From: Methanosarcina acetivorans C2A
Lineage (GTDB): Archaea; Halobacteriota; Methanosarcinia; Methanosarcinales; Methanosarcinaceae
Reading direction: 5' to 3'
DNA: 64,000 bases
Assembly: GCF_000007345.1 (NCBI RefSeq)
Contig: NC_003552.1
Location: forward strand, 1,798,001-1,862,000
Below are positions 1 through 64,000 of the stretch, one piece after another (the stretch's first letter is position 1; every line of letters begins with the position of its first letter). The notes under the pieces were generated by a model. The model was given only the letters and a program-made list of their open reading frames with translations. It searched no databases and had not been told where the DNA came from. The translations under genes were made by a program, and so were the position numbers.

Positions 1-231
1 CCTTTTAAATGAAAGTGGAGCTGAGCCGAGAAACTTGCTTCCAAGTCCGAACTCAAGTATCATAAGCGGGATACCCGCAGTCAGAAGGGCGATGAAATAC
101 GGGATCAGGAAAGCTCCTCCTCCGTTTTCATATGCCATGTAGCTGAACCTCCAGATATTTCCAAGGCCGACTGCAGAACCTATTGCTGCAAGAATAAATC
201 CAACTCTGGTGTTCCAGACTTCTCTCGCCAC
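1..231 (-). CDS. SNF-family sodium-dependent symporter, N-terminal part (continues off the left edge)
   Basis: The minus strand reads from a GTG at 231 into a protein starting [20 protein letters not shown], followed by a [17 protein letters not shown] segment and membrane helices. This N-terminus, with its GLGN-WRF motif in the first helix, is characteristic of the neurotransmitter:sodium symporter (SNF/NSS) family, which couples Na+ to uptake of amino acids or similar solutes across the cytoplasmic membrane. The GTG is chosen because the next upstream ATG runs at once into a stop; an AAGGATG-like ribosome site lies about 10 bases upstream. About 77 residues are visible of a family usually over 400 long. 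The substrate cannot be told. Confidence 0.85.
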
Positions 232-323
232 CAAAAATCACATCCTTAAGCTTTTTTTAATTCCACACACGGAACAGGAAAAGTTAAAAAAGTTAAAACA
301 GATTACTCGACAAGATAACTGCA

Positions 324-350
324 AATGAATAAGGAAGAAGCTTATTCATT
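324..350. other. Perfect 10-bp inverted repeat with 7-base loop
   Basis: AATGAATAAG at 324-333 pairs exactly with CTTATTCATT at 341-350 around GAAGAAG. It lies about 90 bases upstream of the symporter start, in the divergent intergenic stretch 232-713. It could be an RNA hairpin or an operator; the sequence does not decide which. Confidence 0.4.
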
Positions 351-500
351 CGGCAGACTTACAGCTACTGGCACGCTTACAGCTGATGCCAAAATATAAC
401 CTTAAACTCTCTGCTCAAACCTTAAACTATCCCTTTTCCGAATAAAGGAAAAAGTAGTTCTTTTTTTCAGAATTTCCGAATTTTTTCTGCTAAATCAGGC

Positions 501-578
501 AAACATTTACGTTTGAACTCTTAGTTTTAGCAACATGAGAATCAAACATTTGCGTTTGAACTCTTGAGTTTTAACAAT
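501..578. repeat. Two direct repeats upstream of the surface propeller gene
   Basis: AAACATTTACGTTTGAACTC followed by TTAGTTTTAGCAA (501-533) recurs with few changes from 544 to 577. The period is about 43 bases, roughly four helical turns. The pair lies 140-210 bases before the 714 start and may bind a regulator. The rest of 232-713 is AT-rich with no gene seen. Confidence 0.55.
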
Positions 579-713
579 ACTGATAATATATCTATAATTT
601 AATTATTACTGCTTCTTTCTTGTAAGCAGGAATAAATAAATTTTATTAATTTTTCCTGTCTGACTACTGTAACAAAAAATTCATGTGTAATAAAGTAATT
701 CATTATAAATTAT

Positions 714-2201
714 ATGGAACATTCATCAGGAACAAAGTTACTTTTGACACTGAGTCTGTTTTTCTGCCTTATTTCAGGAGCAGAAGCAGCAGACTCTCAT
801 GCTCTGGATAGTGGGGATGTGAACCTTTCGGAGCTCAAGGCTTTTGACCTGTTATGCAAATGTGAAACCTGGGGCATAGTAAATACCGTATCACTTTCTT
901 CAACCGGAAACTATCTTGTAGCCGGGGGGTTTGACCGCAACGTTTCCTTATTTGATTCCAGAGGGACACAACTTTGGAATTATAAGACTGAAGATATAGT
1001 TTATACAGTATCTATTTCTTCAGATGGATCCCGGATTGTGGCAGGAAGTAACGACAAAAAAGTGTACTTTTTTAACCGGGAAGGCGATCTTCTCTGGTCC
1101 CACAAAACCGGAGGCAACATAAATAGCGTTGCAGTATCCTCCAATGGCCTGTATGTAGCCGCAGGAGGCGAGGACGGGAAAGTATATTTCATGAACAGTG
1201 CAGGCAAACTGCTGTGGAGTTTTGATTCCGAGGCAGCTGTCCGCAGCATTGCGATATCCAGAGACGGAACTTATGTGGCAGTCGGAAATGCTAACAATTA
1301 TGTCTATCTCTTTGATAGCGAAGGAAAAACGATATGGAACCGAAAAACCGGAAGCCTGATTAACTGCGTGAGTATGACTCCGTATGCTTACTATGTGGCT
1401 GCCGGGGGATCTAACTATAATGTTTATCTTTTTGACCGCAAAGGGGAATTTTCCTGGATGAACAACCCGGGTTACTGGGTCAGCAGCGTCTCTTTAACAA
1501 CCAACGGCGCATATCTTGCGGCAGGAAGTTTTGATGATATGATTTACCTGTTCAACCGCACCGGAGGAAAAATATGGGACTACAAGGCAAAAGATGACGT
1601 CTATGCCGTTGAGATCTCTGCCGACTCCTCCTTCATTGCAGCCGGAAGCTGGGACGATACCCTCTATGTCCTTAATATGGACGGAGAAGAACTCTGGAAC
1701 TACAACTGCGGAGGAAATATTAACAGCCTGGACGTTTCACGCGACAGCACAACTATAGCGGTCGGGAGTGATGCGGGAGCAGTATACCTTTTTGAGCGAA
1801 ACCCAACTGCTTTTGCCCTGCTGCTGGGAGACGAAAGCTTCCTGCCAGAAGAAACTACAAAGGAAACAGATACTTCTCTTGCCGAAAAAACAATCAAGCC
1901 AATAGAAGAAGAAACGGCAGTTACCGGAGGCGTTGAAAATAAAGTCGAAGACGCTCCAGCTACCTCAAGCAGCGTGAGCGGAAACCCAAAAACCGGGGAA
2001 AATCCGGGTTCTGAGGAGTTACCTACTGAAGAGAGTTCTTTAAAACTCCTGGAGAAGTTTGATTCGATAAAGTTTCCTGCTGCCCTTCTTCTCGGGGCTC
2101 TGGCGGGTACGGTCTTCTTCTTGAAACGCAGGCTCGTCAAATATCACGAAAAGAACGATGAGAACCTTGAGGACCTTGAAGAGAAAGATATCAGGGAATA
2201 A
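714..2201 (+). CDS. Cell-surface WD40/PQQ-like beta-propeller protein
   Basis: The 495-residue protein has an N-terminal signal peptide ending near GAEAADS. It then has about eight repeats of roughly 40 residues with the pattern ...VAAGG..D..VYLFD..G..LW.Y. in which Asp, Gly and Trp recur, as in WD40 or PQQ-type propeller blades. A Thr/Glu/Ser-rich linker follows (about residues 370-445), then one membrane helix (about 455-472) and a basic, acidic cytoplasmic tail. This is a membrane-anchored outer-surface propeller, probably for protein or ligand binding. The gene stands alone, with a TATA-like run just before the ATG and no clear ribosome site, so it may be leaderless. The ligand is unknown. 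Confidence 0.85.
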   Translation: MEHSSGTKLLLTLSLFFCLISGAEAADSHALDSGDVNLSELKAFDLLCKCETWGIVNTVSLSSTGNYLVAGGFDRNVSLFDSRGTQLWNYKTEDIVYTVSISSDGSRIVAGSNDKKVYFFNREGDLLWSHKTGGNINSVAVSSNGLYVAAGGEDGKVYFMNSAGKLLWSFDSEAAVRSIAISRDGTYVAVGNANNYVYLFDSEGKTIWNRKTGSLINCVSMTPYAYYVAAGGSNYNVYLFDRKGEFSWMNNPGYWVSSVSLTTNGAYLAAGSFDDMIYLFNRTGGKIWDYKAKDDVYAVEISADSSFIAAGSWDDTLYVLNMDGEELWNYNCGGNINSLDVSRDSTTIAVGSDAGAVYLFERNPTAFALLLGDESFLPEETTKETDTSLAEKTIKPIEEETAVTGGVENKVEDAPATSSSVSGNPKTGENPGSEELPTEESSLKLLEKFDSIKFPAALLLGALAGTVFFLKRRLVKYHEKNDENLEDLEEKDIRE

Positions 2202-2254
2202 CTGAGAAAAACTAAAAAGCGGGAAAAGATGTAAAACGGGGATAACTCCTGAAA

Positions 2255-2283
2255 GGGTAACTCCTGAAATAAGGAGTTACCCC
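2255..2283. terminator. Hairpin terminator between convergent genes
   Basis: GGGTAACTCC (2255-2264) pairs with GGAGTTACCC (2273-2282) around an 8-base AT-rich loop. It sits between the ends of the propeller gene and the radical SAM gene, so it could serve both strands. Confidence 0.65.
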
Positions 2284-2292
2284 AAATATCCT

Positions 2293-2919
2293 TTAATTAT
2301 TTCCCCTTATTTCTTTACTTGCAGCCTCGGAAAGCGTCCTGATGTGGAATTCCGAACCGAGTTCTTCTGAAACCTGCCTGCATTTTTCCACATCTATTTC
2401 TGGAATTTTAACAACCGTAACCCTGGTAGGGATTCCCGCTTCTCCTGCCTTTTTTACAAAATCAAGTATTTCTCTGTAAGCATTTTTGTGGACCGGTCTG
2501 CAGAGTTTATTGTATTTTTCTTCGGACTCTGCATTGAGGCTAACTGAAATAAAGTCCATGCCTGCATTTTTTAATTCGGAAACTACGTCCAGTTCAGGAT
2601 TAATCAGTGCAGCATGCCCATTGGTATCAAGCCTGACCCTTATGCCCCGGCTTTTAAGCCAGCGGGTGACTGCCAGCACCACATCGAACCTGAGGGTTGG
2701 CTCTCCAAGCCCTGTAAACACAACTTCCCTGTAATTAGAAAGGTCGAGCCCTTCAAGGGCTTCGAGAATCTCTTCCGTTGTTGGTTCTTTTGAAAGCCTC
2801 AGGTCGTACCCATAAACGCCGTCTGCAAAGTTGCGGATGCAGAAGACGCAGTCCGCACTGCAGCGGTTTGTAAGGTTAAGATAAAGATTATTATGGGCCT
2901 CGTAATAAATTGTATTCAT
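2293..2919 (-). CDS. TatD-associated type radical SAM protein
   Basis: The 208-residue protein begins MNTIYYEAHNNLYLNLTNRC and carries the iron-sulfur motif CSADCVFC (Cys20, Cys24, Cys27; CX3CX2C), then a GEPTLR glycine-rich segment and a RLDTNG strand typical of radical SAM barrels. The N-terminus and the CX3CX2C spacing match the TatD-linked radical SAM family as I know it; the reaction of that family is not established. The start at 2919 is preferred over an ATG 33 bases upstream because it has GAGGA about 11 bases before it and matches the usual family N-terminus. The gene stands alone, convergent with the propeller gene and divergent from the ribosomal cluster. Confidence 0.85.
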   Translation of the reverse strand: MNTIYYEAHNNLYLNLTNRCSADCVFCIRNFADGVYGYDLRLSKEPTTEEILEALEGLDLSNYREVVFTGLGEPTLRFDVVLAVTRWLKSRGIRVRLDTNGHAALINPELDVVSELKNAGMDFISVSLNAESEEKYNKLCRPVHKNAYREILDFVKKAGEAGIPTRVTVVKIPEIDVEKCRQVSEELGSEFHIRTLSEAASKEIRGNN

Positions 2920-3062
2920 ACGGATCAAAGTCCTCACATTCCTTATAACCATGACGCATTTATCTGATTTTTGGCTCCTTCCTTTACCCCATTCCTCAGC
3001 TTCAGATCCGACGCAGAAGGCGGGATTTTCTTGATTTTCTTAGAGACTTCGTTGTTTACGGG

Positions 3063-3072
3063 TTTATATAAG
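3063..3072 (+). promoter_or_regulatory. Probable TATA box for the ribosomal-protein cluster
   Basis: TTTATATAAG is the best archaeal TATA match in 2953-3310, the gap before rpl7ae. A start about 25 bases downstream would give a leader of roughly 215 bases. No other gene is seen in the gap. Confidence 0.35.
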
Positions 3073-3307
3073 CTCACTTCCTGTTGCCCCACTTTTCAAG
3101 CAGAAAGTTTATAGGTGATTATGTACTTGTAAGGTGCAGTCTGCAGCATTTAGCTAGCAGTATCTATGTTTCAACTCATTTACTCTCCGCATTGAAGGTT
3201 TTTCAGGTTCTTTTTTTAGGAATTTGAATTTTCAATGTTGACAGATATGTGTTAAAAACCTATGATTGATGAAAAATTGCGAGACCCGCAATTTCGAAGG
3301 AGAAACT

Positions 3308-3673
<366 letters not shown>

Positions 3674-3682
3674 TCCTGATAA

Positions 3683-3919
<237 letters not shown>

Positions 3920-3937
3920 AAAGATAAACGGTGAAAA

Positions 3938-4129
<192 letters not shown>

Positions 4130-4165
4130 CTGCCGGAATTAGTTCAAATATAGCAAGGTGTGAAT

Positions 4166-4615
4166 ATGGAACAGACATACGTTATGGTGAAACCTGACGG
4201 AGTCCAGCGCGGACTGGTCGGGGAAGTAATCTCCAGAATCGAAAAGAGAGGCTTGAAGATTCTTGCCCTCAGAATGAACGTTATTGCCGAAGCCACTGCA
4301 AAAGAACACTACGGTGAGCACGCAGCAAGGCCCTTTTTCCCCTCCCTTATCGAATTCATCACCTCCGGTCCCTCCGTTTCGATGGTAGTTGCCGGAAAAG
4401 ATGCAATTAAGGTTATGAGAGCAATAAACGGGGCTACAAACCCTGTTGATGCAGCTCCGGGAACTATCCGTGGGGACTTTGCTCTTGACGTAGGCAGAAA
4501 CGTGGTTCACGCCTCCGACTCTCCCGAAGCTGCAGCAAGGGAAATTGCTATCCACTTCAAGGACTCAGAAATCGGGAAGTATTCCAGAGTCGATGAGGTC
4601 TGTCTGTACGAGTAA
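4166..4615 (+). CDS. ndk: Nucleoside diphosphate kinase
   Basis: The 149-residue enzyme transfers the gamma-phosphate of ATP to nucleoside diphosphates through a phosphohistidine. The [15 protein letters not shown]-terminus, the [18 protein letters not shown] loop and the active-site His115 in RNVVHASDS are all present, so it should be active. The ATG at 4166 is preferred to the GTG at 4160: AAGGTG directly precedes it at normal spacing and the family starts at this point. It lies 36 bases after rpl24e and 135 bases before infB; that gap is unusually structured. Confidence 0.97.
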
Positions 4616-4702
4616 TGCAGGTGCGCCAGATCCTTTTCGTGCCTGGCACGAATCCGTTATCCGTTACCTGCAAAATGGGTCCTTCCGGGGAAACCCGGAC
4701 CC
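4616..4702 (+). promoter_or_regulatory. Highly structured ndk-infB intergenic RNA region
   Basis: The gap folds into several hairpins. TGCAGGT (4616-4622) can pair with ACCTGCA (4666-4672), enclosing TTCGTGC/GCACGAA (4636-4652). GGGT...ACCC (4677-4702) encloses CCGGG-GAAA-CCCGG (4685-4698), a GNRA-type tetraloop. No gene is seen here. It may act as a partial terminator, a processing site or a leader element for infB. Confidence 0.5.
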
Positions 4703-4750
4703 TTCTGGACCTGCAGCAAATAAGACGCGGGAATGAGAGAGGTTTTGTAT

Positions 4751-6526
4751 ATGACCGACAAGAAAAATCTCAGGACTCCTATAGTCTGCGTGATGGGGCA
4801 CGTCGACCACGGGAAGACCACTCTGCTTGACAAGATCAGGGGTACTGCGATTGTCAGTGGAGAAGCCGGGGCTATCACCCAGCATATCGGAGCAACCGAA
4901 GTCCCTATAGATGTGATTGTCAACAAGCTCGGAGACCCAAAGTTAAGGGACCGTTTCATGGTTCCTGGACTGCTTTTTATCGATACTCCGGGGCACCACG
5001 CTTTTACAACCCTCAGGAGCAGGGGAGGCGCACTTGCCGATCTTGCGATTGTTGTTGTTGACATAAATGAAGGCTTTAAACCCCAGACTTACGAAAGCCT
5101 GCAGATCTTAAAGCGGTTTAAGACGCCTTTTGTGGTCGTTGCTAACAAGATCGACAGGATTGGCGGCTGGGCTTCACAGAAGGACATGCCTTTTGCAGCT
5201 ACCTTCAAAAAGCAGTCCCCGGATGTTCAGGGACGGCTTGAAACAAAGCTCTACGAGGTAATAGGTGAACTCTATAACCAGGGCTTTGCAGCCGAACGGT
5301 ATGACCGGGTCACAAACTTCCAGAAAACTCTGGGTGTAGTCCCTGCAAGTGCTGTTACGGGAGAAGGTATTCCTGATGTCCTGATGGTGCTTTTAGGCCT
5401 TGCTCAGAAATTCCTTGAGGCAAACCTTCAGTACAGTGCAAAAAACCCGGGTGTCGGGACTGTCCTTGAGGTAAAGGAAGAAAAGGGGCTTGGAGCAACC
5501 CTTGATGTTATTCTCTACGACGGCACATTAAAGAAAGGAGATACGGTTGTTATCGGAAGCCTGGGTGAGCCTATCCAGACAAAGGTCAGGGCTCTTTTAA
5601 AACCGAGAGAACTTTCGGAAATCCGCTACGAGAGCAAGTTTAAGCAGGTGAGTGAAGTCACTGCCGCAGCCGGGGTAAAGATCTCCGCTCCTGGCCTTGA
5701 TGGTGCTCTTGCAGGTTCTCCCATAAGGGTTGCAACGGAAGAAACCCTTGGAGAGATTGTAGCCCAGGTAAAGTCCGAGATTGATGAGGTCCGGATTGAT
5801 ACGGGATCAGTCGGAGTTATGATTAAAGCAGATACTCTCGGCTCCCTTGAAGCCCTTGTCCACGAGTTCCAGAAAGATGAAGTCCCTATCAGGAAAGCTG
5901 AAGTAGGAGACATTTCCCACAGGGACGCTGTTGAGGCTTCTACAGTTGAAGATCCCCTCTATTCGGTGCTTATAGGTTTCAATGTTAAGGTTCACCCTGA
6001 CGCCAGAGATTTCCTGCAGGAAAGCACGGTAAAGGTGTTCACAAGTGACGTGATCTACCGCCTTGTTGAGGATTACCAGAAATACGTAAAGGAACAGCAG
6101 GAACTGGCTGAGAAGAAGATTTTCGAAACGATAATTCGCCCCGGAAAGTTCAAGATCCTTCCAGGATGTGTTTTCCGGCAGAGCAAACCCGCAGTCGTCG
6201 GGGTAAGAGTGCTTGGCGGAGTCGTGCGGACAAATGCGGATGTCATGCTTGAAAACGGAAACGTTGTGGGCAAGATCAAAGGTCTGCAGTCCGAAGGGGA
6301 AAATATTCCTTCTGCAAAGGTAGGCAAAGAAGTTGCAATGGCAATTGAAGGTGCAACCGTAGGCAGGCAGATCAAAGAAGAAGACGTGCTCTATATTAAC
6401 GTGCCTGAAAGGCATGCCAAGGTTCTTGAGCACGAAATCTACGACTCCCTTTCAACCGATGAAAAGGAAACTCTTGATATTTTCCTGACACTCAAACGGA
6501 AAAACAATCCTTTCTGGGCAAAGTAA
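4751..6526 (+). CDS. infB: Translation initiation factor aIF5B (IF-2-like GTPase)
   Basis: The 591-residue protein has an N-terminal GTPase domain with GHVDHGKT (residues 16-23), DTPGHHAF and NKID, followed by the domain II barrel, domain III and the C-terminal barrel of aIF5B/eIF5B. Archaeal aIF5B is short because it lacks the long N-terminal extension of the eukaryotic protein, and this length fits. It promotes subunit joining and initiator tRNA binding. The ATG at 4751 is chosen because GAGAGG lies 9 bases upstream and the protein then starts MTDKKNLRTPIVCVMGHVDH; the in-frame ATG at 4733 adds six unconserved residues. Confidence 0.96.
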   Translation: MTDKKNLRTPIVCVMGHVDHGKTTLLDKIRGTAIVSGEAGAITQHIGATEVPIDVIVNKLGDPKLRDRFMVPGLLFIDTPGHHAFTTLRSRGGALADLAIVVVDINEGFKPQTYESLQILKRFKTPFVVVANKIDRIGGWASQKDMPFAATFKKQSPDVQGRLETKLYEVIGELYNQGFAAERYDRVTNFQKTLGVVPASAVTGEGIPDVLMVLLGLAQKFLEANLQYSAKNPGVGTVLEVKEEKGLGATLDVILYDGTLKKGDTVVIGSLGEPIQTKVRALLKPRELSEIRYESKFKQVSEVTAAAGVKISAPGLDGALAGSPIRVATEETLGEIVAQVKSEIDEVRIDTGSVGVMIKADTLGSLEALVHEFQKDEVPIRKAEVGDISHRDAVEASTVEDPLYSVLIGFNVKVHPDARDFLQESTVKVFTSDVIYRLVEDYQKYVKEQQELAEKKIFETIIRPGKFKILPGCVFRQSKPAVVGVRVLGGVVRTNADVMLENGNVVGKIKGLQSEGENIPSAKVGKEVAMAIEGATVGRQIKEEDVLYINVPERHAKVLEHEIYDSLSTDEKETLDIFLTLKRKNNPFWAK

Positions 6527-6597
6527 TGCCTGATATGCAGGGTAGCAAATTCAGGATTCAGCAGGGTTTCGGGAAATAATCATTCGGGAAAGAATTC

Positions 6598-7113
<516 letters not shown>

Positions 7114-7122
7114 ATTCAAGTT

Positions 7123-7136
7123 CCGCCCTCGGGCGG
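7123..7136 (+). terminator. GC-rich hairpin after rps6e
   Basis: CCGCCC-TC-GGGCGG is a compact hairpin 10 bases after the rps6e stop codon, with AT-rich sequence after it. Likely end of the translation cluster transcript. Confidence 0.55.
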
Positions 7137-7371
7137 GATTTCAAATACTCATTTACTCTTTTATTTCATTCGTTTAACTCTGTTTTGAGATCCTTTTTGC
7201 AGCACTTTCCATTTTCATTGGTAGATTGATTTTCCATCAGCACATACAGATAAATTTTTTCAAATAAGTCAGGGCTTTTACCCGAGAATAGTGAAGCTCT
7301 GGGACCTCACATTTGCCCACTCTGAATATTCTCAAACACCCTGGAAAAAAGGAATATTGAATCAACCCCTG

Positions 7372-7722
7372 TTACCAAGAGAATGTTCTGGATAGCAAAC
7401 CGAAAATCTCAGCTATTACAATAAAGATAGGCACTACTATTATACTAAGTCCTAATACACTGACAAACGACGCCATCGCTCTACCGACACTTGTTTGTAA
7501 AACCACATCCCCATAGCCTACTGTTAGAAGTGTTGCTATAGCCCAGTAGATACTAAGGGATGGACTAGTAAAACCACCTGTTTCTCCTTCTATAAAGTAC
7601 ATCAGAATGCCTGAAATTATTGTCAAACTTAGAACCGAAAATATAAATACAGCTATTTTACGGCAACTACCATAGAAAATTTTCGTAAAAGGGCTGCTGG
7701 AAATTATATCACCACCAATCAA
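7372..7722 (-). CDS. Minimal two-helix potassium-channel-like protein (copy 1)
   Basis: The 116-residue protein has one membrane helix (about 23-45), a pore loop with the selectivity filter TVGYGD (Thr67-Asp72) and a second helix (about 82-105). It matches only the S5-pore-S6 part of voltage-gated channels; the voltage sensor S1-S4 is absent. A tetramer could still form a K+ pore, as KcsA-type channels do. The only start is TTG with a weak AGGATAT before it, and a second copy at 35521-35943 starts in the same way. So it may be either a real short channel or the remnant of a longer gene. Confidence 0.6.
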   Translation of the reverse strand: MIGGDIISSSPFTKIFYGSCRKIAVFIFSVLSLTIISGILMYFIEGETGGFTSPSLSIYWAIATLLTVGYGDVVLQTSVGRAMASFVSVLGLSIIVVPIFIVIAEIFGLLSRTFSW

Positions 7723-7728
7723 ATATCC

Positions 7729-7768
7729 TATTAATTGATTAGAGAAATCTTATTAATTGATTAGAGAA
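7729..7768. repeat. 18-bp direct repeat upstream of channel copy 1
   Basis: TATTAATTGATTAGAGAA occurs at 7729-7746 and again at 7751-7768, directly upstream of the channel start. TATCACCACCAAT from the channel's 5' end also recurs at about 7807, suggesting local duplication. Confidence 0.6.
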
Positions 7769-7939
7769 CTTTCGCTAATAGTTCATTTTTTGGCCTCACA
7801 GCTAAATATCACCACCAATTAGTAATACCCCGAGATGAGCCACGGTTGTTATTTCGACTACATACCGAATCCATTCAAGCAACAACAACCATGGTTGCTT
7901 CTTTCTCTCCTTCGACAGGCACATCGATTCCTCTCCAGG

Positions 7940-8602
7940 TCACGCTTTTGTTAAACATTCAAAATTCATTGCAACTACTTCCGCCCCTTCAGGTACATCA
8001 AATACAAATTCGGAGTCCTGAATGCCAGTATTAATTTTTAAATTTCTAATTTCGATTTCCATTCTTTGTGGGCCCAGGTATATCTCATACTTCAGGGGTA
8101 TCCAGGTTTCCTCATCAACCCAGATTCTGATCCCATCGAGTAAATTATCTTCGTCCTTTCCTTCTTTCGGTTTTGTTTCAAGGAGATATGCAGTTCTCCC
8201 GTCAACCGTATCACTTCCAGGCACAGAAACATCATATTCATTAAACACATAATTAAAAAATTTGAAATAATCAAGATTCGATTCTTGGTATTCTTCAGGA
8301 ACCATTATTTTCTGAACAACATTTGTTTCGGGACCGTACAGCCATTCCATTTTTCCATAATAGATCATTACAGTTTCATTCCCGGTCCCCATTGTAATTG
8401 TTTTCTTCATATTCGGTTTTTTGTAAACGATATCAAACTCACTTTCCTGTGCTTTTAAGAGGAATGTCTGACAATACCAGGTGGAGTTACCTATACTCAG
8501 AAGCAGGGTCAGGTAAGCCTTGAGAATCCTCAGGGCCAACACAACCATGCTTCCGGCACAAGGGGGTTCAAAACTACTCGGGAGGATTAGTCTGAACTCC
8601 AA
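7940..8602 (-). pseudogene. LolA-like / outer-membrane-lipoprotein-sorting-type protein, probably N-terminally truncated
   Basis: The frame holds the strand-rich core seen in archaeal LolA-like secreted proteins: FDIVYKKPNMKKTI, NETVMIYYGKMEWLYGPE, DGRTAYLLETKP, RIWVDEETWIPLKYE and a final FVFDVPEGAEVV. The first 60 residues are not a signal peptide or a lipobox, which this surface family normally has, and the only starts are TTG at 8602 or an internal ATG at 8548. The shared island promoter lies at 8623-8658, with its predicted start of transcription near 8600, so part of the frame would be untranslated. I read it as a truncated, possibly dead copy. Its function is unknown. Confidence 0.5.
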
Positions 8603-8622
8603 AAACTAATTTTGATCACTTC

Positions 8623-8658
8623 TTTATAAGTTTTCTGTCCATAGTCTTTAACAATCAG
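8623..8658 (-). promoter_or_regulatory. Shared island promoter motif, site 1
   Basis: Read on the minus strand: GATTGTTAAAGACTATGG, then ACAG, then AAAACTTATAAAG (TATA box). It precedes the LolA-like gene. The same upstream block and TATA spacing recur at eight other sites in this window. Confidence 0.65.
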
Positions 8659-8802
8659 GATTGAAGAATAGTTACATGCCTGAAATAAGCCAGTAGAAAA
8701 GCAGTTAGATAGGTCGGGAGGAAACTACATGTAGAACATTCCAAAGGTGATTGACCTTATACCTGCTTCAACCCGATTCAGCGAAGGGGAGAAAAAAGAG
8801 TT

Positions 8803-9615
8803 TCATCCATATTTTTCTATCAAAGGCTCGTATGAAGGATTTATGCTATAAATTATACTTCTTCCACTTCTTGTTTCGTCTATGAGACCAGTTTCCTTTA
8901 GATTTTTCACATACCAGCTGATCGTAGCCCTGGAAACTCCGATTTCACGTGCAAGAGCCAGGTTTGTGTTACATTTACCGTTCTGTATTTCTGAAATTAT
9001 TCTTTGATTCGTGGCATTTTGAAGCGCAGAAACAACTTTTTTCTCTTCTTCGCCATAAGTCGAATTATTCTGGAAATATCTTGTTTTCCCGGACTCTCTG
9101 TAGGCTTCAATTTTATGATGGGCTTTCAGAATCTTGATGTGATAACGCGCTGCCCCCCTGTCTATTCCTGCTTTTTCTATAATTTCACTAAGGTAAGCTC
9201 CGGGCCTGGTTTTTATATATTCGTAGATTCTTGCGCGGTTAGAGTTCTCAAAGACATCTGCACGCTCCGTAATCCGGAACCCGAGGATTGCGAAAATAAG
9301 TTTTGCAGGAAGGATCAGTACATCTACTACAGACAGGACGTTCATTAAAGCCAGCCATAGCAGAAAATGCCAGTATGGTTCTATTGTGTCTTCAAGTAAT
9401 ACTACCTCTTCCCCGTTAACTGAAACTCCGGCCTGATCACTTGTACAGGGGCTTACAATATATTCCTTAGCCCCGGCTGTGGTTGTTAAAAGAAAAAGGA
9501 GCAGACAAATGGTAAACTTTTTTTCAAACTTGGTGCCGGCAAATATTAAATATATAGCTCTCAAATCCACTGACCGATTCTCCGCATACTTGAACTTCCA
9601 GATTCCCTGTTCCAC
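8803..9615 (-). CDS. Membrane-anchored winged-helix regulator, copy 1 (start codon decayed)
   Basis: The frame has a signal-anchor helix (FTICLLLFLLTTTAGA), a short outside loop containing VSVNGEEVVLLEDT, a second hydrophobic stretch (FLLWLALMNVLSVVDVLILP), and then two cytoplasmic winged-helix domains. These are GAYLSEIIEKAGIDRGAARYHIKIL and NTNLALAREIGVSRATISWYVKNL, each followed by a wing. It is nearly identical to copies at 11929 and 36105. In copy 2 the start is an ATG in the overlap with the upstream gene; here that codon is ATA (9546-9544), so only GTG 9615 or internal TTG codons could start it. The coding frame is otherwise intact. Likely a one-component transmembrane transcription regulator with weakened expression. 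Confidence 0.65.
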   Translation of the reverse strand: MEQGIWKFKYAENRSVDLRAIYLIFAGTKFEKKFTICLLLFLLTTTAGAKEYIVSPCTSDQAGVSVNGEEVVLLEDTIEPYWHFLLWLALMNVLSVVDVLILPAKLIFAILGFRITERADVFENSNRARIYEYIKTRPGAYLSEIIEKAGIDRGAARYHIKILKAHHKIEAYRESGKTRYFQNNSTYGEEEKKVVSALQNATNQRIISEIQNGKCNTNLALAREIGVSRATISWYVKNLKETGLIDETRSGRSIIYSINPSYEPLIEKYG

Positions 9616-9650
9616 GTGTCCCTTGAGAGGGGCCTATACTGAAATGTATC
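9553..9650 (-). pseudogene. 3' remnant of the secreted beta-sandwich gene, copy 1
   Basis: DNA just upstream of regulator copy 1 matches the 3' end of the gene at 36844-37329 (the GTWKFKVYGESVSG region), with substitutions and frame damage. The rest of the partner gene is gone, so copy 1 has lost its upstream partner and probably its promoter. Confidence 0.6.
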
Positions 9651-9827
9651 CTTCCTTATATGAATTGAGGAAAAAGAAATAAGTTTCAATTGGACATCAT
9701 AGTTATTGTTTTATAATATCATCAATTTTCATAGTCAGACTGCTACTATATTTTGAGAACTTTGAAACTCATTTTCCTTTAGACCTGTATTTTCTGAGCA
9801 ATGACCAGATTTCTCAGGTGTTTAACC

Positions 9828-11651
9828 TCACAGAAAATTCCTTCTCCAGACGAAAAAAAGAAGGAATATGACTACAGCAGTCCATCTGAAGCCCGAAACC
9901 TGAAATTCAGATCCGGGAATTTCCTCATTTTCGGAATCAGAAGACGGATCAGAGGACGACTCAGAAACTACGGATTTTTCCGGAGATGCAGAGGAGTTAT
10001 CTTCCACGACAAGAACTTTGCTTGCTGACCTGTATCCTGCTTTGCTGGCATTTATCATATATCTGCCTGCAGCAGGACAGCTGTAGTTCAGAATGCCTGA
10101 GTTGTTGGTAAAACCAATTTCGTTTTCATTAAGAGTGACCAGGGCATTTGCAACAGGTTCAGACATGCAACGAACTCTTAGCTGGCACTTTTCTCCTTCT
10201 GCAGGTATCAGGTAATCAATGGAGAGAGGATCTTCGTATCCTTCGAGTTTTATCATGGATAAATCTGTGGACCCATTGCTAATGAGCAGTCTGCTCCCAT
10301 CAGGACTCCAGCCACTCAGATATTTATCATTCAGAAACCTATAATTGTCACCATCTTCAGTAAGCTGTATTTTTGTTGATCCGTCCGGGCTTGCAACAAA
10401 AACAGAATCCGATGCAATAAAACTGATAAAGTCTCCTGAAGGGTGCCATTCATAGTCGGTTATTGCGGATGAGATAAGTTTTTTTCCGGTCCCGTCAGGA
10501 TTGATTGTATGAAGGTCCGTGCCCTGTGTAAAAGCTATTTTATCTCCTTTCGGGCTCCAGCTGGGTTTGAAGACACAACGCCCTGAAAACTCCTCAAGCA
10601 CTTGGACATTTTTCCCTGTCGAATCTGTCAGAAACATAGTGACTCCTTCATCGTTTACAGTACTGAAAATAAGGCTTTTTCTATCAGGACTGAAACTAAA
10701 AACATCTTCATTTCTGGAAAAAGATTTTGTTGAAAGTTGAAATCTATCCGTTCCATCGACCTTAATTGAATAGAGACTGAAGTTTTCATCAACATAGTAT
10801 ATTCTGCTGTCATCAGGACTCCAGCCAATCACAATTCCGTTATCCAGTCTCTTATTCTCAGTTCCGTTTTCGTTTATAATCCAGAGACCCGTTTCTTCGT
10901 CTTCGGTCTGGCCAGTACTATATGCTATTTTTTTGCCATCATTGCTCCAGATTGCAGTCTCTACACGATCAGACGTATCTGTAAGCTTCTGGAGTACATA
11001 TCCATCCCGATCAATTAAATATAATTGATCATTTAGAGGATCCTTATCCATTATTATAAGGGCTTTTGTGTCCTCCGGATTCCAAATAAAATTAGTTTGC
11101 CATTCAAGGTCCAGAATATTTTCCCTAATATTGTCAACTGTTGTATAATTACATTTACCTGCGGTCTTAATCAATGTGTTATCCGGATCAGCAATTACAT
11201 AAAAGTCCCTTACCGTGAAAATATTAGCAAAAATTCCGATCCTACTCCCATCCGGACTCCATTGACTCCAAGAAAAGGGATAGTATACTCCTCTTATACT
11301 GAGGCTTCTTTCCTTCGTATTATTCGGGGTTGATGCCAATTCTCGGATTCCGCTTCCATCTGCATTCAGTACATACACGGCGTAAAGCCTGGTTCCTGTC
11401 ATGGGGTTGAAAAATGCATCTATCACCAATCTGCTGCCGTCCGGACTCCATGAGCCATAAAACGATGGTTCTTCGTTGACGTTGATTTTGGAAGATTCTA
11501 CAAGGCTATCAAAATAAGGAGTCACTATTTGTGATATGGGTATAATTTCTTCAACACTCACACTGAAATTTTCGGGTGAAGCTGCAAAACCTGTAGATAT
11601 ACTTGAAATTAGAAGGGTTAAGAATAAGATTATTTTTAGTGTTCCTGGCAT
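9828..11651 (-). CDS. Secreted TolB-like beta-propeller protein with C-terminal anchor (TolB-1)
   Basis: The 607-residue protein has a signal peptide (KIILFLTLLISSISTGFA). Repeated blades with the TolB signature follow (WSPDGSRL, WSNDGKKIAYS, WSPKGDKIAFT, SPDGSTKIQLT). A carboxypeptidase-regulatory or PEGA-like sandwich comes next (about 490-555), then a Ser/Glu-rich linker and a final membrane helix with the basic end WRRNFL. It is a surface-anchored propeller. It is closely similar at DNA level to TolB-2 at 22253-24070, including the promoter and a leader of about 175 bases, so the two are recent duplicates. No permease genes follow it, unlike the other copies. AGGGGATTGT precedes the ATG. 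Confidence 0.85.
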   Translation of the reverse strand: MPGTLKIILFLTLLISSISTGFAASPENFSVSVEEIIPISQIVTPYFDSLVESSKINVNEEPSFYGSWSPDGSRLVIDAFFNPMTGTRLYAVYVLNADGSGIRELASTPNNTKERSLSIRGVYYPFSWSQWSPDGSRIGIFANIFTVRDFYVIADPDNTLIKTAGKCNYTTVDNIRENILDLEWQTNFIWNPEDTKALIIMDKDPLNDQLYLIDRDGYVLQKLTDTSDRVETAIWSNDGKKIAYSTGQTEDEETGLWIINENGTENKRLDNGIVIGWSPDDSRIYYVDENFSLYSIKVDGTDRFQLSTKSFSRNEDVFSFSPDRKSLIFSTVNDEGVTMFLTDSTGKNVQVLEEFSGRCVFKPSWSPKGDKIAFTQGTDLHTINPDGTGKKLISSAITDYEWHPSGDFISFIASDSVFVASPDGSTKIQLTEDGDNYRFLNDKYLSGWSPDGSRLLISNGSTDLSMIKLEGYEDPLSIDYLIPAEGEKCQLRVRCMSEPVANALVTLNENEIGFTNNSGILNYSCPAAGRYMINASKAGYRSASKVLVVEDNSSASPEKSVVSESSSDPSSDSENEEIPGSEFQVSGFRWTAVVIFLLFFVWRRNFL

Positions 11652-11849
11652 ACAATCCCCTGCAAATGTAAAGTTTGTTTATTTTTCAACTGATTCTGAA
11701 TATTATGAAGAAAATTAACAGACTGGTGGGGGATTTTGAAAGATATATCGAGTTATTCAACCAGCATACTCAGAACCGGTAATCTGTATACATTCCCCAA
11801 CATCGTTCCAGAGCATATTTTAACTCTAAAATTCACATATTATCGACTC

Positions 11850-11885
11850 TTTATAAGTTTTCTGTCCATAGTCTCTAACAATCAG
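11850..11885 (-). promoter_or_regulatory. Shared island promoter motif, site 2 (TolB-1)
   Basis: Minus strand GATTGTTAGAGACTATGG, ACAG, AAAACTTATAAAG. The predicted start near 11825 gives TolB-1 a leader of about 175 bases. It is duplicated with TolB-2 (site at 24270). Confidence 0.65.
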
Positions 11886-11928
11886 GATTAAGGAATAGTT
11901 ACATACCTGAAAGAAAAGCAAAAGACTT

Positions 11929-12669
11929 TCATCCATATTTTTCTATCAAAGTCTCGTATGAAGGATTTACTCTGTAAATTATACTTCTCCCAATTCTTGT
12001 TTCGTCTATGAGACCTGTTTCCTTAAGATTTTTCACATACCAGCTGATCGTAGCCCCGGAAACTCCGATTTCACGTGCAAGAGCCAGGTTTGTATTACAG
12101 TTACCGTTCTGTATTTCTGAAATTATTCTTTGATTCGTGGCGTTTTGAAGCGCAGAAACAACTTTTTTTTCTTCTTCACCATAAGTGGAATTATTCTGGA
12201 AATATCTTGTTTTCCCGGAATCACTGTAGGCTTCAATTTTGTGATGGGCTTTCAGGATCTTGATGTGATAACGCGCTGCTCCCCTGCCTATTCCTGCATT
12301 TTCTATAATTTCACTAAGGTAAGCTCCGGGTCTGGTTTTTATATATTCGTAGATTCTTGCGCGGTTAGAGTTCTCAAAGACATTTGCACGCTCCGTAATC
12401 CGGAACCCGAGGATTGCGAAAAGAAACTTTGCAGGAAGGATCAGCATATCTACTACTGACAAGATCTGCATGATAGCCAGCCAGAGTAGAAACTGCCAGT
12501 AGACTGTAAAATCCTTTAGTAGTACTACCTCTTCTCCATTAACTGAAGCTCCGACCTGGTCACTTGGAACAGGCTTTACTATATATTCCGTAGCTCCAGC
12601 TGTTGCTGTTAACAAAAAAAATAATAAGAAAATGGTAAGCTTTTTTTGAAGCTTAACGCTGGTAAACAT
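11929..12669 (-). CDS. Membrane-anchored winged-helix regulator, copy 2
   Basis: The 246-residue protein has the same architecture as copy 1: signal-anchor helix (LTIFLLFFLLTATAGA), short external segment, second hydrophobic stretch, and two tandem winged-helix domains (about 115-175 and 185-245). The ATG at 12669 lies inside the 3' end of the upstream beta-sandwich gene, whose stop is at 12653-12655, giving a 17-base overlap that implies translational coupling. That upstream gene is interrupted by an IS21-type element, so transcription from the normal promoter at 15382-15417 must now cross the insertion. The target genes are not known. Confidence 0.8.
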   Translation of the reverse strand: MFTSVKLQKKLTIFLLFFLLTATAGATEYIVKPVPSDQVGASVNGEEVVLLKDFTVYWQFLLWLAIMQILSVVDMLILPAKFLFAILGFRITERANVFENSNRARIYEYIKTRPGAYLSEIIENAGIGRGAARYHIKILKAHHKIEAYSDSGKTRYFQNNSTYGEEEKKVVSALQNATNQRIISEIQNGNCNTNLALAREIGVSGATISWYVKNLKETGLIDETRIGRSIIYRVNPSYETLIEKYG

Positions 12670-13029
12670 TAAAGGTGTAATCTTCAGATCCACTAACCGA
12701 TTCCCCGTAAACCTTGAACTGCCAGGTTCCCTGTTCCACATATCCCTGAGAGGGATCTATGTTAAGGCGTATCCTGCCATTTACGCTTCCATCATAATTA
12801 TCATGGTAGGGTTCCAACTTACTTCCCGAGGGTGTAGAGATGCTAAGAGTCAGGGAATCAATCGTATCTCCCCAATTCAAATCCACCTCAAGATAATTTA
12901 TTCCTGAGCCTACGCCCACGTAGTGTGTTATAGTGTCAAGGGCGGTTAACTTTTTTCCATTTTGGGCGGTTTAGAATTTGCCAACCTTTTAATATAAATT
13001 TTACTCAATTTTTCATAAACTTTTAGAAA

Positions 13030-13803
13030 TTACTGGCATATATTTCCTGTTTTTATTCCCTGTTTCTTCCTTTCTTTCAGCCTGTAACTTTCCCCTTTGA
13101 TGTTAATCGTAGTTGAATGGTGGAGAATCCTATCAAGTACAGCAGCCGCTATTACATGGTCCTTGAATATCTCTCCCCATTCTCCATATGATTTATTTGA
13201 TGTCAAGATCGTTGAACTCTTTTCATACCGTCTTGAGATCAGCTGAAATAGGCAGTGAGCTCCTTCTTCGTCAAATGGGAGATACCCTATTTCGTCAATT
13301 ATCAGCACTTTATATTTCATCAAGTCCCTTAGTTTCTTTTCAAGCATTCCTTCTCGATTTGCTATTTTCAACTTCTCGATAAGGTTTCCTGTATTGGTAA
13401 AGTAAACCGAAATCCCTGCTTTTGCTACTTCAATCCCAAGAGCGATTGCAAGATGAGACTTTCCAACTCCGGGAGGACCAAGGAAAACGACATTCTCTGA
13501 ATTATGAACAAATCTCAAGGTTGCAAGGTCTTCGATTGCTTTTTTATCAATGGATTTCTGAAATTCAAAATCGAATTCCTCAAGAGTCTTTTTAACGGGA
13601 AAAACTGCACTTTTCATCCTTCTCTCAATTGCAACAGCTTCTCTGTGTTTCTTTTCCTGTTCAAACAAGTAATCAAGGACTTCCATTGTTGTCTTGTTGT
13701 CCCTTGCAGCAATTTCAAGGTAGTTATCCAGAAGCTCTTCGATAGAATTAAGTTTCAGGTATTGCAGGTTATTGTGAAGTCTCTCATAGGTGAAGTTGTT
13801 CAT
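13030..13803 (-). CDS. istB: IS21 helper ATPase IstB
   Basis: The 257-residue protein is a DnaA/DnaC-like AAA+ ATPase with Walker A GPPGVGKS (109-116) and Walker B VLIIDE (166-171), and an N-terminal helical domain (YLKLNSIEELL). IstB loads and regulates the IstA transposase on target DNA. Its ATG overlaps the istA stop region by 4 bases, so the two are translationally coupled. Length and motifs are normal and the frame is intact. Confidence 0.95.
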   Translation of the reverse strand: MNNFTYERLHNNLQYLKLNSIEELLDNYLEIAARDNKTTMEVLDYLFEQEKKHREAVAIERRMKSAVFPVKKTLEEFDFEFQKSIDKKAIEDLATLRFVHNSENVVFLGPPGVGKSHLAIALGIEVAKAGISVYFTNTGNLIEKLKIANREGMLEKKLRDLMKYKVLIIDEIGYLPFDEEGAHCLFQLISRRYEKSSTILTSNKSYGEWGEIFKDHVIAAAVLDRILHHSTTINIKGESYRLKERKKQGIKTGNICQ

Positions 13804-15044
13804 TCAAAACCACCTTCACTAAATATTTCATAGACATCAAGAGACCTTTTTTCAACTTCGGGATCTGAGAACTTCAACGGGATCTGTGAATCTTTTTTGC
13901 ATTTTGAGTTCTCTTTAAGAATCTCACTCAGGAGACCCTGGAAATGTTCCTTTTTCCTTGAAACTCTGCAGTTTCCAGGAAGGATTTCATGTTCACAGAC
14001 TTTCTCATAATCAACATAGACCTCGAATATTCCTTCAAGGATCTGAAGCTCTGCAGTTCTCCCTGCAAACCTGTAAGGAACAGAATACTTATTTCCAAGG
14101 AACGAAATATAACAGTCTCTGGAGACCTTTCTGGTCTCCTTATGGACAACTTTGTAAGGAGGAACCTGATCCAGAGGGCTCAGTTTCTCCTCCTTAAAGC
14201 GTTCAAGAGGGATTTGATAGGTTGTTCCGTGGACAGTTGAATTTACCCTTTCCAACCATCTGTGAACTTGGGCGTTCAGGTCTTCGAGAGAGGTAAACCT
14301 TCTTCCAAGGAAGAAATCCCTCTTGACGAAACCGACTGTATTTTCAATTTTCCCTTTTGTCTGAGGCCTGTAAGGCCTGCATAACCGTGGAATAAAACCA
14401 AAGCATTTGAAGAACTCCTCAAACTGTGGGTTCCATTCGGAATCTGATGATTTTAAGGCTCTTTTGATAACAACCTGTTTCATGTTATCATAGAGGATCT
14501 CCTGTGTAAATCCTCCAAAGTACTCAAAAGCGTTCAGATGACACTGAATAAGAGTGGGAGTGTCTATGCTCAGTGTAAATTCAACATATCTCATTCTGGA
14601 ATATCCAAGAATCATGTTGAAGCAAAAGAGTTTCTTTACCTTTCCATCAACCTCAACTGTTCCCATCTCTGCCCAGTCAACCTGAGCCTGTACACCTGGT
14701 TTTGTTTCATAGCGGAGTACAGCAGGGACTCCCTGTTTAGGTCGGACTTCTCTTACGAAGTCCTTGACTATGGTTTTTCCTCCATCAAAACCCATTTCTT
14801 TGATTTCCCTATAAAGGCGAACAGCAGTATAAGGACCTTCTTTGAGTTTTTCTTGTATGTAAGGTTTGAAAGGATCAAGTTTACTCGGTTTTGGCGGACG
14901 TTTCTGAGGTTCTGGGGCAGTTTTCTTTTTAAGATATTTCCTCACAGTTTCCCTAGCATAACCTGTTCTTCTAGAGATCTCACTGATGCTGAAGCCTTGT
15001 GAATACAAATCTCGTATCAATAGCCATTCCTCCGTTTTCAGCAT
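13800..15044 (-). CDS. istA: IS21 transposase IstA
   Basis: The 414-residue protein starts with a helix-turn-helix (FSISEISRRTGYARETVRKYL). It has a DDE integrase core with Asp123 (QVDWAEMG), Asp186 (ILYDNMK) and Glu234 (TKGKIENTVG), followed by the C-terminal domain. All three catalytic acids are present and the frame is open, so it should be active. It lies 89 bases inside the right end of the element. Confidence 0.95.
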   Translation of the reverse strand: MLKTEEWLLIRDLYSQGFSISEISRRTGYARETVRKYLKKKTAPEPQKRPPKPSKLDPFKPYIQEKLKEGPYTAVRLYREIKEMGFDGGKTIVKDFVREVRPKQGVPAVLRYETKPGVQAQVDWAEMGTVEVDGKVKKLFCFNMILGYSRMRYVEFTLSIDTPTLIQCHLNAFEYFGGFTQEILYDNMKQVVIKRALKSSDSEWNPQFEEFFKCFGFIPRLCRPYRPQTKGKIENTVGFVKRDFFLGRRFTSLEDLNAQVHRWLERVNSTVHGTTYQIPLERFKEEKLSPLDQVPPYKVVHKETRKVSRDCYISFLGNKYSVPYRFAGRTAELQILEGIFEVYVDYEKVCEHEILPGNCRVSRKKEHFQGLLSEILKENSKCKKDSQIPLKFSDPEVEKRSLDVYEIFSEGGFE

Positions 15045-15381
15045 TATCTACAATCCTCGAACTTTTCACAAGGATTGAGAATTGGAAGTTTTTAAACCGC
15101 CGAAATTGGAAGATTCTTAACCGCCCTTGACATATAGTCTGTCCCTGAGTTATATATTGAGTTGACCGCACAGAGAAAATGACCCGTATCAGATGAATTT
15201 TCTACCCAGGGACTAACAATATAATCTATTTCAACAGAAACAAAAGTGCCTTCCATGTTAGAGTTTACTGCATATTCATCTTTAAGCTGAAACTGCAGGA
15301 ACGACTGTCAGTCCTTATTATGCATTACACATACTTCCCATGTTTTCATAATATCACATAAAAAACCTAAAAAGTCCAGAC

Positions 15382-15417
15382 ATATAAGTTTTATGACCAT
15401 AGTCTCTAACAATCCAG
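15382..15417 (-). promoter_or_regulatory. Shared island promoter motif, site 3 (split beta-sandwich gene)
   Basis: Minus strand GGATTGTTAGAGACTATGG, TCAT, AAAACTTATATG. The TATA box sits about 33 bases before the ATG at 15349, giving a leader of roughly 10 bases, as at the paralogue (site 37362). Confidence 0.65.
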
Positions 15418-15589
15418 CATTACCGGTCTTTATGAAGGCTTGTTACAAAAAAGATTGATATTCAGAAAAAAGGCATCAAATGATCTACTATCGAAAAAAT
15501 TTCGTCAAAAAAGAGAGAAAATGAGGATTATTTCCATCCTCCAAGTCCGGATAAAATCGTAAATTTTTTATAGAACTTATGAGAGGCTT

Positions 15590-15781
15590 TCAGAGGAACT
15601 GCTTTCCGGCTCCTGCCCCGGATTTGCACTCATAAACATCGGTTAATTTCATAACGGCAAGGGCTTTTGCAGTGAACCTGTCTCTCATGCTTTTGGCAAT
15701 CATATACATTTCCTCTCAGTTTTCCCCTCTCAGTTTTCCCCTCTCAGTTTTGATATCAAAAATTCTCCTTTTATCTGGTAG
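15590..15781 (-). pseudogene. Decayed copy of the PNPOx-like gene
   Basis: This stretch matches the C-terminal half of the intact gene at 38986-39393 (CYQIKGDFEIK to CKSGAGAGKQLL) but has lost its reading frame and contains a triplicated TTTCCCCTCTCAG stretch (about 15711-15749). The DNA from 15418 to 15590 also matches the flank of the intact copy (38806-38985), so a whole block was duplicated. Confidence 0.7.
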
Positions 15782-15930
15782 CATTAGATTTTCATCTATA
15801 TGGCTGTCTGTTCAATCAATGGCAACTATGATGTTTCTTTCCCTCTGGTGGTAGAGGCCTTTATTCATTCATGGATATGGCAGTGTTGTGAATTTGCCGT
15901 AAATTCGAAGTCAAATTGTTGTATACTACG
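15782..15930 (-). pseudogene. Transposase fragment abutting the PNPOx remnant
   Basis: In the minus frame the stretch reads NKGLYHQRERNIIVAID, then a stop where Trp would be expected, then TDSHIDENLM. This resembles the first-Asp (IDWTD) region of IS4/ISH-type DDE transposases. The junction with the PNPOx remnant is at about 15781. The outer part (15875-15930) recurs near 29908. 15931-16193 shows nothing further. Confidence 0.45.
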
Positions 15931-16193
15931 AAAGAAACTAATCTGTCAATACTGAATTTTAAAATGAAATGTAAAATTTAGAGATACAATTTCATAATTT
16001 AGTGATTTCTCATTTTCTGATTTGTCCTAATATTATCTTATCCCGAAAATAATTCCCCTATTTTTTAATCTTTGAGCCGTCTGTTATTGTATTAAAGATT
16101 AAAATGTTAAAAGTTTTTGATATGCGAAATAATTTTAGGACAAAACAAATTTTAATAAACATCAAATAGATTATAATCGATTATATGGCTTCT

Positions 16194-16481
16194 TTATTGA
16201 TTTTGAGGCATATACTTATAATAAGATATCAAAAACGTTGTTATAAAAACCAGAATAATAAATCCAATTTTAAACCATCTTTTCATTTTTGGGTTGAATG
16301 TTGGAGAAAGCGAAATAATAGGCTTCATAAATGGAACTGAAAAAGCAATGCCTATGGAAATCAAAAATGAAGAAAGTACATGCGCAAAATAAGTATATTG
16401 TGGGTAATAAGTCATTATTATTACGCGAGTAGTCAACGAGGTTACATAACAAATAAAAAAAGTAACAAGAGGGTTTAACAT
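16194..16481 (-). CDS. Small three-helix membrane protein
   Basis: The 95-residue protein has three predicted membrane helices (about 3-22, 31-52 and 67-87) and a basic C-terminus. The strong ribosome site AAGGAGAGG lies directly before the ATG, inside the end of the small upstream gene (16475-16633), with which it overlaps by 7 bases. I do not recognise the family. The tight coupling suggests the two proteins act together, perhaps as a secreted peptide and its membrane partner. Confidence 0.6.
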   Translation of the reverse strand: MLNPLVTFFICYVTSLTTRVIIMTYYPQYTYFAHVLSSFLISIGIAFSVPFMKPIISLSPTFNPKMKRWFKIGFIILVFITTFLISYYKYMPQNQ

Positions 16482-16633
16482 AGTCCCTCTCCTTCACATA
16501 CTTCGCTAGTTGCCCAATTGCATGCCTCATAACTTACAATTAATGTGTTAGAACTGTCTTGCTCAGTCTGCACATTAGGAGGGCATGTCAGTGCAGGCGT
16601 AACCAGTATCATACCTACAACAAGCATTATCAT
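16475..16633 (-). CDS. Small secreted cysteine-containing peptide (52 aa), coupled to the next gene
   Basis: The frame reads MIMLVVGMILVTPALTCPPN at its start, a hydrophobic signal-like segment, and then a polar part containing four Cys in all (one just after the signal-like segment). Its stop overlaps the ATG of the three-helix membrane protein by 7 bases. The promoter motif at 16834-16872 lies upstream. No family is recognised. A real gene is suggested mainly by the coupling; the ribosome site before its own ATG is weak. Confidence 0.4.
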   Translation of the reverse strand: MIMLVVGMILVTPALTCPPNVQTEQDSSNTLIVSYEACNWATSEVCEGEGLC

Positions 16634-16833
16634 GAAAAGCCCGCTTATTTATCTAACTTTGCAGTTTAGTTTCAATTTATCCCACTTCTTCACCTTTATA
16701 TAAGAGGCAAGAAACAAACTTTAAAATAGCTTTAAAGTGATCTATTTCTCGCCTTCGAGCATGCAGGATTCAGGGCAGGTTTCAAACTCTACCGAATCCT
16801 GTAGAACATTCTTACTTTCCAGAAATTCATAAT

Positions 16834-16872
16834 CCTTTAAAAGTTTTATGTGTAAACTCTCAAACAATCAAG
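16834..16872 (-). promoter_or_regulatory. Shared island promoter motif, site 4 (divergent version)
   Basis: Minus strand TTGATTGTTTGAGAGTTTAC, ACAT, AAAACTTTTAAAGG. It keeps the ATTGTT block and TATA spacing of the other sites and lies about 200 bases before the 16633 ATG. The remainder of 16634-17019 shows no gene. Confidence 0.5.
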
Positions 16873-17019
16873 CATAAGAGAGGAATACAAATCTGAAATA
16901 AGTTAACAAAAAAATAGTTTGAGAAGTACACAGAGACTATAGATAATGTTACTTTCCACCAATCGGTCATCTATGTCTACATTTCAATATTTTGATCGCT
17001 CATTTCAGGATGAGCAGAC

Positions 17020-17670
17020 TTAACTATCTGAATTCTGTTTACGCTGCGACCATTTGATTCCTAATACCAGAAATATCAGCAGCATTCCAAGAATTATACT
17101 TCCTTTCAAAATAGGAAGAAGAGGATAATCAAGTACAAGGTAGCGTACGAAAATGAAGACACATGCAATTACGTAGAAAACCAGCAATCTCATAGGATCT
17201 TTTTGATTTTCTTTACTCACTCCGTATATAATTTTTGATAACAAGCTTCCGATAAATAATAGAATCAAGATCCAAAATGCTTGATCTATATTATAAACCA
17301 GAGATGCGTAAAGGTAAACAACATACAGAAATAGTGTAATAATCAGAAGACGCATATTTTTCCGAAATGATGAGAAAATTTTAGTCTCTTCATCTTTATA
17401 AGGCTCTCTTGTTTTTTCATCATGAGGCTTTGAACTAAGAATATAGTCTATTATGTAAAAAATAGAATTATTTTCGATTTGTTCCTTTTTTCTATACCAG
17501 ACCATAAATGAGAAATGGATAGCTGTAATAAAGAGGGCCAGAACAAATACCCCTGACATCCCTAGCGGAACATATCCTTCCCTATTTAGTAGCCCGATTA
17601 TTAAAAAACTAACAACTAATACTGGGAATGAACGTAATAATTCCTCTTTTACTATATAATCAATCTTCAT
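17020..17670 (-). CDS. Uncharacterised multi-helix membrane protein
   Basis: The 216-residue protein has about six hydrophobic helices (near 13-28, 36-58, 100-120, 130-148, 160-178 and 185-205) with a charged loop at about 60-95. I do not recognise a family. It lies 120 bases downstream of the ABC ATPase gene on the same strand and could be the last gene of that operon. The ATG at 17670 has only a weak ribosome site. The gap before it contains a direct repeat of CTTCTAAACCTATTTG. Confidence 0.65.
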   Translation of the reverse strand: MKIDYIVKEELLRSFPVLVVSFLIIGLLNREGYVPLGMSGVFVLALFITAIHFSFMVWYRKKEQIENNSIFYIIDYILSSKPHDEKTREPYKDEETKIFSSFRKNMRLLIITLFLYVVYLYASLVYNIDQAFWILILLFIGSLLSKIIYGVSKENQKDPMRLLVFYVIACVFIFVRYLVLDYPLLPILKGSIILGMLLIFLVLGIKWSQRKQNSDS

Positions 17671-17790
17671 AACCCAAACACCACTGTACTTTTGAGAATT
17701 TTGAGCTTAAACCTATTTACTTCTAAACCTATTTGCTTCTAAACCTGTGTTTATAGAATAATACTGTGTTCTAACTTATTTCTTCCATAT

Positions 17791-18861
17791 TTATGCCCCT
17801 TCAATAATTTTTAGGAACAGTTTCTGCAGGTTCATTTCTTCTTCTTCGAACATGGATACGGTACCGCCTGCATTTTTGACGGCCTTTGCAATCTCTGTAC
17901 GGAGTTTCATTTCAGTATGTACGTACAGAGTCCGATCCCGAATATCAAGAGCTGTCACACCCTCCACATTCTTTACGGCATCTGCAGCGGCAGAAACAGG
18001 AATGTCCTGGACCTCAAGCAAATAATGCACGCCTTCCTTTTCCCTGATCATGTCCCGCAGGTCTTCCACGGACCCTACTGCCAGCAGTTTCCCTCTTGCA
18101 ATTATTGCGATCCTGTCGCAGATCTCCTCTACTTCTGCCATGGAATGCGAACTCAGAAAAACAGTAACTCCTTTGCTTCGGTTCAGGTCTTTTATAAGGT
18201 CCCGCATCATCTGAGCTCCAAGGGGATCGATACCGCTTGTCGGTTCATCAAGGAAAAGGACCGAAGGCTCGTTGATCAAAGCCTGGGCAAGCCCGAAACG
18301 CTTACGCATCCCTGTGGAAAAACCGCCTGTTTTCTGGTCGACGGCACGGGTAAGGCCCACGGTCTCAAGCAGACTTACAATCCTTTTTTCCCGGATATCG
18401 GGTTCGATATTGTAGAGTTTTGCATAAAAGCGAAGGTTCTGTCTTGCAGTGAGGTTGTCATAAAAACCGGCAGGTTCGGGAAGGACTCCTGTCGTTTCCC
18501 TTATATTTATTACCTCACGGATGATATCGAAACCTGCAACCTTCCCGCTTCCTTCGCTAGGTTCAAGCAGTCCGATAAGCATTTTCATAGTCGTGGTCTT
18601 GCCAGCTCCGTTAGGACCCACAAAACCAAATACTTCTCCCTTTCTTATCTGCAGGTTAAGGTTGTCTACCGCACGGATCTGGTTCTCTTTTCCAAAGACC
18701 TTACTCAGGTGAATGGTTTCTATTGCGAATTCATCTGTTTTCCGTGCAATTCTGCTTTGTTCCAATTCCACACCTATAGAGTCTATACCTGTTGATTCTA
18801 TACTTGCTGATTCTATGCCTGCTGATTCTATGCCTGTTGATTCTATGCCTGTTGATTCCAC
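17791..18861 (-). CDS. ABC transporter ATPase (only intact one in the island)
   Basis: The 356-residue ATPase has Walker A GPNGAGKTT (82-90), signature FSTGM (181-185), Walker B VLFLDE (201-206) and H-loop His239, all intact. It is of the CcmA/NosF type that pairs with NosY-like ABC-2 permeases to export or assemble surface components. The start is GTG at 18861, with GGCGG just before it and two bases after the NEW3 gene's stop. The first 30 residues are a pentapeptide repeat (GIEST and variants) not expected in this family. It is the last member of the TolB-permease-permease-NEW3-ATPase run. Confidence 0.92.
   Translation of the reverse strand: MESTGIESTGIESAGIESASIESTGIDSIGVELEQSRIARKTDEFAIETIHLSKVFGKENQIRAVDNLNLQIRKGEVFGFVGPNGAGKTTTMKMLIGLLEPSEGSGKVAGFDIIREVINIRETTGVLPEPAGFYDNLTARQNLRFYAKLYNIEPDIREKRIVSLLETVGLTRAVDQKTGGFSTGMRKRFGLAQALINEPSVLFLDEPTSGIDPLGAQMMRDLIKDLNRSKGVTVFLSSHSMAEVEEICDRIAIIARGKLLAVGSVEDLRDMIREKEGVHYLLEVQDIPVSAAADAVKNVEGVTALDIRDRTLYVHTEMKLRTEIAKAVKNAGGTVSMFEEEEMNLQKLFLKIIEGA
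18775..18860. repeat. 15-bp tandem repeat at the 5' end of the ATPase gene
   Basis: Five to six copies of a 15-base unit (plus strand TTCTATGCCTGTTGA) lie in frame and encode GIEST-like pentapeptides at the N-terminus. Because the unit is a multiple of three, changes in copy number would lengthen or shorten the tail without a frameshift. Confidence 0.85.
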
Positions 18862-18863
18862 AT

Positions 18864-20435
18864 TTACCGCCTTCCGAACTTACGTATTACAAAAACAAGC
18901 ACAAGGACCGCAAAGCCCAGCATTGCTATGCCGAGAAGCCCACTGCTTGATGACTTTTCCACATTCACCTTGATACTTTTCTCCGAGCTCACAAGGTCAT
19001 CGCTCTTTGCCCGGATGAAAATCTCCTTTGCACCGGAGCCGGCATTAGCATTTGCAGTAATTTCTACAGATATGCTCTTTGACTCGCCTGCTTCCAGTTC
19101 GTCTATTGTCCCGAAGCCCTGGATCTGCGTACTGAGCCCGCTAACATCATTGATCTCAAGAGTGACATCTTCTAGGGCATCGTTCCCTCTATTTTCAATG
19201 CTGATCCGGACGTCAGAAGAACTGCCGGGGTTCAGGGTTAATTCTTCAGGGTTTGAATCGACTTTAAGCAGTTCCTCATTTTCAAGATCGTTGTTGATGT
19301 TCACTTCAAGCTGCCGGGAAACGACCTTGTTTCCGCTTACTGCTGCCACTATAACCGGATAAAGCCCGCTTGTGGCATTCTGGGAAGGCTTGACCTTTAC
19401 GGTAAAAGCCAGTTCCTCGCCGGCAGAAAGCATAAGGGAAGAAAGCCTTTCCTCCTCATCGTCATCGTTGACAAATTCCGCCCTCCAGCCTTCGGGAAGG
19501 CTCAGAACTTCAAGGTCCAGTTTAAGCGGCTGATCATACCGGTTTTTTAAGGAAACCGCAAATTCCGCAGTTGTTTCCGGCCGGATTTCAAACCCCACTA
19601 TGTTTGAATTCAGCTCTACATACGCACTCAGGTCCTGGTCTCTGGAAAGTTCGGGATTTATGCTTACGCTGATAGGCAAAAGTACACTCCGGTTTCCTTT
19701 TTCCGGACACGCTGCCACCAGAACTTCATAATCTCCTTTTGTTGCATTCAGAGGAGGATTTACGAGAATTTCAAACTCCTGACTCTCGCCTGCAGGAACT
19801 CCCAGCTTTGTAATCCGGGCCCCATCGGTGGAAAGCAGGTCAACTCCCCACTGTTCTGGTTTCGAAACCAGATAAATCCGAAAATTAGCTCTGCTTTCAT
19901 ACTTATTTTCTACAAAAGCTCCGAAACTGACAGGAATCCCGGGATGGGTCTTTTTTCCCGGGATATCGGAATAAATTTCCAGATTGGACATTGCGGCCCT
20001 GTCAATCGTTACCGTAAATTCCCGATATATCTTATCATAATTACGGCGATTTTCTCCATAAGGCTTCAGCCCTATTTTTACAGTATATGCTCCATCTTCT
20101 ACATTTTCAGGAACCCTTACCTTAAGAGTCAGTTCCCTTTCATCGGCTTCTTCGGGCAGAGTGATCTGGCTGACCTGACTGCCATCGGTATAAACTCCTG
20201 CAGTCCAGTTTTCGGGCACTTTCTCTATAAAAAAAGTAACTGAGGTGCTCTCAGAAGTATTGTATCCCTTTTCTACAGTAAAGCTGAACTCCACAAGGTC
20301 TCCGGGTCTTGCAACCTTGCCGCTGATATCACTCAGGACTGCAAGACTGGAGAAGTCCGCTCCGGCAGTAAGGGACATGAGAGGAAGTAATACTATCAAT
20401 AGGATTGGGAAAAGTTTCTTTCCATTCTCAAGCAC
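18864..20435 (-). CDS. Surface protein with NEW3-type domains
   Basis: The 523-residue protein has a signal peptide (LFPILLIVLLPLMSLTAGA) and several repeats of NEW3-like Ig sandwiches (VARPGDLVEFSFTVEKGYNT, THPGIPVSFGAFVENKYES, IRPETTAEFAVSLKNRYDQP, LNPGSSSDVRISIENRGND). It ends in a membrane helix (GLLGIAMLGFAVLVLVFVIR) and a basic tail. Such proteins accompany NosY-type ABC genes in methanogens and probably sit outside the membrane as a partner of the transporter. The start is GTG at 20435, overlapping the upstream permease stop by 8 bases. No second intact copy exists here; a fused remnant lies at 25290-25400. Confidence 0.88.
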   Translation of the reverse strand: MLENGKKLFPILLIVLLPLMSLTAGADFSSLAVLSDISGKVARPGDLVEFSFTVEKGYNTSESTSVTFFIEKVPENWTAGVYTDGSQVSQITLPEEADERELTLKVRVPENVEDGAYTVKIGLKPYGENRRNYDKIYREFTVTIDRAAMSNLEIYSDIPGKKTHPGIPVSFGAFVENKYESRANFRIYLVSKPEQWGVDLLSTDGARITKLGVPAGESQEFEILVNPPLNATKGDYEVLVAACPEKGNRSVLLPISVSINPELSRDQDLSAYVELNSNIVGFEIRPETTAEFAVSLKNRYDQPLKLDLEVLSLPEGWRAEFVNDDDEEERLSSLMLSAGEELAFTVKVKPSQNATSGLYPVIVAAVSGNKVVSRQLEVNINNDLENEELLKVDSNPEELTLNPGSSSDVRISIENRGNDALEDVTLEINDVSGLSTQIQGFGTIDELEAGESKSISVEITANANAGSGAKEIFIRAKSDDLVSSEKSIKVNVEKSSSSGLLGIAMLGFAVLVLVFVIRKFGRR

Positions 20436-21348
20436 TTATATCCTCCCTCAAGAATTTCAGATATGCAGCTATAAGAAGAATTAAAGGAGCTATGAACAGG
20501 ACTACAAGATTTGTCCAGAATTCTTTTAACCACTGAGCCAGCGTGAAACGAATATCCAGAATCCCTTCCATACTATCTCTGCCATATGAACCTCCTCCTG
20601 CACCCCATCCAAGACCTGTCTTTCCGGTGCTCAGTTCAGCATAATGGTGCATTGGGGACAAAGCTAAAAGACTATCAGTTATATCCTGGACTCCAGCACT
20701 TACTACAGGTTCGAGTGAATAACTTAAAAATGTCAGTATCCAGGAAAACATAATACTCAGAGTTAACCAGATAACGATATTATAGACAAGTGAATCCGTA
20801 GCCTCTCGAACATAGATAGAGCAAACAAGTCCTATACCAAGAAACACCAGGGCATAAAGGAAAGTAAGGATGAACCAGACTGCAATTCGGCTTAACTCCA
20901 TTGCACTTACTTTTGCTCCCAGAAGGAGAATTATTGTGCCCAGGGAAATCCCACTTGAGGCCAGCATTACTACCAGAAGAAGAAGTACGGCTCCAAGCAT
21001 TTTCCCAAGAATGATTGTGTCCCTGAATACGGGATGTGTTAACAAAACATTCAAAGATGCAGATTTTCTTTCCTTTATTACACTATCAAAACTTAAGGCG
21101 ATACCTACAAGCGGGCCGAACCATGTCATCATCAATGAAGTACTGTAAAAACCTTCAAGAACTGCTGAGGAAGGTACAGGTATCTGTCCTATCTGGCTAT
21201 AGAGTTCGGTCTGAAGAACCTCTCTATAAGTGACTGCAAATATTGCTATTATTAAAGTTCCTAGTAAGGAAAGAAAAATAGGACTCCAGAGATGGTCTGC
21301 GAATTCTTTCTGGGCTATTACTAAAGCTTTTTCGAAATCACAATTCAT
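20428..21348 (-). CDS. NosY-like ABC-2 permease (cassette A, second)
   Basis: The 306-residue protein has about six membrane helices and the family's IAQKEFADHLWSPIF N-terminus and LLTHPVFRDTIILGKMLG motif after helix 2. ABC-2 permeases of this class form the membrane part of exporters and need an ATPase subunit. The ATG at 21348 is chosen over 21363 because GAGGGG lies between the two at proper spacing. The gene follows its sister permease closely and overlaps the NEW3 gene. Confidence 0.88.
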   Translation of the reverse strand: MNCDFEKALVIAQKEFADHLWSPIFLSLLGTLIIAIFAVTYREVLQTELYSQIGQIPVPSSAVLEGFYSTSLMMTWFGPLVGIALSFDSVIKERKSASLNVLLTHPVFRDTIILGKMLGAVLLLLVVMLASSGISLGTIILLLGAKVSAMELSRIAVWFILTFLYALVFLGIGLVCSIYVREATDSLVYNIVIWLTLSIMFSWILTFLSYSLEPVVSAGVQDITDSLLALSPMHHYAELSTGKTGLGWGAGGGSYGRDSMEGILDIRFTLAQWLKEFWTNLVVLFIAPLILLIAAYLKFLREDISA

Positions 21349-21359
21349 TCGTTTTCCCC

Positions 21360-22256
21360 TCATATGTCTCTTCTGAGAAATGCTACATACGAAACTATAA
21401 ACATCAGTGAAGGTATGCCTGTCAATACCACCAGATTTGTCCAGTAATCAGCAAACCAGTTCCCAAGCCCTACTCTGGTATCAAAAATTCCTTTTGTTTC
21501 TTTGCCTGAAGAAATTCCAAAGCTTCCATAACTTACACGGACTCCAGTTACAGCTTCAGCATAGTAACTTGCAGGAGAAAGTTTTTGCAAGTCTTCACTA
21601 ATAACCTTGGCTTCATCATTATTATCCAGGTCAACTATCAATTCCCCGGTAATAATAGATGAGGCAGCAGTAACTATAGCTCCAAAGATTAAAATCAGGT
21701 TTAGCCACACTACAAGTCCGGAAATAAAAGAGCTTTCCGAACTTTTCGAAATAATTGAAATTATCAGGCTGAAGGCAAAAAAACCTGAAAGGTATAAAAA
21801 AGTGAGCAATGAAAAGATGAGGATCCTGTTCAGTTCGGAAAAGCCGACATCTATTCCTGTAAGTATCAGTACAGTACCAATTGAAGCAGTAACCGAAATA
21901 AAGACCACAAGAATAAGAGCACCAAGACCTCCAATGATTTTTCCACTGATAATATTATCCCGAAAAACAGGATGTGTCAGTAATGTATTCAACGATTTGG
22001 AATTTTTTTCCCTAACGATCGAATCAAAGCCAAGGGCAAGCCCGAGAACGGGAATAAAAAGCGTTATTACCTGAGCAACATCAATGAAACCGAAGCCCCG
22101 ATTAAAGAGCTCGCACCCTTCTTTTCCCGAAATAACACTCATCGAAAGAACAACAAATGTGAAGATCCCAAGCAACATCCTGAAACCAGGGCTGTACAGG
22201 TAATCTGCGAATTCTTTCTGGGCGATGACCCCGATATTTCTCAGGTCTGCCTTCAC
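21360..22256 (-). CDS. NosY-like ABC-2 permease (cassette A, first)
   Basis: The 298-residue protein has the IAQKEFADYLYSPGF start, the NSKSLNTLLTHPVFRDNIISGK motif and six membrane helices, ending SYVAFLRRDI. It probably pairs with the next permease as a heterodimer energised by the ATPase at 17791. The ATG overlaps the TolB-2 stop by 4 bases (ATGA), showing translational coupling. Confidence 0.88.
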   Translation of the reverse strand: MKADLRNIGVIAQKEFADYLYSPGFRMLLGIFTFVVLSMSVISGKEGCELFNRGFGFIDVAQVITLFIPVLGLALGFDSIVREKNSKSLNTLLTHPVFRDNIISGKIIGGLGALILVVFISVTASIGTVLILTGIDVGFSELNRILIFSLLTFLYLSGFFAFSLIISIISKSSESSFISGLVVWLNLILIFGAIVTAASSIITGELIVDLDNNDEAKVISEDLQKLSPASYYAEAVTGVRVSYGSFGISSGKETKGIFDTRVGLGNWFADYWTNLVVLTGIPSLMFIVSYVAFLRRDI

Positions 22257-24070
22257 AGAGAATTCCTCCTGCGGATGAAAAAAAGAAGGAACAGGACTGC
22301 AGTAATCCCCCTGAACCCCGAGACCTGAAATTCGGGCCTTGAATCTTCCTCTTTTCCAGAATCAGAAGATGTTTCCGGAACCACGAATTTTTCCGGAGAT
22401 GCGGAGGAGTTCACCTCCACGATAAGAACTTTGCTTGTGGACCTGTATCCTGTTTTGCTGGCATTTATTACATACCTGCCCGCATCAGGACAGCTGTAGT
22501 TAAGGAAACCCGAACTGCTGGTAAAGCCAATTTCTTTTTCATCAAGGGTCAGAAGAGCATCTGTAACAGGTTCCGACATGCAACGAATTCTTAGCTCGCA
22601 GTTTTCTCCCTCTATGGGCGTCAAGAAATCAATGGAGAGAGGATCTTCATATCCTTCGAATTTTATTACGGATAAATCTTTGAAGTCGTTTCGAACGAGC
22701 AACCGGCTTCCATCAGGACTCCAGCCATTCAGATACCTATCTGCCAGAAACCTATAATCATCACCATCTTCAGTAAGCTGTATTTTTGTTGATCCATCAG
22801 GGCTTGCAACAAAAACAGAATCTGATGAAATAAAACTGATGAAGTCTCCTGAAGGATGCCATTCATAGTCGGTTATTGCGGATGCGATAAGGCTTTTTTC
22901 GCTTCCATCAGGGTTAATCGTATAAAGGTTATCGTCCTGTGCATGAGCTATTTTATCTCCTTTCGGGCTCCAGCTGGGCTTGAAAATAATATATCCCGGA
23001 AATTCTTCAAGCACTTTTGCATTTTTTCCAGTCTGATCGGCCAGAAACATGGTGACTCCTTCATCGTTTACAGTACTGAAAATCAGGTTTTTTCCATCAG
23101 GGCTGAAACTAAGTACATCATCAATCCTGGAAAATCCTGTTGAAAGTTGAACCTCATCGGTTCCATCAGCCTTAATTGAATATAGACCGGAGTTTGCATC
23201 AACATAGAAGATTCTGCTGTCATCGGGGCTCCAGGCAATTACAATTCCGTTATCCACTAGTCTATTATCCTCTGTTCTGTTTTCATTTATTATCCAGAGA
23301 CCTGTTTCTTCGTCCTTGTTAGGGCCAGTAATGCTATATGCTATTTTTTTGCCATCATTACTCCAGATTGCAGTCTCTACACGATCAGACGTATCTGTAA
23401 GCTTCTGGAGTACATATCCATCCCGATCAATTAAATATAATTGATAATTTAGAGGATCCTTATCCATTATTATAAGGGCTTTTGTGCCCTCTGGATTCCA
23501 CATTAAATTAGTTTGCCATTCAATATCCAGAATATTTTCCTTTATTTCATCAACTGTTGTATAATTACATTTACCTGCAGTTTTGATCAGCGTTTTATCT
23601 GGATTAGCAGTTACATAAAAGTCCCTTACAGCATTAATATTTGCAAAAATTCCGATCCGGTTTCCATCTGGACTCCAGGATGTTTCCTGTGTATCTGGAT
23701 TTTCCAGGATGTGCAGACCCAGGGATTTTTCTTTCGTGTTGCTTGGAGTTGATGTGAGTTCCCGAATTCCGCTTCCATCTGCGTTCAGCAAATAAATTGC
23801 ATGAAGGCTGGCTCCACTCTGAGAATTGATAGATGCTTCTACCAGCAATCTGCTGCTGTCCGGACCCCATGAAGCACTAATTATGGGTTGTTCTTTGATA
23901 CCGGTTTCCGAAGACTCTACAAGGCTGTCAAAATAAGGAGTCACTATTTGTGATATGGGTATAATCTCTTCAATGCTTACATTGAGATTTTCGGATGAAG
24001 CTGCAAAACATGTAGATATACTTGAAATTAGAAGGGTTAAGAATAAGATTATTTTTAGTGTTTCTGTCAT
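22253..24070 (-). CDS. Secreted TolB-like beta-propeller protein (TolB-2, head of cassette A)
   Basis: The 605-residue protein has the same layout as TolB-1: signal peptide, TolB blades (WSPDGNRIGIF, WSNDGKKIAYS, WSPKGDKIAH), a PEGA-like sandwich, and a C-terminal helix ending IRRRNSL. The ATG at 24070 follows AGGGACTTGT; longer in-frame starts lack a ribosome site and would spoil the signal peptide. It begins a run of five overlapping or abutting genes (TolB, two permeases, NEW3, ATPase), so the propeller is very likely an extracytoplasmic part of the same transport or surface-assembly system. The substrate is unknown. Confidence 0.88.
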   Translation of the reverse strand: MTETLKIILFLTLLISSISTCFAASSENLNVSIEEIIPISQIVTPYFDSLVESSETGIKEQPIISASWGPDSSRLLVEASINSQSGASLHAIYLLNADGSGIRELTSTPSNTKEKSLGLHILENPDTQETSWSPDGNRIGIFANINAVRDFYVTANPDKTLIKTAGKCNYTTVDEIKENILDIEWQTNLMWNPEGTKALIIMDKDPLNYQLYLIDRDGYVLQKLTDTSDRVETAIWSNDGKKIAYSITGPNKDEETGLWIINENRTEDNRLVDNGIVIAWSPDDSRIFYVDANSGLYSIKADGTDEVQLSTGFSRIDDVLSFSPDGKNLIFSTVNDEGVTMFLADQTGKNAKVLEEFPGYIIFKPSWSPKGDKIAHAQDDNLYTINPDGSEKSLIASAITDYEWHPSGDFISFISSDSVFVASPDGSTKIQLTEDGDDYRFLADRYLNGWSPDGSRLLVRNDFKDLSVIKFEGYEDPLSIDFLTPIEGENCELRIRCMSEPVTDALLTLDEKEIGFTSSSGFLNYSCPDAGRYVINASKTGYRSTSKVLIVEVNSSASPEKFVVPETSSDSGKEEDSRPEFQVSGFRGITAVLFLLFFIRRRNSL

Positions 24071-24269
24071 ACAAGTCCCTTGAAAATGTAAAGTTTGTTT
24101 ATTTTTCAACTGATTCTGAATATTATGACGAAAATTACCTAAGGGGAAGGAATTTTGAAAGATATATCGGGTTATTCAACCAGCATACTCAAAAACCAGT
24201 AATCTGCGTACATCCTCCAACATCGTTCCAGAGCATATTTTAACCCTAAAATTCACATATTATCAACTC

Positions 24270-24304
24270 TTTATAAGTTTTCTGTCCATAGTCTCTAACA
24301 ATCA
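24270..24304 (-). promoter_or_regulatory. Shared island promoter motif, site 5 (cassette A)
   Basis: Minus strand TTGATTGTTAGAGACTATGG, ACAG, AAAACTTATAAAG, about 200 bases before the TolB-2 ATG. It is probably the promoter of the whole five-gene operon. Confidence 0.65.
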
Positions 24305-24538
24305 ACTCTACTAACTCATACGAGAAATTGTTACGAAAAGAAGGACTGGTCAGAAAAAAGGTATCGTAATACTTTTTATTGGAAGAATTTATCAAAAAAG
24401 TGAGTTTATCAGGATGTTTGTTTCGCTCCCTGAATCAGGACAAAATAGTAAATGTTTTATAACGCATTTTGAAGCGTTTTAGATTTCTCCTTTCCTCACC
24501 TACTCTGACTTAGAAATGAAAAAGTGACTCTTCAACAT

Positions 24539-25440
24539 TTATGCCCCTTCAATAATTTTGAGGAACAGTTTCTGCAGGTTCATTTCTTCTTCTTCGAACA
24601 TGGATACGGTACCGCCTGCGTTTTTAACGGCCTTTGCAATCTCTGTACGGAGTTTCATCTTAGTATGTACGTACAGAGTCCGATCCCGAATATCAAGAGC
24701 TGTCACACCCTCTACATTCTTTACGGCATCTGCAGCTGTGGAGGCAGGAATGTCTTGGACCTCAAGCAAATAATGCACGCCTTCCTTTTCCCTGATCATG
24801 TCCCGCAGGTCTTCCACGGACCCTACTGCCAGCAGCTTCCCTCTTGCAATTATTGCAATCCTGTCGCAGATCTCCTCTACTTCTGCCATAGAGTGCGAAC
24901 TCAGAAAAACAGTAACTCCTTTGCTCCGGTTCAGGTCTTTTATAAGGTCCCGCATCATCTGGGCTCCAAGGGGATCGATGCCGCTGTAGGCTCATCAAGG
25001 AAAAGGACCGAAGGCTCATTGATCAAAGCCTGGGCAAGCCCGAAACGTTTTCGCATGCCTGTAGAAAAACCGCCTGTCTTCTGGTCGATGGCACGGCTAA
25101 GGCCCACGGTATCAAGCAGGTTCACAATCCGTTTTTCCCGTACATCGGGTTCGATATTGTAGAGTTTTGCATAAAAGCAAAGGTTCTGTCTTGCAGTGAG
25201 GTTTCATAAAAACAGGCAGGTTCGGGAAGGACTCCTGTCGTTTTCCTTATGTTGATTACCTCACGGATGATCTCGAAACCTGAAACTTTCCCGCTAATAT
25301 CGTTCAGGACTGCAAGACGGGAGAAATCCGCTCCAACCGGAAGAGCATAAGAATAAGCAACATGATTAGCATAAGAAGGCTTTTTGCTTTATTTTCAGGC
25401 ACTTATATCCGTCCTCAAAAATATCATGTATGTAACGATC
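24539..25440 (-). pseudogene. Collapsed second copy of permease/NEW3/ATPase genes
   Basis: 24539-25290 is nearly identical to the last two-thirds of the ATPase gene but has a single-base loss at about 24986 and another frameshift near 25204. At about 25290 the match jumps from the ATPase (GKVAGF region) to the 5' end of a NEW3 gene (25290-25395), and then to the 3' end of a permease (25395-25440). A deletion therefore removed most of NEW3 and the Walker A half of the ATPase, joining them at a short CCCGCT/GCCGCT similarity. It cannot encode an active ATPase. Confidence 0.85.
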
Positions 25441-25694
25441 AGGAAAATTTGTGGTCCTGCAAGTGGGCCTGTAAGGCTCAGCTACTCTACTGTAGCTACT
25501 TTAAGTCGTTGATTTTTCTCTCAACTAATAAGAAGAACTATTGTTCCCAAAATTTTACTCCATCTTGAATAAATATCTCTCTTTTTTTCCAAAAATATGT
25601 TCATTGTTAAATAGTTTATGTCAAAAGCCCCTATCAATTATGAAATAGAGTGAATATCGATTATTTTTTGCTTTAGAATAATAATAATAAGTGC

Positions 25695-25732
25695 GAATTG
25701 TTAGAGATTTTGGACATAAAAAATATATGCAT
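25695..25732 (+). promoter_or_regulatory. Shared island promoter motif, site 6 (plus strand)
   Basis: GAATTGTTAGAGATTTTGG, ACAT, AAAAAATATATG, here on the plus strand and followed by plus-strand genes. It is the only site in this orientation. The predicted start is near 25750, at the ATG of a 23-codon frame (25751) that ends in TAA at 25820. Confidence 0.55.
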
Positions 25733-25822
25733 GTAAAAAAATAGGAATTTATGGAGTTAAACCAGACGCGAAAAAACGATCGAACTCCAACTCCTAAAAG
25801 AAGTAAATCTGCATATTTTTAA

Positions 25823-26209
25823 GATTACTTAATACTTGCAGGTGTTGCGGCTGCCGAAGATCCTGATGCAGGATCAACGTGGAGTACAGCAAAGTCTTTC
25901 AGTGCGGTAAGTGGGTACAACTATGTTGATGGAACATTGTATTCAGGTGACAGCGCAGACTACTGGTACAGCAATATCGCTGCTGGTAGTACGGTTGATA
26001 TATACCTTGATGGCACTTCACTGGACAAAGGAGCAATCGCTAACATGTATGAGGGTAACAGTTTACATAGTTTAATGAGGCATGTACAAGAAGGCATTCG
26101 TTCGGGTACTGATACCACTTTGAATACACCACCGGTATATGTTTCGATAACCGAATTATATTCCACTAGCAATCCCGGAGCCTATACTTTTTGTCTATAC
26201 AAGAATTAA
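25823..26209 (+). pseudogene. Secreted PPC-like domain without a start codon
   Basis: The open frame reads LILAGVAAAEDPDAGSTWS and then a compact sandwich with DGTLYSGDSADYWYSNIAAG, like bacterial pre-peptidase C-terminal domains. AGVAAAEDPD looks like the end of a signal peptide, but an in-frame TAA at 25820 cuts it off and the only later start is TTG at 25937. I read it as a secreted protein that has lost its signal peptide. A promoter motif lies just upstream and a hairpin terminator just downstream. Confidence 0.6.
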
Positions 26210-26221
26210 AATCAAATCTTC

Positions 26222-26245
26222 CATTCTGGTGCAAATACCAGAATG
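26222..26245 (+). terminator. Hairpin terminator (first of a matching pair)
   Basis: CATTCTGGT...ACCAGAATG with a 6-base loop, followed by ATTTTTT. The same hairpin sequence occurs at 29842-29862, so the two ends of cassette B carry matching terminators. Confidence 0.65.
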
Positions 26246-26288
26246 TATTCATTTTTTAACAGATTGTAAGCTAAATTCAGAGTTTTAG

Positions 26289-28019
26289 ATGGGATTCCAA
26301 ATGTTAAAAAATATGTTAATCTTATTTTTATTATCGCTTTCAGTTATTGTAGGATTAGCAAACCCTGCATCGGAAGATCCAAATATTAACGTTACATCGC
26401 TTGATGAAATTCTCCAGATAGAAAAAGGATTCATGACGATTTCAACGGAATGGAGTCCTGATGTGCAATATCTGCTGGTAACTTGCTCCAAATCGGATTC
26501 TCCTTCAACTAATATTGTTAAACATTATTTATTAGATACAAATTCCCATACGTTCGGAGAAATTGATTATGGAGTTCATGGCCCGGATACCAACGGCATA
26601 TTGCAGGCAAAATGGACCCCTTCCGGTGACAAAATATGCTTTGAAGTTTCAGGATATGGACCAACAGGGCCAGGTAATTGTTATATCTTTTGCAACTCAG
26701 ACGGTACGAATTTAAGGGGTGTAGGGACTAACTATACCGATCTTTCAAAGATATTAGAGAACCGTGGGGATATTGGTTCTCAAAGGAATCTGAAATGGAG
26801 TCCTGATTCTAGTAAAATTGCTTTTGAATGGCAAAAACCTGGAAATGCTTCAACTGGGGTATTTATCGCAAATGGAAATGGAACAAATGCCCATGAACTT
26901 TCTTCAGCTACATATCCACAACCTGCCTGGTATGACTCTGGCAAGGTCTTTATTGTTACCGATGAAGGAACTGTAGACCTGATCAATGAGAGCAGTGATT
27001 TGATTGATACTTTCCAGCCTGAGGACAAAGATGAAAAATATTGGGGATTTTCGCTCAGTCCTGACAGAAAAAAAATACTCTTAGTTTCAGGGCTACCGGA
27101 TAGCTTCGATTTACATACGTATATCTCTGATACTGATGGTTCAAACTTAAAAGGAAACGTTTCTTTTTATGATGGAGACAATCCAGAAGATACCAACATC
27201 TTGACAAAAGAATATTGGCAGCCAAATGGTTCTCTTTTGCTGGTAAATCAGAACAGGAATCTGTATATTGTAGAAGGAAATGAAAACAACAAGCGTCTTT
27301 TGTATGAAGGCAATGCCAGTGAACCCCAGTGGTTCCCTGATGGGAAGAAAATATTATTCGTTGAAAACAAAAACAAGCTGTATTCAATTGATATTGATGG
27401 GACCAATCTGTCCTTTATCACTAATTTCGGGCCGACACCATCTCATTCCTGGTATAATTCAGACAAAATCGATCGTTTTTCAATTTATTCAATAAGTCCA
27501 TCCGGTGATGTTATTGTATTTGCTTCTGCCCTTAACCCAGATACAGGAAAATTTTATAAAAATGAAACTGATAAAATTCTTGAAAGTGAGAATGACTCAT
27601 CTAAATATTCAAGCATTGCTGCCCCTTTGTTTATTGTTAATTGCAATGGTTCTAGTCTCACTCAGGTGACACCCACAACAAAGGGTAGATTCGATATGCT
27701 CCGAAGGTGGAGACCTGATGGAAAACAATTTACGATTGAGTCTTATTCCCTTTATAGAACTGATTGGGAAGACTCTCTGGTCGATTTAAACAATCAAAAC
27801 TCTTCTTCTATGTGGACTAATATGACTGTAACGAAAATTATAGAAAGAGAGGACCCTGCTACTGTCGGTAAAGCTCAAAATAGTGAGTCCAACTCTATAA
27901 ACACATCACAGGTTACTGAGAATAAGGAAACAACTAATAAATCTCCTTCATTTATGTTTTTACAACTGTTTGTTTGCATAATGGGAGTCTGGTTACTGCA
28001 TAAAGCCCGGGAGCAATGA
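26289..28019 (+). CDS. Secreted TolB-like beta-propeller protein (TolB-3, head of cassette B)
   Basis: The 576-residue protein has a signal peptide (MLILFLLSLSVIVGLANPA) and TolB-type blades (WTPSGDKICFE, WSPDSSKIAFEW, LSPDRKKILLVS, WFPDGKKILFVENKNKLYSIDIDG). A Ser/Asn/Thr-rich linker and a C-terminal membrane helix (MFLQLFVCIMGVWLLHKA) follow. It lacks the PEGA-like domain of TolB-1 and TolB-2 and is only distantly similar to them, so it is an older paralogue. The start may be ATG 26289 or ATG 26301. It is followed closely by two permease genes. Confidence 0.85.
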   Translation: MGFQMLKNMLILFLLSLSVIVGLANPASEDPNINVTSLDEILQIEKGFMTISTEWSPDVQYLLVTCSKSDSPSTNIVKHYLLDTNSHTFGEIDYGVHGPDTNGILQAKWTPSGDKICFEVSGYGPTGPGNCYIFCNSDGTNLRGVGTNYTDLSKILENRGDIGSQRNLKWSPDSSKIAFEWQKPGNASTGVFIANGNGTNAHELSSATYPQPAWYDSGKVFIVTDEGTVDLINESSDLIDTFQPEDKDEKYWGFSLSPDRKKILLVSGLPDSFDLHTYISDTDGSNLKGNVSFYDGDNPEDTNILTKEYWQPNGSLLLVNQNRNLYIVEGNENNKRLLYEGNASEPQWFPDGKKILFVENKNKLYSIDIDGTNLSFITNFGPTPSHSWYNSDKIDRFSIYSISPSGDVIVFASALNPDTGKFYKNETDKILESENDSSKYSSIAAPLFIVNCNGSSLTQVTPTTKGRFDMLRRWRPDGKQFTIESYSLYRTDWEDSLVDLNNQNSSSMWTNMTVTKIIEREDPATVGKAQNSESNSINTSQVTENKETTNKSPSFMFLQLFVCIMGVWLLHKAREQ

Positions 28020-28023
28020 TATT

Positions 28024-28884
28024 GTGGACAAAAACAGCGTTTTAACAATTGCGCAAAAAGAATTCTCAGACAAGTTGTATGAACCCAGTTTTATTATACT
28101 GCTAGCTATCTTTACGGGCACTGTATTTGCATATTTGCAAAACCGTGCAGGTGGAGATAATTTTGGAGACGTTGTCCAAGTTATTGCAGTATTTTTTCCA
28201 TTAATGGGAATAGCCCTTGGGTATGACGGAATAATTAAAGAAAAAAATAGCAAAAGCCTCAATGTTTTATTGACACAACCGGTTTTCAGGGATAATATTA
28301 TTACAGGCAAATTTCTGGGGATTTCAATGACCCTTGCTCTTGTAGTATTTTTTTCCCTTACGATAATTGCAGCTTCGGATTTCCTAATTTCTGGAAAAAT
28401 AGCTGAGTTTGATTCCCTCTTACGGCTGTTTATTTTTGGGATATTTACCTTTCTTTATCTTTTACTTTTTGCCACATTTGGGCTTTTTACTTCAGTCTGG
28501 TGTAAAACAGAAATTGAATCCCTTACCTTTGGAGTTTTTGTCTGGATCAATATGTGTTTCGCCCTTGGACCCACTATAATAATGCTGGCATCTTTCGCGT
28601 CAGGTCAAACACTGTTTGATATGACAAAAGAATTTGCTTCTACAGCATCCTTATTTTATAATATCTCACCTTTGCATCATTTTGCTGAGGTAATTGTTGG
28701 AGCCCAAGATTTGAGTTTTTATGGAGGGTTCAATGTTCAGTCTGACGTACATGGATTTCTGGACACTCAGTATACATTACCTTATCTGCTTGGATTTTAT
28801 TGGCAAAACGCGATAATTTTGTTAATTCTCCCATTTCTGTTTCTTGCGGCTTCATACATTTCATTTTTGAGAGATGATATTTAA
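28024..28884 (+). CDS. NosY-like ABC-2 permease (cassette B, first)
   Basis: The 286-residue protein has the IAQKEFSDKLYEPSF start, the SLNVLLTQPVFRDNIITGK motif and six helices. The GTG start at 28024 follows GGAGCA inside the end of TolB-3, with only 4 bases between the genes. No ATPase gene accompanies this cassette. Confidence 0.87.
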   Translation: MDKNSVLTIAQKEFSDKLYEPSFIILLAIFTGTVFAYLQNRAGGDNFGDVVQVIAVFFPLMGIALGYDGIIKEKNSKSLNVLLTQPVFRDNIITGKFLGISMTLALVVFFSLTIIAASDFLISGKIAEFDSLLRLFIFGIFTFLYLLLFATFGLFTSVWCKTEIESLTFGVFVWINMCFALGPTIIMLASFASGQTLFDMTKEFASTASLFYNISPLHHFAEVIVGAQDLSFYGGFNVQSDVHGFLDTQYTLPYLLGFYWQNAIILLILPFLFLAASYISFLRDDI

Positions 28885-28896
28885 GGAGGGAAAATT

Positions 28897-29781
28897 GTGG
28901 AAAAGATCTCAAATATCGAAGTAATAGCCCAAAAAGAATTTACTGACCATCTAAAAAGTCCTGTATTCCTTTTATTTACAGCCACTTTCATGCTGGTTGT
29001 CATTACCTGGTCGTATGTACAGGGGACGGAAGTTGAATATACTTTGAATGTTCTTGGCAGTCCTGACTTAATGAGAGGGTTTGAAGGAGTAGCAGAGGTT
29101 GTCGGCCGTTTTGCGCCAGTTATGGGTATAGTACTGGGTTTTGATGCAATTGTCAAAGAAATAAAATCCAGCTCTATGAATGTTTTACTGACACATCCTG
29201 TTTTCAGAGATAATATAATTCTTGGCAAAATCCTGGGATCAGGCTTGTGTATCTTGCTGGTGCTCTTCTTTTCCATCAATCTGGCAACCGGAGTCATGCT
29301 CATGGCTTCTGGTCTCCCAGTTACTATGCAACAAATCATAAGGATTGAGATATTCGTGATTTTGACTTTTTTTTATTCTTTAATCTTCCTTGCAATCTCT
29401 ATAATGATTTCGACAATAGCAAAAAAATCAAATAATTCCCTTATGTTCAACCTTATTTTCTGGCTTATCATAACGATATTGCTTGCCAAGTTAATCTTTG
29501 TTGTAAGTTATGCTTTTTCTGAAGATCTTAATACAGCAAATGGCCAGACTCAGATCATCAAGAACTTCTTACCTGATTATCATTTTACTTCAACTGCTGT
29601 GGGAATCAAAAGTACTGATACAGGAATGACTTCTGGAATAGGAGGGATATTTGATACCCGCTATACACTGGGAGCCTGGGCATGGGAATTCTGGCCCAAC
29701 CTGGCCTATCTTTTTGTGCTGCCATTCATCTTGCTTATAGGCTCAGTACTCGCATTTATGAAAAAGGACATAACGTACTGA
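28897..29781 (+). CDS. NosY-like ABC-2 permease (cassette B, second)
   Basis: The 294-residue protein has the IAQKEFTDHLKSPVF start, the SSMNVLLTHPVFRDNIILGK motif and six helices, ending VLAFMKKDITY. The GTG start follows AAGGAGGGAAAATT, a strong ribosome site, 12 bases after the previous gene. A hairpin terminator follows at 29842. It is likely the partner subunit of the 28024 permease and would need an ATPase from elsewhere, most simply the one at 17791. Confidence 0.87.
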   Translation: MEKISNIEVIAQKEFTDHLKSPVFLLFTATFMLVVITWSYVQGTEVEYTLNVLGSPDLMRGFEGVAEVVGRFAPVMGIVLGFDAIVKEIKSSSMNVLLTHPVFRDNIILGKILGSGLCILLVLFFSINLATGVMLMASGLPVTMQQIIRIEIFVILTFFYSLIFLAISIMISTIAKKSNNSLMFNLIFWLIITILLAKLIFVVSYAFSEDLNTANGQTQIIKNFLPDYHFTSTAVGIKSTDTGMTSGIGGIFDTRYTLGAWAWEFWPNLAYLFVLPFILLIGSVLAFMKKDITY

Positions 29782-29841
29782 AAAAAATGTTTCCACAGAG
29801 GAAGCTTTTGATTTAATGGTATAGACATTAGTATCATTTTC

Positions 29842-29862
29842 ATTCTGGTGCTATACCAGAAT
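29842..29862 (+). terminator. Hairpin terminator (second of a matching pair)
   Basis: ATTCTGGT-GCTAT-ACCAGAAT followed by AGTTATTTTTT; the arms are the same as those of the hairpin at 26222-26245. Confidence 0.65.
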
Positions 29863-29907
29863 AGTTATTTTTTAAGTCTCAAATGATGTTCAAAATATAG
29901 ATGAAAA

Positions 29908-30160
29908 GGCAATGTCGCGAATTTGATGTAAATTCTAAGTCAACTTTTTGTGTACTGTGTGTAATTTTATTCTTCCGATATGCAAATCCCGATAAACAGG
30001 ATTTATACTGTATATCGTACTCCTGCCTGCTTTATCTTCTTCAATAAGGCCTGAATCCTTTTATTTTGTCATATGCAAGTTCATTGAAGCTCTGGAAATT
30101 CTTATTTTTCGGGAAGATTGTTGTTAGTATTGCATCCTTTATACAAGAGATTCTGGCTTA
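29908..30160 (-). pseudogene. Fragments of a transposase and a membrane-anchored winged-helix regulator
   Basis: 29908-29950 matches the transposase-like fragment at 15875-15930. 29986-30160 is closely similar to the 3' end (second winged helix) of the regulator at 36105-36860 but has frame-breaking changes. Only the tail of this extra regulator copy is left. 30161-30350 shows nothing recognisable. Confidence 0.6.
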
Positions 30161-30350
30161 CCTGAATGCGTCGGAATAAGCCCCTGCTGTCCGGGTTCGA
30201 CAGGAATTAAGGGTTTGATTCACCTGGATTCCATAAATGGACCATGATTTCTCTGGGGAGTTCACAATAATGGAGTAATACTATCGATTGCTCTCAGAGA
30301 AGGACAAAACTTCTGATCGAATTCTGTGTTTTGTCTGTCATCTACTCACT

Positions 30351-31235
30351 TCACAAAGTAATATCCTTCCTGAGAAATGCAATGAAATCTATTACGAATA
30401 GTATAACCGGAGTCATTATCAGCACTACAATGTTCATCCAGAATTCTCTTAAACATTGAGTGAGAGTATATTCAGTATCAAAAATCCCTCTTATGGTTGG
30501 TTCTACGTTAACTCCCATAAAACTCAAATCAGCTCTTCCAGTCACAGCTTCTGCATAGTGATGCAGTGGTGATATATTCAAAAGTTGTGTGATCAATAAA
30601 TCTTCATTCGATGTTTGACCTGTCAATATGGCAACAACTGTCTTGATAATTGCACCAAGTAATATGCAGATAAAGATCCATACAATAATGTTGCAGGTTA
30701 GTGAATCAGTGGAGTTTTTTACTATCGTGGAGATTAAAACTGCAATTCCCAAAAATGTCACTGCATAGAAAAATGTGAAAATAGTGAACACAGCTATTCT
30801 GATTAGTTCCGTATATCCGATCTCGACTCCATAGAAGATCAAGAGTGTTCCTACAGATACAAAAACCGAAAATACGATTATAGCAGCTACCAATAACGTT
30901 GATCCGAGTAATTTCCCTGCGAGAATATTATCTCTGAATAGTGGATGAGTTAGCAACACATTCAGTGATCCAGATTTCTGTTCTCTGACAACTGCATCGA
31001 ATCCCAGAGCTATGCCAACCAATGGAGTAAATTGGGATATCATTTTGACATGAATGCTACTTAAGAGAACTGAATTGTTACCATACGCCATGGAACCGAC
31101 CATCACGGAACCAAGCATATACGTAGAGGCAAATACTATTACTGTATATGTCGCAAGCAACACCAAAAATCCATCATCTTGAAGATGGTCAGCAGCCTCT
31201 TTTTGAGCAAGCACAAGTACATTATTATTTTTCAT
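30351..31235 (-). CDS. NosY-like ABC-2 permease (cassette C, second)
   Basis: The 294-residue protein has the LAQKEAADHLQDDGF start, the SGSLNVLLTHPLFRDNILAGKLLG motif and six helices, ending DFIAFLRKDITL. GGGGTAA precedes the ATG and the gene starts 5 bases after the preceding permease. Like cassette B, this cassette has no ATPase or NEW3 gene. Confidence 0.87.
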   Translation of the reverse strand: MKNNNVLVLAQKEAADHLQDDGFLVLLATYTVIVFASTYMLGSVMVGSMAYGNNSVLLSSIHVKMISQFTPLVGIALGFDAVVREQKSGSLNVLLTHPLFRDNILAGKLLGSTLLVAAIIVFSVFVSVGTLLIFYGVEIGYTELIRIAVFTIFTFFYAVTFLGIAVLISTIVKNSTDSLTCNIIVWIFICILLGAIIKTVVAILTGQTSNEDLLITQLLNISPLHHYAEAVTGRADLSFMGVNVEPTIRGIFDTEYTLTQCLREFWMNIVVLIMTPVILFVIDFIAFLRKDITL

Positions 31236-31240
31236 TCGAG

Positions 31241-32146
31241 TTACCCCATGTCCTTTGATACATCCTGGCGCAAAAACATTATAAATGCTATTATAATTAA
31301 AAAAATAGGAGTAATAATTAAAATTAGAACATTTATCCAGAGTTCATTCCACCACTGCTTCAGCGTATATTCCATGTCAAATATCCCTCGCACGCTTGAT
31401 CTCTCACTTGAAACACCTAACAAACTCAAACCAGACACACCACTTACCGCCATAGCATAATTATGTTCTGGTGACAATTTTTGAATATCTGCATTCAGTT
31501 CTAAAAAACGTTCATTATCATCTAAATCAGTGGGTTTATGCCCAGTTATAATAGAAGCGGTGGTAGTACTAATCATACCAAATACAATACATAATATAAC
31601 CCAGATCGCTATGTTGTATACCAGTGATTTTGTTGCATTTTTTGTCACAATAGAACTAAGTATACCAAGTGACAAAAATATTGATAGATATAAGTATGTA
31701 AGAATTGCAAAGATTACCAATCGGTTTAGAATTGGTGAACTTAACTCGGTTCCTGATGCCAAAAGTATTGTTCCGAGAACTGTGAAAATTGATATAAATA
31801 CTACCAGAACTAGTGTAATCATTGCTCCAAGTGTTTTTCCAGCAATGATATTATCCCTATATATTGGATGCGTCAGAAGCACATTCAAAGATCCGGACTC
31901 CCTCTCTTTGCTAATTGCATCGAAACCAAGTGCAATTCCCATAAACGGCAAGAAGAGGGAAACAATTTGAGAGATATCAAGATAACCTCTGGATATGGCA
32001 TTCCCTTCTGGCCCAATTCCAGAACCATAACTTAAAGAAAAAACAATAATTGTGAATACAAACATAAGTATTGCGAACCCTGGGCTCCATATATTGTCTG
32101 CAAATTCTTTCTGGGCAATCACAAACATATTCCGATATTTTTCCAC
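31241..32146 (-). CDS. NosY-like ABC-2 permease (cassette C, first)
   Basis: The 301-residue protein has the IAQKEFADNIWSPGF start, the SGSLNVLLTHPIYRDNIIAGKTLG motif and six helices. The start is GTG at 32146 with GAGGGTCAATT before it, 14 bases after the TolB-4 stop. It is probably the heterodimer partner of the next permease. Confidence 0.87.
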   Translation of the reverse strand: MEKYRNMFVIAQKEFADNIWSPGFAILMFVFTIIVFSLSYGSGIGPEGNAISRGYLDISQIVSLFLPFMGIALGFDAISKERESGSLNVLLTHPIYRDNIIAGKTLGAMITLVLVVFISIFTVLGTILLASGTELSSPILNRLVIFAILTYLYLSIFLSLGILSSIVTKNATKSLVYNIAIWVILCIVFGMISTTTASIITGHKPTDLDDNERFLELNADIQKLSPEHNYAMAVSGVSGLSLLGVSSERSSVRGIFDMEYTLKQWWNELWINVLILIITPIFLIIIAFIMFLRQDVSKDMG

Positions 32147-32160
32147 AATTGACCCTCACA

Positions 32161-33765
32161 TTATTTTTCCATATGTATGCAGACGAATACAATTAATACG
32201 CCCATTAATGCAATAATTGCAGGAAATCCAGGTAGTTCAGAAGTATTTGCAGTGGCATCTTCAGTAGTATCTATTTTTGAATGTTCATCCATATCTTTTT
32301 TGATTATCGCCGTTTCGGATGCAGTACTGTTTGTGTAATTTTTGGCAGATATTTGTGTGTGGGTACCTTGTTCATGTATTTCGAAAATAATATTATCTAC
32401 AGCAACGAAGCGTCCGGATGGGTCCAAACTGAGCCTATCAAAATTCTTCGATGGTAGTGGTATGTCCCAAGTATCATGTGTGCTGGTGTTTAGTACTGAT
32501 AACTTATAATCCGTAGCAAATAGCACATCTGCGCCTTCCCAGGTGTAATAGGGCACATTCTCAATTGTCAATCTGTCTGATTCGTTGAGCAAAAACAGGT
32601 CATACGTTCTTATATAAGGTGGAGTCGTGGAGTTGGGATTAAGGCTGGTTGCTGATATATAACCGTTAGGGGCTACCATCCCATCAATTATTTTATCCTT
32701 CTTGATCAGTTTTTTCATCTTGCCGGTTATTGAGAGAGAGTATAGTGCACAAGAATCATCAGAACATTTTTTAACTAAAATCTTTTCACTGTCCGGGTAC
32801 CATTGTATCACCCTTGACGAACCCGAAGTAAAAGTTGTGATTTTTACAGGCTTCTCCAGGTCTTCATCCGCAACATATATATCGTAACTGACATCGTCAA
32901 CTTTTTCTGATGTTTTAATCTCATAGAAAATTAATCTTTTACTATCCGTACTCCATTTTTCGCCATACATTCCAACATACTTTGCAGAATAGATCTGATT
33001 AAATTCTCCATTTTCAATATCTAAAGCGATAATATCCTGACCGTTTTTTAAAAATACGATTTTCTTACCATCCGGAGACCATTCCATATCAGTTATTTCT
33101 GCGTCATCACCCGAGATGCTAAAATTTAACTCATTTTTTTCATCCAGATCGTAAATGACAATTTCTCCAGGTACGAGTGCAGCAAATTTATTTTCTATTG
33201 GGGACCATTTGAAGTTAGCTAAGTCAGATTCTAAACCTGTTACTTTTGGATCTAATTCTACCTTTTGAATAAGGTTTAGATCTTTTGACATAACATAAAG
33301 ATTGACAGATTTTATCTTATACATTCTTCCTTTTACCCACTCCACATATGCAAAATAATCGCCAGATTGGCTCCATAAAGGTGGATTAATTGTTATTCCA
33401 CCGCGACTGGAAATAAATTCTGCCCATGCAATACGCTTTATTCCGGAACCGTCCGTATTTGCTGCATAGAGTGCACCTACACAGCCATATAAATCAGGTT
33501 TCCCTTTCGGATATACATTGACAACTACATTAATCAGCATATGACTGCCGTCAGGGCTCCAGATTATATCAAAAACGGGTTTATTTCCGATCTCAAGGCG
33601 GTTCGTGTCGACAAGACCAATGATGTTTTTGCCCACTGTCTGATTCAAGTCAGACACTACGCTTACATTCGTCTGGTTTAAGCTATCGCTTGCGGAAACT
33701 GGTTGAAAAGATATGCAAACCAGAGCAATGAACATCAGTGTTAATGGGATCTGCTTATTGAACAT
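32161..33765 (-). CDS. Secreted TolB-like beta-propeller protein (TolB-4, head of cassette C)
   Basis: The 534-residue protein has a signal peptide (MFNKQIPLTLMFIALVCIS) and TolB-type blades (WSPDGSHMLINV, WSPIENKFAALV, WSPDGKKIVFLKNGQDIIALDI, WYPDSEKILVK). A Thr/Ser-rich linker and a final hydrophobic helix (FPAIIALMGVLIVFVCI) follow. ATG 33765 is chosen because GGAGGAAAGTGAA precedes it, and the longer start at 33786 would bury the signal peptide. It heads the third TolB-permease-permease cassette. The shared promoter motif is not evident upstream of it. Confidence 0.85.
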   Translation of the reverse strand: MFNKQIPLTLMFIALVCISFQPVSASDSLNQTNVSVVSDLNQTVGKNIIGLVDTNRLEIGNKPVFDIIWSPDGSHMLINVVVNVYPKGKPDLYGCVGALYAANTDGSGIKRIAWAEFISSRGGITINPPLWSQSGDYFAYVEWVKGRMYKIKSVNLYVMSKDLNLIQKVELDPKVTGLESDLANFKWSPIENKFAALVPGEIVIYDLDEKNELNFSISGDDAEITDMEWSPDGKKIVFLKNGQDIIALDIENGEFNQIYSAKYVGMYGEKWSTDSKRLIFYEIKTSEKVDDVSYDIYVADEDLEKPVKITTFTSGSSRVIQWYPDSEKILVKKCSDDSCALYSLSITGKMKKLIKKDKIIDGMVAPNGYISATSLNPNSTTPPYIRTYDLFLLNESDRLTIENVPYYTWEGADVLFATDYKLSVLNTSTHDTWDIPLPSKNFDRLSLDPSGRFVAVDNIIFEIHEQGTHTQISAKNYTNSTASETAIIKKDMDEHSKIDTTEDATANTSELPGFPAIIALMGVLIVFVCIHMEK

Positions 33766-34200
33766 TTCACTTTCCTCCATTGACATAGGTTAAGGATTCC
33801 GCTTGCCTGTATGCTATCGATTTTGGAACAGAGATTAATTCGTAATTTCTGGCACAACATCTAAATCGATACCTTATTCCATTCTCAATCAAAGCAAATT
33901 ATGGGTAACTGTTGCGTAGATAAAGATAATTTATAATGATCCCCGTTTAATAACTAGCTCATGAGTCATCATACTTATTGAGCGATATTAATCAATGTAT
34001 TATGATATAATATACATATCTAGCTTTAGAATTCAGAATTCATACATAGAAGCATAAATCGATAATCCAATGTAGTTCTTAAAATCAAACCTGTACAAGC
34101 ATGAAATATAAAAAATAAGAGAAAGGATGGATCAAACTTCTAAGGCCTGAGAAAGTATAAGACTTATTAAATATTCCAAAGATATTAGTTCAATCCTGTA
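33766..34200. other. AT-rich intergenic stretch
   Basis: No gene, clear TATA-motif match, hairpin or repeat was found here. It separates cassette C from the surface-protein remnants and must hold the promoter of TolB-4. Confidence 0.4.
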
Positions 34201-34680
34201 TCACTTTTTCCTGAGTTTCCAGCTTCCATACAAACAGATCAATCCGCCCAATAATCCAAAACCTGGAGTAGAATTATTTTCACTTGATTTATCCCCACTG
34301 GAGCTAGTTTTATTAGCAGACTCAGAATCGTTATTGTTTAAATTATTGATTTCACCAGTGTTTTTTTCTCCGGATGCCAACAAATTTGTTTCTTTCCCAA
34401 CCGTTTCTCCGTCTTCAATCATTTCTTCATCAAGTTGTAGATATCCGCTCTCTGCAAAAGCAACCGGAATATCAGTCACATTTTGTTTTCTTGCTTCTTC
34501 ATCAATTATCTGGTAAATCTCTTCAACTAAGACAGCTTTTTCTTCAGAAGGTAAACCATCGTAAATATCTACAAATAATCTGGTGAGTTCAATTCCATAT
34601 GCTACTACCTGACCTCTGTCAAAATACAGTGCGATTTTTCCTTCCGTACCGTTTTTAATCTTTTCATAGCTACCCTTCAA
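34201..34680 (-). CDS. C-terminal part of a PGF-anchored surface protein
   Basis: The frame has a short globular part (YEKIKNGTEGKIALYFDRGQ ...), an Asn/Ser-rich linker and the tail STPGFGLLGGLICLYGSWKLRKK, whose PGF motif, hydrophobic helix and basic end fit the PGF-CTERM archaeosortase signal. It has only a TTG start and no signal peptide, so the N-terminus is missing. Directly upstream lies a serine-protease fragment. Either both are pieces of one broken surface protease gene, or they are two adjacent remnants. Confidence 0.5.
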   Translation of the reverse strand: MKGSYEKIKNGTEGKIALYFDRGQVVAYGIELTRLFVDIYDGLPSEEKAVLVEEIYQIIDEEARKQNVTDIPVAFAESGYLQLDEEMIEDGETVGKETNLLASGEKNTGEINNLNNNDSESANKTSSSGDKSSENNSTPGFGLLGGLICLYGSWKLRKK

Positions 34681-34731
34681 TGAAACATGTTTTATAAGCT
34701 ACAGGAAATAAAAATTAAGTGCAATGCCTTT

Positions 34732-34992
34732 TCAAACTTTAAGAGGGTGAACACCTAAATCAGATACAACCTCCGAAAGTGGTGAGAAATAAGCATTACT
34801 ATTTAATGAACCGTGGAGAATTCCTATGATATACAAGTTATCATTTGACATGCGATATACTGGAGCTCCACTATCTCCTCCCGCAGAACTATAACTTGCC
34901 TTTACCTGATTACAATACATCCACCTCTCTTGATTTACTGTAACACCGATACCTGTAATAGTTCCACTTGTCTCACCAGTACTTATCCTTGA
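34732..34992 (-). pseudogene. Trypsin-like (S1) serine protease, C-terminal fragment
   Basis: The frame encodes SRISTGETSGTITGIGVTVN and then the active-site serine motif AGGDSGAPVYR followed by IIGILHG, as in chymotrypsin-fold proteases. Stops lie just upstream (34993-34999), and the half carrying the catalytic His and Asp is absent. It is therefore inactive. A version of the island promoter motif lies immediately upstream. Confidence 0.75.
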
Positions 34993-35010
34993 TTAGCATT
35001 ACCAGTACAC

Positions 35011-35057
35011 TTTATATAAACCCCAAAGTTTTTCACCAGATCATTTAACAATCAAAT
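35011..35057 (-). promoter_or_regulatory. Shared island promoter motif, site 7 (divergent spacing)
   Basis: Minus strand TTGATTGTTAAATGATCTGG, then a longer spacer, then TTTATATAAAG. It keeps the GATTGTTA block but spaces the TATA box further away. It precedes the protease fragment. Confidence 0.4.
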
Positions 35058-35218
35058 TTGATGTGAAAATTATGACCATATTTTTAGAAGTAATATTTAA
35101 TATGAAGAGTCATTTGATTCCCTGGTAGAAATCTTAAATATATGGAAAAGCCGCGCTCTTCAAAGGCATTTTTATTTTTTTTGGAATGAGATCTGATTAT
35201 TTGGAATACAAAAACTAC

Positions 35219-35261
35219 AGTAAGGGCTACATTCTTAATTGACATGTTTCAGGCATGTAAT
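35219..35261 (-). pseudogene. Tiny remnant of a Yip1-like gene
   Basis: The stretch matches the region of the intact gene at 37728-38408 that encodes HARNMSIKNSSLTV, with Arg replaced by a stop. It shows that a further copy once lay here. The rest of 35058-35520 shows no gene. Confidence 0.55.
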
Positions 35262-35520
35262 CCAGAATCAACTAATTTTATATTACTAAATCTTCTTTGG
35301 AAATAAAAATATGAACTTGCTACCTGAAAATTAAAGGTTTATTCCGGTAGCGTCAAAAAATGTGTCTTCCAATGTGAGAGAATTTTCTCTAAGTTTGAAA
35401 ACCCGGCTTTCACTTTCATTCTCCGATTATATTCAAAAAAATAGAAATGAGTAAACCTTTCCTATATCAGAATAAAAGATTGAAGTTTTCATTTCTTTTT
35501 AAGCGCAAGTGACTTATTTA

Positions 35521-35943
35521 TTACAACATTCTAAAATATTGTGTATTGAGGTATCTCCAAATTAAAGGAAAAGGACTTATAGTCAAACTTTTAGTTTTTC
35601 GGGATGTTTCCGATAGCGATTTGTAAATCTCAGTAATTATAATAACAATCGGGGCTACTATTATGCTAAATCCTAATACCTTGACAACCGAAGCCACCAA
35701 TCTGCCGAAATTTGTTTGCAGAACCGTATCTCCATATCCAGTAGTAAGAAGTGTTGTGATAGCCCAGTAGACACTTGAGGATCTACTGATAAAACCGCCA
35801 GTTTCTCCTTCTACAAAATATATTAGAACCCCTGAGATTAGCGTCAAACTCAGAATCGTAAATAGAAATGCAATTATTTTGCGACAACTCCCATGAAAAA
35901 TTCTTATAAGAAGGTTGCTTGAAATTATACTACCACCAATCAA
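35521..35943 (-). CDS. Minimal two-helix potassium-channel-like protein (copy 2)
   Basis: The 140-residue protein is like copy 1 (7372-7722): helix, pore loop with TTGYGD, helix, and then a basic tail of about 30 residues that copy 1 lacks. It has no S1-S4 voltage sensor. The start is again TTG at the same position in the alignment. That two diverged copies both keep the pore and the frame suggests selection, and argues against simple decay. Confidence 0.6.
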   Translation of the reverse strand: MIGGSIISSNLLIRIFHGSCRKIIAFLFTILSLTLISGVLIYFVEGETGGFISRSSSVYWAITTLLTTGYGDTVLQTNFGRLVASVVKVLGFSIIVAPIVIIITEIYKSLSETSRKTKSLTISPFPLIWRYLNTQYFRML

Positions 35944-36104
35944 ATTTTTACAGTAAAATTATTTAATAGTTGTATGAACACTGAATTATATGAATAAAAA
36001 TCAGATCCTGTTTATGGGAAGGTTCAGAATATAAATCCAGGTATATTATGAAATTTCAGCAAGAAACCATTATTTTAAAGTGCTTTCCTTTAATTGAACC
36101 TTTA

Positions 36105-36860
36105 TTAAAAGGATTTCATGTACGTTTTTTCGATTAAATCCCGATAAACAGGATTTATACTGTATATCGTACTCCTGCCTACTTTATCTTCTTCAATAAG
36201 ACCCGAATCCTTTAATTTTGTCATATGCCAGTTCATTGCAGCTCTGGAAATTCCTATTTCTTGGGAAAGGTCGCCGTTGGTATTGCATTTATTATGCAAT
36301 ATGTTCAAGATTATATTGCGGGTCATCTCATTTTGAAGGGATGAAATAACCAATTTTTCATTCTCTCCATATGTGAAATTATTCTGGAAATATCTGGTAT
36401 TTCCGTGATTGCTGTGAGCCTCAATCAACTTTTTTTCTTCCAGAACGTTGAGATGATAGCGCAGAGTCCCTCTGTTAATATCCAGATTATTTGCCATCTC
36501 ACTGATACAGGTTCCGGGATTAACTTTAATAAATGAAAATATGAATTTTCTCTTTAAAACCCCAACAGCATTTGAATGATCAGCTACTCGAAATCCGAGT
36601 ATTGCGAAAAGAAACTTTGCAGGAAGAACCACTATATCTACTATCGACAGTATGTTCATTACAGCTAACCAGAGTAGAAAATGCCAGTATGGTTCTATAG
36701 TGTCCTCTACTATCTGTACATCTTCTCCAGCTACAGATGCTCCAAATTCGTCGCCTGGAGCTGGAAGTACAATATATTCTGTAGCTTCGGCTGTCAATAT
36801 AATAAATAAAGAGAAAAAGCAAAGGAGATAGAGTCTCCTATAATTAATGTAATGCAACAC
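36105..36860 (-). CDS. Membrane-anchored winged-helix regulator, copy 3
   Basis: The protein of about 251 residues has a signal-anchor helix (LYLLCFFSLFIILTAEA), an external loop with GASVAGEDVQIVEDT, a second hydrophobic stretch, and tandem winged helices (CISEMANNLDINRGTLRYHLNVL and NTNGDLSQEIGISRAAMNWHMTKL). No ATG is available; GTG 36860 or TTG 36857 lies inside the end of the upstream beta-sandwich gene, giving a 14-17 base overlap and coupling. This is the intact form of the two-gene unit. The regulator probably senses a signal at the membrane through its secreted partner. DNA targets are unknown, but the shared promoter motif is an obvious candidate. Confidence 0.8.
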   Translation of the reverse strand: MLHYINYRRLYLLCFFSLFIILTAEATEYIVLPAPGDEFGASVAGEDVQIVEDTIEPYWHFLLWLAVMNILSIVDIVVLPAKFLFAILGFRVADHSNAVGVLKRKFIFSFIKVNPGTCISEMANNLDINRGTLRYHLNVLEEKKLIEAHSNHGNTRYFQNNFTYGENEKLVISSLQNEMTRNIILNILHNKCNTNGDLSQEIGISRAAMNWHMTKLKDSGLIEEDKVGRSTIYSINPVYRDLIEKTYMKSF

Positions 36861-37329
36861 TAAATGTGTAGTCCTCGGTTCCACTGACTGATTCTCCATA
36901 GACTTTGAACTTCCAGGTTCCCTGTTCTATGTATCCCTGAGGAGGGTATATATTAAAACGTATCCGAGCGTCATCATTATCATGGAAAGTTCCGATTTTG
37001 CTTCCAGACGGAGTATAAATACTAAGAGTCAGGGAATCACTCGTATCTCCCCAGTCTAAATCCACTTCAAGATAATTTACTCCGGAGCCTACATTTACAT
37101 TATGAGTTATGGTCTGTCCCTGAGTTATATACTGAGTTGACCGTAAAGAAGAGATAGTCTCTGTACCAGGAGAATTTTTTACCCAGGGACTAACAATGTA
37201 CTCTATTCCAGCAGAAGCCGGAGAATCTTCCGTGTCAGAATTTTCCGCGTGTTCCTCTTCGGCTGAAACCGCAGGCACAGCCATCAATCCTATAATTATG
37301 CATAATACACATATTTTCCAGGCTTTCAT
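36844..37329 (-). CDS. Secreted beta-sandwich protein paired with the membrane regulator
   Basis: The 161-residue protein has a signal peptide (MKAWKICVLCIIIGLMAVPA) ending near VSAEEE, then a single sandwich domain (NVNVGSGVNYLEVDLDWGDT, LTLSIYTPSGSKIG, GTWKFKVYGESVSGTEDYTF) that resembles pre-peptidase C-terminal or P-type domains. It has no anchor and no protease domain. ATG 37329 follows GGGTGATACT. A TATA box 33 bases upstream implies a leader of about 10 bases. The 3' end overlaps the regulator gene. It is the intact paralogue of the gene split by IS21 at 12653-15349. Confidence 0.85.
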   Translation of the reverse strand: MKAWKICVLCIIIGLMAVPAVSAEEEHAENSDTEDSPASAGIEYIVSPWVKNSPGTETISSLRSTQYITQGQTITHNVNVGSGVNYLEVDLDWGDTSDSLTLSIYTPSGSKIGTFHDNDDARIRFNIYPPQGYIEQGTWKFKVYGESVSGTEDYTFSVALH

Positions 37330-37361
37330 AGTATCACCCAAAAAACCTAAAAAGTCCAGAC

Positions 37362-37396
37362 ATATAAGTTTTATGGCCATAGTCTTTAACAATCAG
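37362..37396 (-). promoter_or_regulatory. Shared island promoter motif, site 8 (beta-sandwich/regulator operon)
   Basis: Minus strand CTGATTGTTAAAGACTATGG, CCAT, AAAACTTATATG. It is the clearest promoter in the set because the start codon lies only 33 bases downstream of the TATA box. 37397-37727 otherwise shows no gene. Confidence 0.7.
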
Positions 37397-37727
37397 TGCC
37401 ACCTCTCAGAATTAGCGTTATCTTTTTTTATGAAAAAGTATTGTAAAAAGAAAGAAAACTCCCCGAGAAAAAGACATCATAAGACCTTTTATCCTGCATT
37501 ACTTAGCAAAGAAATGAGAGATTATGAGAATGTATTTTCATTCTCAATGTCAGAATAAAATCGTAAATATTATAAACTATTCTGAGACAACTATAAACTG
37601 TTTTCAAGCTCATATTCTTATTTTGCACTCATAGAATTCCATGATTTCCATGATAATAAGAAATCTGGTCGTTTGAATTGCGCCCTACAGGATATGATAA
37701 CACTCTTTTTGTTTTATTGTTACACAA

Positions 37728-38408
37728 TTAAATGCTCCCTGAAGTAAACAGCAGTTGATATATCAGGTAAACAATATACAGGCCTGCTGGGATTCCGACA
37801 GTAAGGGAAGAATTCTTAATTGACATGTTTCGGGCATGTAAAAGTGCAAACACCCAGATGTACGCAGATAGTAAGGCACATAAAATTCCAATTATTTGTG
37901 ATGTGTAATAGAAGGGATTGTTTGAGAAGACCTGTCTTATGCCCTGTACCATGATTTGCGGGCCCATTGATGAAAAATCTACTGAAGACAGCAATTTATA
38001 CGATACGACAAAGCTTATGAAACCGCTAAATATTAGTGGTACAAACCCGTAACTCACGAATTCCAGAGTCCTCTTAAATGAACCTGTTGAATGAAACAAA
38101 GATGATATTAAATACAGGATCCCAGCCAGTATAAACCATGTTAAAAATGTTCCAATCAAACCCCCAAGGACACCTCCAGCGGCACCCGCGAATATTGCTA
38201 TAGAAGAAAAAGATGAGCCAGATGAGCCAAGGTCGGAAGAAAGTGATTCTCTAAACATATTCATGACAAGTAAACTTGAAGCTATTGCAAGTGCCGAGTA
38301 TACAAGTAATATCAGGGCAGGATACTTAAAACTGACTTCATTTTTCGATTTCCTGCTGAAAAACGAATCCGGGTTAAATAATAGACTATTTAGATCTAGG
38401 TTATCCAT
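37728..38408 (-). CDS. Yip1-family membrane protein
   Basis: The 226-residue protein begins MDNLDLNSLLFNPDSFFSRK and has five hydrophobic helices in the spacing of the YIP1 domain family, whose prokaryotic members are uncharacterised membrane proteins. GGTGG lies 7 bases before ATG 38408; the longer start at 38459 is less likely. A tiny remnant of a second copy lies at 35219-35261. The island promoter motif at 38777-38814 is the nearest one upstream, but would give a leader of over 300 bases. Confidence 0.8.
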   Translation of the reverse strand: MDNLDLNSLLFNPDSFFSRKSKNEVSFKYPALILLVYSALAIASSLLVMNMFRESLSSDLGSSGSSFSSIAIFAGAAGGVLGGLIGTFLTWFILAGILYLISSLFHSTGSFKRTLEFVSYGFVPLIFSGFISFVVSYKLLSSVDFSSMGPQIMVQGIRQVFSNNPFYYTSQIIGILCALLSAYIWVFALLHARNMSIKNSSLTVGIPAGLYIVYLIYQLLFTSGSI

Positions 38409-38776
38409 ATTTTTTCCACCGTTAGAAGTGTCATTCAAGAAGTGCGAGATCACTTTCATAGTTTCAATATATTTACTTAAACATTTCTACTGAATTTTGT
38501 TGTTTTCAATTTTTCATTCATAGTTAAGTCATTATTCTCAAATCAAATAATATAAGTGTTAATTTTTGCTTATTTCCCAATTGTTTCTGAGTCTTATGAA
38601 AAAATTAAATATAGAGTGAATTTAATGAGATACTTCAAGTTATTCAAAACTGATAATCTGTTCGAGTTATTTATAGCTGGTAATCTGTTCGAGTTACTCA
38701 AAACCGGTAATCTGTGTCGTCCTTAAAAGATCATTCCGGAGCAAATTTGAATTCAAGTATTCACTTATAAACAACT

Positions 38777-38814
38777 CCTTATAAATTTTCTGACCGGAAT
38801 CTCTAACAATTCAG
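38777..38814 (-). promoter_or_regulatory. Shared island promoter motif, site 9
   Basis: Minus strand CTGAATTGTTAGAGATTCCGG, TCAG, AAAATTTATAAGG. The block next to it (38806-38985) is duplicated at 15415-15590. Confidence 0.55.
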
Positions 38815-38985
38815 CACTACCAGTGTTTATGATAAGTTGTTACAAAAAGAAATTATGTTCAGAAAAAGGCATCAAAAGATCTGTTATCAAGAATATTTCG
38901 TCAAAAAAGAGAGAAAATGAGGGTGTGTTTCATCCTCTGCGTCAGGATAAAATCTGAAATTTTTTAGATAGCCTCTAAAAGGATT

Positions 38986-39393
38986 TCAGAGGAGCTGCTT
39001 TCCGGCTCCTGCACCGGATTTGCACTCATAAACATCGGTGATTTTCATAACGGCAAGGGCTTTTGCAGGGAACCTGTCTCCCAAACTCTTGACAGCTTTG
39101 TACATCTTCTCATAGTCTTCCCCATCGGTTTTGATCTCAAAATCCCCTTTTATCTGGTAGCAACCTTTGACCTCAGGCCCCCAGACATAGATTGAACCTC
39201 TCGGGTTTTCTTCAAGGTTCTGGCGGGTCTTATGGAAAAAATTGTCCGCAATCCAGATAGTCTCTCTGTCATCCTGAAGCTTGCAAAAGCCAATTGGGAT
39301 AACATTCGGTTCTCCGCTTTTCGAAGCGGTTGCAAAGGGAAAAATCTTCATTTTTGCAAAATCCTCTACCATTTCATTGCTCAATTTGACCAT
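38986..39393 (-). CDS. Pyridoxamine 5'-phosphate-oxidase-like flavin-binding protein
   Basis: The 135-residue protein has the split-barrel pattern of the PNPOx-like family (FPFATASKSGEPNVIPIGF, ETIWIADNFFHKTRQNLEENPRGSIYVW, YQIKGDFEIKTDGEDYEK). Most short archaeal members bind FMN or F420 and act as small oxidoreductases or flavin reductases; the substrate cannot be read from sequence. ATG 39393 follows GGAGTGATGAGA. It marks the left flank of the integrated element. A decayed copy lies at 15590-15781. Confidence 0.85.
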   Translation of the reverse strand: MVKLSNEMVEDFAKMKIFPFATASKSGEPNVIPIGFCKLQDDRETIWIADNFFHKTRQNLEENPRGSIYVWGPEVKGCYQIKGDFEIKTDGEDYEKMYKAVKSLGDRFPAKALAVMKITDVYECKSGAGAGKQLL

Positions 39394-39485
39394 TCTCATC
39401 ACTCCGTCATTGAATCTTTTTTATTAGAATAAATACTTATACGTAACCTTATTTAAACTAATTAAGTTATAAAGTTGGTGATGTT

Positions 39486-40787
39486 TTGAAATATAATGAA
39501 TTAAAGGACGATGCATATATAAAAAACTGGTTATCAGGAATTGGAGCAAAAACAACAACCAGAGAAGGCTATACTGATAGTTTAAGAGCTTATACTGAAT
39601 TCCTGAATAAGATTCCTGAACAAATCATCATCGAATCTGAAGAAGACATAAAATCCGGTAAGCTGATGAGGGAAAGAAGGATTTTCAACGAAATAAGGGA
39701 GTTTAGAGAATCCTTAGAGTCATCTGATATAGCCCCAATGTCGATAAAAGCTAGATTGACCGGTGTAAGAAGCTTTTTTAGTTTTTATAATATCCAATTG
39801 CCTGTTTTACCCAGATCGGCTACTAGTGCAAGGCCATTGATGGAAAATAGAGCAATTCCAACAAAAGAAGATATCAGAGAAACACTAACCGTAGCTGATC
39901 ACTTAGAGAAGGCATTAGTTCTTACTGGCATTTCAAGTGGCCTCTCCATAAACGAAATTTCAAACTTAATGGTAAGGGGATTTATGGAAGGTTATGACGA
40001 AGAAACCGGAATAACAACCCTGCACCTTATTAGGGAAAAAGTGGGATATGAATTTTATACATTCTTAACTCCTGAAGCTTCGAGGGCTATATGGAATTAT
40101 CTGGAATATAGAGGAAGGACAACTGAAAAGAAAGACAAAGTCAGACAAAGCCAGTTACTAAAACAAAAAATAAAATACGACAAAAAAGGTAATCCAACGG
40201 GATACCTGTTCATTAACCGCTATATACCCTATGAATATCTTGAATGTAATAACGAAAAAGAAGCCGAAGAGCTCAGAAAGCTTAACACTAAAAATATACA
40301 AAAGATTTATAGAGAACTTAATGAAAAGGCAGGAAAATCAAACCCGTTAGGTGAACGAAACCTGGTAAGATCACATAACGTAAGGAAGTTTTTCAACAGC
40401 ACAATGTTAGCTAATAGGGCTGAACTTTTTTTTGTTGATTTTTTAATGGGTCATCAAATCGATGGTACCCGAGACGCCTATTTCAGGGCTGATCCGGTTT
40501 CACTGAGGAAAGAATACGAGAAATATATTCCCTACCTCACTATAGAAAAGACATTAGATCCAACTGAACACCCAACTTTTATTCAGATGAGAAAAGATGC
40601 TGATGCATATAAACGGGTAGCGGATATTGCATCTGAAGAAAGGAAGGCGGAGCGGGAAGAATTGCAAAATTTACGAACGGAAATTGAAAACATGAAAAAG
40701 AAAGAGGACATTAAAAAAAGCACTATAAACTTCAACGATCCCGATATCCGGGCACAGTTATTAAAGTTTTTAACCGATAACCAGTAA
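39486..40787 (+). CDS. Tyrosine recombinase / integrase of the integrated element
   Basis: The 433-residue protein has an N-terminal core-binding domain, a catalytic domain with HxxR (His297, Arg300 in SHNVRKFF), His323 in FLMGHQ and nucleophile Tyr333 (DAYF), and a C-terminal coiled coil (about 375-415). The first catalytic Arg, expected in a GLRxxE-type motif, aligns with Ser154 (SGLSINEIS). It probably mediates integration or excision of the element that follows. The start is TTG with GGTGATG upstream. The att sites were not found. Confidence 0.88.
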   Translation: MKYNELKDDAYIKNWLSGIGAKTTTREGYTDSLRAYTEFLNKIPEQIIIESEEDIKSGKLMRERRIFNEIREFRESLESSDIAPMSIKARLTGVRSFFSFYNIQLPVLPRSATSARPLMENRAIPTKEDIRETLTVADHLEKALVLTGISSGLSINEISNLMVRGFMEGYDEETGITTLHLIREKVGYEFYTFLTPEASRAIWNYLEYRGRTTEKKDKVRQSQLLKQKIKYDKKGNPTGYLFINRYIPYEYLECNNEKEAEELRKLNTKNIQKIYRELNEKAGKSNPLGERNLVRSHNVRKFFNSTMLANRAELFFVDFLMGHQIDGTRDAYFRADPVSLRKEYEKYIPYLTIEKTLDPTEHPTFIQMRKDADAYKRVADIASEERKAEREELQNLRTEIENMKKKEDIKKSTINFNDPDIRAQLLKFLTDNQ

Positions 40788-40941
40788 CGGAATTCTAGCT
40801 TTATACTTCTTTAGTTCTATATATAGTGTATTTATAACTCCATGATTTTTCTAAATATGATAATCTATGTATTAGTAACTATTACTTTATAGATTAACAA
40901 AAACTATTTATGCATAATATTTCATATGTAAATACTGGTGA

Positions 40942-41103
40942 ATGGTAGCAGGAGGTGAGACTATAGTAAGAATGGTAGGAAATAAGGCATCAATCAGTTT
41001 ATATTTAGATCTTGATGTTCTGGAAAAGGTTGACGAGAAGCGAGGATTAATAAAAAGAAATACGTACTTGGCCAATCTAATTAAAAACATTATCGACGCA
41101 TAA
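40942..41103 (+). CDS. Ribbon-helix-helix DNA-binding protein (53 aa)
   Basis: The small frame encodes a strand (NKASISLYLDLDVLEKVDEK), a turn and a second helix (RNTYLANLIKNIIDA), the pattern of CopG/Arc-type ribbon-helix-helix repressors. Such proteins often control copy number or the integrase in archaeal plasmids and viruses. ATG 40942 has GGTGA directly before it. An internal ATG at 40972 is preceded by GGAGGTGAG, but at long spacing. It lies between the integrase and the replication gene. Confidence 0.7.
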   Translation: MVAGGETIVRMVGNKASISLYLDLDVLEKVDEKRGLIKRNTYLANLIKNIIDA

Positions 41104-41156
41104 CGACTTTTTTGGATACATATCGACTATATAGCTGAAAGCATCGAGGAATTCAC

Positions 41157-41456
41157 ATGAAACAATTCAATTTCAGAAAAAGAATTGCAATATTGCGAAT
41201 CCATGTTTACAGAGCGCGAGGTATGGAATCGTTTTGGAATCGCGCGATATTTGAGAAAGGTAGAGCGGCGCAGGCCACACTCGATCGGATTTACGAAGCC
41301 AGGGAAATCATTCAGAACATGAGTAAAAAAATTAGCAGATCAACAAGAGAACACGTGTCAACAAGAGATGACGCACGTTCCCGATGTGTTATAGGTATAT
41401 TCAAAAGTCGACTACGCGCAGCACATCCGACGTACAACTGCCGGAGAGTGGTCTAA
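41157..41456 (+). CDS. Hypothetical basic protein of the element
   Basis: The 99-residue protein is rich in Arg and Lys and mostly helical (EKGRAAQATLDRIYEAREIIQNM). GAGGAATTCAC before the ATG supports translation. I do not recognise a family. Its stop overlaps the next start (TAATG), so the two are co-translated. Confidence 0.5.
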   Translation: MKQFNFRKRIAILRIHVYRARGMESFWNRAIFEKGRAAQATLDRIYEAREIIQNMSKKISRSTREHVSTRDDARSRCVIGIFKSRLRAAHPTYNCRRVV

Positions 41457-41614
41457 TGCAGGCTACTAATGTAACTTTTAAACCCTCAACCGTTGTGTAT
41501 TTCAAGAATCTTTTTTCAGAAAACAAGAACATAGTAGAGCAGATGCTTCGGTCCGAGGACCTAATGGAACGAGCGATCGCAAAAACAATTATGACAGCGG
41601 CAGGAGTGACTTAA
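41456..41614 (+). CDS. Small hypothetical protein (52 aa)
   Basis: The frame (MQATNVTFKPSTVVYFKNLF ...) starts in the TAATG overlap with the upstream gene, and GGAGAGTGG lies 5 bases before the ATG. Family unknown. Confidence 0.45.
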   Translation: MQATNVTFKPSTVVYFKNLFSENKNIVEQMLRSEDLMERAIAKTIMTAAGVT

Positions 41615-41617
41615 AAA

Positions 41618-41824
41618 ATGCTAGAATGTCAGAGCCGCCCCTTTAGGACCCGAGAGGCGGCAAATCTCGAAAACGTTCTTGAATTTTTAACGAAAAGCAG
41701 TTTCTTGATAGAGACAATTGTTCTATCTATCATATATAGTCACAGTCGGGTATATAAATTATACGGGTATGCAAGAAGACCAATCCCGGAAAGCGGAAGA
41801 TTCGAAGATGAGGGGACTAAATAA
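41618..41824 (+). CDS. Possible small protein before the primase-polymerase gene
   Basis: The 68-residue frame ends in the TAATG overlap with the 41824 start. It has no clear ribosome site, and its sequence crosses a TATA-like stretch (about 41750-41765) that may instead be the promoter of the next gene. It may not be translated. Confidence 0.25.
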   Translation: MLECQSRPFRTREAANLENVLEFLTKSSFLIETIVLSIIYSHSRVYKLYGYARRPIPESGRFEDEGTK

Positions 41825-44013
41825 TGGTCTCCGAAACCAATCCATCTTTTGATTTTAGCGCGATTCCAGAAGACATGAGGGGGTTTAAAAATTGGGTCTT
41901 GTGGAAGTACGAACCCCGGAAAGACAACCCCAACAAACCCGCAAAGGTTCCGTACCGGACACGAACCCAGAAAGCCAGAGTATCCAACCCGGTAACATGG
42001 TCAAACCTTGATTATGTGATCCGGCAAATAACAAGATACCCAGAAAAGTTTGACGGTATCGGATTTGTATTCAGTGAAAACACCGGATTAGTGGGTGTCG
42101 ACTTCGATCATATCAGGGTCAATGAAACCGGGGAGATTGACCCAGTCGCACTGGAAGAAATAAGGGCACTAAACTCATATACGGAAATTTCCCCTAGTGG
42201 AACCGGTGTTCATGTAATCTGTAAAGGGGTTATGCCTGCAGCAGGTAGAAGGCAGGATAACCGGGAAATGTATAGCGATAGTCATTTCTTAACCTTTACA
42301 GGTGACAAGTTACCAGACACACCGACAACCATAAACGAAGCCCAGGAAGCAATAAACACCTACTATGAGAAATGGTTTTCCAAATCAACCGACGACAAAA
42401 CCCTAAGCAATGAAGCAAAAAAGGTAGTAAAATCTCTGAAAGCCAGTAAAAAACTTGGAGCCAAATTTAAACGACTATTCGACGGGGATATATCGGACTA
42501 TGACAACGACCAGAGCCGGGCGGATATTGCTCTTATGGGCATGGTCTACAGGGGATGTAAGGACCGCACCGTGACCATTGAAATATTCAAGGCGTCCAAA
42601 CTCGGAGAACGCGAAAAGGCCAAACGGGAAGATTACATTACGCGAACCATTGAAAATGTCATTCAAAACGAGGCTTACGGCAGACAAACCCGTAAAAACG
42701 CAGGTGTTGAAACCGAAGAAGACAGGGACGCCGAAGAAGACATCGATGAGGATGAAGCAAAATTCATTGATACCGACATTGATGAAAGGGACGTTGATCC
42801 GGCACTCATAGCAAAAGCGGAACGACTCGCGGAAAGGATACTTTCACACGGAAACCCGATAAAATATATAATGAAAACTGTAGCCCGTAAACATGTAGGC
42901 GATGTAAACACCATTGAAGCCATCGCGCTCGCAATCGGTTGCCAATCATGTCAGAATACATCCGGTATACAGGTATCAGTAAACGGTGAATCAGGATCAG
43001 GAAAAAGTCACGGCTTAAAGGTGTATATGCATTTAGTACCAGCCGCCGATAAACGAAAAGGAAGCCTAAGCTCGAAATCCGCATATTACATGGACCTTAA
43101 ACCGGGAACGGCGATATATTCAGATGACACCGATCCGGATGAGTCTATGCAGGAAGTAATCAAAAGATCAACCACAAATTACCAGGAATACACATTCCAC
43201 TACACTGTAAAAGATCAATCAGGGGTATCCGTTGCAATTCCACCGCGCATAAATTGGTTTTTAACGAGTGTAGAAAGTCACGTTTCAGACCAAGTTTTAA
43301 ATCGGCAATTGGTATTCGAGACGGATTCGAGCTACAAGCAAAAAAAGGCAATCAACGAAGTCCAAAAACGCGAGTTAATGCGGGGGGAAAACGAGACCGA
43401 AGTGAACCTCGGGGTACTCATCTGCCGAAGGATGCACGCCAATCTCAAAGAAGTTCTATTTAAAGTGAAAATACCATTCGCCGACAGAATCGAGCTTGAT
43501 GATGTGAGTAACAGCAGAATACTACCACTTTTTGCAGATATGATCATGGGTTATACCCTATGGCACTGGAAACAAAGAACGATAGACACAGACGGTAAAC
43601 TACTGGCAACTGAGGAGGATTTCCATAAAGCAAAAATGCTTTTTGTGTCTAGAGCTGAAAACACAGTAACGAAATTAACAAAAAATGAAAGCAAGATCAT
43701 AAAAAGTATTTTAGAACACGGTGAAGAAGGTGCTACTATGAACGAAATAGCGGACGACACCGGATTGGATTATGGAACTGTCCAGCGTATTATACTCGGA
43801 AGGAAAGACAGGAATACTAAGGGATTGATGGGGAAGGTTAAAGGGTTGAGACAGGAACATTTAAACGAAACGGAATACGACCGTGATGCAGTAGGAACAC
43901 TGATAAAAAGCAAAGGTAGAAAAGCAGATCGTATAAAACTAACAAATTACAACTACCATGAATTCGGACTGGGGGCATTTGACTTTATCAGGTTAAAGGA
44001 ACGAGTCGACTGA
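41824..44013 (+). CDS. Primase-polymerase/helicase replication protein
   Basis: The 729-residue protein starts with an archaeo-eukaryotic primase-type (NrS-1/PrimPol-like) domain. It has VGVDFDH (Asp93, Asp95) and SPSGTGVHV (His130), the metal and nucleotide ligands of that fold. A helical domain with an acidic linker follows (about 200-330), then a P-loop ATPase with Walker A GESGSGKS (388-395) and a C-terminal winged helix (EEGATMNEIADDTGLDYGTV). This layout is typical of replication initiators of archaeal plasmids and viruses: unwinding and primer synthesis at the origin. A candidate origin follows directly. GAGGGG lies 9 bases before the ATG. Confidence 0.82.
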   Translation: MVSETNPSFDFSAIPEDMRGFKNWVLWKYEPRKDNPNKPAKVPYRTRTQKARVSNPVTWSNLDYVIRQITRYPEKFDGIGFVFSENTGLVGVDFDHIRVNETGEIDPVALEEIRALNSYTEISPSGTGVHVICKGVMPAAGRRQDNREMYSDSHFLTFTGDKLPDTPTTINEAQEAINTYYEKWFSKSTDDKTLSNEAKKVVKSLKASKKLGAKFKRLFDGDISDYDNDQSRADIALMGMVYRGCKDRTVTIEIFKASKLGEREKAKREDYITRTIENVIQNEAYGRQTRKNAGVETEEDRDAEEDIDEDEAKFIDTDIDERDVDPALIAKAERLAERILSHGNPIKYIMKTVARKHVGDVNTIEAIALAIGCQSCQNTSGIQVSVNGESGSGKSHGLKVYMHLVPAADKRKGSLSSKSAYYMDLKPGTAIYSDDTDPDESMQEVIKRSTTNYQEYTFHYTVKDQSGVSVAIPPRINWFLTSVESHVSDQVLNRQLVFETDSSYKQKKAINEVQKRELMRGENETEVNLGVLICRRMHANLKEVLFKVKIPFADRIELDDVSNSRILPLFADMIMGYTLWHWKQRTIDTDGKLLATEEDFHKAKMLFVSRAENTVTKLTKNESKIIKSILEHGEEGATMNEIADDTGLDYGTVQRIILGRKDRNTKGLMGKVKGLRQEHLNETEYDRDAVGTLIKSKGRKADRIKLTNYNYHEFGLGAFDFIRLKERVD

Positions 44014-44060
44014 TATTTATTACCCATTTTTTGAGTCGACCGATATTTATTACCCATTTT
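44003..44060 (+). repeat. 28-bp direct repeat at the end of the replication gene
   Basis: GAGTCGACTGATATTTATTA followed by CCCATTTT occurs at 44004-44031 and, with one change, at 44033-44060. The first copy covers the stop codon of the primase-polymerase gene. The repeats may be iterons for the initiator. Confidence 0.65.
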
Positions 44061-44390
44061 ATACCCGTTTTTTTCCCTTTTTTTCCCATTTTTCGCCCAA
44101 TAAATCGATAGCGGTAGAATTCTTCGCCCAAAAACCCCAAAAAATGAAATATACAAAAAAAAAGTAAAATTTTATTTTTTATATTCTAACAGTATAAAAA
44201 CATACAATAAGTTAAAAAAAATTAATTTTAAAATTTTCTTATCATTTTTTTATTTATGGGCGAAGAATTACAAGTTTTAAAAATAAACAGTATCTACCTA
44301 CCTAATAATAATAAATTTTAATGGGAGAAGAATGGGTATAAAATGGGCGAAAAAGGGCGAAAAATGGGAAAAAAATACGGTTGACACGGT
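44061..44390. other. Candidate replication origin: inverted blocks around an AT-rich core
   Basis: A run of CCC/TTTT blocks (TATACCCG, TTTTTCCC, TTTTTCGCCCA; 44061-44130) is mirrored by TGGGTATAAAATGGGCGAAA and AATGGGAAAAAAAT at 44333-44380. Between them lies a core of almost pure A/T (44145-44330). With initiator-gene proximity and flanking direct repeats, this fits an origin with a DNA-unwinding element. Confidence 0.5.
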
Positions 44391-44495
44391 GGCAATAATA
44401 TAAAGCAAATACAATAATAATATGATGTCAATTGATAACGTTTACCCACAACAACCCACCACACTGTGTATTGGGGGTGGGGAGAAGCACAGTTG

Positions 44496-44531
44496 TGTTG
44501 GTGTTGGTGTTGGTGTTGGTGTTGGTGTTGG
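44496..44531 (+). repeat. TGTTGG hexanucleotide repeat, six copies
   Basis: Six perfect TGTTGG units, G/T-rich on one strand, follow the candidate origin. Such tracts can form unusual single-strand structures; its role is unknown. Confidence 0.8.
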
Positions 44532-44588
44532 ATGGGTGATTACAAACAAGCGGCTTTTTTAAAAATGTAGAGGAGAGGAAAAAAGAAA

Positions 44589-44717
44589 TCACGTTAAAAC
44601 GGGGTATTTTTCAACGTTTTTTAAGACATCCGGGTTACTAATAACGTCGATTTTAATTTCCAGGTACACAACTTCCCCGCATTCCGGGCAATGAAATTCA
44701 ATAATCATGTTCACCAT
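44589..44717 (-). CDS. Small CPxCG zinc-knuckle protein (42 aa)
   Basis: The frame starts MVNMIIEFHCPECGEVVYLE and ends near YPVLT, with one CPECG half-site. A second half-site is absent, so a zinc ion would need a dimer. The ATG lies inside the end of the upstream gene (44711-45025), overlapping by 7 bases, which supports co-translation. Function unknown. Confidence 0.5.
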   Translation of the reverse strand: MVNMIIEFHCPECGEVVYLEIKIDVISNPDVLKNVEKYPVLT

Positions 44718-45025
44718 ACCCCATAAGCGAACCCGTTAAAACTGCCATGTAACACCACCTCGGACCGTGGGCGTTTGATGGTGATTTCGATATAATGTAC
44801 ACGGACTTTATCACCGAGGGTAACTTTACGCATCTTCCCATTCATTTTAAATTTAAGGTCCCAGGGCGGGATTTTGTCTTTTTTATAAGTCATGTGCCCT
44901 GATTTGCCTCTGAGACCGGTGACTAGTGCGCTCAACTTTTCCTCAGCTTCGTGTGTTAGATCTTTCTCGATATCATGCATTATTCCGACGACTAAATCTG
45001 CTTTCTCAATTTTTTTCATTGTCAT
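44711..45025 (-). CDS. Hypothetical protein of the element
   Basis: The 104-residue protein has a helical N-terminal half (LVVGIMHDIEKDLTHEAEEKL) and a strand-rich basic C-terminal half (GKMRKVTLGDKVRVHYIEIT). GGAGGAAC precedes the ATG. It is divergent from the zinc-ribbon gene at 45168, with an operator-like inverted repeat between them, and overlaps the CPxCG gene downstream. No family recognised. Confidence 0.55.
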   Translation of the reverse strand: MTMKKIEKADLVVGIMHDIEKDLTHEAEEKLSALVTGLRGKSGHMTYKKDKIPPWDLKFKMNGKMRKVTLGDKVRVHYIEITIKRPRSEVVLHGSFNGFAYGVW

Positions 45026-45040
45026 GTTCCTCCGGTATAC

Positions 45041-45069
45041 TTACCTCTAAGGTTATGACTTTGAGGTAA
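45041..45069. promoter_or_regulatory. Operator-like inverted repeat between divergent genes
   Basis: TTACCTC (45041-45047) and GAGGTAA (45063-45069) form a two-half-site palindrome just upstream of the minus-strand gene, with TATA-like runs on both sides (about 45090-45150). It is a plausible site for the element's ribbon-helix-helix or winged-helix protein. Confidence 0.45.
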
Positions 45070-45167
45070 CTTGAAGAATATGACCGGGTGTATAAATAAC
45101 TTACGTCAGAAGTAATGTTTCTAAGGTGTATACATGGATTATATACTTTAAAGTAATTTTGTTTACC

Positions 45168-45311
45168 ATGGCTAAACGCGAAATTCAAATAACTGTTATC
45201 GAATGCACATGCGAGCGGTGTGGTCATGTATGGCAGGCAAAGTTAGAAAATCCAGTGATCTGTCCCAAGTGCAAAAGTCCGTATTGGGATGTACCAAAAA
45301 AGAAAAAGTAA
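45168..45311 (+). CDS. Zinc-ribbon protein (47 aa)
   Basis: The frame starts MAKREIQITVIECTCERCGH and has CERC and CPKC half-sites, a complete zinc ribbon, followed by a lysine-rich tail. The ATG at 45168 has a TATA box (TATATACTTTAAAG) only about 25-30 bases upstream, so the mRNA is probably leaderless. Likely nucleic-acid binding. Confidence 0.65.
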   Translation: MAKREIQITVIECTCERCGHVWQAKLENPVICPKCKSPYWDVPKKKK

Positions 45312-45488
45312 CACGTGGCGATATCATGAGCGCCTGAAAACTGAAACGGCAGAAAAGTTTAAAAAGTAATTATATTATTGATTCATTTCTTCTTTTATTT
45401 TTATATTCTATATAGTTCCTGGTTTTTTATAATGCCCATGTGGTGAATATATATACAGTGACGTAACTATTTTTATTTGTGAAAATAT

Positions 45489-45827
45489 ATGACTCCAACA
45501 CGAAAATATGAATTGACTTGCAACTATTGCGGAGAAAAATTTCATACATATTTTCCAAATCGTAGGGCGTGCAATAACCCCAACTGCCACAGGAAAGCAG
45601 TAAGGGATACCAAAAAAGCACTGCAAGATCAGGTAAACCCCCGTGCGCCCCAGGAACCTGATAAACCCGCAAAACCGGCAGAACCCAAGGAACACGGGAA
45701 ATACATACCCTCTATGCGAACTTGTGAAATCTGCGGACGCGAATTTAAGTCACCCACCGGTAGAGCTCTCGTTTGTTCTCCGAGATGCAGGACAGCCAAA
45801 TGGAAACGAAATCACCCGGGGCGATAA
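45489..45827 (+). CDS. Protein with two treble-clef-type zinc fingers
   Basis: The 112-residue protein has an N-terminal finger (CNYCGEKFHTYFPNRRACNN, then CHRK), a Pro/Lys-rich linker (about 48-72) and a C-terminal finger (CEICGREFKSPTGRALVCSP, then RCR). Such paired fingers occur in small plasmid and viral DNA-binding proteins. A TATA-like run at about 45450 suggests its own promoter, leading into the next two genes. Exact role unknown. Confidence 0.7.
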   Translation: MTPTRKYELTCNYCGEKFHTYFPNRRACNNPNCHRKAVRDTKKALQDQVNPRAPQEPDKPAKPAEPKEHGKYIPSMRTCEICGREFKSPTGRALVCSPRCRTAKWKRNHPGR

Positions 45828-45828
45828 A

Positions 45829-46185
45829 ATGACGGGGAATGACGGTTACCAACCTTTGAAGTATCGTGAAATCATAGCAGACCTTATGAACGGGCTAACC
45901 CTGGACGACCAGCTCAAAAAACGAAAGGTCGAGGGGGAAAAACCATATTTAACACACCAATCACATAAATCCGTGATGAGAAAAAAAATCATGCGAGTTT
46001 ACTCAATCGAGTCAGCAGTCATTGAATATCATAAAATGAATAAAAGACCAATCGAAGATATGAATCAGATTTCACAATACATTACGGATCATACATTATT
46101 CAAAAACTTTGATTGTATGCCGGTAATTCTGGAAATGTTTGCGGCAGGATGGAAGTTACCTGAAATGGAGACGGTGATGAAATGA
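45829..46185 (+). CDS. Hypothetical helical protein, coupled to the P-loop ATPase
   Basis: The 118-residue protein begins MTGNDGYQPLKYREIIADLM and is predicted mostly helical and basic. ATG 45829 starts 1 base after the upstream stop and has GGGGCG before it; the longer open frame upstream overlaps the zinc-finger gene and is a shadow. Its end overlaps the ATPase start by 4 bases (ATGA). Perhaps a partner or adaptor of the ATPase. Confidence 0.6.
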   Translation: MTGNDGYQPLKYREIIADLMNGLTLDDQLKKRKVEGEKPYLTHQSHKSVMRKKIMRVYSIESAVIEYHKMNKRPIEDMNQISQYITDHTLFKNFDCMPVILEMFAAGWKLPEMETVMK

Positions 46186-47138
46186 AACCAAGTCTCGATG
46201 AAAGGGCAAGGGTGCATGAAGACGTCGATGCCACAGATTTGCTTAAGAACTTCGAATTCAAGGACTTTGAAGAGGAACCGGGGATATCCCGGAAAATGAA
46301 TTACCTTGCACTATTCAACTTGCAGGCAAAAGCCAAGATGACCGACGCGATCAATGATAGCTCCTTTTTTGCATTTCTGGGAGACAGAGGAACCGGCAAA
46401 AGTACCATGTCGATCTGTCAAGCATTCGCAATAGATCCAGACTTCGACCCGGCCAATGTCTGTTTCTCGTTCGAAGAGCTGAAGGAAATTATAACCAACA
46501 AAAGAAAAGTTCCCGCAGTCTGGGAAGAAGCGGGAGTAGGGGCATATTCCAGGGATTTCATGAACCAGGTAAACAAAGATCTGAATAAATTTTTTCAGGT
46601 ATTCAGGTATCGCAGGATAGCTGTTATCGCAAACTTTCAACACCTTTCACTTTTAGACAATCACACCCGGCTGCAACTCGACGTTGCTTTTTGGAACATG
46701 TCGAAAGTTTACCATACTCCAGATGGTAAGCCGTACGCCCGAAAGTTTACCATGCCGTATAAGGTATTGAAAACCCCGTTCACTGATCCCATAGTTAAGC
46801 CATATAAGGTCTATGGTAAAGGTCCGAATATGGAAGAAATAGGAATCATTCTATTACCGATAGAAAAGGACATGCTTGAAATGTACGGTGTAAGCAACGC
46901 ATTCATGCATGAATACCAAAAACGTAAACACGAATTCTTCACAGAAATGCTTGATAAGGAAGATGAACCCAAACCCAACCCAAGGCAGGCAAAGGTAATT
47001 GAAAGGCAGTTGGAAGCCTTCAGGACCGTAGCACATAATTTAATTCTCAAACATGGCATGTCCAAACGCCAGGTTGCAGAATTCATGGAAATTCCAAGGA
47101 CAACACTCAATGATTGGGGTATCTTCAATTCTGATTAA
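46182..47138 (+). CDS. Zot/FtsK-like P-loop ATPase with C-terminal HTH
   Basis: The 318-residue protein has Walker A GDRGTGKST (67-75) and a Walker B-like AVWEEAG (112-118), in the compact fold of Zot-type and FtsK/HerA-type packaging or DNA-transfer ATPases. A C-terminal helix-turn-helix follows (MSKRQVAEFMEIPRTTLNDW, about 290-310). It could package or transfer the element's DNA; the fusion to an HTH suggests direct DNA recognition. It is the last gene of a three-gene coupled set and is followed by a terminator. I do not recognise a close relative. Confidence 0.65.
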   Translation: MKPSLDERARVHEDVDATDLLKNFEFKDFEEEPGISRKMNYLALFNLQAKAKMTDAINDSSFFAFLGDRGTGKSTMSICQAFAIDPDFDPANVCFSFEELKEIITNKRKVPAVWEEAGVGAYSRDFMNQVNKDLNKFFQVFRYRRIAVIANFQHLSLLDNHTRLQLDVAFWNMSKVYHTPDGKPYARKFTMPYKVLKTPFTDPIVKPYKVYGKGPNMEEIGIILLPIEKDMLEMYGVSNAFMHEYQKRKHEFFTEMLDKEDEPKPNPRQAKVIERQLEAFRTVAHNLILKHGMSKRQVAEFMEIPRTTLNDWGIFNSD

Positions 47139-47242
47139 ATGGTCATGACGGGCGACGGCAAAAATATGTTAGTAATAGTGCAAACAACAAACCAACAACA
47201 ACCAGCCTTTCACATCACTTGCTAAATTGCCGTATTCCGTCA

Positions 47243-47275
47243 ACCGGAAAACCTCTTCCGGTCAACGCTCTTTTT
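47243..47275 (+). terminator. Hairpin terminator after the ATPase gene
   Basis: ACCGGAA-AACCTC-TTCCGGT (47243-47262) is followed by CTCTTTTT, a classic hairpin plus T-run. Confidence 0.65.
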
Positions 47276-47297
47276 GACATAATATTTTTTAACAGTT

Positions 47298-47471
47298 TTA
47301 ATCGATATCTAATTTAGTTTAAACATGTGATGTAAATAAACAATGGACTTGTAATGTAAAAAAAGCCCACGAAACGAAGACCTGCTAAAAAAATAAGCCC
47401 TTGTAAAATATTTAAGGTAGATTATATAGTTTTTCACCACTATCAAACTTAATCGATATCGAATTTGGTTT
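47298..47471. repeat. Direct repeat of TTAATCGATATC... (two copies)
   Basis: TTAATCGATATCTAATTTAG at 47298 recurs with two changes at 47449. Each copy contains the palindrome ATCGAT. They flank about 130 bases of AT-rich DNA near the right side of the element. Confidence 0.55.
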
Positions 47472-47507
47472 TTTTGTGTGTATGAATTCATATTAACGTG
47501 TTTAATG

Positions 47508-47639
47508 CTATCGTTTTTTTGGTGGTTTGTTTACTGCCTTTGCCGTTTTACCGATTCCGCACATTTTCCTGCGTTTGCTGCCTAATCTTCTGTTGATATC
47601 CCATGATTGACGCATAAAGAGAATTTGGTCTAATTCCAT
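47508..47639 (-). CDS. Small basic protein (43 aa)
   Basis: The frame reads MELDQILFMRQSWDINRRLG and ends KPPKKR, with about one-third Lys/Arg. GGGGAAAAGG lies directly before the ATG at 47639, a strong ribosome site. Likely nucleic-acid binding; family unknown. 47640-47920 shows nothing else. Confidence 0.5.
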   Translation of the reverse strand: MELDQILFMRQSWDINRRLGSKRRKMCGIGKTAKAVNKPPKKR

Positions 47640-47921
47640 TTTGCCTTTTCCCCTATGTAGATTTGGAGTAAAATACCGATATTGAAATTATCCATGTATT
47701 TTAACAGGATTGTGGCTAGATTCCGCCAAGGCTCATATAACAGCTCATCACTCTTTGGTTGGTATAGGTAGAAGTTAGAATGGCGTATACGAATTTAAAA
47801 AAAGAATTAGATAAAAATAAATTAAATAATTAAAAGTCAAACAGACCAGTTGCTCCGACATTGGACACCATATACAAATTTAAAAAATGTAATCATCTTC
47901 ATTACAAAAAATAAGACTTGT

Positions 47922-47930
47922 AAATATATA
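47922..47930 (+). promoter_or_regulatory. TATA box for a candidate non-coding RNA
   Basis: AAATATATA lies about 33 bases (centre to start) before a long stem that has no open frame, so transcription would begin close to the base of that stem. Confidence 0.4.
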
Positions 47931-47958
47931 GTTTAGTTTAGCATCACGTTGTCTAGTA

Positions 47959-48030
47959 TGAATATGGTCCCATCATCAATTTTAGAGACTTTTGAAATGG
48001 TTCCTTTCGCGTGAAAGGGGGCCATATTCA
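47959..48030 (+). ncRNA. Candidate structured RNA with closing stem and inner hairpin
   Basis: TGAATATGG (47959-47967) pairs exactly with CCATATTCA (48022-48030), extendable by TCC against GGG. Inside are CCTTTC-GCGT-GAAAGG (48003-48018) and a weaker AT-rich arm, together a three-way junction of about 72 bases. It lies just beyond the stop of the minus-strand winged-helix gene, so it may instead be that gene's 3' element. No T-run follows. Confidence 0.4.
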
Positions 48031-48034
48031 TTTC

Positions 48035-48298
48035 TTATGGTAAATGGTAATACCTTCTGGTTTCCGTGTCAAGTCTGTCGAATTTTAACTTGCCCTGTCT
48101 TTTCAATCGTTTCAATGCATTACTCACCTGGTTGTTCTCAAGGTCCACTCTTTTCGCAATATCGGTAAATGACAATCTTTCGCCCTTTTTAAAACATTTT
48201 TCTACTTGTTTTGCATTTGATTTAGCTACCCCCTTTATATCATCCATTCTCTCTTGGAATTCTTCCATTTTGTGTTTTATATCATCATGTGTCTGCAT
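48035..48298 (-). CDS. Winged-helix transcription regulator
   Basis: The 87-residue protein has an N-terminal coiled helix (DDIKHKMEEFQERMDDIKG), then a winged helix (LSFTDIAKRVDLENNQVSNALKRLKRQGKL) and a wing ending RRYYHLP. It resembles small MarR/ArsR-like regulators of mobile elements. It lies 102 bases downstream of the Pycsar-like cassette on the same strand and could regulate that cassette or the element. Confidence 0.7.
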   Translation of the reverse strand: MQTHDDIKHKMEEFQERMDDIKGVAKSNAKQVEKCFKKGERLSFTDIAKRVDLENNQVSNALKRLKRQGKLKFDRLDTETRRYYHLP

Positions 48299-48400
48299 GA
48301 GAGGTTTCTGATAGAAATTGAAGAATGCAATTGCCTGAGCAGATAAACCGTTTACTCTCTAATACTAAAAAGGGAAAAGATTGGATATTTGGGAAGGTGT

Positions 48401-48946
48401 TTAGTCATGAAACATAAATGATATTACTTTTTTTAAGATGAAAATAGCAAGAGAGATAACACTAAACACAGGACTAAGGAAGGCTGAAATTGTTAACCAA
48501 AGTGCTATTTTGAAAAAAGAATATTTTCGCGTTGCAATTTTCGAATTTGATATAATTTGTTCTGCGTAATCAAGATCTATCGGTCGATATTGCTCTTCTC
48601 TTATTTGACATGAATCGAATAGTTTAGATAGATACTCTTTTTCATTACAATTAACTATGTCCCCAAAAAATAGCAGATTTTCGCTTTTTTCAATTGAATT
48701 ATGTGAACATTGGACTTGGGGCCAAAAAGAAAATAAAGCAAAGGAGAGAGACAACAAATTAAACAGTATGAATGAATAAGAATAATAAATTAAGCATTGA
48801 TTTAACGATAAATTTTCCGTTGTTAAAATCGAAACCATGCCAAAAATTGCAGCTGCATTTAGTGCTATTAACGCCGCATTTTTTGCCTCAGCAAATTTTA
48901 ACCATTCGTTTATATTTAATAAAATATCATACAGATTTTTATCCAT
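48401..48946 (-). CDS. Pycsar-type membrane effector (DUF5706/PycTM-like)
   Basis: The 181-residue protein begins with a helix, INEWLKFAEAKNAALIALNA, matching the W...AE/D.KA pattern at the start of DUF5706/PycTM effectors. Three membrane segments (about 25-43, 50-75 and 146-175) surround a soluble loop. In Pycsar systems the effector binds cCMP or cUMP and damages the membrane of infected cells. It begins 11 bases after the nucleotide cyclase gene, the arrangement of known Pycsar pairs. The family call rests on pattern and context, so a profile search is needed to settle it. Confidence 0.72.
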   Translation of the reverse strand: MDKNLYDILLNINEWLKFAEAKNAALIALNAAAIFGMVSILTTENLSLNQCLIYYSYSFILFNLLSLSFALFSFWPQVQCSHNSIEKSENLLFFGDIVNCNEKEYLSKLFDSCQIREEQYRPIDLDYAEQIISNSKIATRKYSFFKIALWLTISAFLSPVFSVISLAIFILKKVISFMFHD

Positions 48947-48957
48947 TTAAAGCCTTC

Positions 48958-49947
48958 TTAATTGATTTCATCAACTATTGTAAATCTAATATTTCCTCCA
49001 TAAATGCCTCCATCATATCCTGGAATCGTTAATTTTACTTTCTTCCACATTTCTTCTTTTAGAGACTGATCGTCGGGACAATCTTTTTTGAATCCTTGAT
49101 ATACTTCATCAGTAATTAATATTGGAGGAATAGAAACTGGATTGGATTCAGTGACTTCGTAAAAATATTTGAAGTATTCATTTTTATAATTTAGAGTAGG
49201 CGAGTATGTTATCTCCAAATGATTCAGAAATTCTGAATAAGAGATTTCTGTCCAATTCCATTTATTTGTTAGTGGATAGTGAAGACCCACACGAACTTTA
49301 TTTTTTGAGGAGACTGTGCTCTTGTTTGCATTATCAGTTAATTTAGAGGCAATGTTAGCTGGTTTACCTAACCAAACTAATGATTTGTAAAATTGATTTT
49401 CATTGCCTTGTTTAATAGTTCCTGTCTTGACTACAAGCATACTTCCAAAGTCAATTCCAATTCCACAAACAATATCATTATTTTTGAAATTTTTGTTGAT
49501 TATATACTCAGCAACCGTATTTAGCAGTACAGCAGTATCAATGGCGTTTTTGAAACAATTATTTCTATCAAAAACAACCATTATTCTATCTCCAATAATA
49601 TTTCTAACATAACCACCATGATATTCAGCGCATTTAATCATGTTTCTTACAAAAACTGTATAAAGTTTTGCTAACGTTTTTGGCCGATGTTTCAAATTTA
49701 ATTCGGTGGATTTTCGGATATCTATGTAAAGTACACAAGTTTCTATAGTCTTACATTTCTTACATTTGCTATCTAAGTTTTCATAAGTGATATTTGTATC
49801 ATCAACATTTGGAACATATTCAGTAGTATTTATTTCAATATCAAAATCAGATGAGACAATATCTTTTGTTTCATCACTTATTTTTTGGAGAAAATCTTTG
49901 GGATTCAGGAATAGACACCACAGGTAATTAATAGGACTCCTATACAT
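48958..49947 (-). CDS. Class III nucleotide cyclase, probable Pycsar pyrimidine cyclase (PycC-like)
   Basis: The 329-residue soluble protein has the class III cyclase core: YIDIRKST with metal Asp76, a helix, NIIGDRIMVVF with second metal Asp120, and the GIGIDFGSM and WLGKPANIASKL segments. Both metal ligands are present, so catalysis is plausible. A CxxC (Cys62, Cys65) lies just before the core. Pycsar cyclases make cCMP or cUMP on phage infection to switch on a membrane effector; the next gene fits that effector. Which nucleotide it uses cannot be read here. There is no membrane domain and no clear ribosome site before the ATG. Confidence 0.8.
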   Translation of the reverse strand: MYRSPINYLWCLFLNPKDFLQKISDETKDIVSSDFDIEINTTEYVPNVDDTNITYENLDSKCKKCKTIETCVLYIDIRKSTELNLKHRPKTLAKLYTVFVRNMIKCAEYHGGYVRNIIGDRIMVVFDRNNCFKNAIDTAVLLNTVAEYIINKNFKNNDIVCGIGIDFGSMLVVKTGTIKQGNENQFYKSLVWLGKPANIASKLTDNANKSTVSSKNKVRVGLHYPLTNKWNWTEISYSEFLNHLEITYSPTLNYKNEYFKYFYEVTESNPVSIPPILITDEVYQGFKKDCPDDQSLKEEMWKKVKLTIPGYDGGIYGGNIRFTIVDEIN

Positions 49948-50534
49948 GGAAAATCTTATTTTAAAGTTTCGTTTTTGCTAAGGAACAGTAAACAATTGCT
50001 GCATTAAATAAGAATTCCGTTTTTTACGCTTACGTGTCTGCGGGTTTTAGGGTGATAGATTAGTTTTTTGAACTGCCATTAACCTAGACCTAATCCCAGA
50101 AACCAAGTTTTCCCAGGCTTTAACTCTCTCTAAAACATGACTGTTTAGGGTGAAAGGCGAAGTTTGGGGTGTATCCCCTATAAAACGTAAACGCGGTGGG
50201 TTTACTGGTGTCTTTGCTCTCATCGGTTCTACAGGTTCGAATCCAGCCTCTCGCACTAAATTGTTGGGATATAGGTAACTCAAATTTTTTGTACGCAACA
50301 GCAAAATAGTACCAGTACTCTTTTTGGAAGTTCCCCTACTCAAAATTTACCTAATTTTATCGTTGTTAATAAATTCAATGCTTCCAAATGATTCCGATTT
50401 TGGAGTCGAAATTCAATGGATGTATGTTCTTAGTTATAGGCTCCAGAATTCTGCGATGCCCTCTCGTTCCTGTTTGAGAATAGTCAAACATCATATCTTA
50501 CATAAAATTTTAAGTGTTAACAAGTAATTATACA
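49948..50534. other. Intergenic stretch with no convincing gene
   Basis: It includes a minus-strand frame (50047-50343) whose peptide LVREAGFEP looks like the artefact often seen opposite tRNA-like DNA; no complete tRNA fold could be drawn. Part of it (about 50095-50140) resembles 54040-54085. Possibly the 5' remains of the recombinase pseudogene that follows. Confidence 0.3.
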
Positions 50535-50538
50535 ATGT

Positions 50539-51091
50539 ATGGAACCTATTTTTGTAAATGGATCTCGTATTCTTGGTCCATTTGAATATGACACATATGT
50601 ATCTGAAATAAAAAACCTTATCTCAAAACAATATTTGAACTTTGTTTTTGGACAGGAATGAGATATGTAGAAGTTTAAAGATTGCATAATAATCCCGATT
50701 GGTGGATGAAAGTTCGCAAAACAATACATCTTCCAGAAGAAGCACAACAAAAACAAAAAAGGAAACAACTTGAAAGATATATACCCATTTCACCACGAAT
50801 TGAAAGTAGTCTTCCTTACTTTTTTAGCAATCAAAAGCCACCCACTCCTCAGACATGGAATGAAAACATAAGACGCTGGGCTGAAAAATCTGGCTTTGAT
50901 CAAGTGGTTTTAGTGCAAAAACTACTCGAAAAAGTATAGAGTCATGGATGGTGGCTGTAGATATACCTATTACTAAGGTTTGTTTAATGCAAGGCCACGA
51001 CAACATTACAGCTATTAACCATTATCTTGGGTTGGCATTTACATCTGAAGAAAAAGAGGAGATAAAAAGAAGATTGGTAGGGTGGATTTAA
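50539..51091 (+). pseudogene. Second tyrosine recombinase, decayed
   Basis: In shifting plus frames the DNA encodes MEPIFVNGSRILGPFEYDTY, WTGMRYVEV (first catalytic Arg), WNENIRRWAEKSG, AKTTRKSIESWMVAVDI (HxxR box, with Lys where His is expected) and GHDNITAINHYL (His and Tyr nucleophile), ending KRRLVGWI. Frameshifts near 50640 and 50900 and a stop after YVEV break it. It belongs to a different archaeal integrase lineage from the one at 39486, so an earlier element also used this region. Confidence 0.75.
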
Positions 51092-51118
51092 TCCATTCTC
51101 AATACATTTCTGTTGGGC

Positions 51119-51220
51119 ATGCTGGAGAATGCAAAAGCCCAGGGGCTGCCCATCTGCGAGGAGATGATGGGCGAGGGAAACGGGAACGGACCGTTAGAAG
51201 CAGACACGAACAATTGTTAA
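51119..51220 (+). other. Short GC-rich coding-like stretch
   Basis: The 33-codon frame (MLENAKAQGLPICEEMMGEG ...) is far richer in G and C than its surroundings and contains a GCCCATC...GATGGGC hairpin (about 51147-51172). It looks like a fragment of a foreign or core gene moved here, but I cannot identify it. Confidence 0.25.
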
Positions 51221-51317
51221 TAATTTATATACAGTGTGTCCTATTGTTTGTATGTTGGGTTGAAAGCCGGCCAAATACACCAGAAAGTATCGGCAACGCA
51301 GTCGTAGTTACCGCTTT

Positions 51318-51392
51318 CTACGACAGAGCGAATTTAAACGCTTTCTGCAATTGTCTACGACGCAGAGCGACTTAAAAGCTTTCTACAATTGC
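51318..51392 (+). repeat. Two tandem 37-38 bp imperfect repeats
   Basis: CTACGACAGAGCGAATTTAA and the following CGCTTTCTGCAATTG recur in tandem with a few changes. The rest of 51221-51686 has no convincing gene. Confidence 0.6.
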
Positions 51393-51686
51393 ACGCGGTA
51401 CGACATACTGTATGGGAAAGGGTAATACTATACTTTATGTAAATATGAAGGCGAAAGCGGAAAAGGAGGTTACCTAAATGTCTGACAAACAATGAAATAA
51501 AGGTAGGTGACCGAGATATACATAATTGCGAAATGCAAACCTGAAGAACTTCTGGCGTTCTTTGGGGTTGTGACCTTATTGATAAAAGTCATCTGGTCAT
51601 AACTGATATGGCTTTCGGCCCAACCCTCTTTATATCTTATTAAACAAAATAAATTAATCAAATATTAATTAAAAATAATGCTCAGC

Positions 51687-51846
51687 AGGCTGTCTCAAAA
51701 CTCAAACCATTTCTACAATTGGATAATGAGCAACGTTGAATTTAAAAACAAGACCACCTAAATTAGAGAAATTTATACATGAATTAACCTTGTAGTAGAA
51801 AAATTTGACACAATTGTAGAATTAACTTTAGTTTTGAGACAGCCTG
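51687..51846. mobile_element. MITE with 17-bp inverted ends
   Basis: CAGGCTGTCTCAAAACT at the left is matched exactly by AGTTTTGAGACAGCCTG at the right, and the similarity weakly continues inwards. TCAG flanks both sides (51683-51686 and 51847-51850) as a 4-bp target duplication. The 160 bp hold no gene, so it must have moved with a transposase from elsewhere, probably an IS with GAGACAGCCTG ends. Confidence 0.8.
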
Positions 51847-51936
51847 TCAGTAAAAGTTTTGATATTTTTCCGTTAGATCGTTTTAGGCCAGCTATTCGAA
51901 AACGCTAAAGTGTTTTATTTTTCAAAGGTTTATACA

Positions 51937-52524
51937 TTAGTTTTTAAACAAATCTTTAAATCTATTTAAATAACTTTTAAAAGCTCCATTGTCTATCGAA
52001 TACAATTCTCTCTCATCTTCTTCGATATATTCATTTGTTTTAACTAATATCTCTTTAAAACTGTCATTTAACTCTTTAATTATAAGACCTGCTTCTTCTT
52101 CAGACCAGCGATTTTCCGGGTTTGTCAATTCACTTACTTCTTTTGCCCAGTCATCAAATAACTTTTTTAAATCTGGAGGTGCCATATATAAGTACGATTT
52201 TACATTCCCTAGCTTAAGATCCGGATGGAAACATTTTATTATTTCAGGATTTTTATTCTCACCAATCTGGAATAAAGTATTATTTTCACACCCTGTCTTC
52301 CTGTAATTAAGGTCAAATTTTGAACTAAAAACATCTGTTAAAGGGGAGTATAAGTAGTCACGTCTTTTTTGGAGATACTGGTACCGACGCTCCATTTTTG
52401 ATTCAGCTGATAATTTATAAGTTAAAATTATATATAAAGCAGTAACCACCACTAACAGTAGATTATCATACTCATTGATAAACGTAAATATATCGTTTAA
52501 AAATGCAATTATTTGAAAACTCAT
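51937..52524 (-). CDS. Hypothetical protein with one N-terminal membrane helix
   Basis: The 195-residue protein has a membrane helix (LLLVVVTALYIILTYKL, about 22-38) followed by a basic stretch (ERRYQYLQKRRDYLYSPL) and a soluble helical domain. The pattern of a short membrane anchor with a helical cytoplasmic part is common among uncharacterised defence-island and effector proteins, but I do not recognise the family. The ATG has no obvious ribosome site; a TATA-like run (AAATATATAAATTA) lies just upstream, so the message may be leaderless. Confidence 0.6.
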   Translation of the reverse strand: MSFQIIAFLNDIFTFINEYDNLLLVVVTALYIILTYKLSAESKMERRYQYLQKRRDYLYSPLTDVFSSKFDLNYRKTGCENNTLFQIGENKNPEIIKCFHPDLKLGNVKSYLYMAPPDLKKLFDDWAKEVSELTNPENRWSEEEAGLIIKELNDSFKEILVKTNEYIEEDERELYSIDNGAFKSYLNRFKDLFKN

Positions 52525-52850
52525 GATGAGTAAGTTAAGTTTAAATATATAAATTAAATCTTTTCGTTTAAAGTGGGCATCTAAGTGATATCCTGAAAAT
52601 CCAGAGCATTTAAAGCATGGTAATTACAGGTTACAGTAAACAGTTATATATCAGACACAGTCACCTGTCGCCGAATTCTACAAATGTATGGAAAAAGTCA
52701 GATAAAATATAATTTTTCCACTGGGAAACGAATCAGGCTTCAGTGAGATGTATAACGTTACACATCTTTATCTATATTCCAGGGCAATGTCAGGAACTTC
52801 TATTTAAATTAATATGTGTATTATAACCACATCATACGCATTAAAGTGAA

Positions 52851-52946
52851 TCCTTTTCCCCCGCCACACCCCTGAGCCTCGCATCAGACCGCAAAATGGT
52901 TATCTAGCGCCTGAGCGGGGTGTCAAGGCGAGGTGGGGGGTAAGGA
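52851..52946 (+). ncRNA. Candidate GC-rich structured RNA
   Basis: In very AT-rich surroundings, TCCTT-TT-CCCCC-GCC-ACACCCC (52851-52872) pairs stepwise with GGGGTGT (52917-52923), GGC (52927-52929), GGGGG (about 52935-52939) and AAGGA (52942-52946). The interior can form a small ACC-GCAAAAT-GGT hairpin. A weak TATA (TTATAA, about 52821) is about 27 bases before the stem. A T-run follows at about 52980. No open frame fits. It could also be the recombination site of a mobile element. Confidence 0.45.
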
Positions 52947-53087
52947 TGAGCGCACCTGTCACCTATTAAAAAACACATTTTTCCCGCTATTTTTATACGC
53001 TAGATTCAAAATTTCTGTGCTCGAGAAACCTGTATAAATTCGATAAATGTTTATATATTCGATTAGTTCGAGATTGCTGGTGATTTT

Positions 53088-53807
53088 TTGAGTGGCGTTC
53101 TAACTGTTAAAAATTTTATTTTACTTATGCTTATATTGGTATGTAGTCTTGCAATGAACGAGGCCGGGGTCGAGATAAATGACTCTCATATTTTAAAAGG
53201 GGTTGTGCCTATCTTAATTACCTTCGTTTTTAACGATTACATAACAAAATATAATGAGTTAAAAGATCAAAAACAAATACTTATAAATAATTTACATTCT
53301 TTTGTAAAAAGTGGAGACACAACTGAGATATTAAAATGGATATCGGCGCCTCAATATTTTGATTTATATGATTTTATAGCCCTTGAAGATCCGAATGACA
53401 TTTATAAAAAATCATCTTCATTCTTAAGTACAATTCATTTTGAAAATGATAAGCCAATCAACTTTAAAAATGAACCAATTACCATAGGGGACTACATTCA
53501 CCATAAGTACAAAGATCTAATTACCAGGCTGCATAAATTGACAGAACCAATAGAGAAAATTGACGTTGAAATTAAAAATTTATTTAAGATTAATAATAAC
53601 CATTTGACATGTGGAGTATTCGCAATTGTGCTTTCGGTGTTGATCCTTTTCTTAGAATCTATAACATGGTCTGAGAATGAATATAGTTATTTGTTTATCA
53701 AATTGGCTGACTTTTGGTTTCAAATAAAACTACCTTTTATTGGATTTATTTTATTTTTAGTGGTTTTATATTTAGAGGGTTTTGTCAAATCTTTTCTTGA
53801 CAAATGA
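53088..53807 (+). CDS. Hypothetical membrane protein
   Basis: The 239-residue protein has two N-terminal hydrophobic segments (about 8-23 and 36-50), a soluble middle part with charged helices (about 50-165) and two C-terminal helices (about 172-190 and 212-232). It starts at TTG with GGTGAT just before it. No family is recognised. It lies next to the GC-rich structured element in the accessory region and could belong to a small defence or toxin unit, but nothing in the sequence proves that. Confidence 0.55.
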   Translation: MSGVLTVKNFILLMLILVCSLAMNEAGVEINDSHILKGVVPILITFVFNDYITKYNELKDQKQILINNLHSFVKSGDTTEILKWISAPQYFDLYDFIALEDPNDIYKKSSSFLSTIHFENDKPINFKNEPITIGDYIHHKYKDLITRLHKLTEPIEKIDVEIKNLFKINNNHLTCGVFAIVLSVLILFLESITWSENEYSYLFIKLADFWFQIKLPFIGFILFLVVLYLEGFVKSFLDK

Positions 53808-54190
53808 GAATATTTCTTCTCTCTTCAAATCTTACTAAAGGTACCACCAAGATTTCTTATATGATTTCCGCCAAAAGTTTTGTGTTTAACTTGCTGTTTT
53901 CTTGGATTAAGCTCTGGATGTGAACAGCCTGCTTCTGTGTAACTTCATTAAGCTGGTCTATTTATTTGTTCTTTGCAGGCATGTGCTCATAAAATGCCTA
54001 TAAATAAACCCATTTTGAAAATTAGCTTGACACCCCAAAACCAAGTTTCCTCAAGCTTAACCTCTCAATTTTGAACCATCTACCTTAATTTACTAAGAGA
54101 TGTAAAATTAATTACATTTCTTCAACCCTTTTACTGCCTCTACTTAAGCTGTTTTACTATTTTACTGTAAATTTTGCATCCATTTTACGA

Positions 54191-54281
54191 TTTCTCTTGA
54201 TACCGTTTTACTATTTAACAGTAAAATTTTCAATTTCTCTTGATGCTGTTTTCACTAGTTTACAGTAAAAATATGTATACT
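54191..54281. repeat. Tandem 43-bp repeats with TTTACAGTAAA palindromes
   Basis: TTTCTCTTGATACCGTTTTA at 54191 recurs at 54234, each copy ending in a TTAACAGTAAAA or TTTACAGTAAAA block; a related TTTTACTGTAAA lies just upstream. The repeats stand between convergent genes. The remainder of 53808-54633 has no gene, apart from slight similarity of 54040-54085 to 50095-50140. Confidence 0.5.
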
Positions 54282-54633
54282 TTTTACTGAAAAATGTAAA
54301 CTTTTACCATTTTCCTTTTTCTTCAATGATTTATTAGAAATGAATTTATAAAATGTGAGACTTTTATTATTACTTCAATATCCTGTGTAAAGCCAGATGA
54401 AATAAAGATGATTCTGACTAAGGAATGGTTGAAATTTGACTTCAAGTTTTCACTTTGATAATGGCCCTATAATTGCACTTCCCAATATCATTAATGGTAA
54501 AACGGTGCCATAAGAGATTGTAACGTGAATTTGATATATAAATTTCTGATAAAGATGAGTTGAAGTAAATATATTGTCAAATGACCAAGTGTCAGCATGG
54601 GAGGAAAGTTGAGTGAAGAAAACAAAAATAAAG

Positions 54634-56316
54634 TTATTCATTTCTAATTTTATCCTTTCCGATAACCCATATTATAAAAATTGAATTAAGTATACTTTCA
54701 AACAACAATGGATAACTTGTCTTGAAATTATTTATCTTAGCTGAGTTATGTGCATAGTAATTTCTGATTATTGTTGCTTTTAAAATATTTAGTAGGATAA
54801 ACTGACGTTGTTTATCTCTTATATTTTTTTTATTAATCTCGTCAGGAAGTTTATTTATTAGGATGGTGATGTTGTTACTATTTGCTTTTTGGGCTATTTC
54901 TTTTTCTAACTCAACGTATGTATTCCACCATGTTTCTTCTTTACATATTGGTTTCAAAATAGTTTTAATACCGGATATATCACCAATATATTGAGTTCGA
55001 ATTTCATCAATGGAATTTAAACCCACTGTTTTAATTATTTCTTCTATAAATATACTCAGATTTCTTAAATAAAAAGTAAGATTTTTTTTAGATTTATATT
55101 TTTGGCTGAAATAATCCACGTTTGAATCAGCAATAAATATTAAAAAATGGTCTAGATCATTTGTTTCTATGAATTCAATAAAATTGCTAATATCTGTATT
55201 TGTTAATTGATATTTGGGAGTTGACTGCTTGTTGTAACTTTTAACTATTCTATCAACATAAATCATAGCCCTTTCTTTAATTTCTTCTCTTTCGTTTGGG
55301 AATAATACTTCTAATGTATTTTTTTCCCCCCGTGAGTAAAGTTTATAATAAGTTGCTATTTGACCTTTTCTACCTATTTTCAAGGAGATATCTTCCCACG
55401 TATCCCCTGTCAAATATATAATCATTTGAATACAGTACCAAATATCTCTCTTAATTAGATCTTGAAGTTTAGTTTTTTCTTTATATTCATAAAAATACTT
55501 CTTACACAGTACTTCTAAGAATTCATAAAGATTGTCAATAGTAAAATCATAAATCTCCATAAGTTTGTTGCATTTGTTTAAAATATTATTTTCAAGTATG
55601 TTTAATTCTTCTTCTGTTAAAAAATCTCCAGCATTTTTTTCTTTAAATGCAATAAATATGTTTCTTTCATAAGATTGAATGAATTCACAAAGGAAGGCAT
55701 AATGGCTTTCAAATTGATAAAACCTTAAAATATTATTTTTATTGCTTCTAGACCATTTTTCTACAAATTCCTTGTCGCAAGTTCTATAATAGTAATTCTC
55801 TTTATCGTTAAAACGTACTGTAAAATAACTTTTTCTGAAATCGTTTATTCCATCCAATTCATATATTTGCCAATATGAATAATAATTTTGAGCCCTAACT
55901 GTACTCCAACTTTCTCCACTTTCATCAACATAATTTACCTTGTAATCTTTCCAAATGATAAATTCATTGTCAGTTGGGTCTAGTAGGTATTGTTGCCAAT
56001 CCTTATCTTTTTCATCAAATGGATGATTTATCCTGTTGAATAAATACAAATTACAAAATTTAAAAATCTCTTCTTCAAGTTCTAGCAAAGATGAATAAGT
56101 AGAATCATAAACTTGTTTATCAGACAAAAAAGTATGTTGCTTAATAATAGCATATTCTTTAGGATATACCCATCTTTTTATTGGATAAAGAAGTTTTTCT
56201 TTTTCAAAAAGCTCTAAAAAATCAGGAGTGATCTCAACAGAGTTATTCACACAGAACTTTATAAACTCGCCTTTTTCCATGTATTTACAATTTGTATAAT
56301 TAGGCTCATTAGACAT
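54634..56316 (-). CDS. Large uncharacterised protein with C-terminal HEPN-like motif
   Basis: The 560-residue protein is soluble, rich in aromatic and charged residues, and has no signal peptide. Its last 100 residues are helical and contain Arg518-NYYA-His523 in FILLNILKATIIRNYYAHNS, the Rx4-6H signature of HEPN ribonucleases, which act in abortive infection and toxin-antitoxin systems. No other domain is recognised; the first 450 residues may sense infection. It is a single gene, very AT-rich like the accessory DNA around it, immediately left of the core pdx genes. The HEPN reading depends on one motif and fold pattern. Confidence 0.6.
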   Translation of the reverse strand: MSNEPNYTNCKYMEKGEFIKFCVNNSVEITPDFLELFEKEKLLYPIKRWVYPKEYAIIKQHTFLSDKQVYDSTYSSLLELEEEIFKFCNLYLFNRINHPFDEKDKDWQQYLLDPTDNEFIIWKDYKVNYVDESGESWSTVRAQNYYSYWQIYELDGINDFRKSYFTVRFNDKENYYYRTCDKEFVEKWSRSNKNNILRFYQFESHYAFLCEFIQSYERNIFIAFKEKNAGDFLTEEELNILENNILNKCNKLMEIYDFTIDNLYEFLEVLCKKYFYEYKEKTKLQDLIKRDIWYCIQMIIYLTGDTWEDISLKIGRKGQIATYYKLYSRGEKNTLEVLFPNEREEIKERAMIYVDRIVKSYNKQSTPKYQLTNTDISNFIEFIETNDLDHFLIFIADSNVDYFSQKYKSKKNLTFYLRNLSIFIEEIIKTVGLNSIDEIRTQYIGDISGIKTILKPICKEETWWNTYVELEKEIAQKANSNNITILINKLPDEINKKNIRDKQRQFILLNILKATIIRNYYAHNSAKINNFKTSYPLLFESILNSIFIIWVIGKDKIRNE

Positions 56317-56806
56317 GAATTACTTAATATCTCTATTTTACAAATAAGCTTTTAAATCTAAAGAAATTGTATTTAATATTTTTATATATAATGTCTATTT
56401 AAATTATAAGAATAACTAATTCCCCGAAAGTTCAGACCTCTCAGACAGCCTTAAAATCATTTTTTTTTAAAAAATAACCATATCCACAAAAAGTCAACGT
56501 TTAAATATGAAATAAATTGAATTAGTAATGCACACTCAATCTGTTATTTTTTTAAAACAGTAGCCTGAAAAGAAGTACTATTAAACCTCGTTTTGCATGC
56601 ATCTAAAACCTATAACAGTATGAATTTAAGATATGATTACAAAAAAGTATTTATCCTTATTAATATGGTTGCAATGGGTATATAACTTTGAAGCCATCAA
56701 AAAACAGAGAACAAAATAGAAGAAAAAGAGACAGGGGAAGAAAAGAGGCAAAAGAATGGGGAGTTAGCCACCGGAAACAAAACCGCAAACCTGTCCCGAA
56801 TGCCTC
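56317..56806. other. AT-rich junction between accessory region and core genes
   Basis: No gene is seen. CTCAGACAGCC at about 56449 resembles the end of the MITE at 51687, so an old IS end may lie here. The A/T content drops sharply at about 56800, where pdxT begins. Confidence 0.35.
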
Positions 56807-57406
56807 TTAACAACTCAAAACCTTATTCAGGAAATACTGGTGGATGCGCAGATCATCGGTTAATTCCGGATGGAAAGCAAGAGCCAGCACATTACCCTGT
56901 TCTGCAGCAATAATCATGTCTTCAAGCCTGGAAAGCACGCGCACACCAGGCCCGCAGCTAATGATTCCCGGAGCCCGGATGAACACCCCGGTAAACGGAG
57001 AGTCAAGAATAACCACATCAAGCTCTGCCTCAAAGGAATCCCTCTGCCTCCCAAAAGCGTTCCTGTTAACCCTTGTATCCATGATCCCGAGCAGCTCCTG
57101 CCCGGTTTTTTCTACCTGCCGGTCCCCTTCCTTTGCAAGCACGATCAGCCCCGCACAGGTCCCGAGAACCGGAACTCCTCTTGCAGCAGCCTCCTTAATC
57201 TCCTCTCCAATTCCTTCGCGGGCAAGCAGCCGGCAGAGCGTTGTGCTCTCCCCCCCGGGGATCACAATTCCGCTGCACTCCGGAACAATTCCCTTATGCT
57301 TTATCTCAACTACCTCAGCCTCAACCCCTCTCTCTGCAAGGGCTCTCCTCAAAGCATCAACATGCTCGGAAACCGCTCCCTGAATAGCGATTACACCTAT
57401 CTTCAT
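56807..57406 (-). CDS. pdxT: PLP synthase glutaminase subunit PdxT
   Basis: The 199-residue class I glutamine amidotransferase releases ammonia from glutamine for PdxS in pyridoxal phosphate synthesis. The catalytic triad is visible: Cys84 in LGTCAGL, His179 and Glu181 in FHPEL; IPGGEST forms the oxyanion region. ATG 57406 is chosen over GTG 57418 because the protein then begins MKIGVIAIQGA as in the family. It lies downstream of pdxS on the same strand, 267 bases away, with a hairpin-prone repeat in the gap. Confidence 0.96.
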   Translation of the reverse strand: MKIGVIAIQGAVSEHVDALRRALAERGVEAEVVEIKHKGIVPECSGIVIPGGESTTLCRLLAREGIGEEIKEAAARGVPVLGTCAGLIVLAKEGDRQVEKTGQELLGIMDTRVNRNAFGRQRDSFEAELDVVILDSPFTGVFIRAPGIISCGPGVRVLSRLEDMIIAAEQGNVLALAFHPELTDDLRIHQYFLNKVLSC

Positions 57407-57672
57407 GAAAAACACCATTTTCCGGAAATTAATCCTCTATTTCTTGAATCAAAAACCCTGAAAAAATAAACTGATTTCATTCTTACAAACCTGCAAGAAT
57501 AAATCTGTTTTTAAAAAATTGAGTTTTGGCCTCTTGAAAGAAGCTAATTTCTATAACCCGTAAACATTCCTCTTCAACAAAATTCACTTCTAAAACCCAC
57601 AAATTAGTCCTCTTGAGCGAAACGAAGTGGAGCGAAAAGGACACCGTCCTCCCGAGACGGGACTCGGGCGGG

Positions 57673-58569
57673 TTACCAACCGCGTTCCTGAAGGGCTTCC
57701 TGGGCAGGGATCATGTCAGCGCTGATGCCTTTCATGCCTGCACCCACACCTTTTGAGATCTCGGCAAGTTTTACAGGGTTATCGTAGTTATTTACGGCCT
57801 CCACGACTGCTTTTGCCATCTTTTCAGGGTTTTCGGCTTTGAAAATGCCTGAGCCTACAAAAACCCCGTCTGCGCCAAGGCGCATCATAAGCGCGGCATC
57901 TGCAGGGGTTGCAACTCCGCCGGCTGCAAAGTTCACGACAGGCAGACGCTGCATTTTAGCAGTTTCAACTACAAGCTCGATCGGGGCTTCGATTTCCCTG
58001 GCAACCATTATAAGTTCTTCTTTGGTCTTGCCTGCAAGGGCACGGATTTCACCCTGGATCTGCTTCATGTGCTTAACTGCCTGGCTAACGTCACCTGTTC
58101 CGGCTTCTCCTTTGGTCCGGATCATGGCTGCACCTTCGTTGATCCTGCGGAGGGCTTCTCCGAGGTTTCTGGCTCCGCAGACAAAAGGCACCGTAAACTG
58201 TGTTTTGTCTATGTGATAGAAAGGATCGGCAGGAGTAAGGACTTCGGACTCATCCACCATGTCAACGCCGAGGGCCTCTAAGATTTCGGCTTCGACAAAG
58301 TGTCCGATCCTTGCTTTTGCCATAACAGGGATGGTGACCGTTTCAATGATCTGCTGTACGATTTCGGGATCTGCCATCCGGGCGACCCCACCAGCCTTTC
58401 TGATATCTGCAGGGACAGCCTGAAGGGCCATAACAGCAACCGCTCCGGCTTCTTCTGCAATCCTGGCCTGTTCCGGGGTTGTAACGTCCATGATCACACC
58501 CCCCTTCTGCATCCGTGCAAAGCCCCTTTTGATAAGTTCGGTCCCATGTCTTAATTTCTCAAAGTCCAT
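57673..58569 (-). CDS. pdxS: PLP synthase lyase subunit PdxS
   Basis: The 298-residue TIM-barrel enzyme makes pyridoxal 5'-phosphate from ribose 5-phosphate, glyceraldehyde 3-phosphate and ammonia. The hallmark segments are present: [49 protein letters not shown] and [18 protein letters not shown], which include the catalytic lysines. ATG 58569 follows GGATGACATTC and matches the usual start [10 protein letters not shown]; the much longer open frame upstream is not conserved. It is the first of the pdxS-pdxT pair. Confidence 0.96.
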
Positions 58570-58664
58570 GAATGTCATCCTCTTTGTTTTGATAAGATTT
58601 CTAAGATATTGCCGTAGGAAATCTCTTCCACAGGTGAAACGGCCATCAGGTCTTTCCACCAGTT

Positions 58665-58680
58665 GCAACCAGCAGGTTGC
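58665..58680 (-). promoter_or_regulatory. Small hairpin in the pdxS leader
   Basis: GCAACC-AGCA-GGTTGC forms a 6-bp stem about 100 bases upstream of the pdxS ATG, presumably in its leader RNA. 58740-59295, between pdxS and the next gene, is AT-rich and shows no other gene. Confidence 0.35.
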
Positions 58681-59295
58681 GGTTTTCAGTATGCTGTTTC
58701 TCCAGTTAATTGTGAATACGCTCAATAGTTAAAAGCATTATTTAAGCTATTCCTTAATAGGAGAATACAGAATAAATTAACTTGCAATGATATAAAAATT
58801 TTTATTTTTTTATTGAGAATTAATATTTTTAATAACTATCCTGTTTCTCCGACCATTTACCCCGAACGTATCTGAACCCTTAATGAACTTCCGCGCTATA
58901 ATATCAAAAAGTATATTTATAAGTTAACTTTTCGGTTTGACCTGACGATCTCAGTCTTCATATAATTTCAATCTTCATAATATATCCTGTAAGGTTTGAT
59001 ATGATCCCTGAGCCAGAGCAAGGAATAAAATCTGACTCTCCTACGCTCAATTATCCAATATAAAGTTTTTGTAAATAACTGGAGAGATGGGATGGGAAAT
59101 CCTTTTCAAAAAAAGATACATGCTTCTTTAATTCCTTTTATATTTCAGACAGGACATTTGAGGGGATACATGAAAAAATAATTATAAGATGGGCTAAATC
59201 ATTATATAAGGTTATTTTTTTCCGGATAGTTTCTGGATTTCAGGTGTTTATTAATTCAGACACGGACTATTTATTTACGTAGGGGGAATTCGAAA

Positions 59296-60885
59296 ATGAG
59301 GTTTAAACGTCTGGAAGTATCATTTTTATGTGCATTTTTGCTTACCGCCCTTATCGCGTTACCGGCATATGCCCAGATGGGACCTGGAGGCAATTCAGGT
59401 GCAGGTAATTCGGGTATAGGTAATTCAGGTGCAGGAATGGGCTATGGAATGGCTCAGGGTTACGGTTTTGCGCAATACGACGGCAGGTTTAATGGCTTTG
59501 GGTCATTGACCTTTGAAGAAGCCGCGGATACCTTCGGGATTCCGGTTGAAGACGCGATCTCTGACCTTGAGCTTCCGGAAGATCTGGATACGCAGCTCAC
59601 CATTCTGGAGATTGAAGAGCGGTATGGGGTTTCAGGGCAGGAAATTGCCAGTTACATGGTAATGAATATGCAGCAGCTGAATACGACTCTTAACCCGAGG
59701 GAAAGGCTCCTGATGCGTCAGGAAGCAATTCAGGCAATGCGGGCCGGTAGAGGTTATGGGATGTATTTCATGCGGCAGGGAAGTTTTGCCTACGGGAACT
59801 TTACCACTTTTAACTTCAACGAAAGCGGGGCAGTAGAAGACTTTGCTGTAAGCGGAAACCTGCTCTTTGATTCGGTTGAGATCTCGGACTTTGAGTACCT
59901 TGATGAACAGGTGACTGAAACAACAGCTTTTTACCAGGGCGCTGACAGCCAGGTCCTGATTCAGGATTCTCCAATGGGAATTTTCCAGGTAAGAGCTTTT
60001 GCAGACAAAACCGTCACTTACGACCTTGCAGAGGGAGTAACGGCAAGCCTGGAAGAGAACATTTCCAGCGGGCTTGAAAATGCAGTTCCGATAAAAATTA
60101 CTGCAGATAATTTTGAGGGTTACCTCCTGTTTTTCAGGAATCCCCTTGCCGAAAATCCCAATGTAGATATTAACGGGACTGAAGCGGAAATCTCGGGCGA
60201 TAAGATCACAGTCAAACTTGTCGAAGATAGTGTGTCAATGTTCAGGGCAAGCCCGATGCAGCCTTCATTGATGCAGACCGGATACAGGTACAGTAATAAT
60301 TATACCTACATGAATCAGGTGCTTAACGGAGGAATAGCAACCGGAAGATTCGGAGCCGAGATGGCTCTCCGTGCAGGCTCGGATTATGCTCCGGTCACAA
60401 ATTATGCCCCTGTTGGCCTGAAGATAAGAGAAAGAGATCAGGACCGCATTGTCCTCGATGTTGAATCCGAACTGCCAGATGGAAGAGTCGTCTATATAAA
60501 TGTAGACAATGAAACCATCAACCTCACCAATCCCGACCGCCTGAGGCTCAGGTATGACGGAACGGTAATTGAAGCAGCTGACAGTATTGACGAGCTTTTT
60601 GCAGGTGGAAACAACCCCCTCTGCTACAGGCAATACGAAAATGGGACAGCTTCAATTGCAGTATATATCCCGCAGTTTTCGGAACATGAGATTATAATAG
60701 ACCTCGAGCCCGAAGGAGAGGAAGATTCAGCAAATCTTGAAACGGCTCAGGATGAAGAGGACCTGGAAACAGGAGAACCTATGGCTCAGGACGAAGAAGG
60801 AGAAACGGAATCTTCTCCAGCCTTTGAGTTAGTGTTTGCGGTTACAGGTCTGGCAGCAGCATACGGACTGAGGCACAGGAAATAA
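59296..60885 (+). CDS. PGF-anchored surface protein
   Basis: The 529-residue protein has a signal peptide (LCAFLLTALIALPAYA). A Gly/Asn-rich stretch follows (GGNSGAGNSGIGNSGAG), then a helical repeat-like region (FEEAADTFGIPVEDAISDLE, about 75-125), strand-rich domains, an acidic linker and the tail SSPAFELVFAVTGLAAAYGL with a basic end. The tail is a PGF-CTERM-like archaeosortase signal with PAF in place of PGF. It is likely a lipid-linked or S-layer-associated surface protein. Function unknown. GAGGGGAATTCG-like sequence precedes the ATG. A hairpin terminator follows. Confidence 0.82.
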   Translation: MRFKRLEVSFLCAFLLTALIALPAYAQMGPGGNSGAGNSGIGNSGAGMGYGMAQGYGFAQYDGRFNGFGSLTFEEAADTFGIPVEDAISDLELPEDLDTQLTILEIEERYGVSGQEIASYMVMNMQQLNTTLNPRERLLMRQEAIQAMRAGRGYGMYFMRQGSFAYGNFTTFNFNESGAVEDFAVSGNLLFDSVEISDFEYLDEQVTETTAFYQGADSQVLIQDSPMGIFQVRAFADKTVTYDLAEGVTASLEENISSGLENAVPIKITADNFEGYLLFFRNPLAENPNVDINGTEAEISGDKITVKLVEDSVSMFRASPMQPSLMQTGYRYSNNYTYMNQVLNGGIATGRFGAEMALRAGSDYAPVTNYAPVGLKIRERDQDRIVLDVESELPDGRVVYINVDNETINLTNPDRLRLRYDGTVIEAADSIDELFAGGNNPLCYRQYENGTASIAVYIPQFSEHEIIIDLEPEGEEDSANLETAQDEEDLETGEPMAQDEEGETESSPAFELVFAVTGLAAAYGLRHRK

Positions 60886-60918
60886 AAACTCGGCACCATG
60901 CTTTATGCATAAGGAACC

Positions 60919-60960
60919 GGAATCAATTCTCAAAAAATTGAGCTTTTTATTTCCGATTCC
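60919..60960 (+). terminator. Hairpin terminator after the surface protein
   Basis: GGAATC...GATTCC encloses CTCAA...TTGAG, followed by TTATTACTTTTTTTC. Confidence 0.6.
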
Positions 60961-61089
60961 TGATTTATTACTTTTTTTCATTCTGAACCTAAAACATTAT
61001 TCGCTGTATTGAGTCGTTCCTGTCCAGGCAGAGTTATGCCACCCGAATTTCGCTTCGGGAGCACGAGGTCTGTTTCGCTCCGCTCAAGC

Positions 61090-61167
61090 AGACTACTTTA
61101 TCAGACTACTTTATCAGACTACTTTATCAGACTACTTTATCAGACTACTTTATCAGACTACTTTATT
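61090..61167. repeat. 13-bp tandem repeat, six copies
   Basis: AGACTACTTTATC is repeated five times exactly and once with a last-base change, between the surface protein and the PAP2 gene. It follows a GAGCGGAGCGAAACAGA-type stretch that also occurs near 57620. The rest of 60961-61386 has no convincing gene. Confidence 0.9.
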
Positions 61168-61386
61168 ATAGAGTCGGGAGCTGTGCTCAAGAGGACTAAC
61201 TTAAAAAGAATAGTAAAATAAAGAGATGCAGGAGAGCGGTATTTCCCAAAAAGACTGAAAAGAAGGAGAAAAAACAGTAAAGTAAGAAACTATCAAAGAA
61301 GCTGTAATAACAAACGGAAAAGAACAAACCAAGTTATATCAAAAAAATTCTTCTTCTGCACCTCTTTTTCACTCAAAGTTCTTTTT

Positions 61387-62535
61387 TCACTTTTTATTCT
61401 CCGAAGAATTTTCCATTACTTCTTCTATTCCGTACAGGTCAAGCTTTGTACAGATACCTGCAGAAACCCATATGGTAAGTGCAGGGATAAAGGCTTTTAA
61501 AAACTCTATGAGAGTAGTTCCAGAGTAACTGGAAGTTTCCACCGTGGCAAGTCCAAAATCAAGAAGAAGAGTGGATATCCCGAACAGCATGAGAGCGATA
61601 AATACCCGTGTAGCCCTCTGTCCTGAATTTCCGGAATCTACCGGGAGACCCTTTCTTATTATTAGGAGATATGCCATGTTAGCTCCAAGGAAAAAGCCTG
61701 CTACTTCGCCGCTTACAAGGGACATGGCTGCAAGCAGGGTGGGGACTACAAACATAATGGAGTAGAAAAAGAGATTTTTCTGCCTGAAAGCAGGTTCAAA
61801 GTTTTCTTTTTTGAAAAATTCATCTTTCAGGGGACTTTTAAGGAAGTACGAAAAGGCGACAAGGATAGTTAAACCCAGGACAGCGCCCCCCAGGACATCC
61901 CCCAGAAAATGCCTTCCCAGGTACATTCTTGAAAAAGCTACGAGCAGCACTGCTGCAGGGGCTAGCCTGCTGATTGTTCTGCTGTTGAAGACGCTGGAGG
62001 TCCCTCCCCAGAGCACGGTGGTAAGTGCGACATGTCCTGAAGGGAAGCCGAAAGGAGAATCGGGGAGGGGGTCCTGAAGGCGGAAAGCCTCAAGGATTTC
62101 CCTGTCCGGAACTTTGAAAAAACCCTTTTCTCCGTTTCCATTAAAGGGAGAGGTATTTTTGATTCCATCCTCAAGGTTGAGGACCCTGCTGTCTACAAAA
62201 TCCGGCCTTGGGAAGGCGATAAGTGCCTTAAAGGTCTCGGTAATCAAAGCAGTCCAGATCAGCAGCTGGAACAGAAGAAAACCCTTCCTGAAATCAATCC
62301 CGAAAGTAGTGATGATTATTATGCCGGCAAAAAAGGTGGCAGATCCCATTGAAGTTATCAAAACCACAAGGAATGTAAACCATTCGGTCCCGAGGGACTG
62401 GAGATAAAGTATGGGTTCTGTCTGGAACAAGGAGTCACTCCTGATTAAATGCTTTCCGTCAGTCGTATATCCGGCTATATCCAGAAAGAAGGGAAACTGT
62501 AAAAAGTTTATGTTAAGTTTGGCATTTGACTCCAC
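61387..62535 (-). CDS. PAP2-superfamily membrane phosphatase
   Basis: The 382-residue membrane protein has the three phosphatase motifs: KALIAFPRP (KxxxxxxRP), PSGH and SRMYLGRHFLGD (SRxxxxxHxxxD), with several helices on both sides. PAP2 enzymes dephosphorylate lipid phosphates such as polyprenyl pyrophosphate or phosphatidate at the membrane. The C-terminal third adds about four further helices. The start is GTG at 62535, three bases from a MITE end, so the normal promoter and ribosome site may have been displaced. A small change of start cannot be excluded. Confidence 0.85.
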   Translation of the reverse strand: MESNAKLNINFLQFPFFLDIAGYTTDGKHLIRSDSLFQTEPILYLQSLGTEWFTFLVVLITSMGSATFFAGIIIITTFGIDFRKGFLLFQLLIWTALITETFKALIAFPRPDFVDSRVLNLEDGIKNTSPFNGNGEKGFFKVPDREILEAFRLQDPLPDSPFGFPSGHVALTTVLWGGTSSVFNSRTISRLAPAAVLLVAFSRMYLGRHFLGDVLGGAVLGLTILVAFSYFLKSPLKDEFFKKENFEPAFRQKNLFFYSIMFVVPTLLAAMSLVSGEVAGFFLGANMAYLLIIRKGLPVDSGNSGQRATRVFIALMLFGISTLLLDFGLATVETSSYSGTTLIEFLKAFIPALTIWVSAGICTKLDLYGIEEVMENSSENKK

Positions 62536-62538
62536 TTA

Positions 62539-62670
62539 AGACCTATCCGAAAAGTCAATAATGGCATGTTGTAGAAGTTACAATAGGCCATAATATCGAG
62601 TATCAGTTAAGTTGTGCATATTGCCAATTGTAAAAGTTACAGTAGGTCACAACACTTTTCGGATAGGCTC
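62539..62670. mobile_element. MITE at the 5' end of the PAP2 gene
   Basis: AGACCTATCCGAAAAGT on the left is matched by ACTTTTCGGATAGGCTC on the right, with TTA on both flanks. The interior contains two copies of TTGTARAAGTTACARTAGG and no gene. The ends resemble those of IS5-type elements of methanogens. It lies directly before the GTG of the phosphatase gene. Confidence 0.75.
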
Positions 62671-62780
62671 TTAGTAAATATGGAAAAATTAATAAAAATG
62701 TGAAAAAAATATTTATGATTTTGAGAGCAATAATGAGATCATATTTTTTCTAATCAGAGTGCAACACCAGGATCGATAGC

Positions 62781-63230
62781 TTGAAACTGAACCAGATAGA
62801 CGACACCCGAAGAAAAAGGGCAGTTATCATTTTCCTTGCCGCCATTATTTTTATCTCGGTCAAGGGGTTTTTGTCTCCTGTGGTAGGTGTCGGTTTCATC
62901 CTCCAGAAAGAAGTGGTCGGAGTTACGGGAGAAGAGAGGACTATCATCTTCCAGAGCGGCCCTGAGGGAGTCCTGGTCCAGAACGCAACCTGCGGAGAAC
63001 TGCTCCCGGAGAGCGAAAATCTCCAGATCAACGAGTCAGTGGAAGCCGAACTAAAAACCATGTACCCGGAAATCGAATACGTTGTCCTGATGCGGCTCTG
63101 CGTTGAAGACGAAGTAAGGGAATACAGGGCAAGCAGGGAGGACTTCAATACGCTGGAAGTGGGCAGGGTGGCCAAGTTCAGGGTTTACCGCTCCGAAAGG
63201 GACCTGATCGAGAGGATAGTCGAAATGTAA
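62781..63230 (+). CDS. Small protein with one N-terminal membrane helix
   Basis: The 149-residue protein has a signal-anchor helix (AVIIFLAAIIFISVKGFL, about 14-31) and an extracytoplasmic domain of strands with Cys71 and Cys107 (ATCGELLPES and MRLCVEDE), possibly a disulfide. The start is a TTG and is uncertain; no strong ribosome site is seen. I do not recognise a family. It is divergent from the PAP2 gene across the MITE. Confidence 0.6.
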   Translation: MKLNQIDDTRRKRAVIIFLAAIIFISVKGFLSPVVGVGFILQKEVVGVTGEERTIIFQSGPEGVLVQNATCGELLPESENLQINESVEAELKTMYPEIEYVVLMRLCVEDEVREYRASREDFNTLEVGRVAKFRVYRSERDLIERIVEM

Positions 63231-63262
63231 GCTCTGCAACCGGAGCCTGCTATCAAAATATC

Positions 63263-63343
63263 TTTTAGATTTTTTCCTTTTAGATTTTTTCCTTTTAGAT
63301 TTTTTCCTTTTAGATTTTTTCCTTTTAGATTTTTTCCTTTTAG
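63263..63343. repeat. 15-bp tandem repeat, about 5.4 copies
   Basis: TTTTAGATTTTTTCC is repeated in tandem. A longer imperfect duplication built on TGTATTTCC, GTTTTTCTGTTTT and CCCGGTTATTTT follows (63355-63435). The stretch 63231-63659 has no gene. Confidence 0.9.
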
Positions 63344-63659
63344 ACTTGTTTCCCGATTATTTTCTTGTATTTCCTGTTTTTCTGTTTTTCCCGGTTATTT
63401 TTTGTATTTCCCGTTTTTCTGTTTTCCCGGTTATTTTCTATTTTTATCTTTCGCAGAAAATTTCGTTCCCTCAGTTTTATATCCCGTGATATATAATTTT
63501 CATATATTCGGTATATACCGGAAATAATGAGCCATCGTAAATATCTGCCATAATATTCGATATTTCTGGAAATTTGATGTTCCGGAACATTGGAAATCCC
63601 GGAAATTCAATATTCTGGAATACGATATTTCCGGCATATGCACGTTTGAGGGGGATTAA

Positions 63660-64000
63660 ATGAAATTCATGAAAACACTACTCTTACTTTTGCTCATAGT
63701 ATGCCTTATCGGCGTTTCAGGCTGCACAAGTTCTGAAGATTCCGAACCTGACGTTCCTGTGCCCGATACTCCTGAACCCAGTCCCGATGTCCCGGCTGTT
63801 CCCAGAGCAGCAGGGAATACTTCAACTGACATCCTGAACGAAACCGTTAATATCACAGGTGAGAGTCTGGAATATCCAAGCTATACGGCCGCTCCGGCTG
63901 TAGAGGGCGAATACCCGGCTGTGGTGCTTATCCACTCCTTTAACGGCTTTGAACCCGGATACCAGGAGATGGTGGACAGGATGGCAGCAGACGGGTTTGT
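63660..64000 (+). CDS. Dienelactone-hydrolase-like lipoprotein, N-terminal part (runs off the right edge)
   Basis: The frame begins MKFMKTLLLLLLIVCLIGVS followed by GC, a signal peptide with a lipobox whose Cys22 would carry the lipid. An acidic, Pro-rich linker follows (about 25-50), then YTAAPAVEGEYPAVVLIHSF and NGFEPGYQEMVDRMA, the first strand, oxyanion region and helix of a dienelactone-hydrolase-type alpha/beta hydrolase. It is probably a surface-tethered esterase. GAGGGGG lies 6 bases before the ATG. The nucleophile Cys or Ser region is outside the window. Confidence 0.82.
   Translation, partial: MKFMKTLLLLLLIVCLIGVSGCTSSEDSEPDVPVPDTPEPSPDVPAVPRAAGNTSTDILNETVNITGESLEYPSYTAAPAVEGEYPAVVLIHSFNGFEPGYQEMVDRMAADGF

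Follow-up and report, generated by a model that had tools for sequence, protein, structure and literature searches.

Can one ATPase energise several transporters that lack their own? The question is raised by a 64,000-nucleotide stretch of the Methanosarcina acetivorans C2A genome (the window; positions 1,798,001-1,862,000 of its one contig of 5,751,492 bases), in which three cassettes, A, B and C, each encode a propeller protein and two permeases. The original prediction, made from the nucleotide sequence, was that a single intact ABC ATPase, encoded beside cassette A, could be shared among these alternative permease pairs, which would make a modular surface-assembly or export system.

The locus and its single intact core

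The cassettes contain open reading frames with the expected Pfam domains at the positions predicted (Table 1); ABC2_membrane_2 is found in all six permeases, and the same data confirm that B and C encode neither an ATPase nor a NEW3 protein. Cassette A, whose propeller frame has a possible start at 24109, carries both, and we refer to the NEW3 and ATPase genes together as the core. Pfam recognizes four NEW3/NPCBM_assoc domains and a CARDB domain in the NEW3 protein, and its gene is a constant companion of the core ATPase in the genomes compared. The second ATPase copy, predicted to be broken, is indeed scattered over three frames with stops. It lacks the first ~104 residues, and hence the Walker A motif, but its DNA is 94% identical to the intact gene, and its gene content shows the relic to be what is left of a second core that was once complete.

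Table 1. Features of the propeller-permease locus, in window coordinates
Feature	Position	Strand	Remarks
Orphan propeller Tol0	9828..11651	-	TolA-like; without permeases; fourth propeller gene
Core ABC ATPase, intact	17791..18861	-	356 aa; ABC_tran; Walker A GPNGAGKTT; Walker B VLFLDEP
NEW3 surface protein	18864..20435	-	Predicted signal peptide; four NEW3 repeats; C-terminal TM
Permease pA2	20428..21363	-	NosY-like
Permease pA1	21360..22256	-	NosY-like
Propeller TolA	22253..24109	-	PD40; predicted surface protein; C-terminal TM
Second-core relic	24539..25457	-	In order: permease C-terminus, NEW3 residues 21-42, ATPase residues 105-356; frameshifted, internally deleted
B-type small secreted protein, relic	25829..26203	+	Without start codon or full signal peptide
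Propeller TolB (cassette B)	26289..28019	+	PD40
Permease pB1	28024..28884	+	NosY-like; ABC2_membrane_2
Permease pB2	28897..29781	+	NosY-like; ABC2_membrane_2
Permease pC2	30351..31235	-	NosY-like; ABC2_membrane_2
Permease pC1	31241..32146	-	Predicted model matches NosY
Propeller TolC	32161..33786	-	PD40
Membrane-anchored HTH regulator	36105..36899	-	HTH/PPC genes recur by cassettes at most related loci
Small secreted PPC-domain protein	36844..37392	-	Overlaps the HTH gene

Searches of the whole genome support the claim that this ATPase is the only intact one of its kind. Its one close relative is the broken copy, and the next by score is 36% identical; the six permeases of the window are likewise the only close ones, the next being a distant 34% stretch with its own ATPase adjacent. 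The genome yields more than 100 ABC ATPase matches, and B and C might recruit one of these by ordinary promiscuity in place of the core. We consider this improbable, as none of the nearest other ATPases examined exceeds 45% identity to the core enzyme, these ATPases sit beside permeases of their own, and the core alone co-occurs with the permeases across the genus (see below). A private ATPase for B or C elsewhere in the genome, the finding that the original prediction set against itself, was looked for among the ten closest other ATPases and not found: each adjoins its own permease, except for one pseudogene.

Cores and permease pairs across Methanosarcina

The original prediction pointed to other Methanosarcina genomes as the place to look for conservation of the cassettes and of a single ATPase, and 31 genomes were compared; several of those with multiple pairs are drafts, while the G000, G004 and G006 assemblies consist of one or two contigs. 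Permeases are present in 13 genomes and the core ATPase in 12, such that 12 of the 13 permease-bearing genomes have exactly one intact NEW3-ATPase core, and all 18 genomes without permeases have none (Fisher P 9e-8, kinship ignored). The core ATPases of other species are 82-88% identical to that of the window, with NEW3 always adjoining. In total, 27 permease pairs, which sort into four ancient types (A-D), stand against 12 cores: six pairs in G024, four in G010, three each in G000 and G025, two each in G004, G020 and G028, and one each in G001, G006, G013, G015 and G022.

The neighbour of the core differs between species. It lies in an operon with A in G000, G001 and G020, with C in G022 and G024 and with D in G028 (whose repertoire is D and A), and is back to back with a divergent B in G004, G006, G010, G013, G015 and G025. 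The sole pair of a genome may be A (G001), B (G006, G013 and G015) or C (G022), and single-cassette genomes of different type use the same core. One such swap is between G022 (C) and G113 (A), whose ATPases are 98.5% and NEW3 proteins 97.7% identical, whereas their p1 permeases share only 42%. Gene order and sequence identity show that the core has been bound to no cassette type over evolution.

Pairwise distances point the same way. Across 21 operons, the distances of p1 and p2 are tightly correlated (r=0.96), while those of ATPase and p1 are not (r=0.17). Operons of different type within one genus differ by 15% in the ATPase and 58% in p1, and operons of the same type in different genera by 29% and 35%, respectively. 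ATPases of same-type operons within a genus are slightly closer (P 0.02), which is probably a reflection of species kinship. In trees, the ATPases cluster by lineage regardless of type, and the permeases cluster by type irrespective of genus, p1 and p2 for the most part forming clades of their own. These data bear on whether subunits mix freely, forming hybrid pairs across cassettes, with B and C mainly modifying the A complex. All types do have the same conserved cytoplasmic segment, but the near-perfect co-evolution of p1 and p2 of one cassette, and the occurrence of A, B and C each alone in some genome, make such mixing very improbable.

Second cores have decayed more than once where the permeases stayed intact. 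In M. spelaei (G028), an intact A pair is followed by NEW3 residues 1-150 with stops and ATPase residues 331-356, the sole intact core lying behind D, and G004 retains an ATPase remnant (residues 270-351) near cassette C. From these remnants and the relic of the window, a second core has been lost and its permeases kept in three genomes (G000, G004 and G028). Relics of cores and of small secreted proteins are frequent where a genome has several cassettes, and could mean that B and C are themselves leftovers, unpowered or decaying after core loss. This is unlikely, because the B and C frames are intact wherever found, their permeases (dN/dS 0.15-0.27) are constrained like those of A, and several genomes with an intact core have B or C as their only pair. 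All permease types are under purifying selection: median dN/dS is 0.10 for the ATPase, 0.15 for NEW3, 0.14-0.27 for permeases and 0.27-0.35 for propellers, which vary most, as expected if they are the selective part.

One genome departs from this pattern. G003, complete in one contig, lacks the core but retains a C pair and its propeller, intact and under purifying selection; in its whole genome, no NEW3 was found, the top ATPase match is 36% identical and none exceeds 43%. Some pairs may work without the core, or its loss may be recent. Relaxed selection on this C pair was looked for and not seen, which counts against a strict dependence on the core. An unrelated ATPase-permease operon adjoins the pair, as might be expected if other ATPases were recruited; this neighbour, however, comes with a 249-aa permease of its own and is similar to an operon elsewhere in G000.

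Complete operons, in the order propeller, pX1, pX2, NEW3 and ATPase, occur outside the genus for all four types. Methanococcoides seepicolus has B (L112) and C (L111), each with its own core, and further five-gene operons are found for C in Methanolobus profundi (L115), D in G133 and A in Methanoperedens (L122). Since every type has its own core in related genera, the cores missing in Methanosarcina are losses; the complete operon is likely, from this distribution, the ancestral form, of which Methanosarcina collapsed several onto one core. Cassettes without a core of their own also occur outside Methanosarcina (G109, G133 and G170). Two more distant arrangements were seen. Methanoperedens and a related genome encode a single longer permease beside the ATPase (L125:6171-7145, L126:6724-7932 and L120:1416-2498), possibly a homodimeric version; L125 and L126 also have NEW3, and L120 is cut short. 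In Sphingobacterium mizutaii, a related permease gene stands in a row with genes for a NEW3-like protein and an ATPase (43%) (L165:4053-6927), so the core may also exist in Bacteroidota.

The genes thus present one intact ATPase and several permease sets without their own. From the ratio of one core to one or more pairs in 12 genomes, the use of the same core by single-cassette genomes of different type, the repeated breakdown of second cores next to permeases that stayed intact and the lack of ATPase-permease co-evolution, we judge it probable, with some assurance, that one NEW3-ATPase core is common to several alternative permease heterodimers, as the original prediction proposed for the ATPase. 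Methanosarcina seem to vary their surface machinery by swapping modules around one engine.

Permease fold, candidate clients and proposed mechanism

Among PDB entries, NosY is the sole sequence match to the permease profile (E 4e-20). A predicted model of pC1 (mean pLDDT 83) also has NosY as its best fold match (TM 0.72/0.80), with ABCG proteins far behind, and NosF matches the core ATPase (E 1e-45). With its ABC2_membrane_2 permeases, NosY fold and DrrA/NosF-like ATPase, the system is of the ABC-2, or NosY (type V), kind. NEW3 had no match among solved structures, and the propeller fold search returned many generic propellers and none that was specific. The coupling segment of the permeases (residues 74-110), which lies between long transmembrane helices two and three, accounts for 16 of the 43 positions that are at least 90% conserved among 102 family permeases (P 3e-6), and in the predicted model a short helix (residues 86-90) occupies the place of a coupling helix. 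At 7 of these 16 positions, a different residue is found in the distant M. acetivorans permease with an ATPase of its own (L019). This conservation fits docking on a common ATPase, with few outgroups for comparison (that one permease and, by profile alignment, NosY).

Directly upstream of many propeller genes is a gene for a secreted protein of 130-165 aa, which exists in type-specific versions (e.g. L060:6576-7016, L064:10130-10546, L070:6779-7177 and L074:5347-5763); it carries a predicted signal peptide and lacks an anchor. No Pfam family, PPC included, matched these proteins. Most genomes with one cassette have the gene intact, and in those with several it is often broken or missing; M. 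acetivorans keeps only a B-type relic, so the protein is not essential to the permeases there. We regard the type-specific protein as a candidate, and likely, client or ligand of complete cassettes.

Propellers and regulators show variation of their own. L062:11459-18542, continuing into L063, has four TolB propeller genes (62-82% identical to TolB of the window) at one B permease pair with the core adjoining, and propellers therefore multiply independently of permeases. Membrane-anchored HTH proteins, likely regulators or sensors of the permease system, are encoded in the window at 8803-9615, 11929-12741 and 36105-36899 and also at L163, L167, L169, L172 and L174; their genes often overlap one for a secreted PPC-domain protein and lie beside permeases in Methanoculleus and Methanofollis as well. 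Upstream of an HTH regulator gene of the window, a secreted PPC-domain gene (12665-12949 and 15127-15412) seems to be split by an IS21-type element (IstA/IstB; 13030-15044).

Because the permease is a relative of NosY, the machine probably works like NosFY. In the mechanism we propose, two ATPase copies would dock beneath the pX1/pX2 heterodimer in the manner of NosF beneath NosY, using the conserved coupling segment on its cytoplasmic side, and the core would energise whichever pair is produced at a given time. ATP binding and hydrolysis would shift the permease pair on its outer face. The NEW3 stalk, which is constant, and the propeller, which differs by type, would sit there, and the propeller would pick an extracellular client, in complete cassettes likely the upstream small secreted protein. 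The predicted role in modular surface assembly or export is plausible. Propeller, NEW3 and likely client each have their own predicted signal peptide, and NosDFY is the nearest solved relative; on these two grounds we lean slightly, at a little short of even confidence, towards a NosDFY-like role, in which an extracellular client is mechanically handled or assembled. That a lipid or peptide is exported through the permease pair is nearly as likely. We see about an even chance that a constant, lineage-specific motor and stalk (ATPase and NEW3) is combined with swappable modules of propeller and permease pair, that each module was formerly linked to a small secreted client of its own, and that one NosFY-type engine in this way runs different surface tasks.

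Comparison with known systems

In NosDFY, an extracytoplasmic repeat protein works with a permease, a likeness to the arrangement proposed here. This machinery for N2O reductase maturation (PDB 7o0y and 7znq) is alike in that NosY matches the permeases and NosF the ATPase; it differs in that the present cassettes each have two different permeases, several cassettes stand against one ATPase, and a propeller and NEW3 protein replace the NosD beta-helix. No nos genes were seen in the locus, and the system is not a NosDFY member, as its permeases are accompanied by propellers, NEW3 and small secreted proteins and not by NosD. The GldA-GldF-GldG transporter of Bacteroidota gives weak profile matches (some permeases to GldF TIGR03518, best E 1e-8; the ATPase to GldA), but the scores fall far short of the cut-offs (GldA 225 of 402.6 bits, GldF at most 35.5 of 288.5 bits), and no GldG-like or gliding gene was recognised at the locus. 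The propellers are not TolB of Tol-Pal either (TIGR02800, 77 and 40 of 343 bits), the name denoting a propeller likeness only, and a described archaeal secretion complex (PMC5898192) comprises a different gene set. In the open-access literature, we found no paper on the propeller, NosY and NEW3 combination in Methanosarcina, and none that describes an ATPase shared in a NosY-type system, a surface partner that is shared, or this family of propellers and permeases.

Among type I importers, multitask ATPases are established (PMC7658222; MsmK, PMC4519317), and FhuC has been reported as another case (PMC10147376). As proposed for the core system, one ATPase (MsmX, MsmK or MsiK) powers several permease pairs encoded without an ATPase (PMC7658222, PMC4519317). 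Unlike these sugar importers with their binding proteins, the present machine is archaeal and of the NosY (ABC-2) type, and a surface protein, NEW3, would be shared along with the ATPase. Mce systems import lipids, and we know of no NEW3 partner of their ATPase, MceG, whose loss destabilises Mce1/Mce4. MceG is common to several operons (Mce1/Mce4) that have their own permeases and extracellular proteins, as here, while those permeases and surface proteins are unrelated to the ones described above (PMC9947336). If our reading is correct, modules have been exchanged repeatedly around one engine, an undescribed family of secreted proteins is tied to an energised surface system whose function can be tested in a genetically tractable methanogen, and the multitask-ATPase principle, established for importers, extends to an archaeal NosY-type machine.
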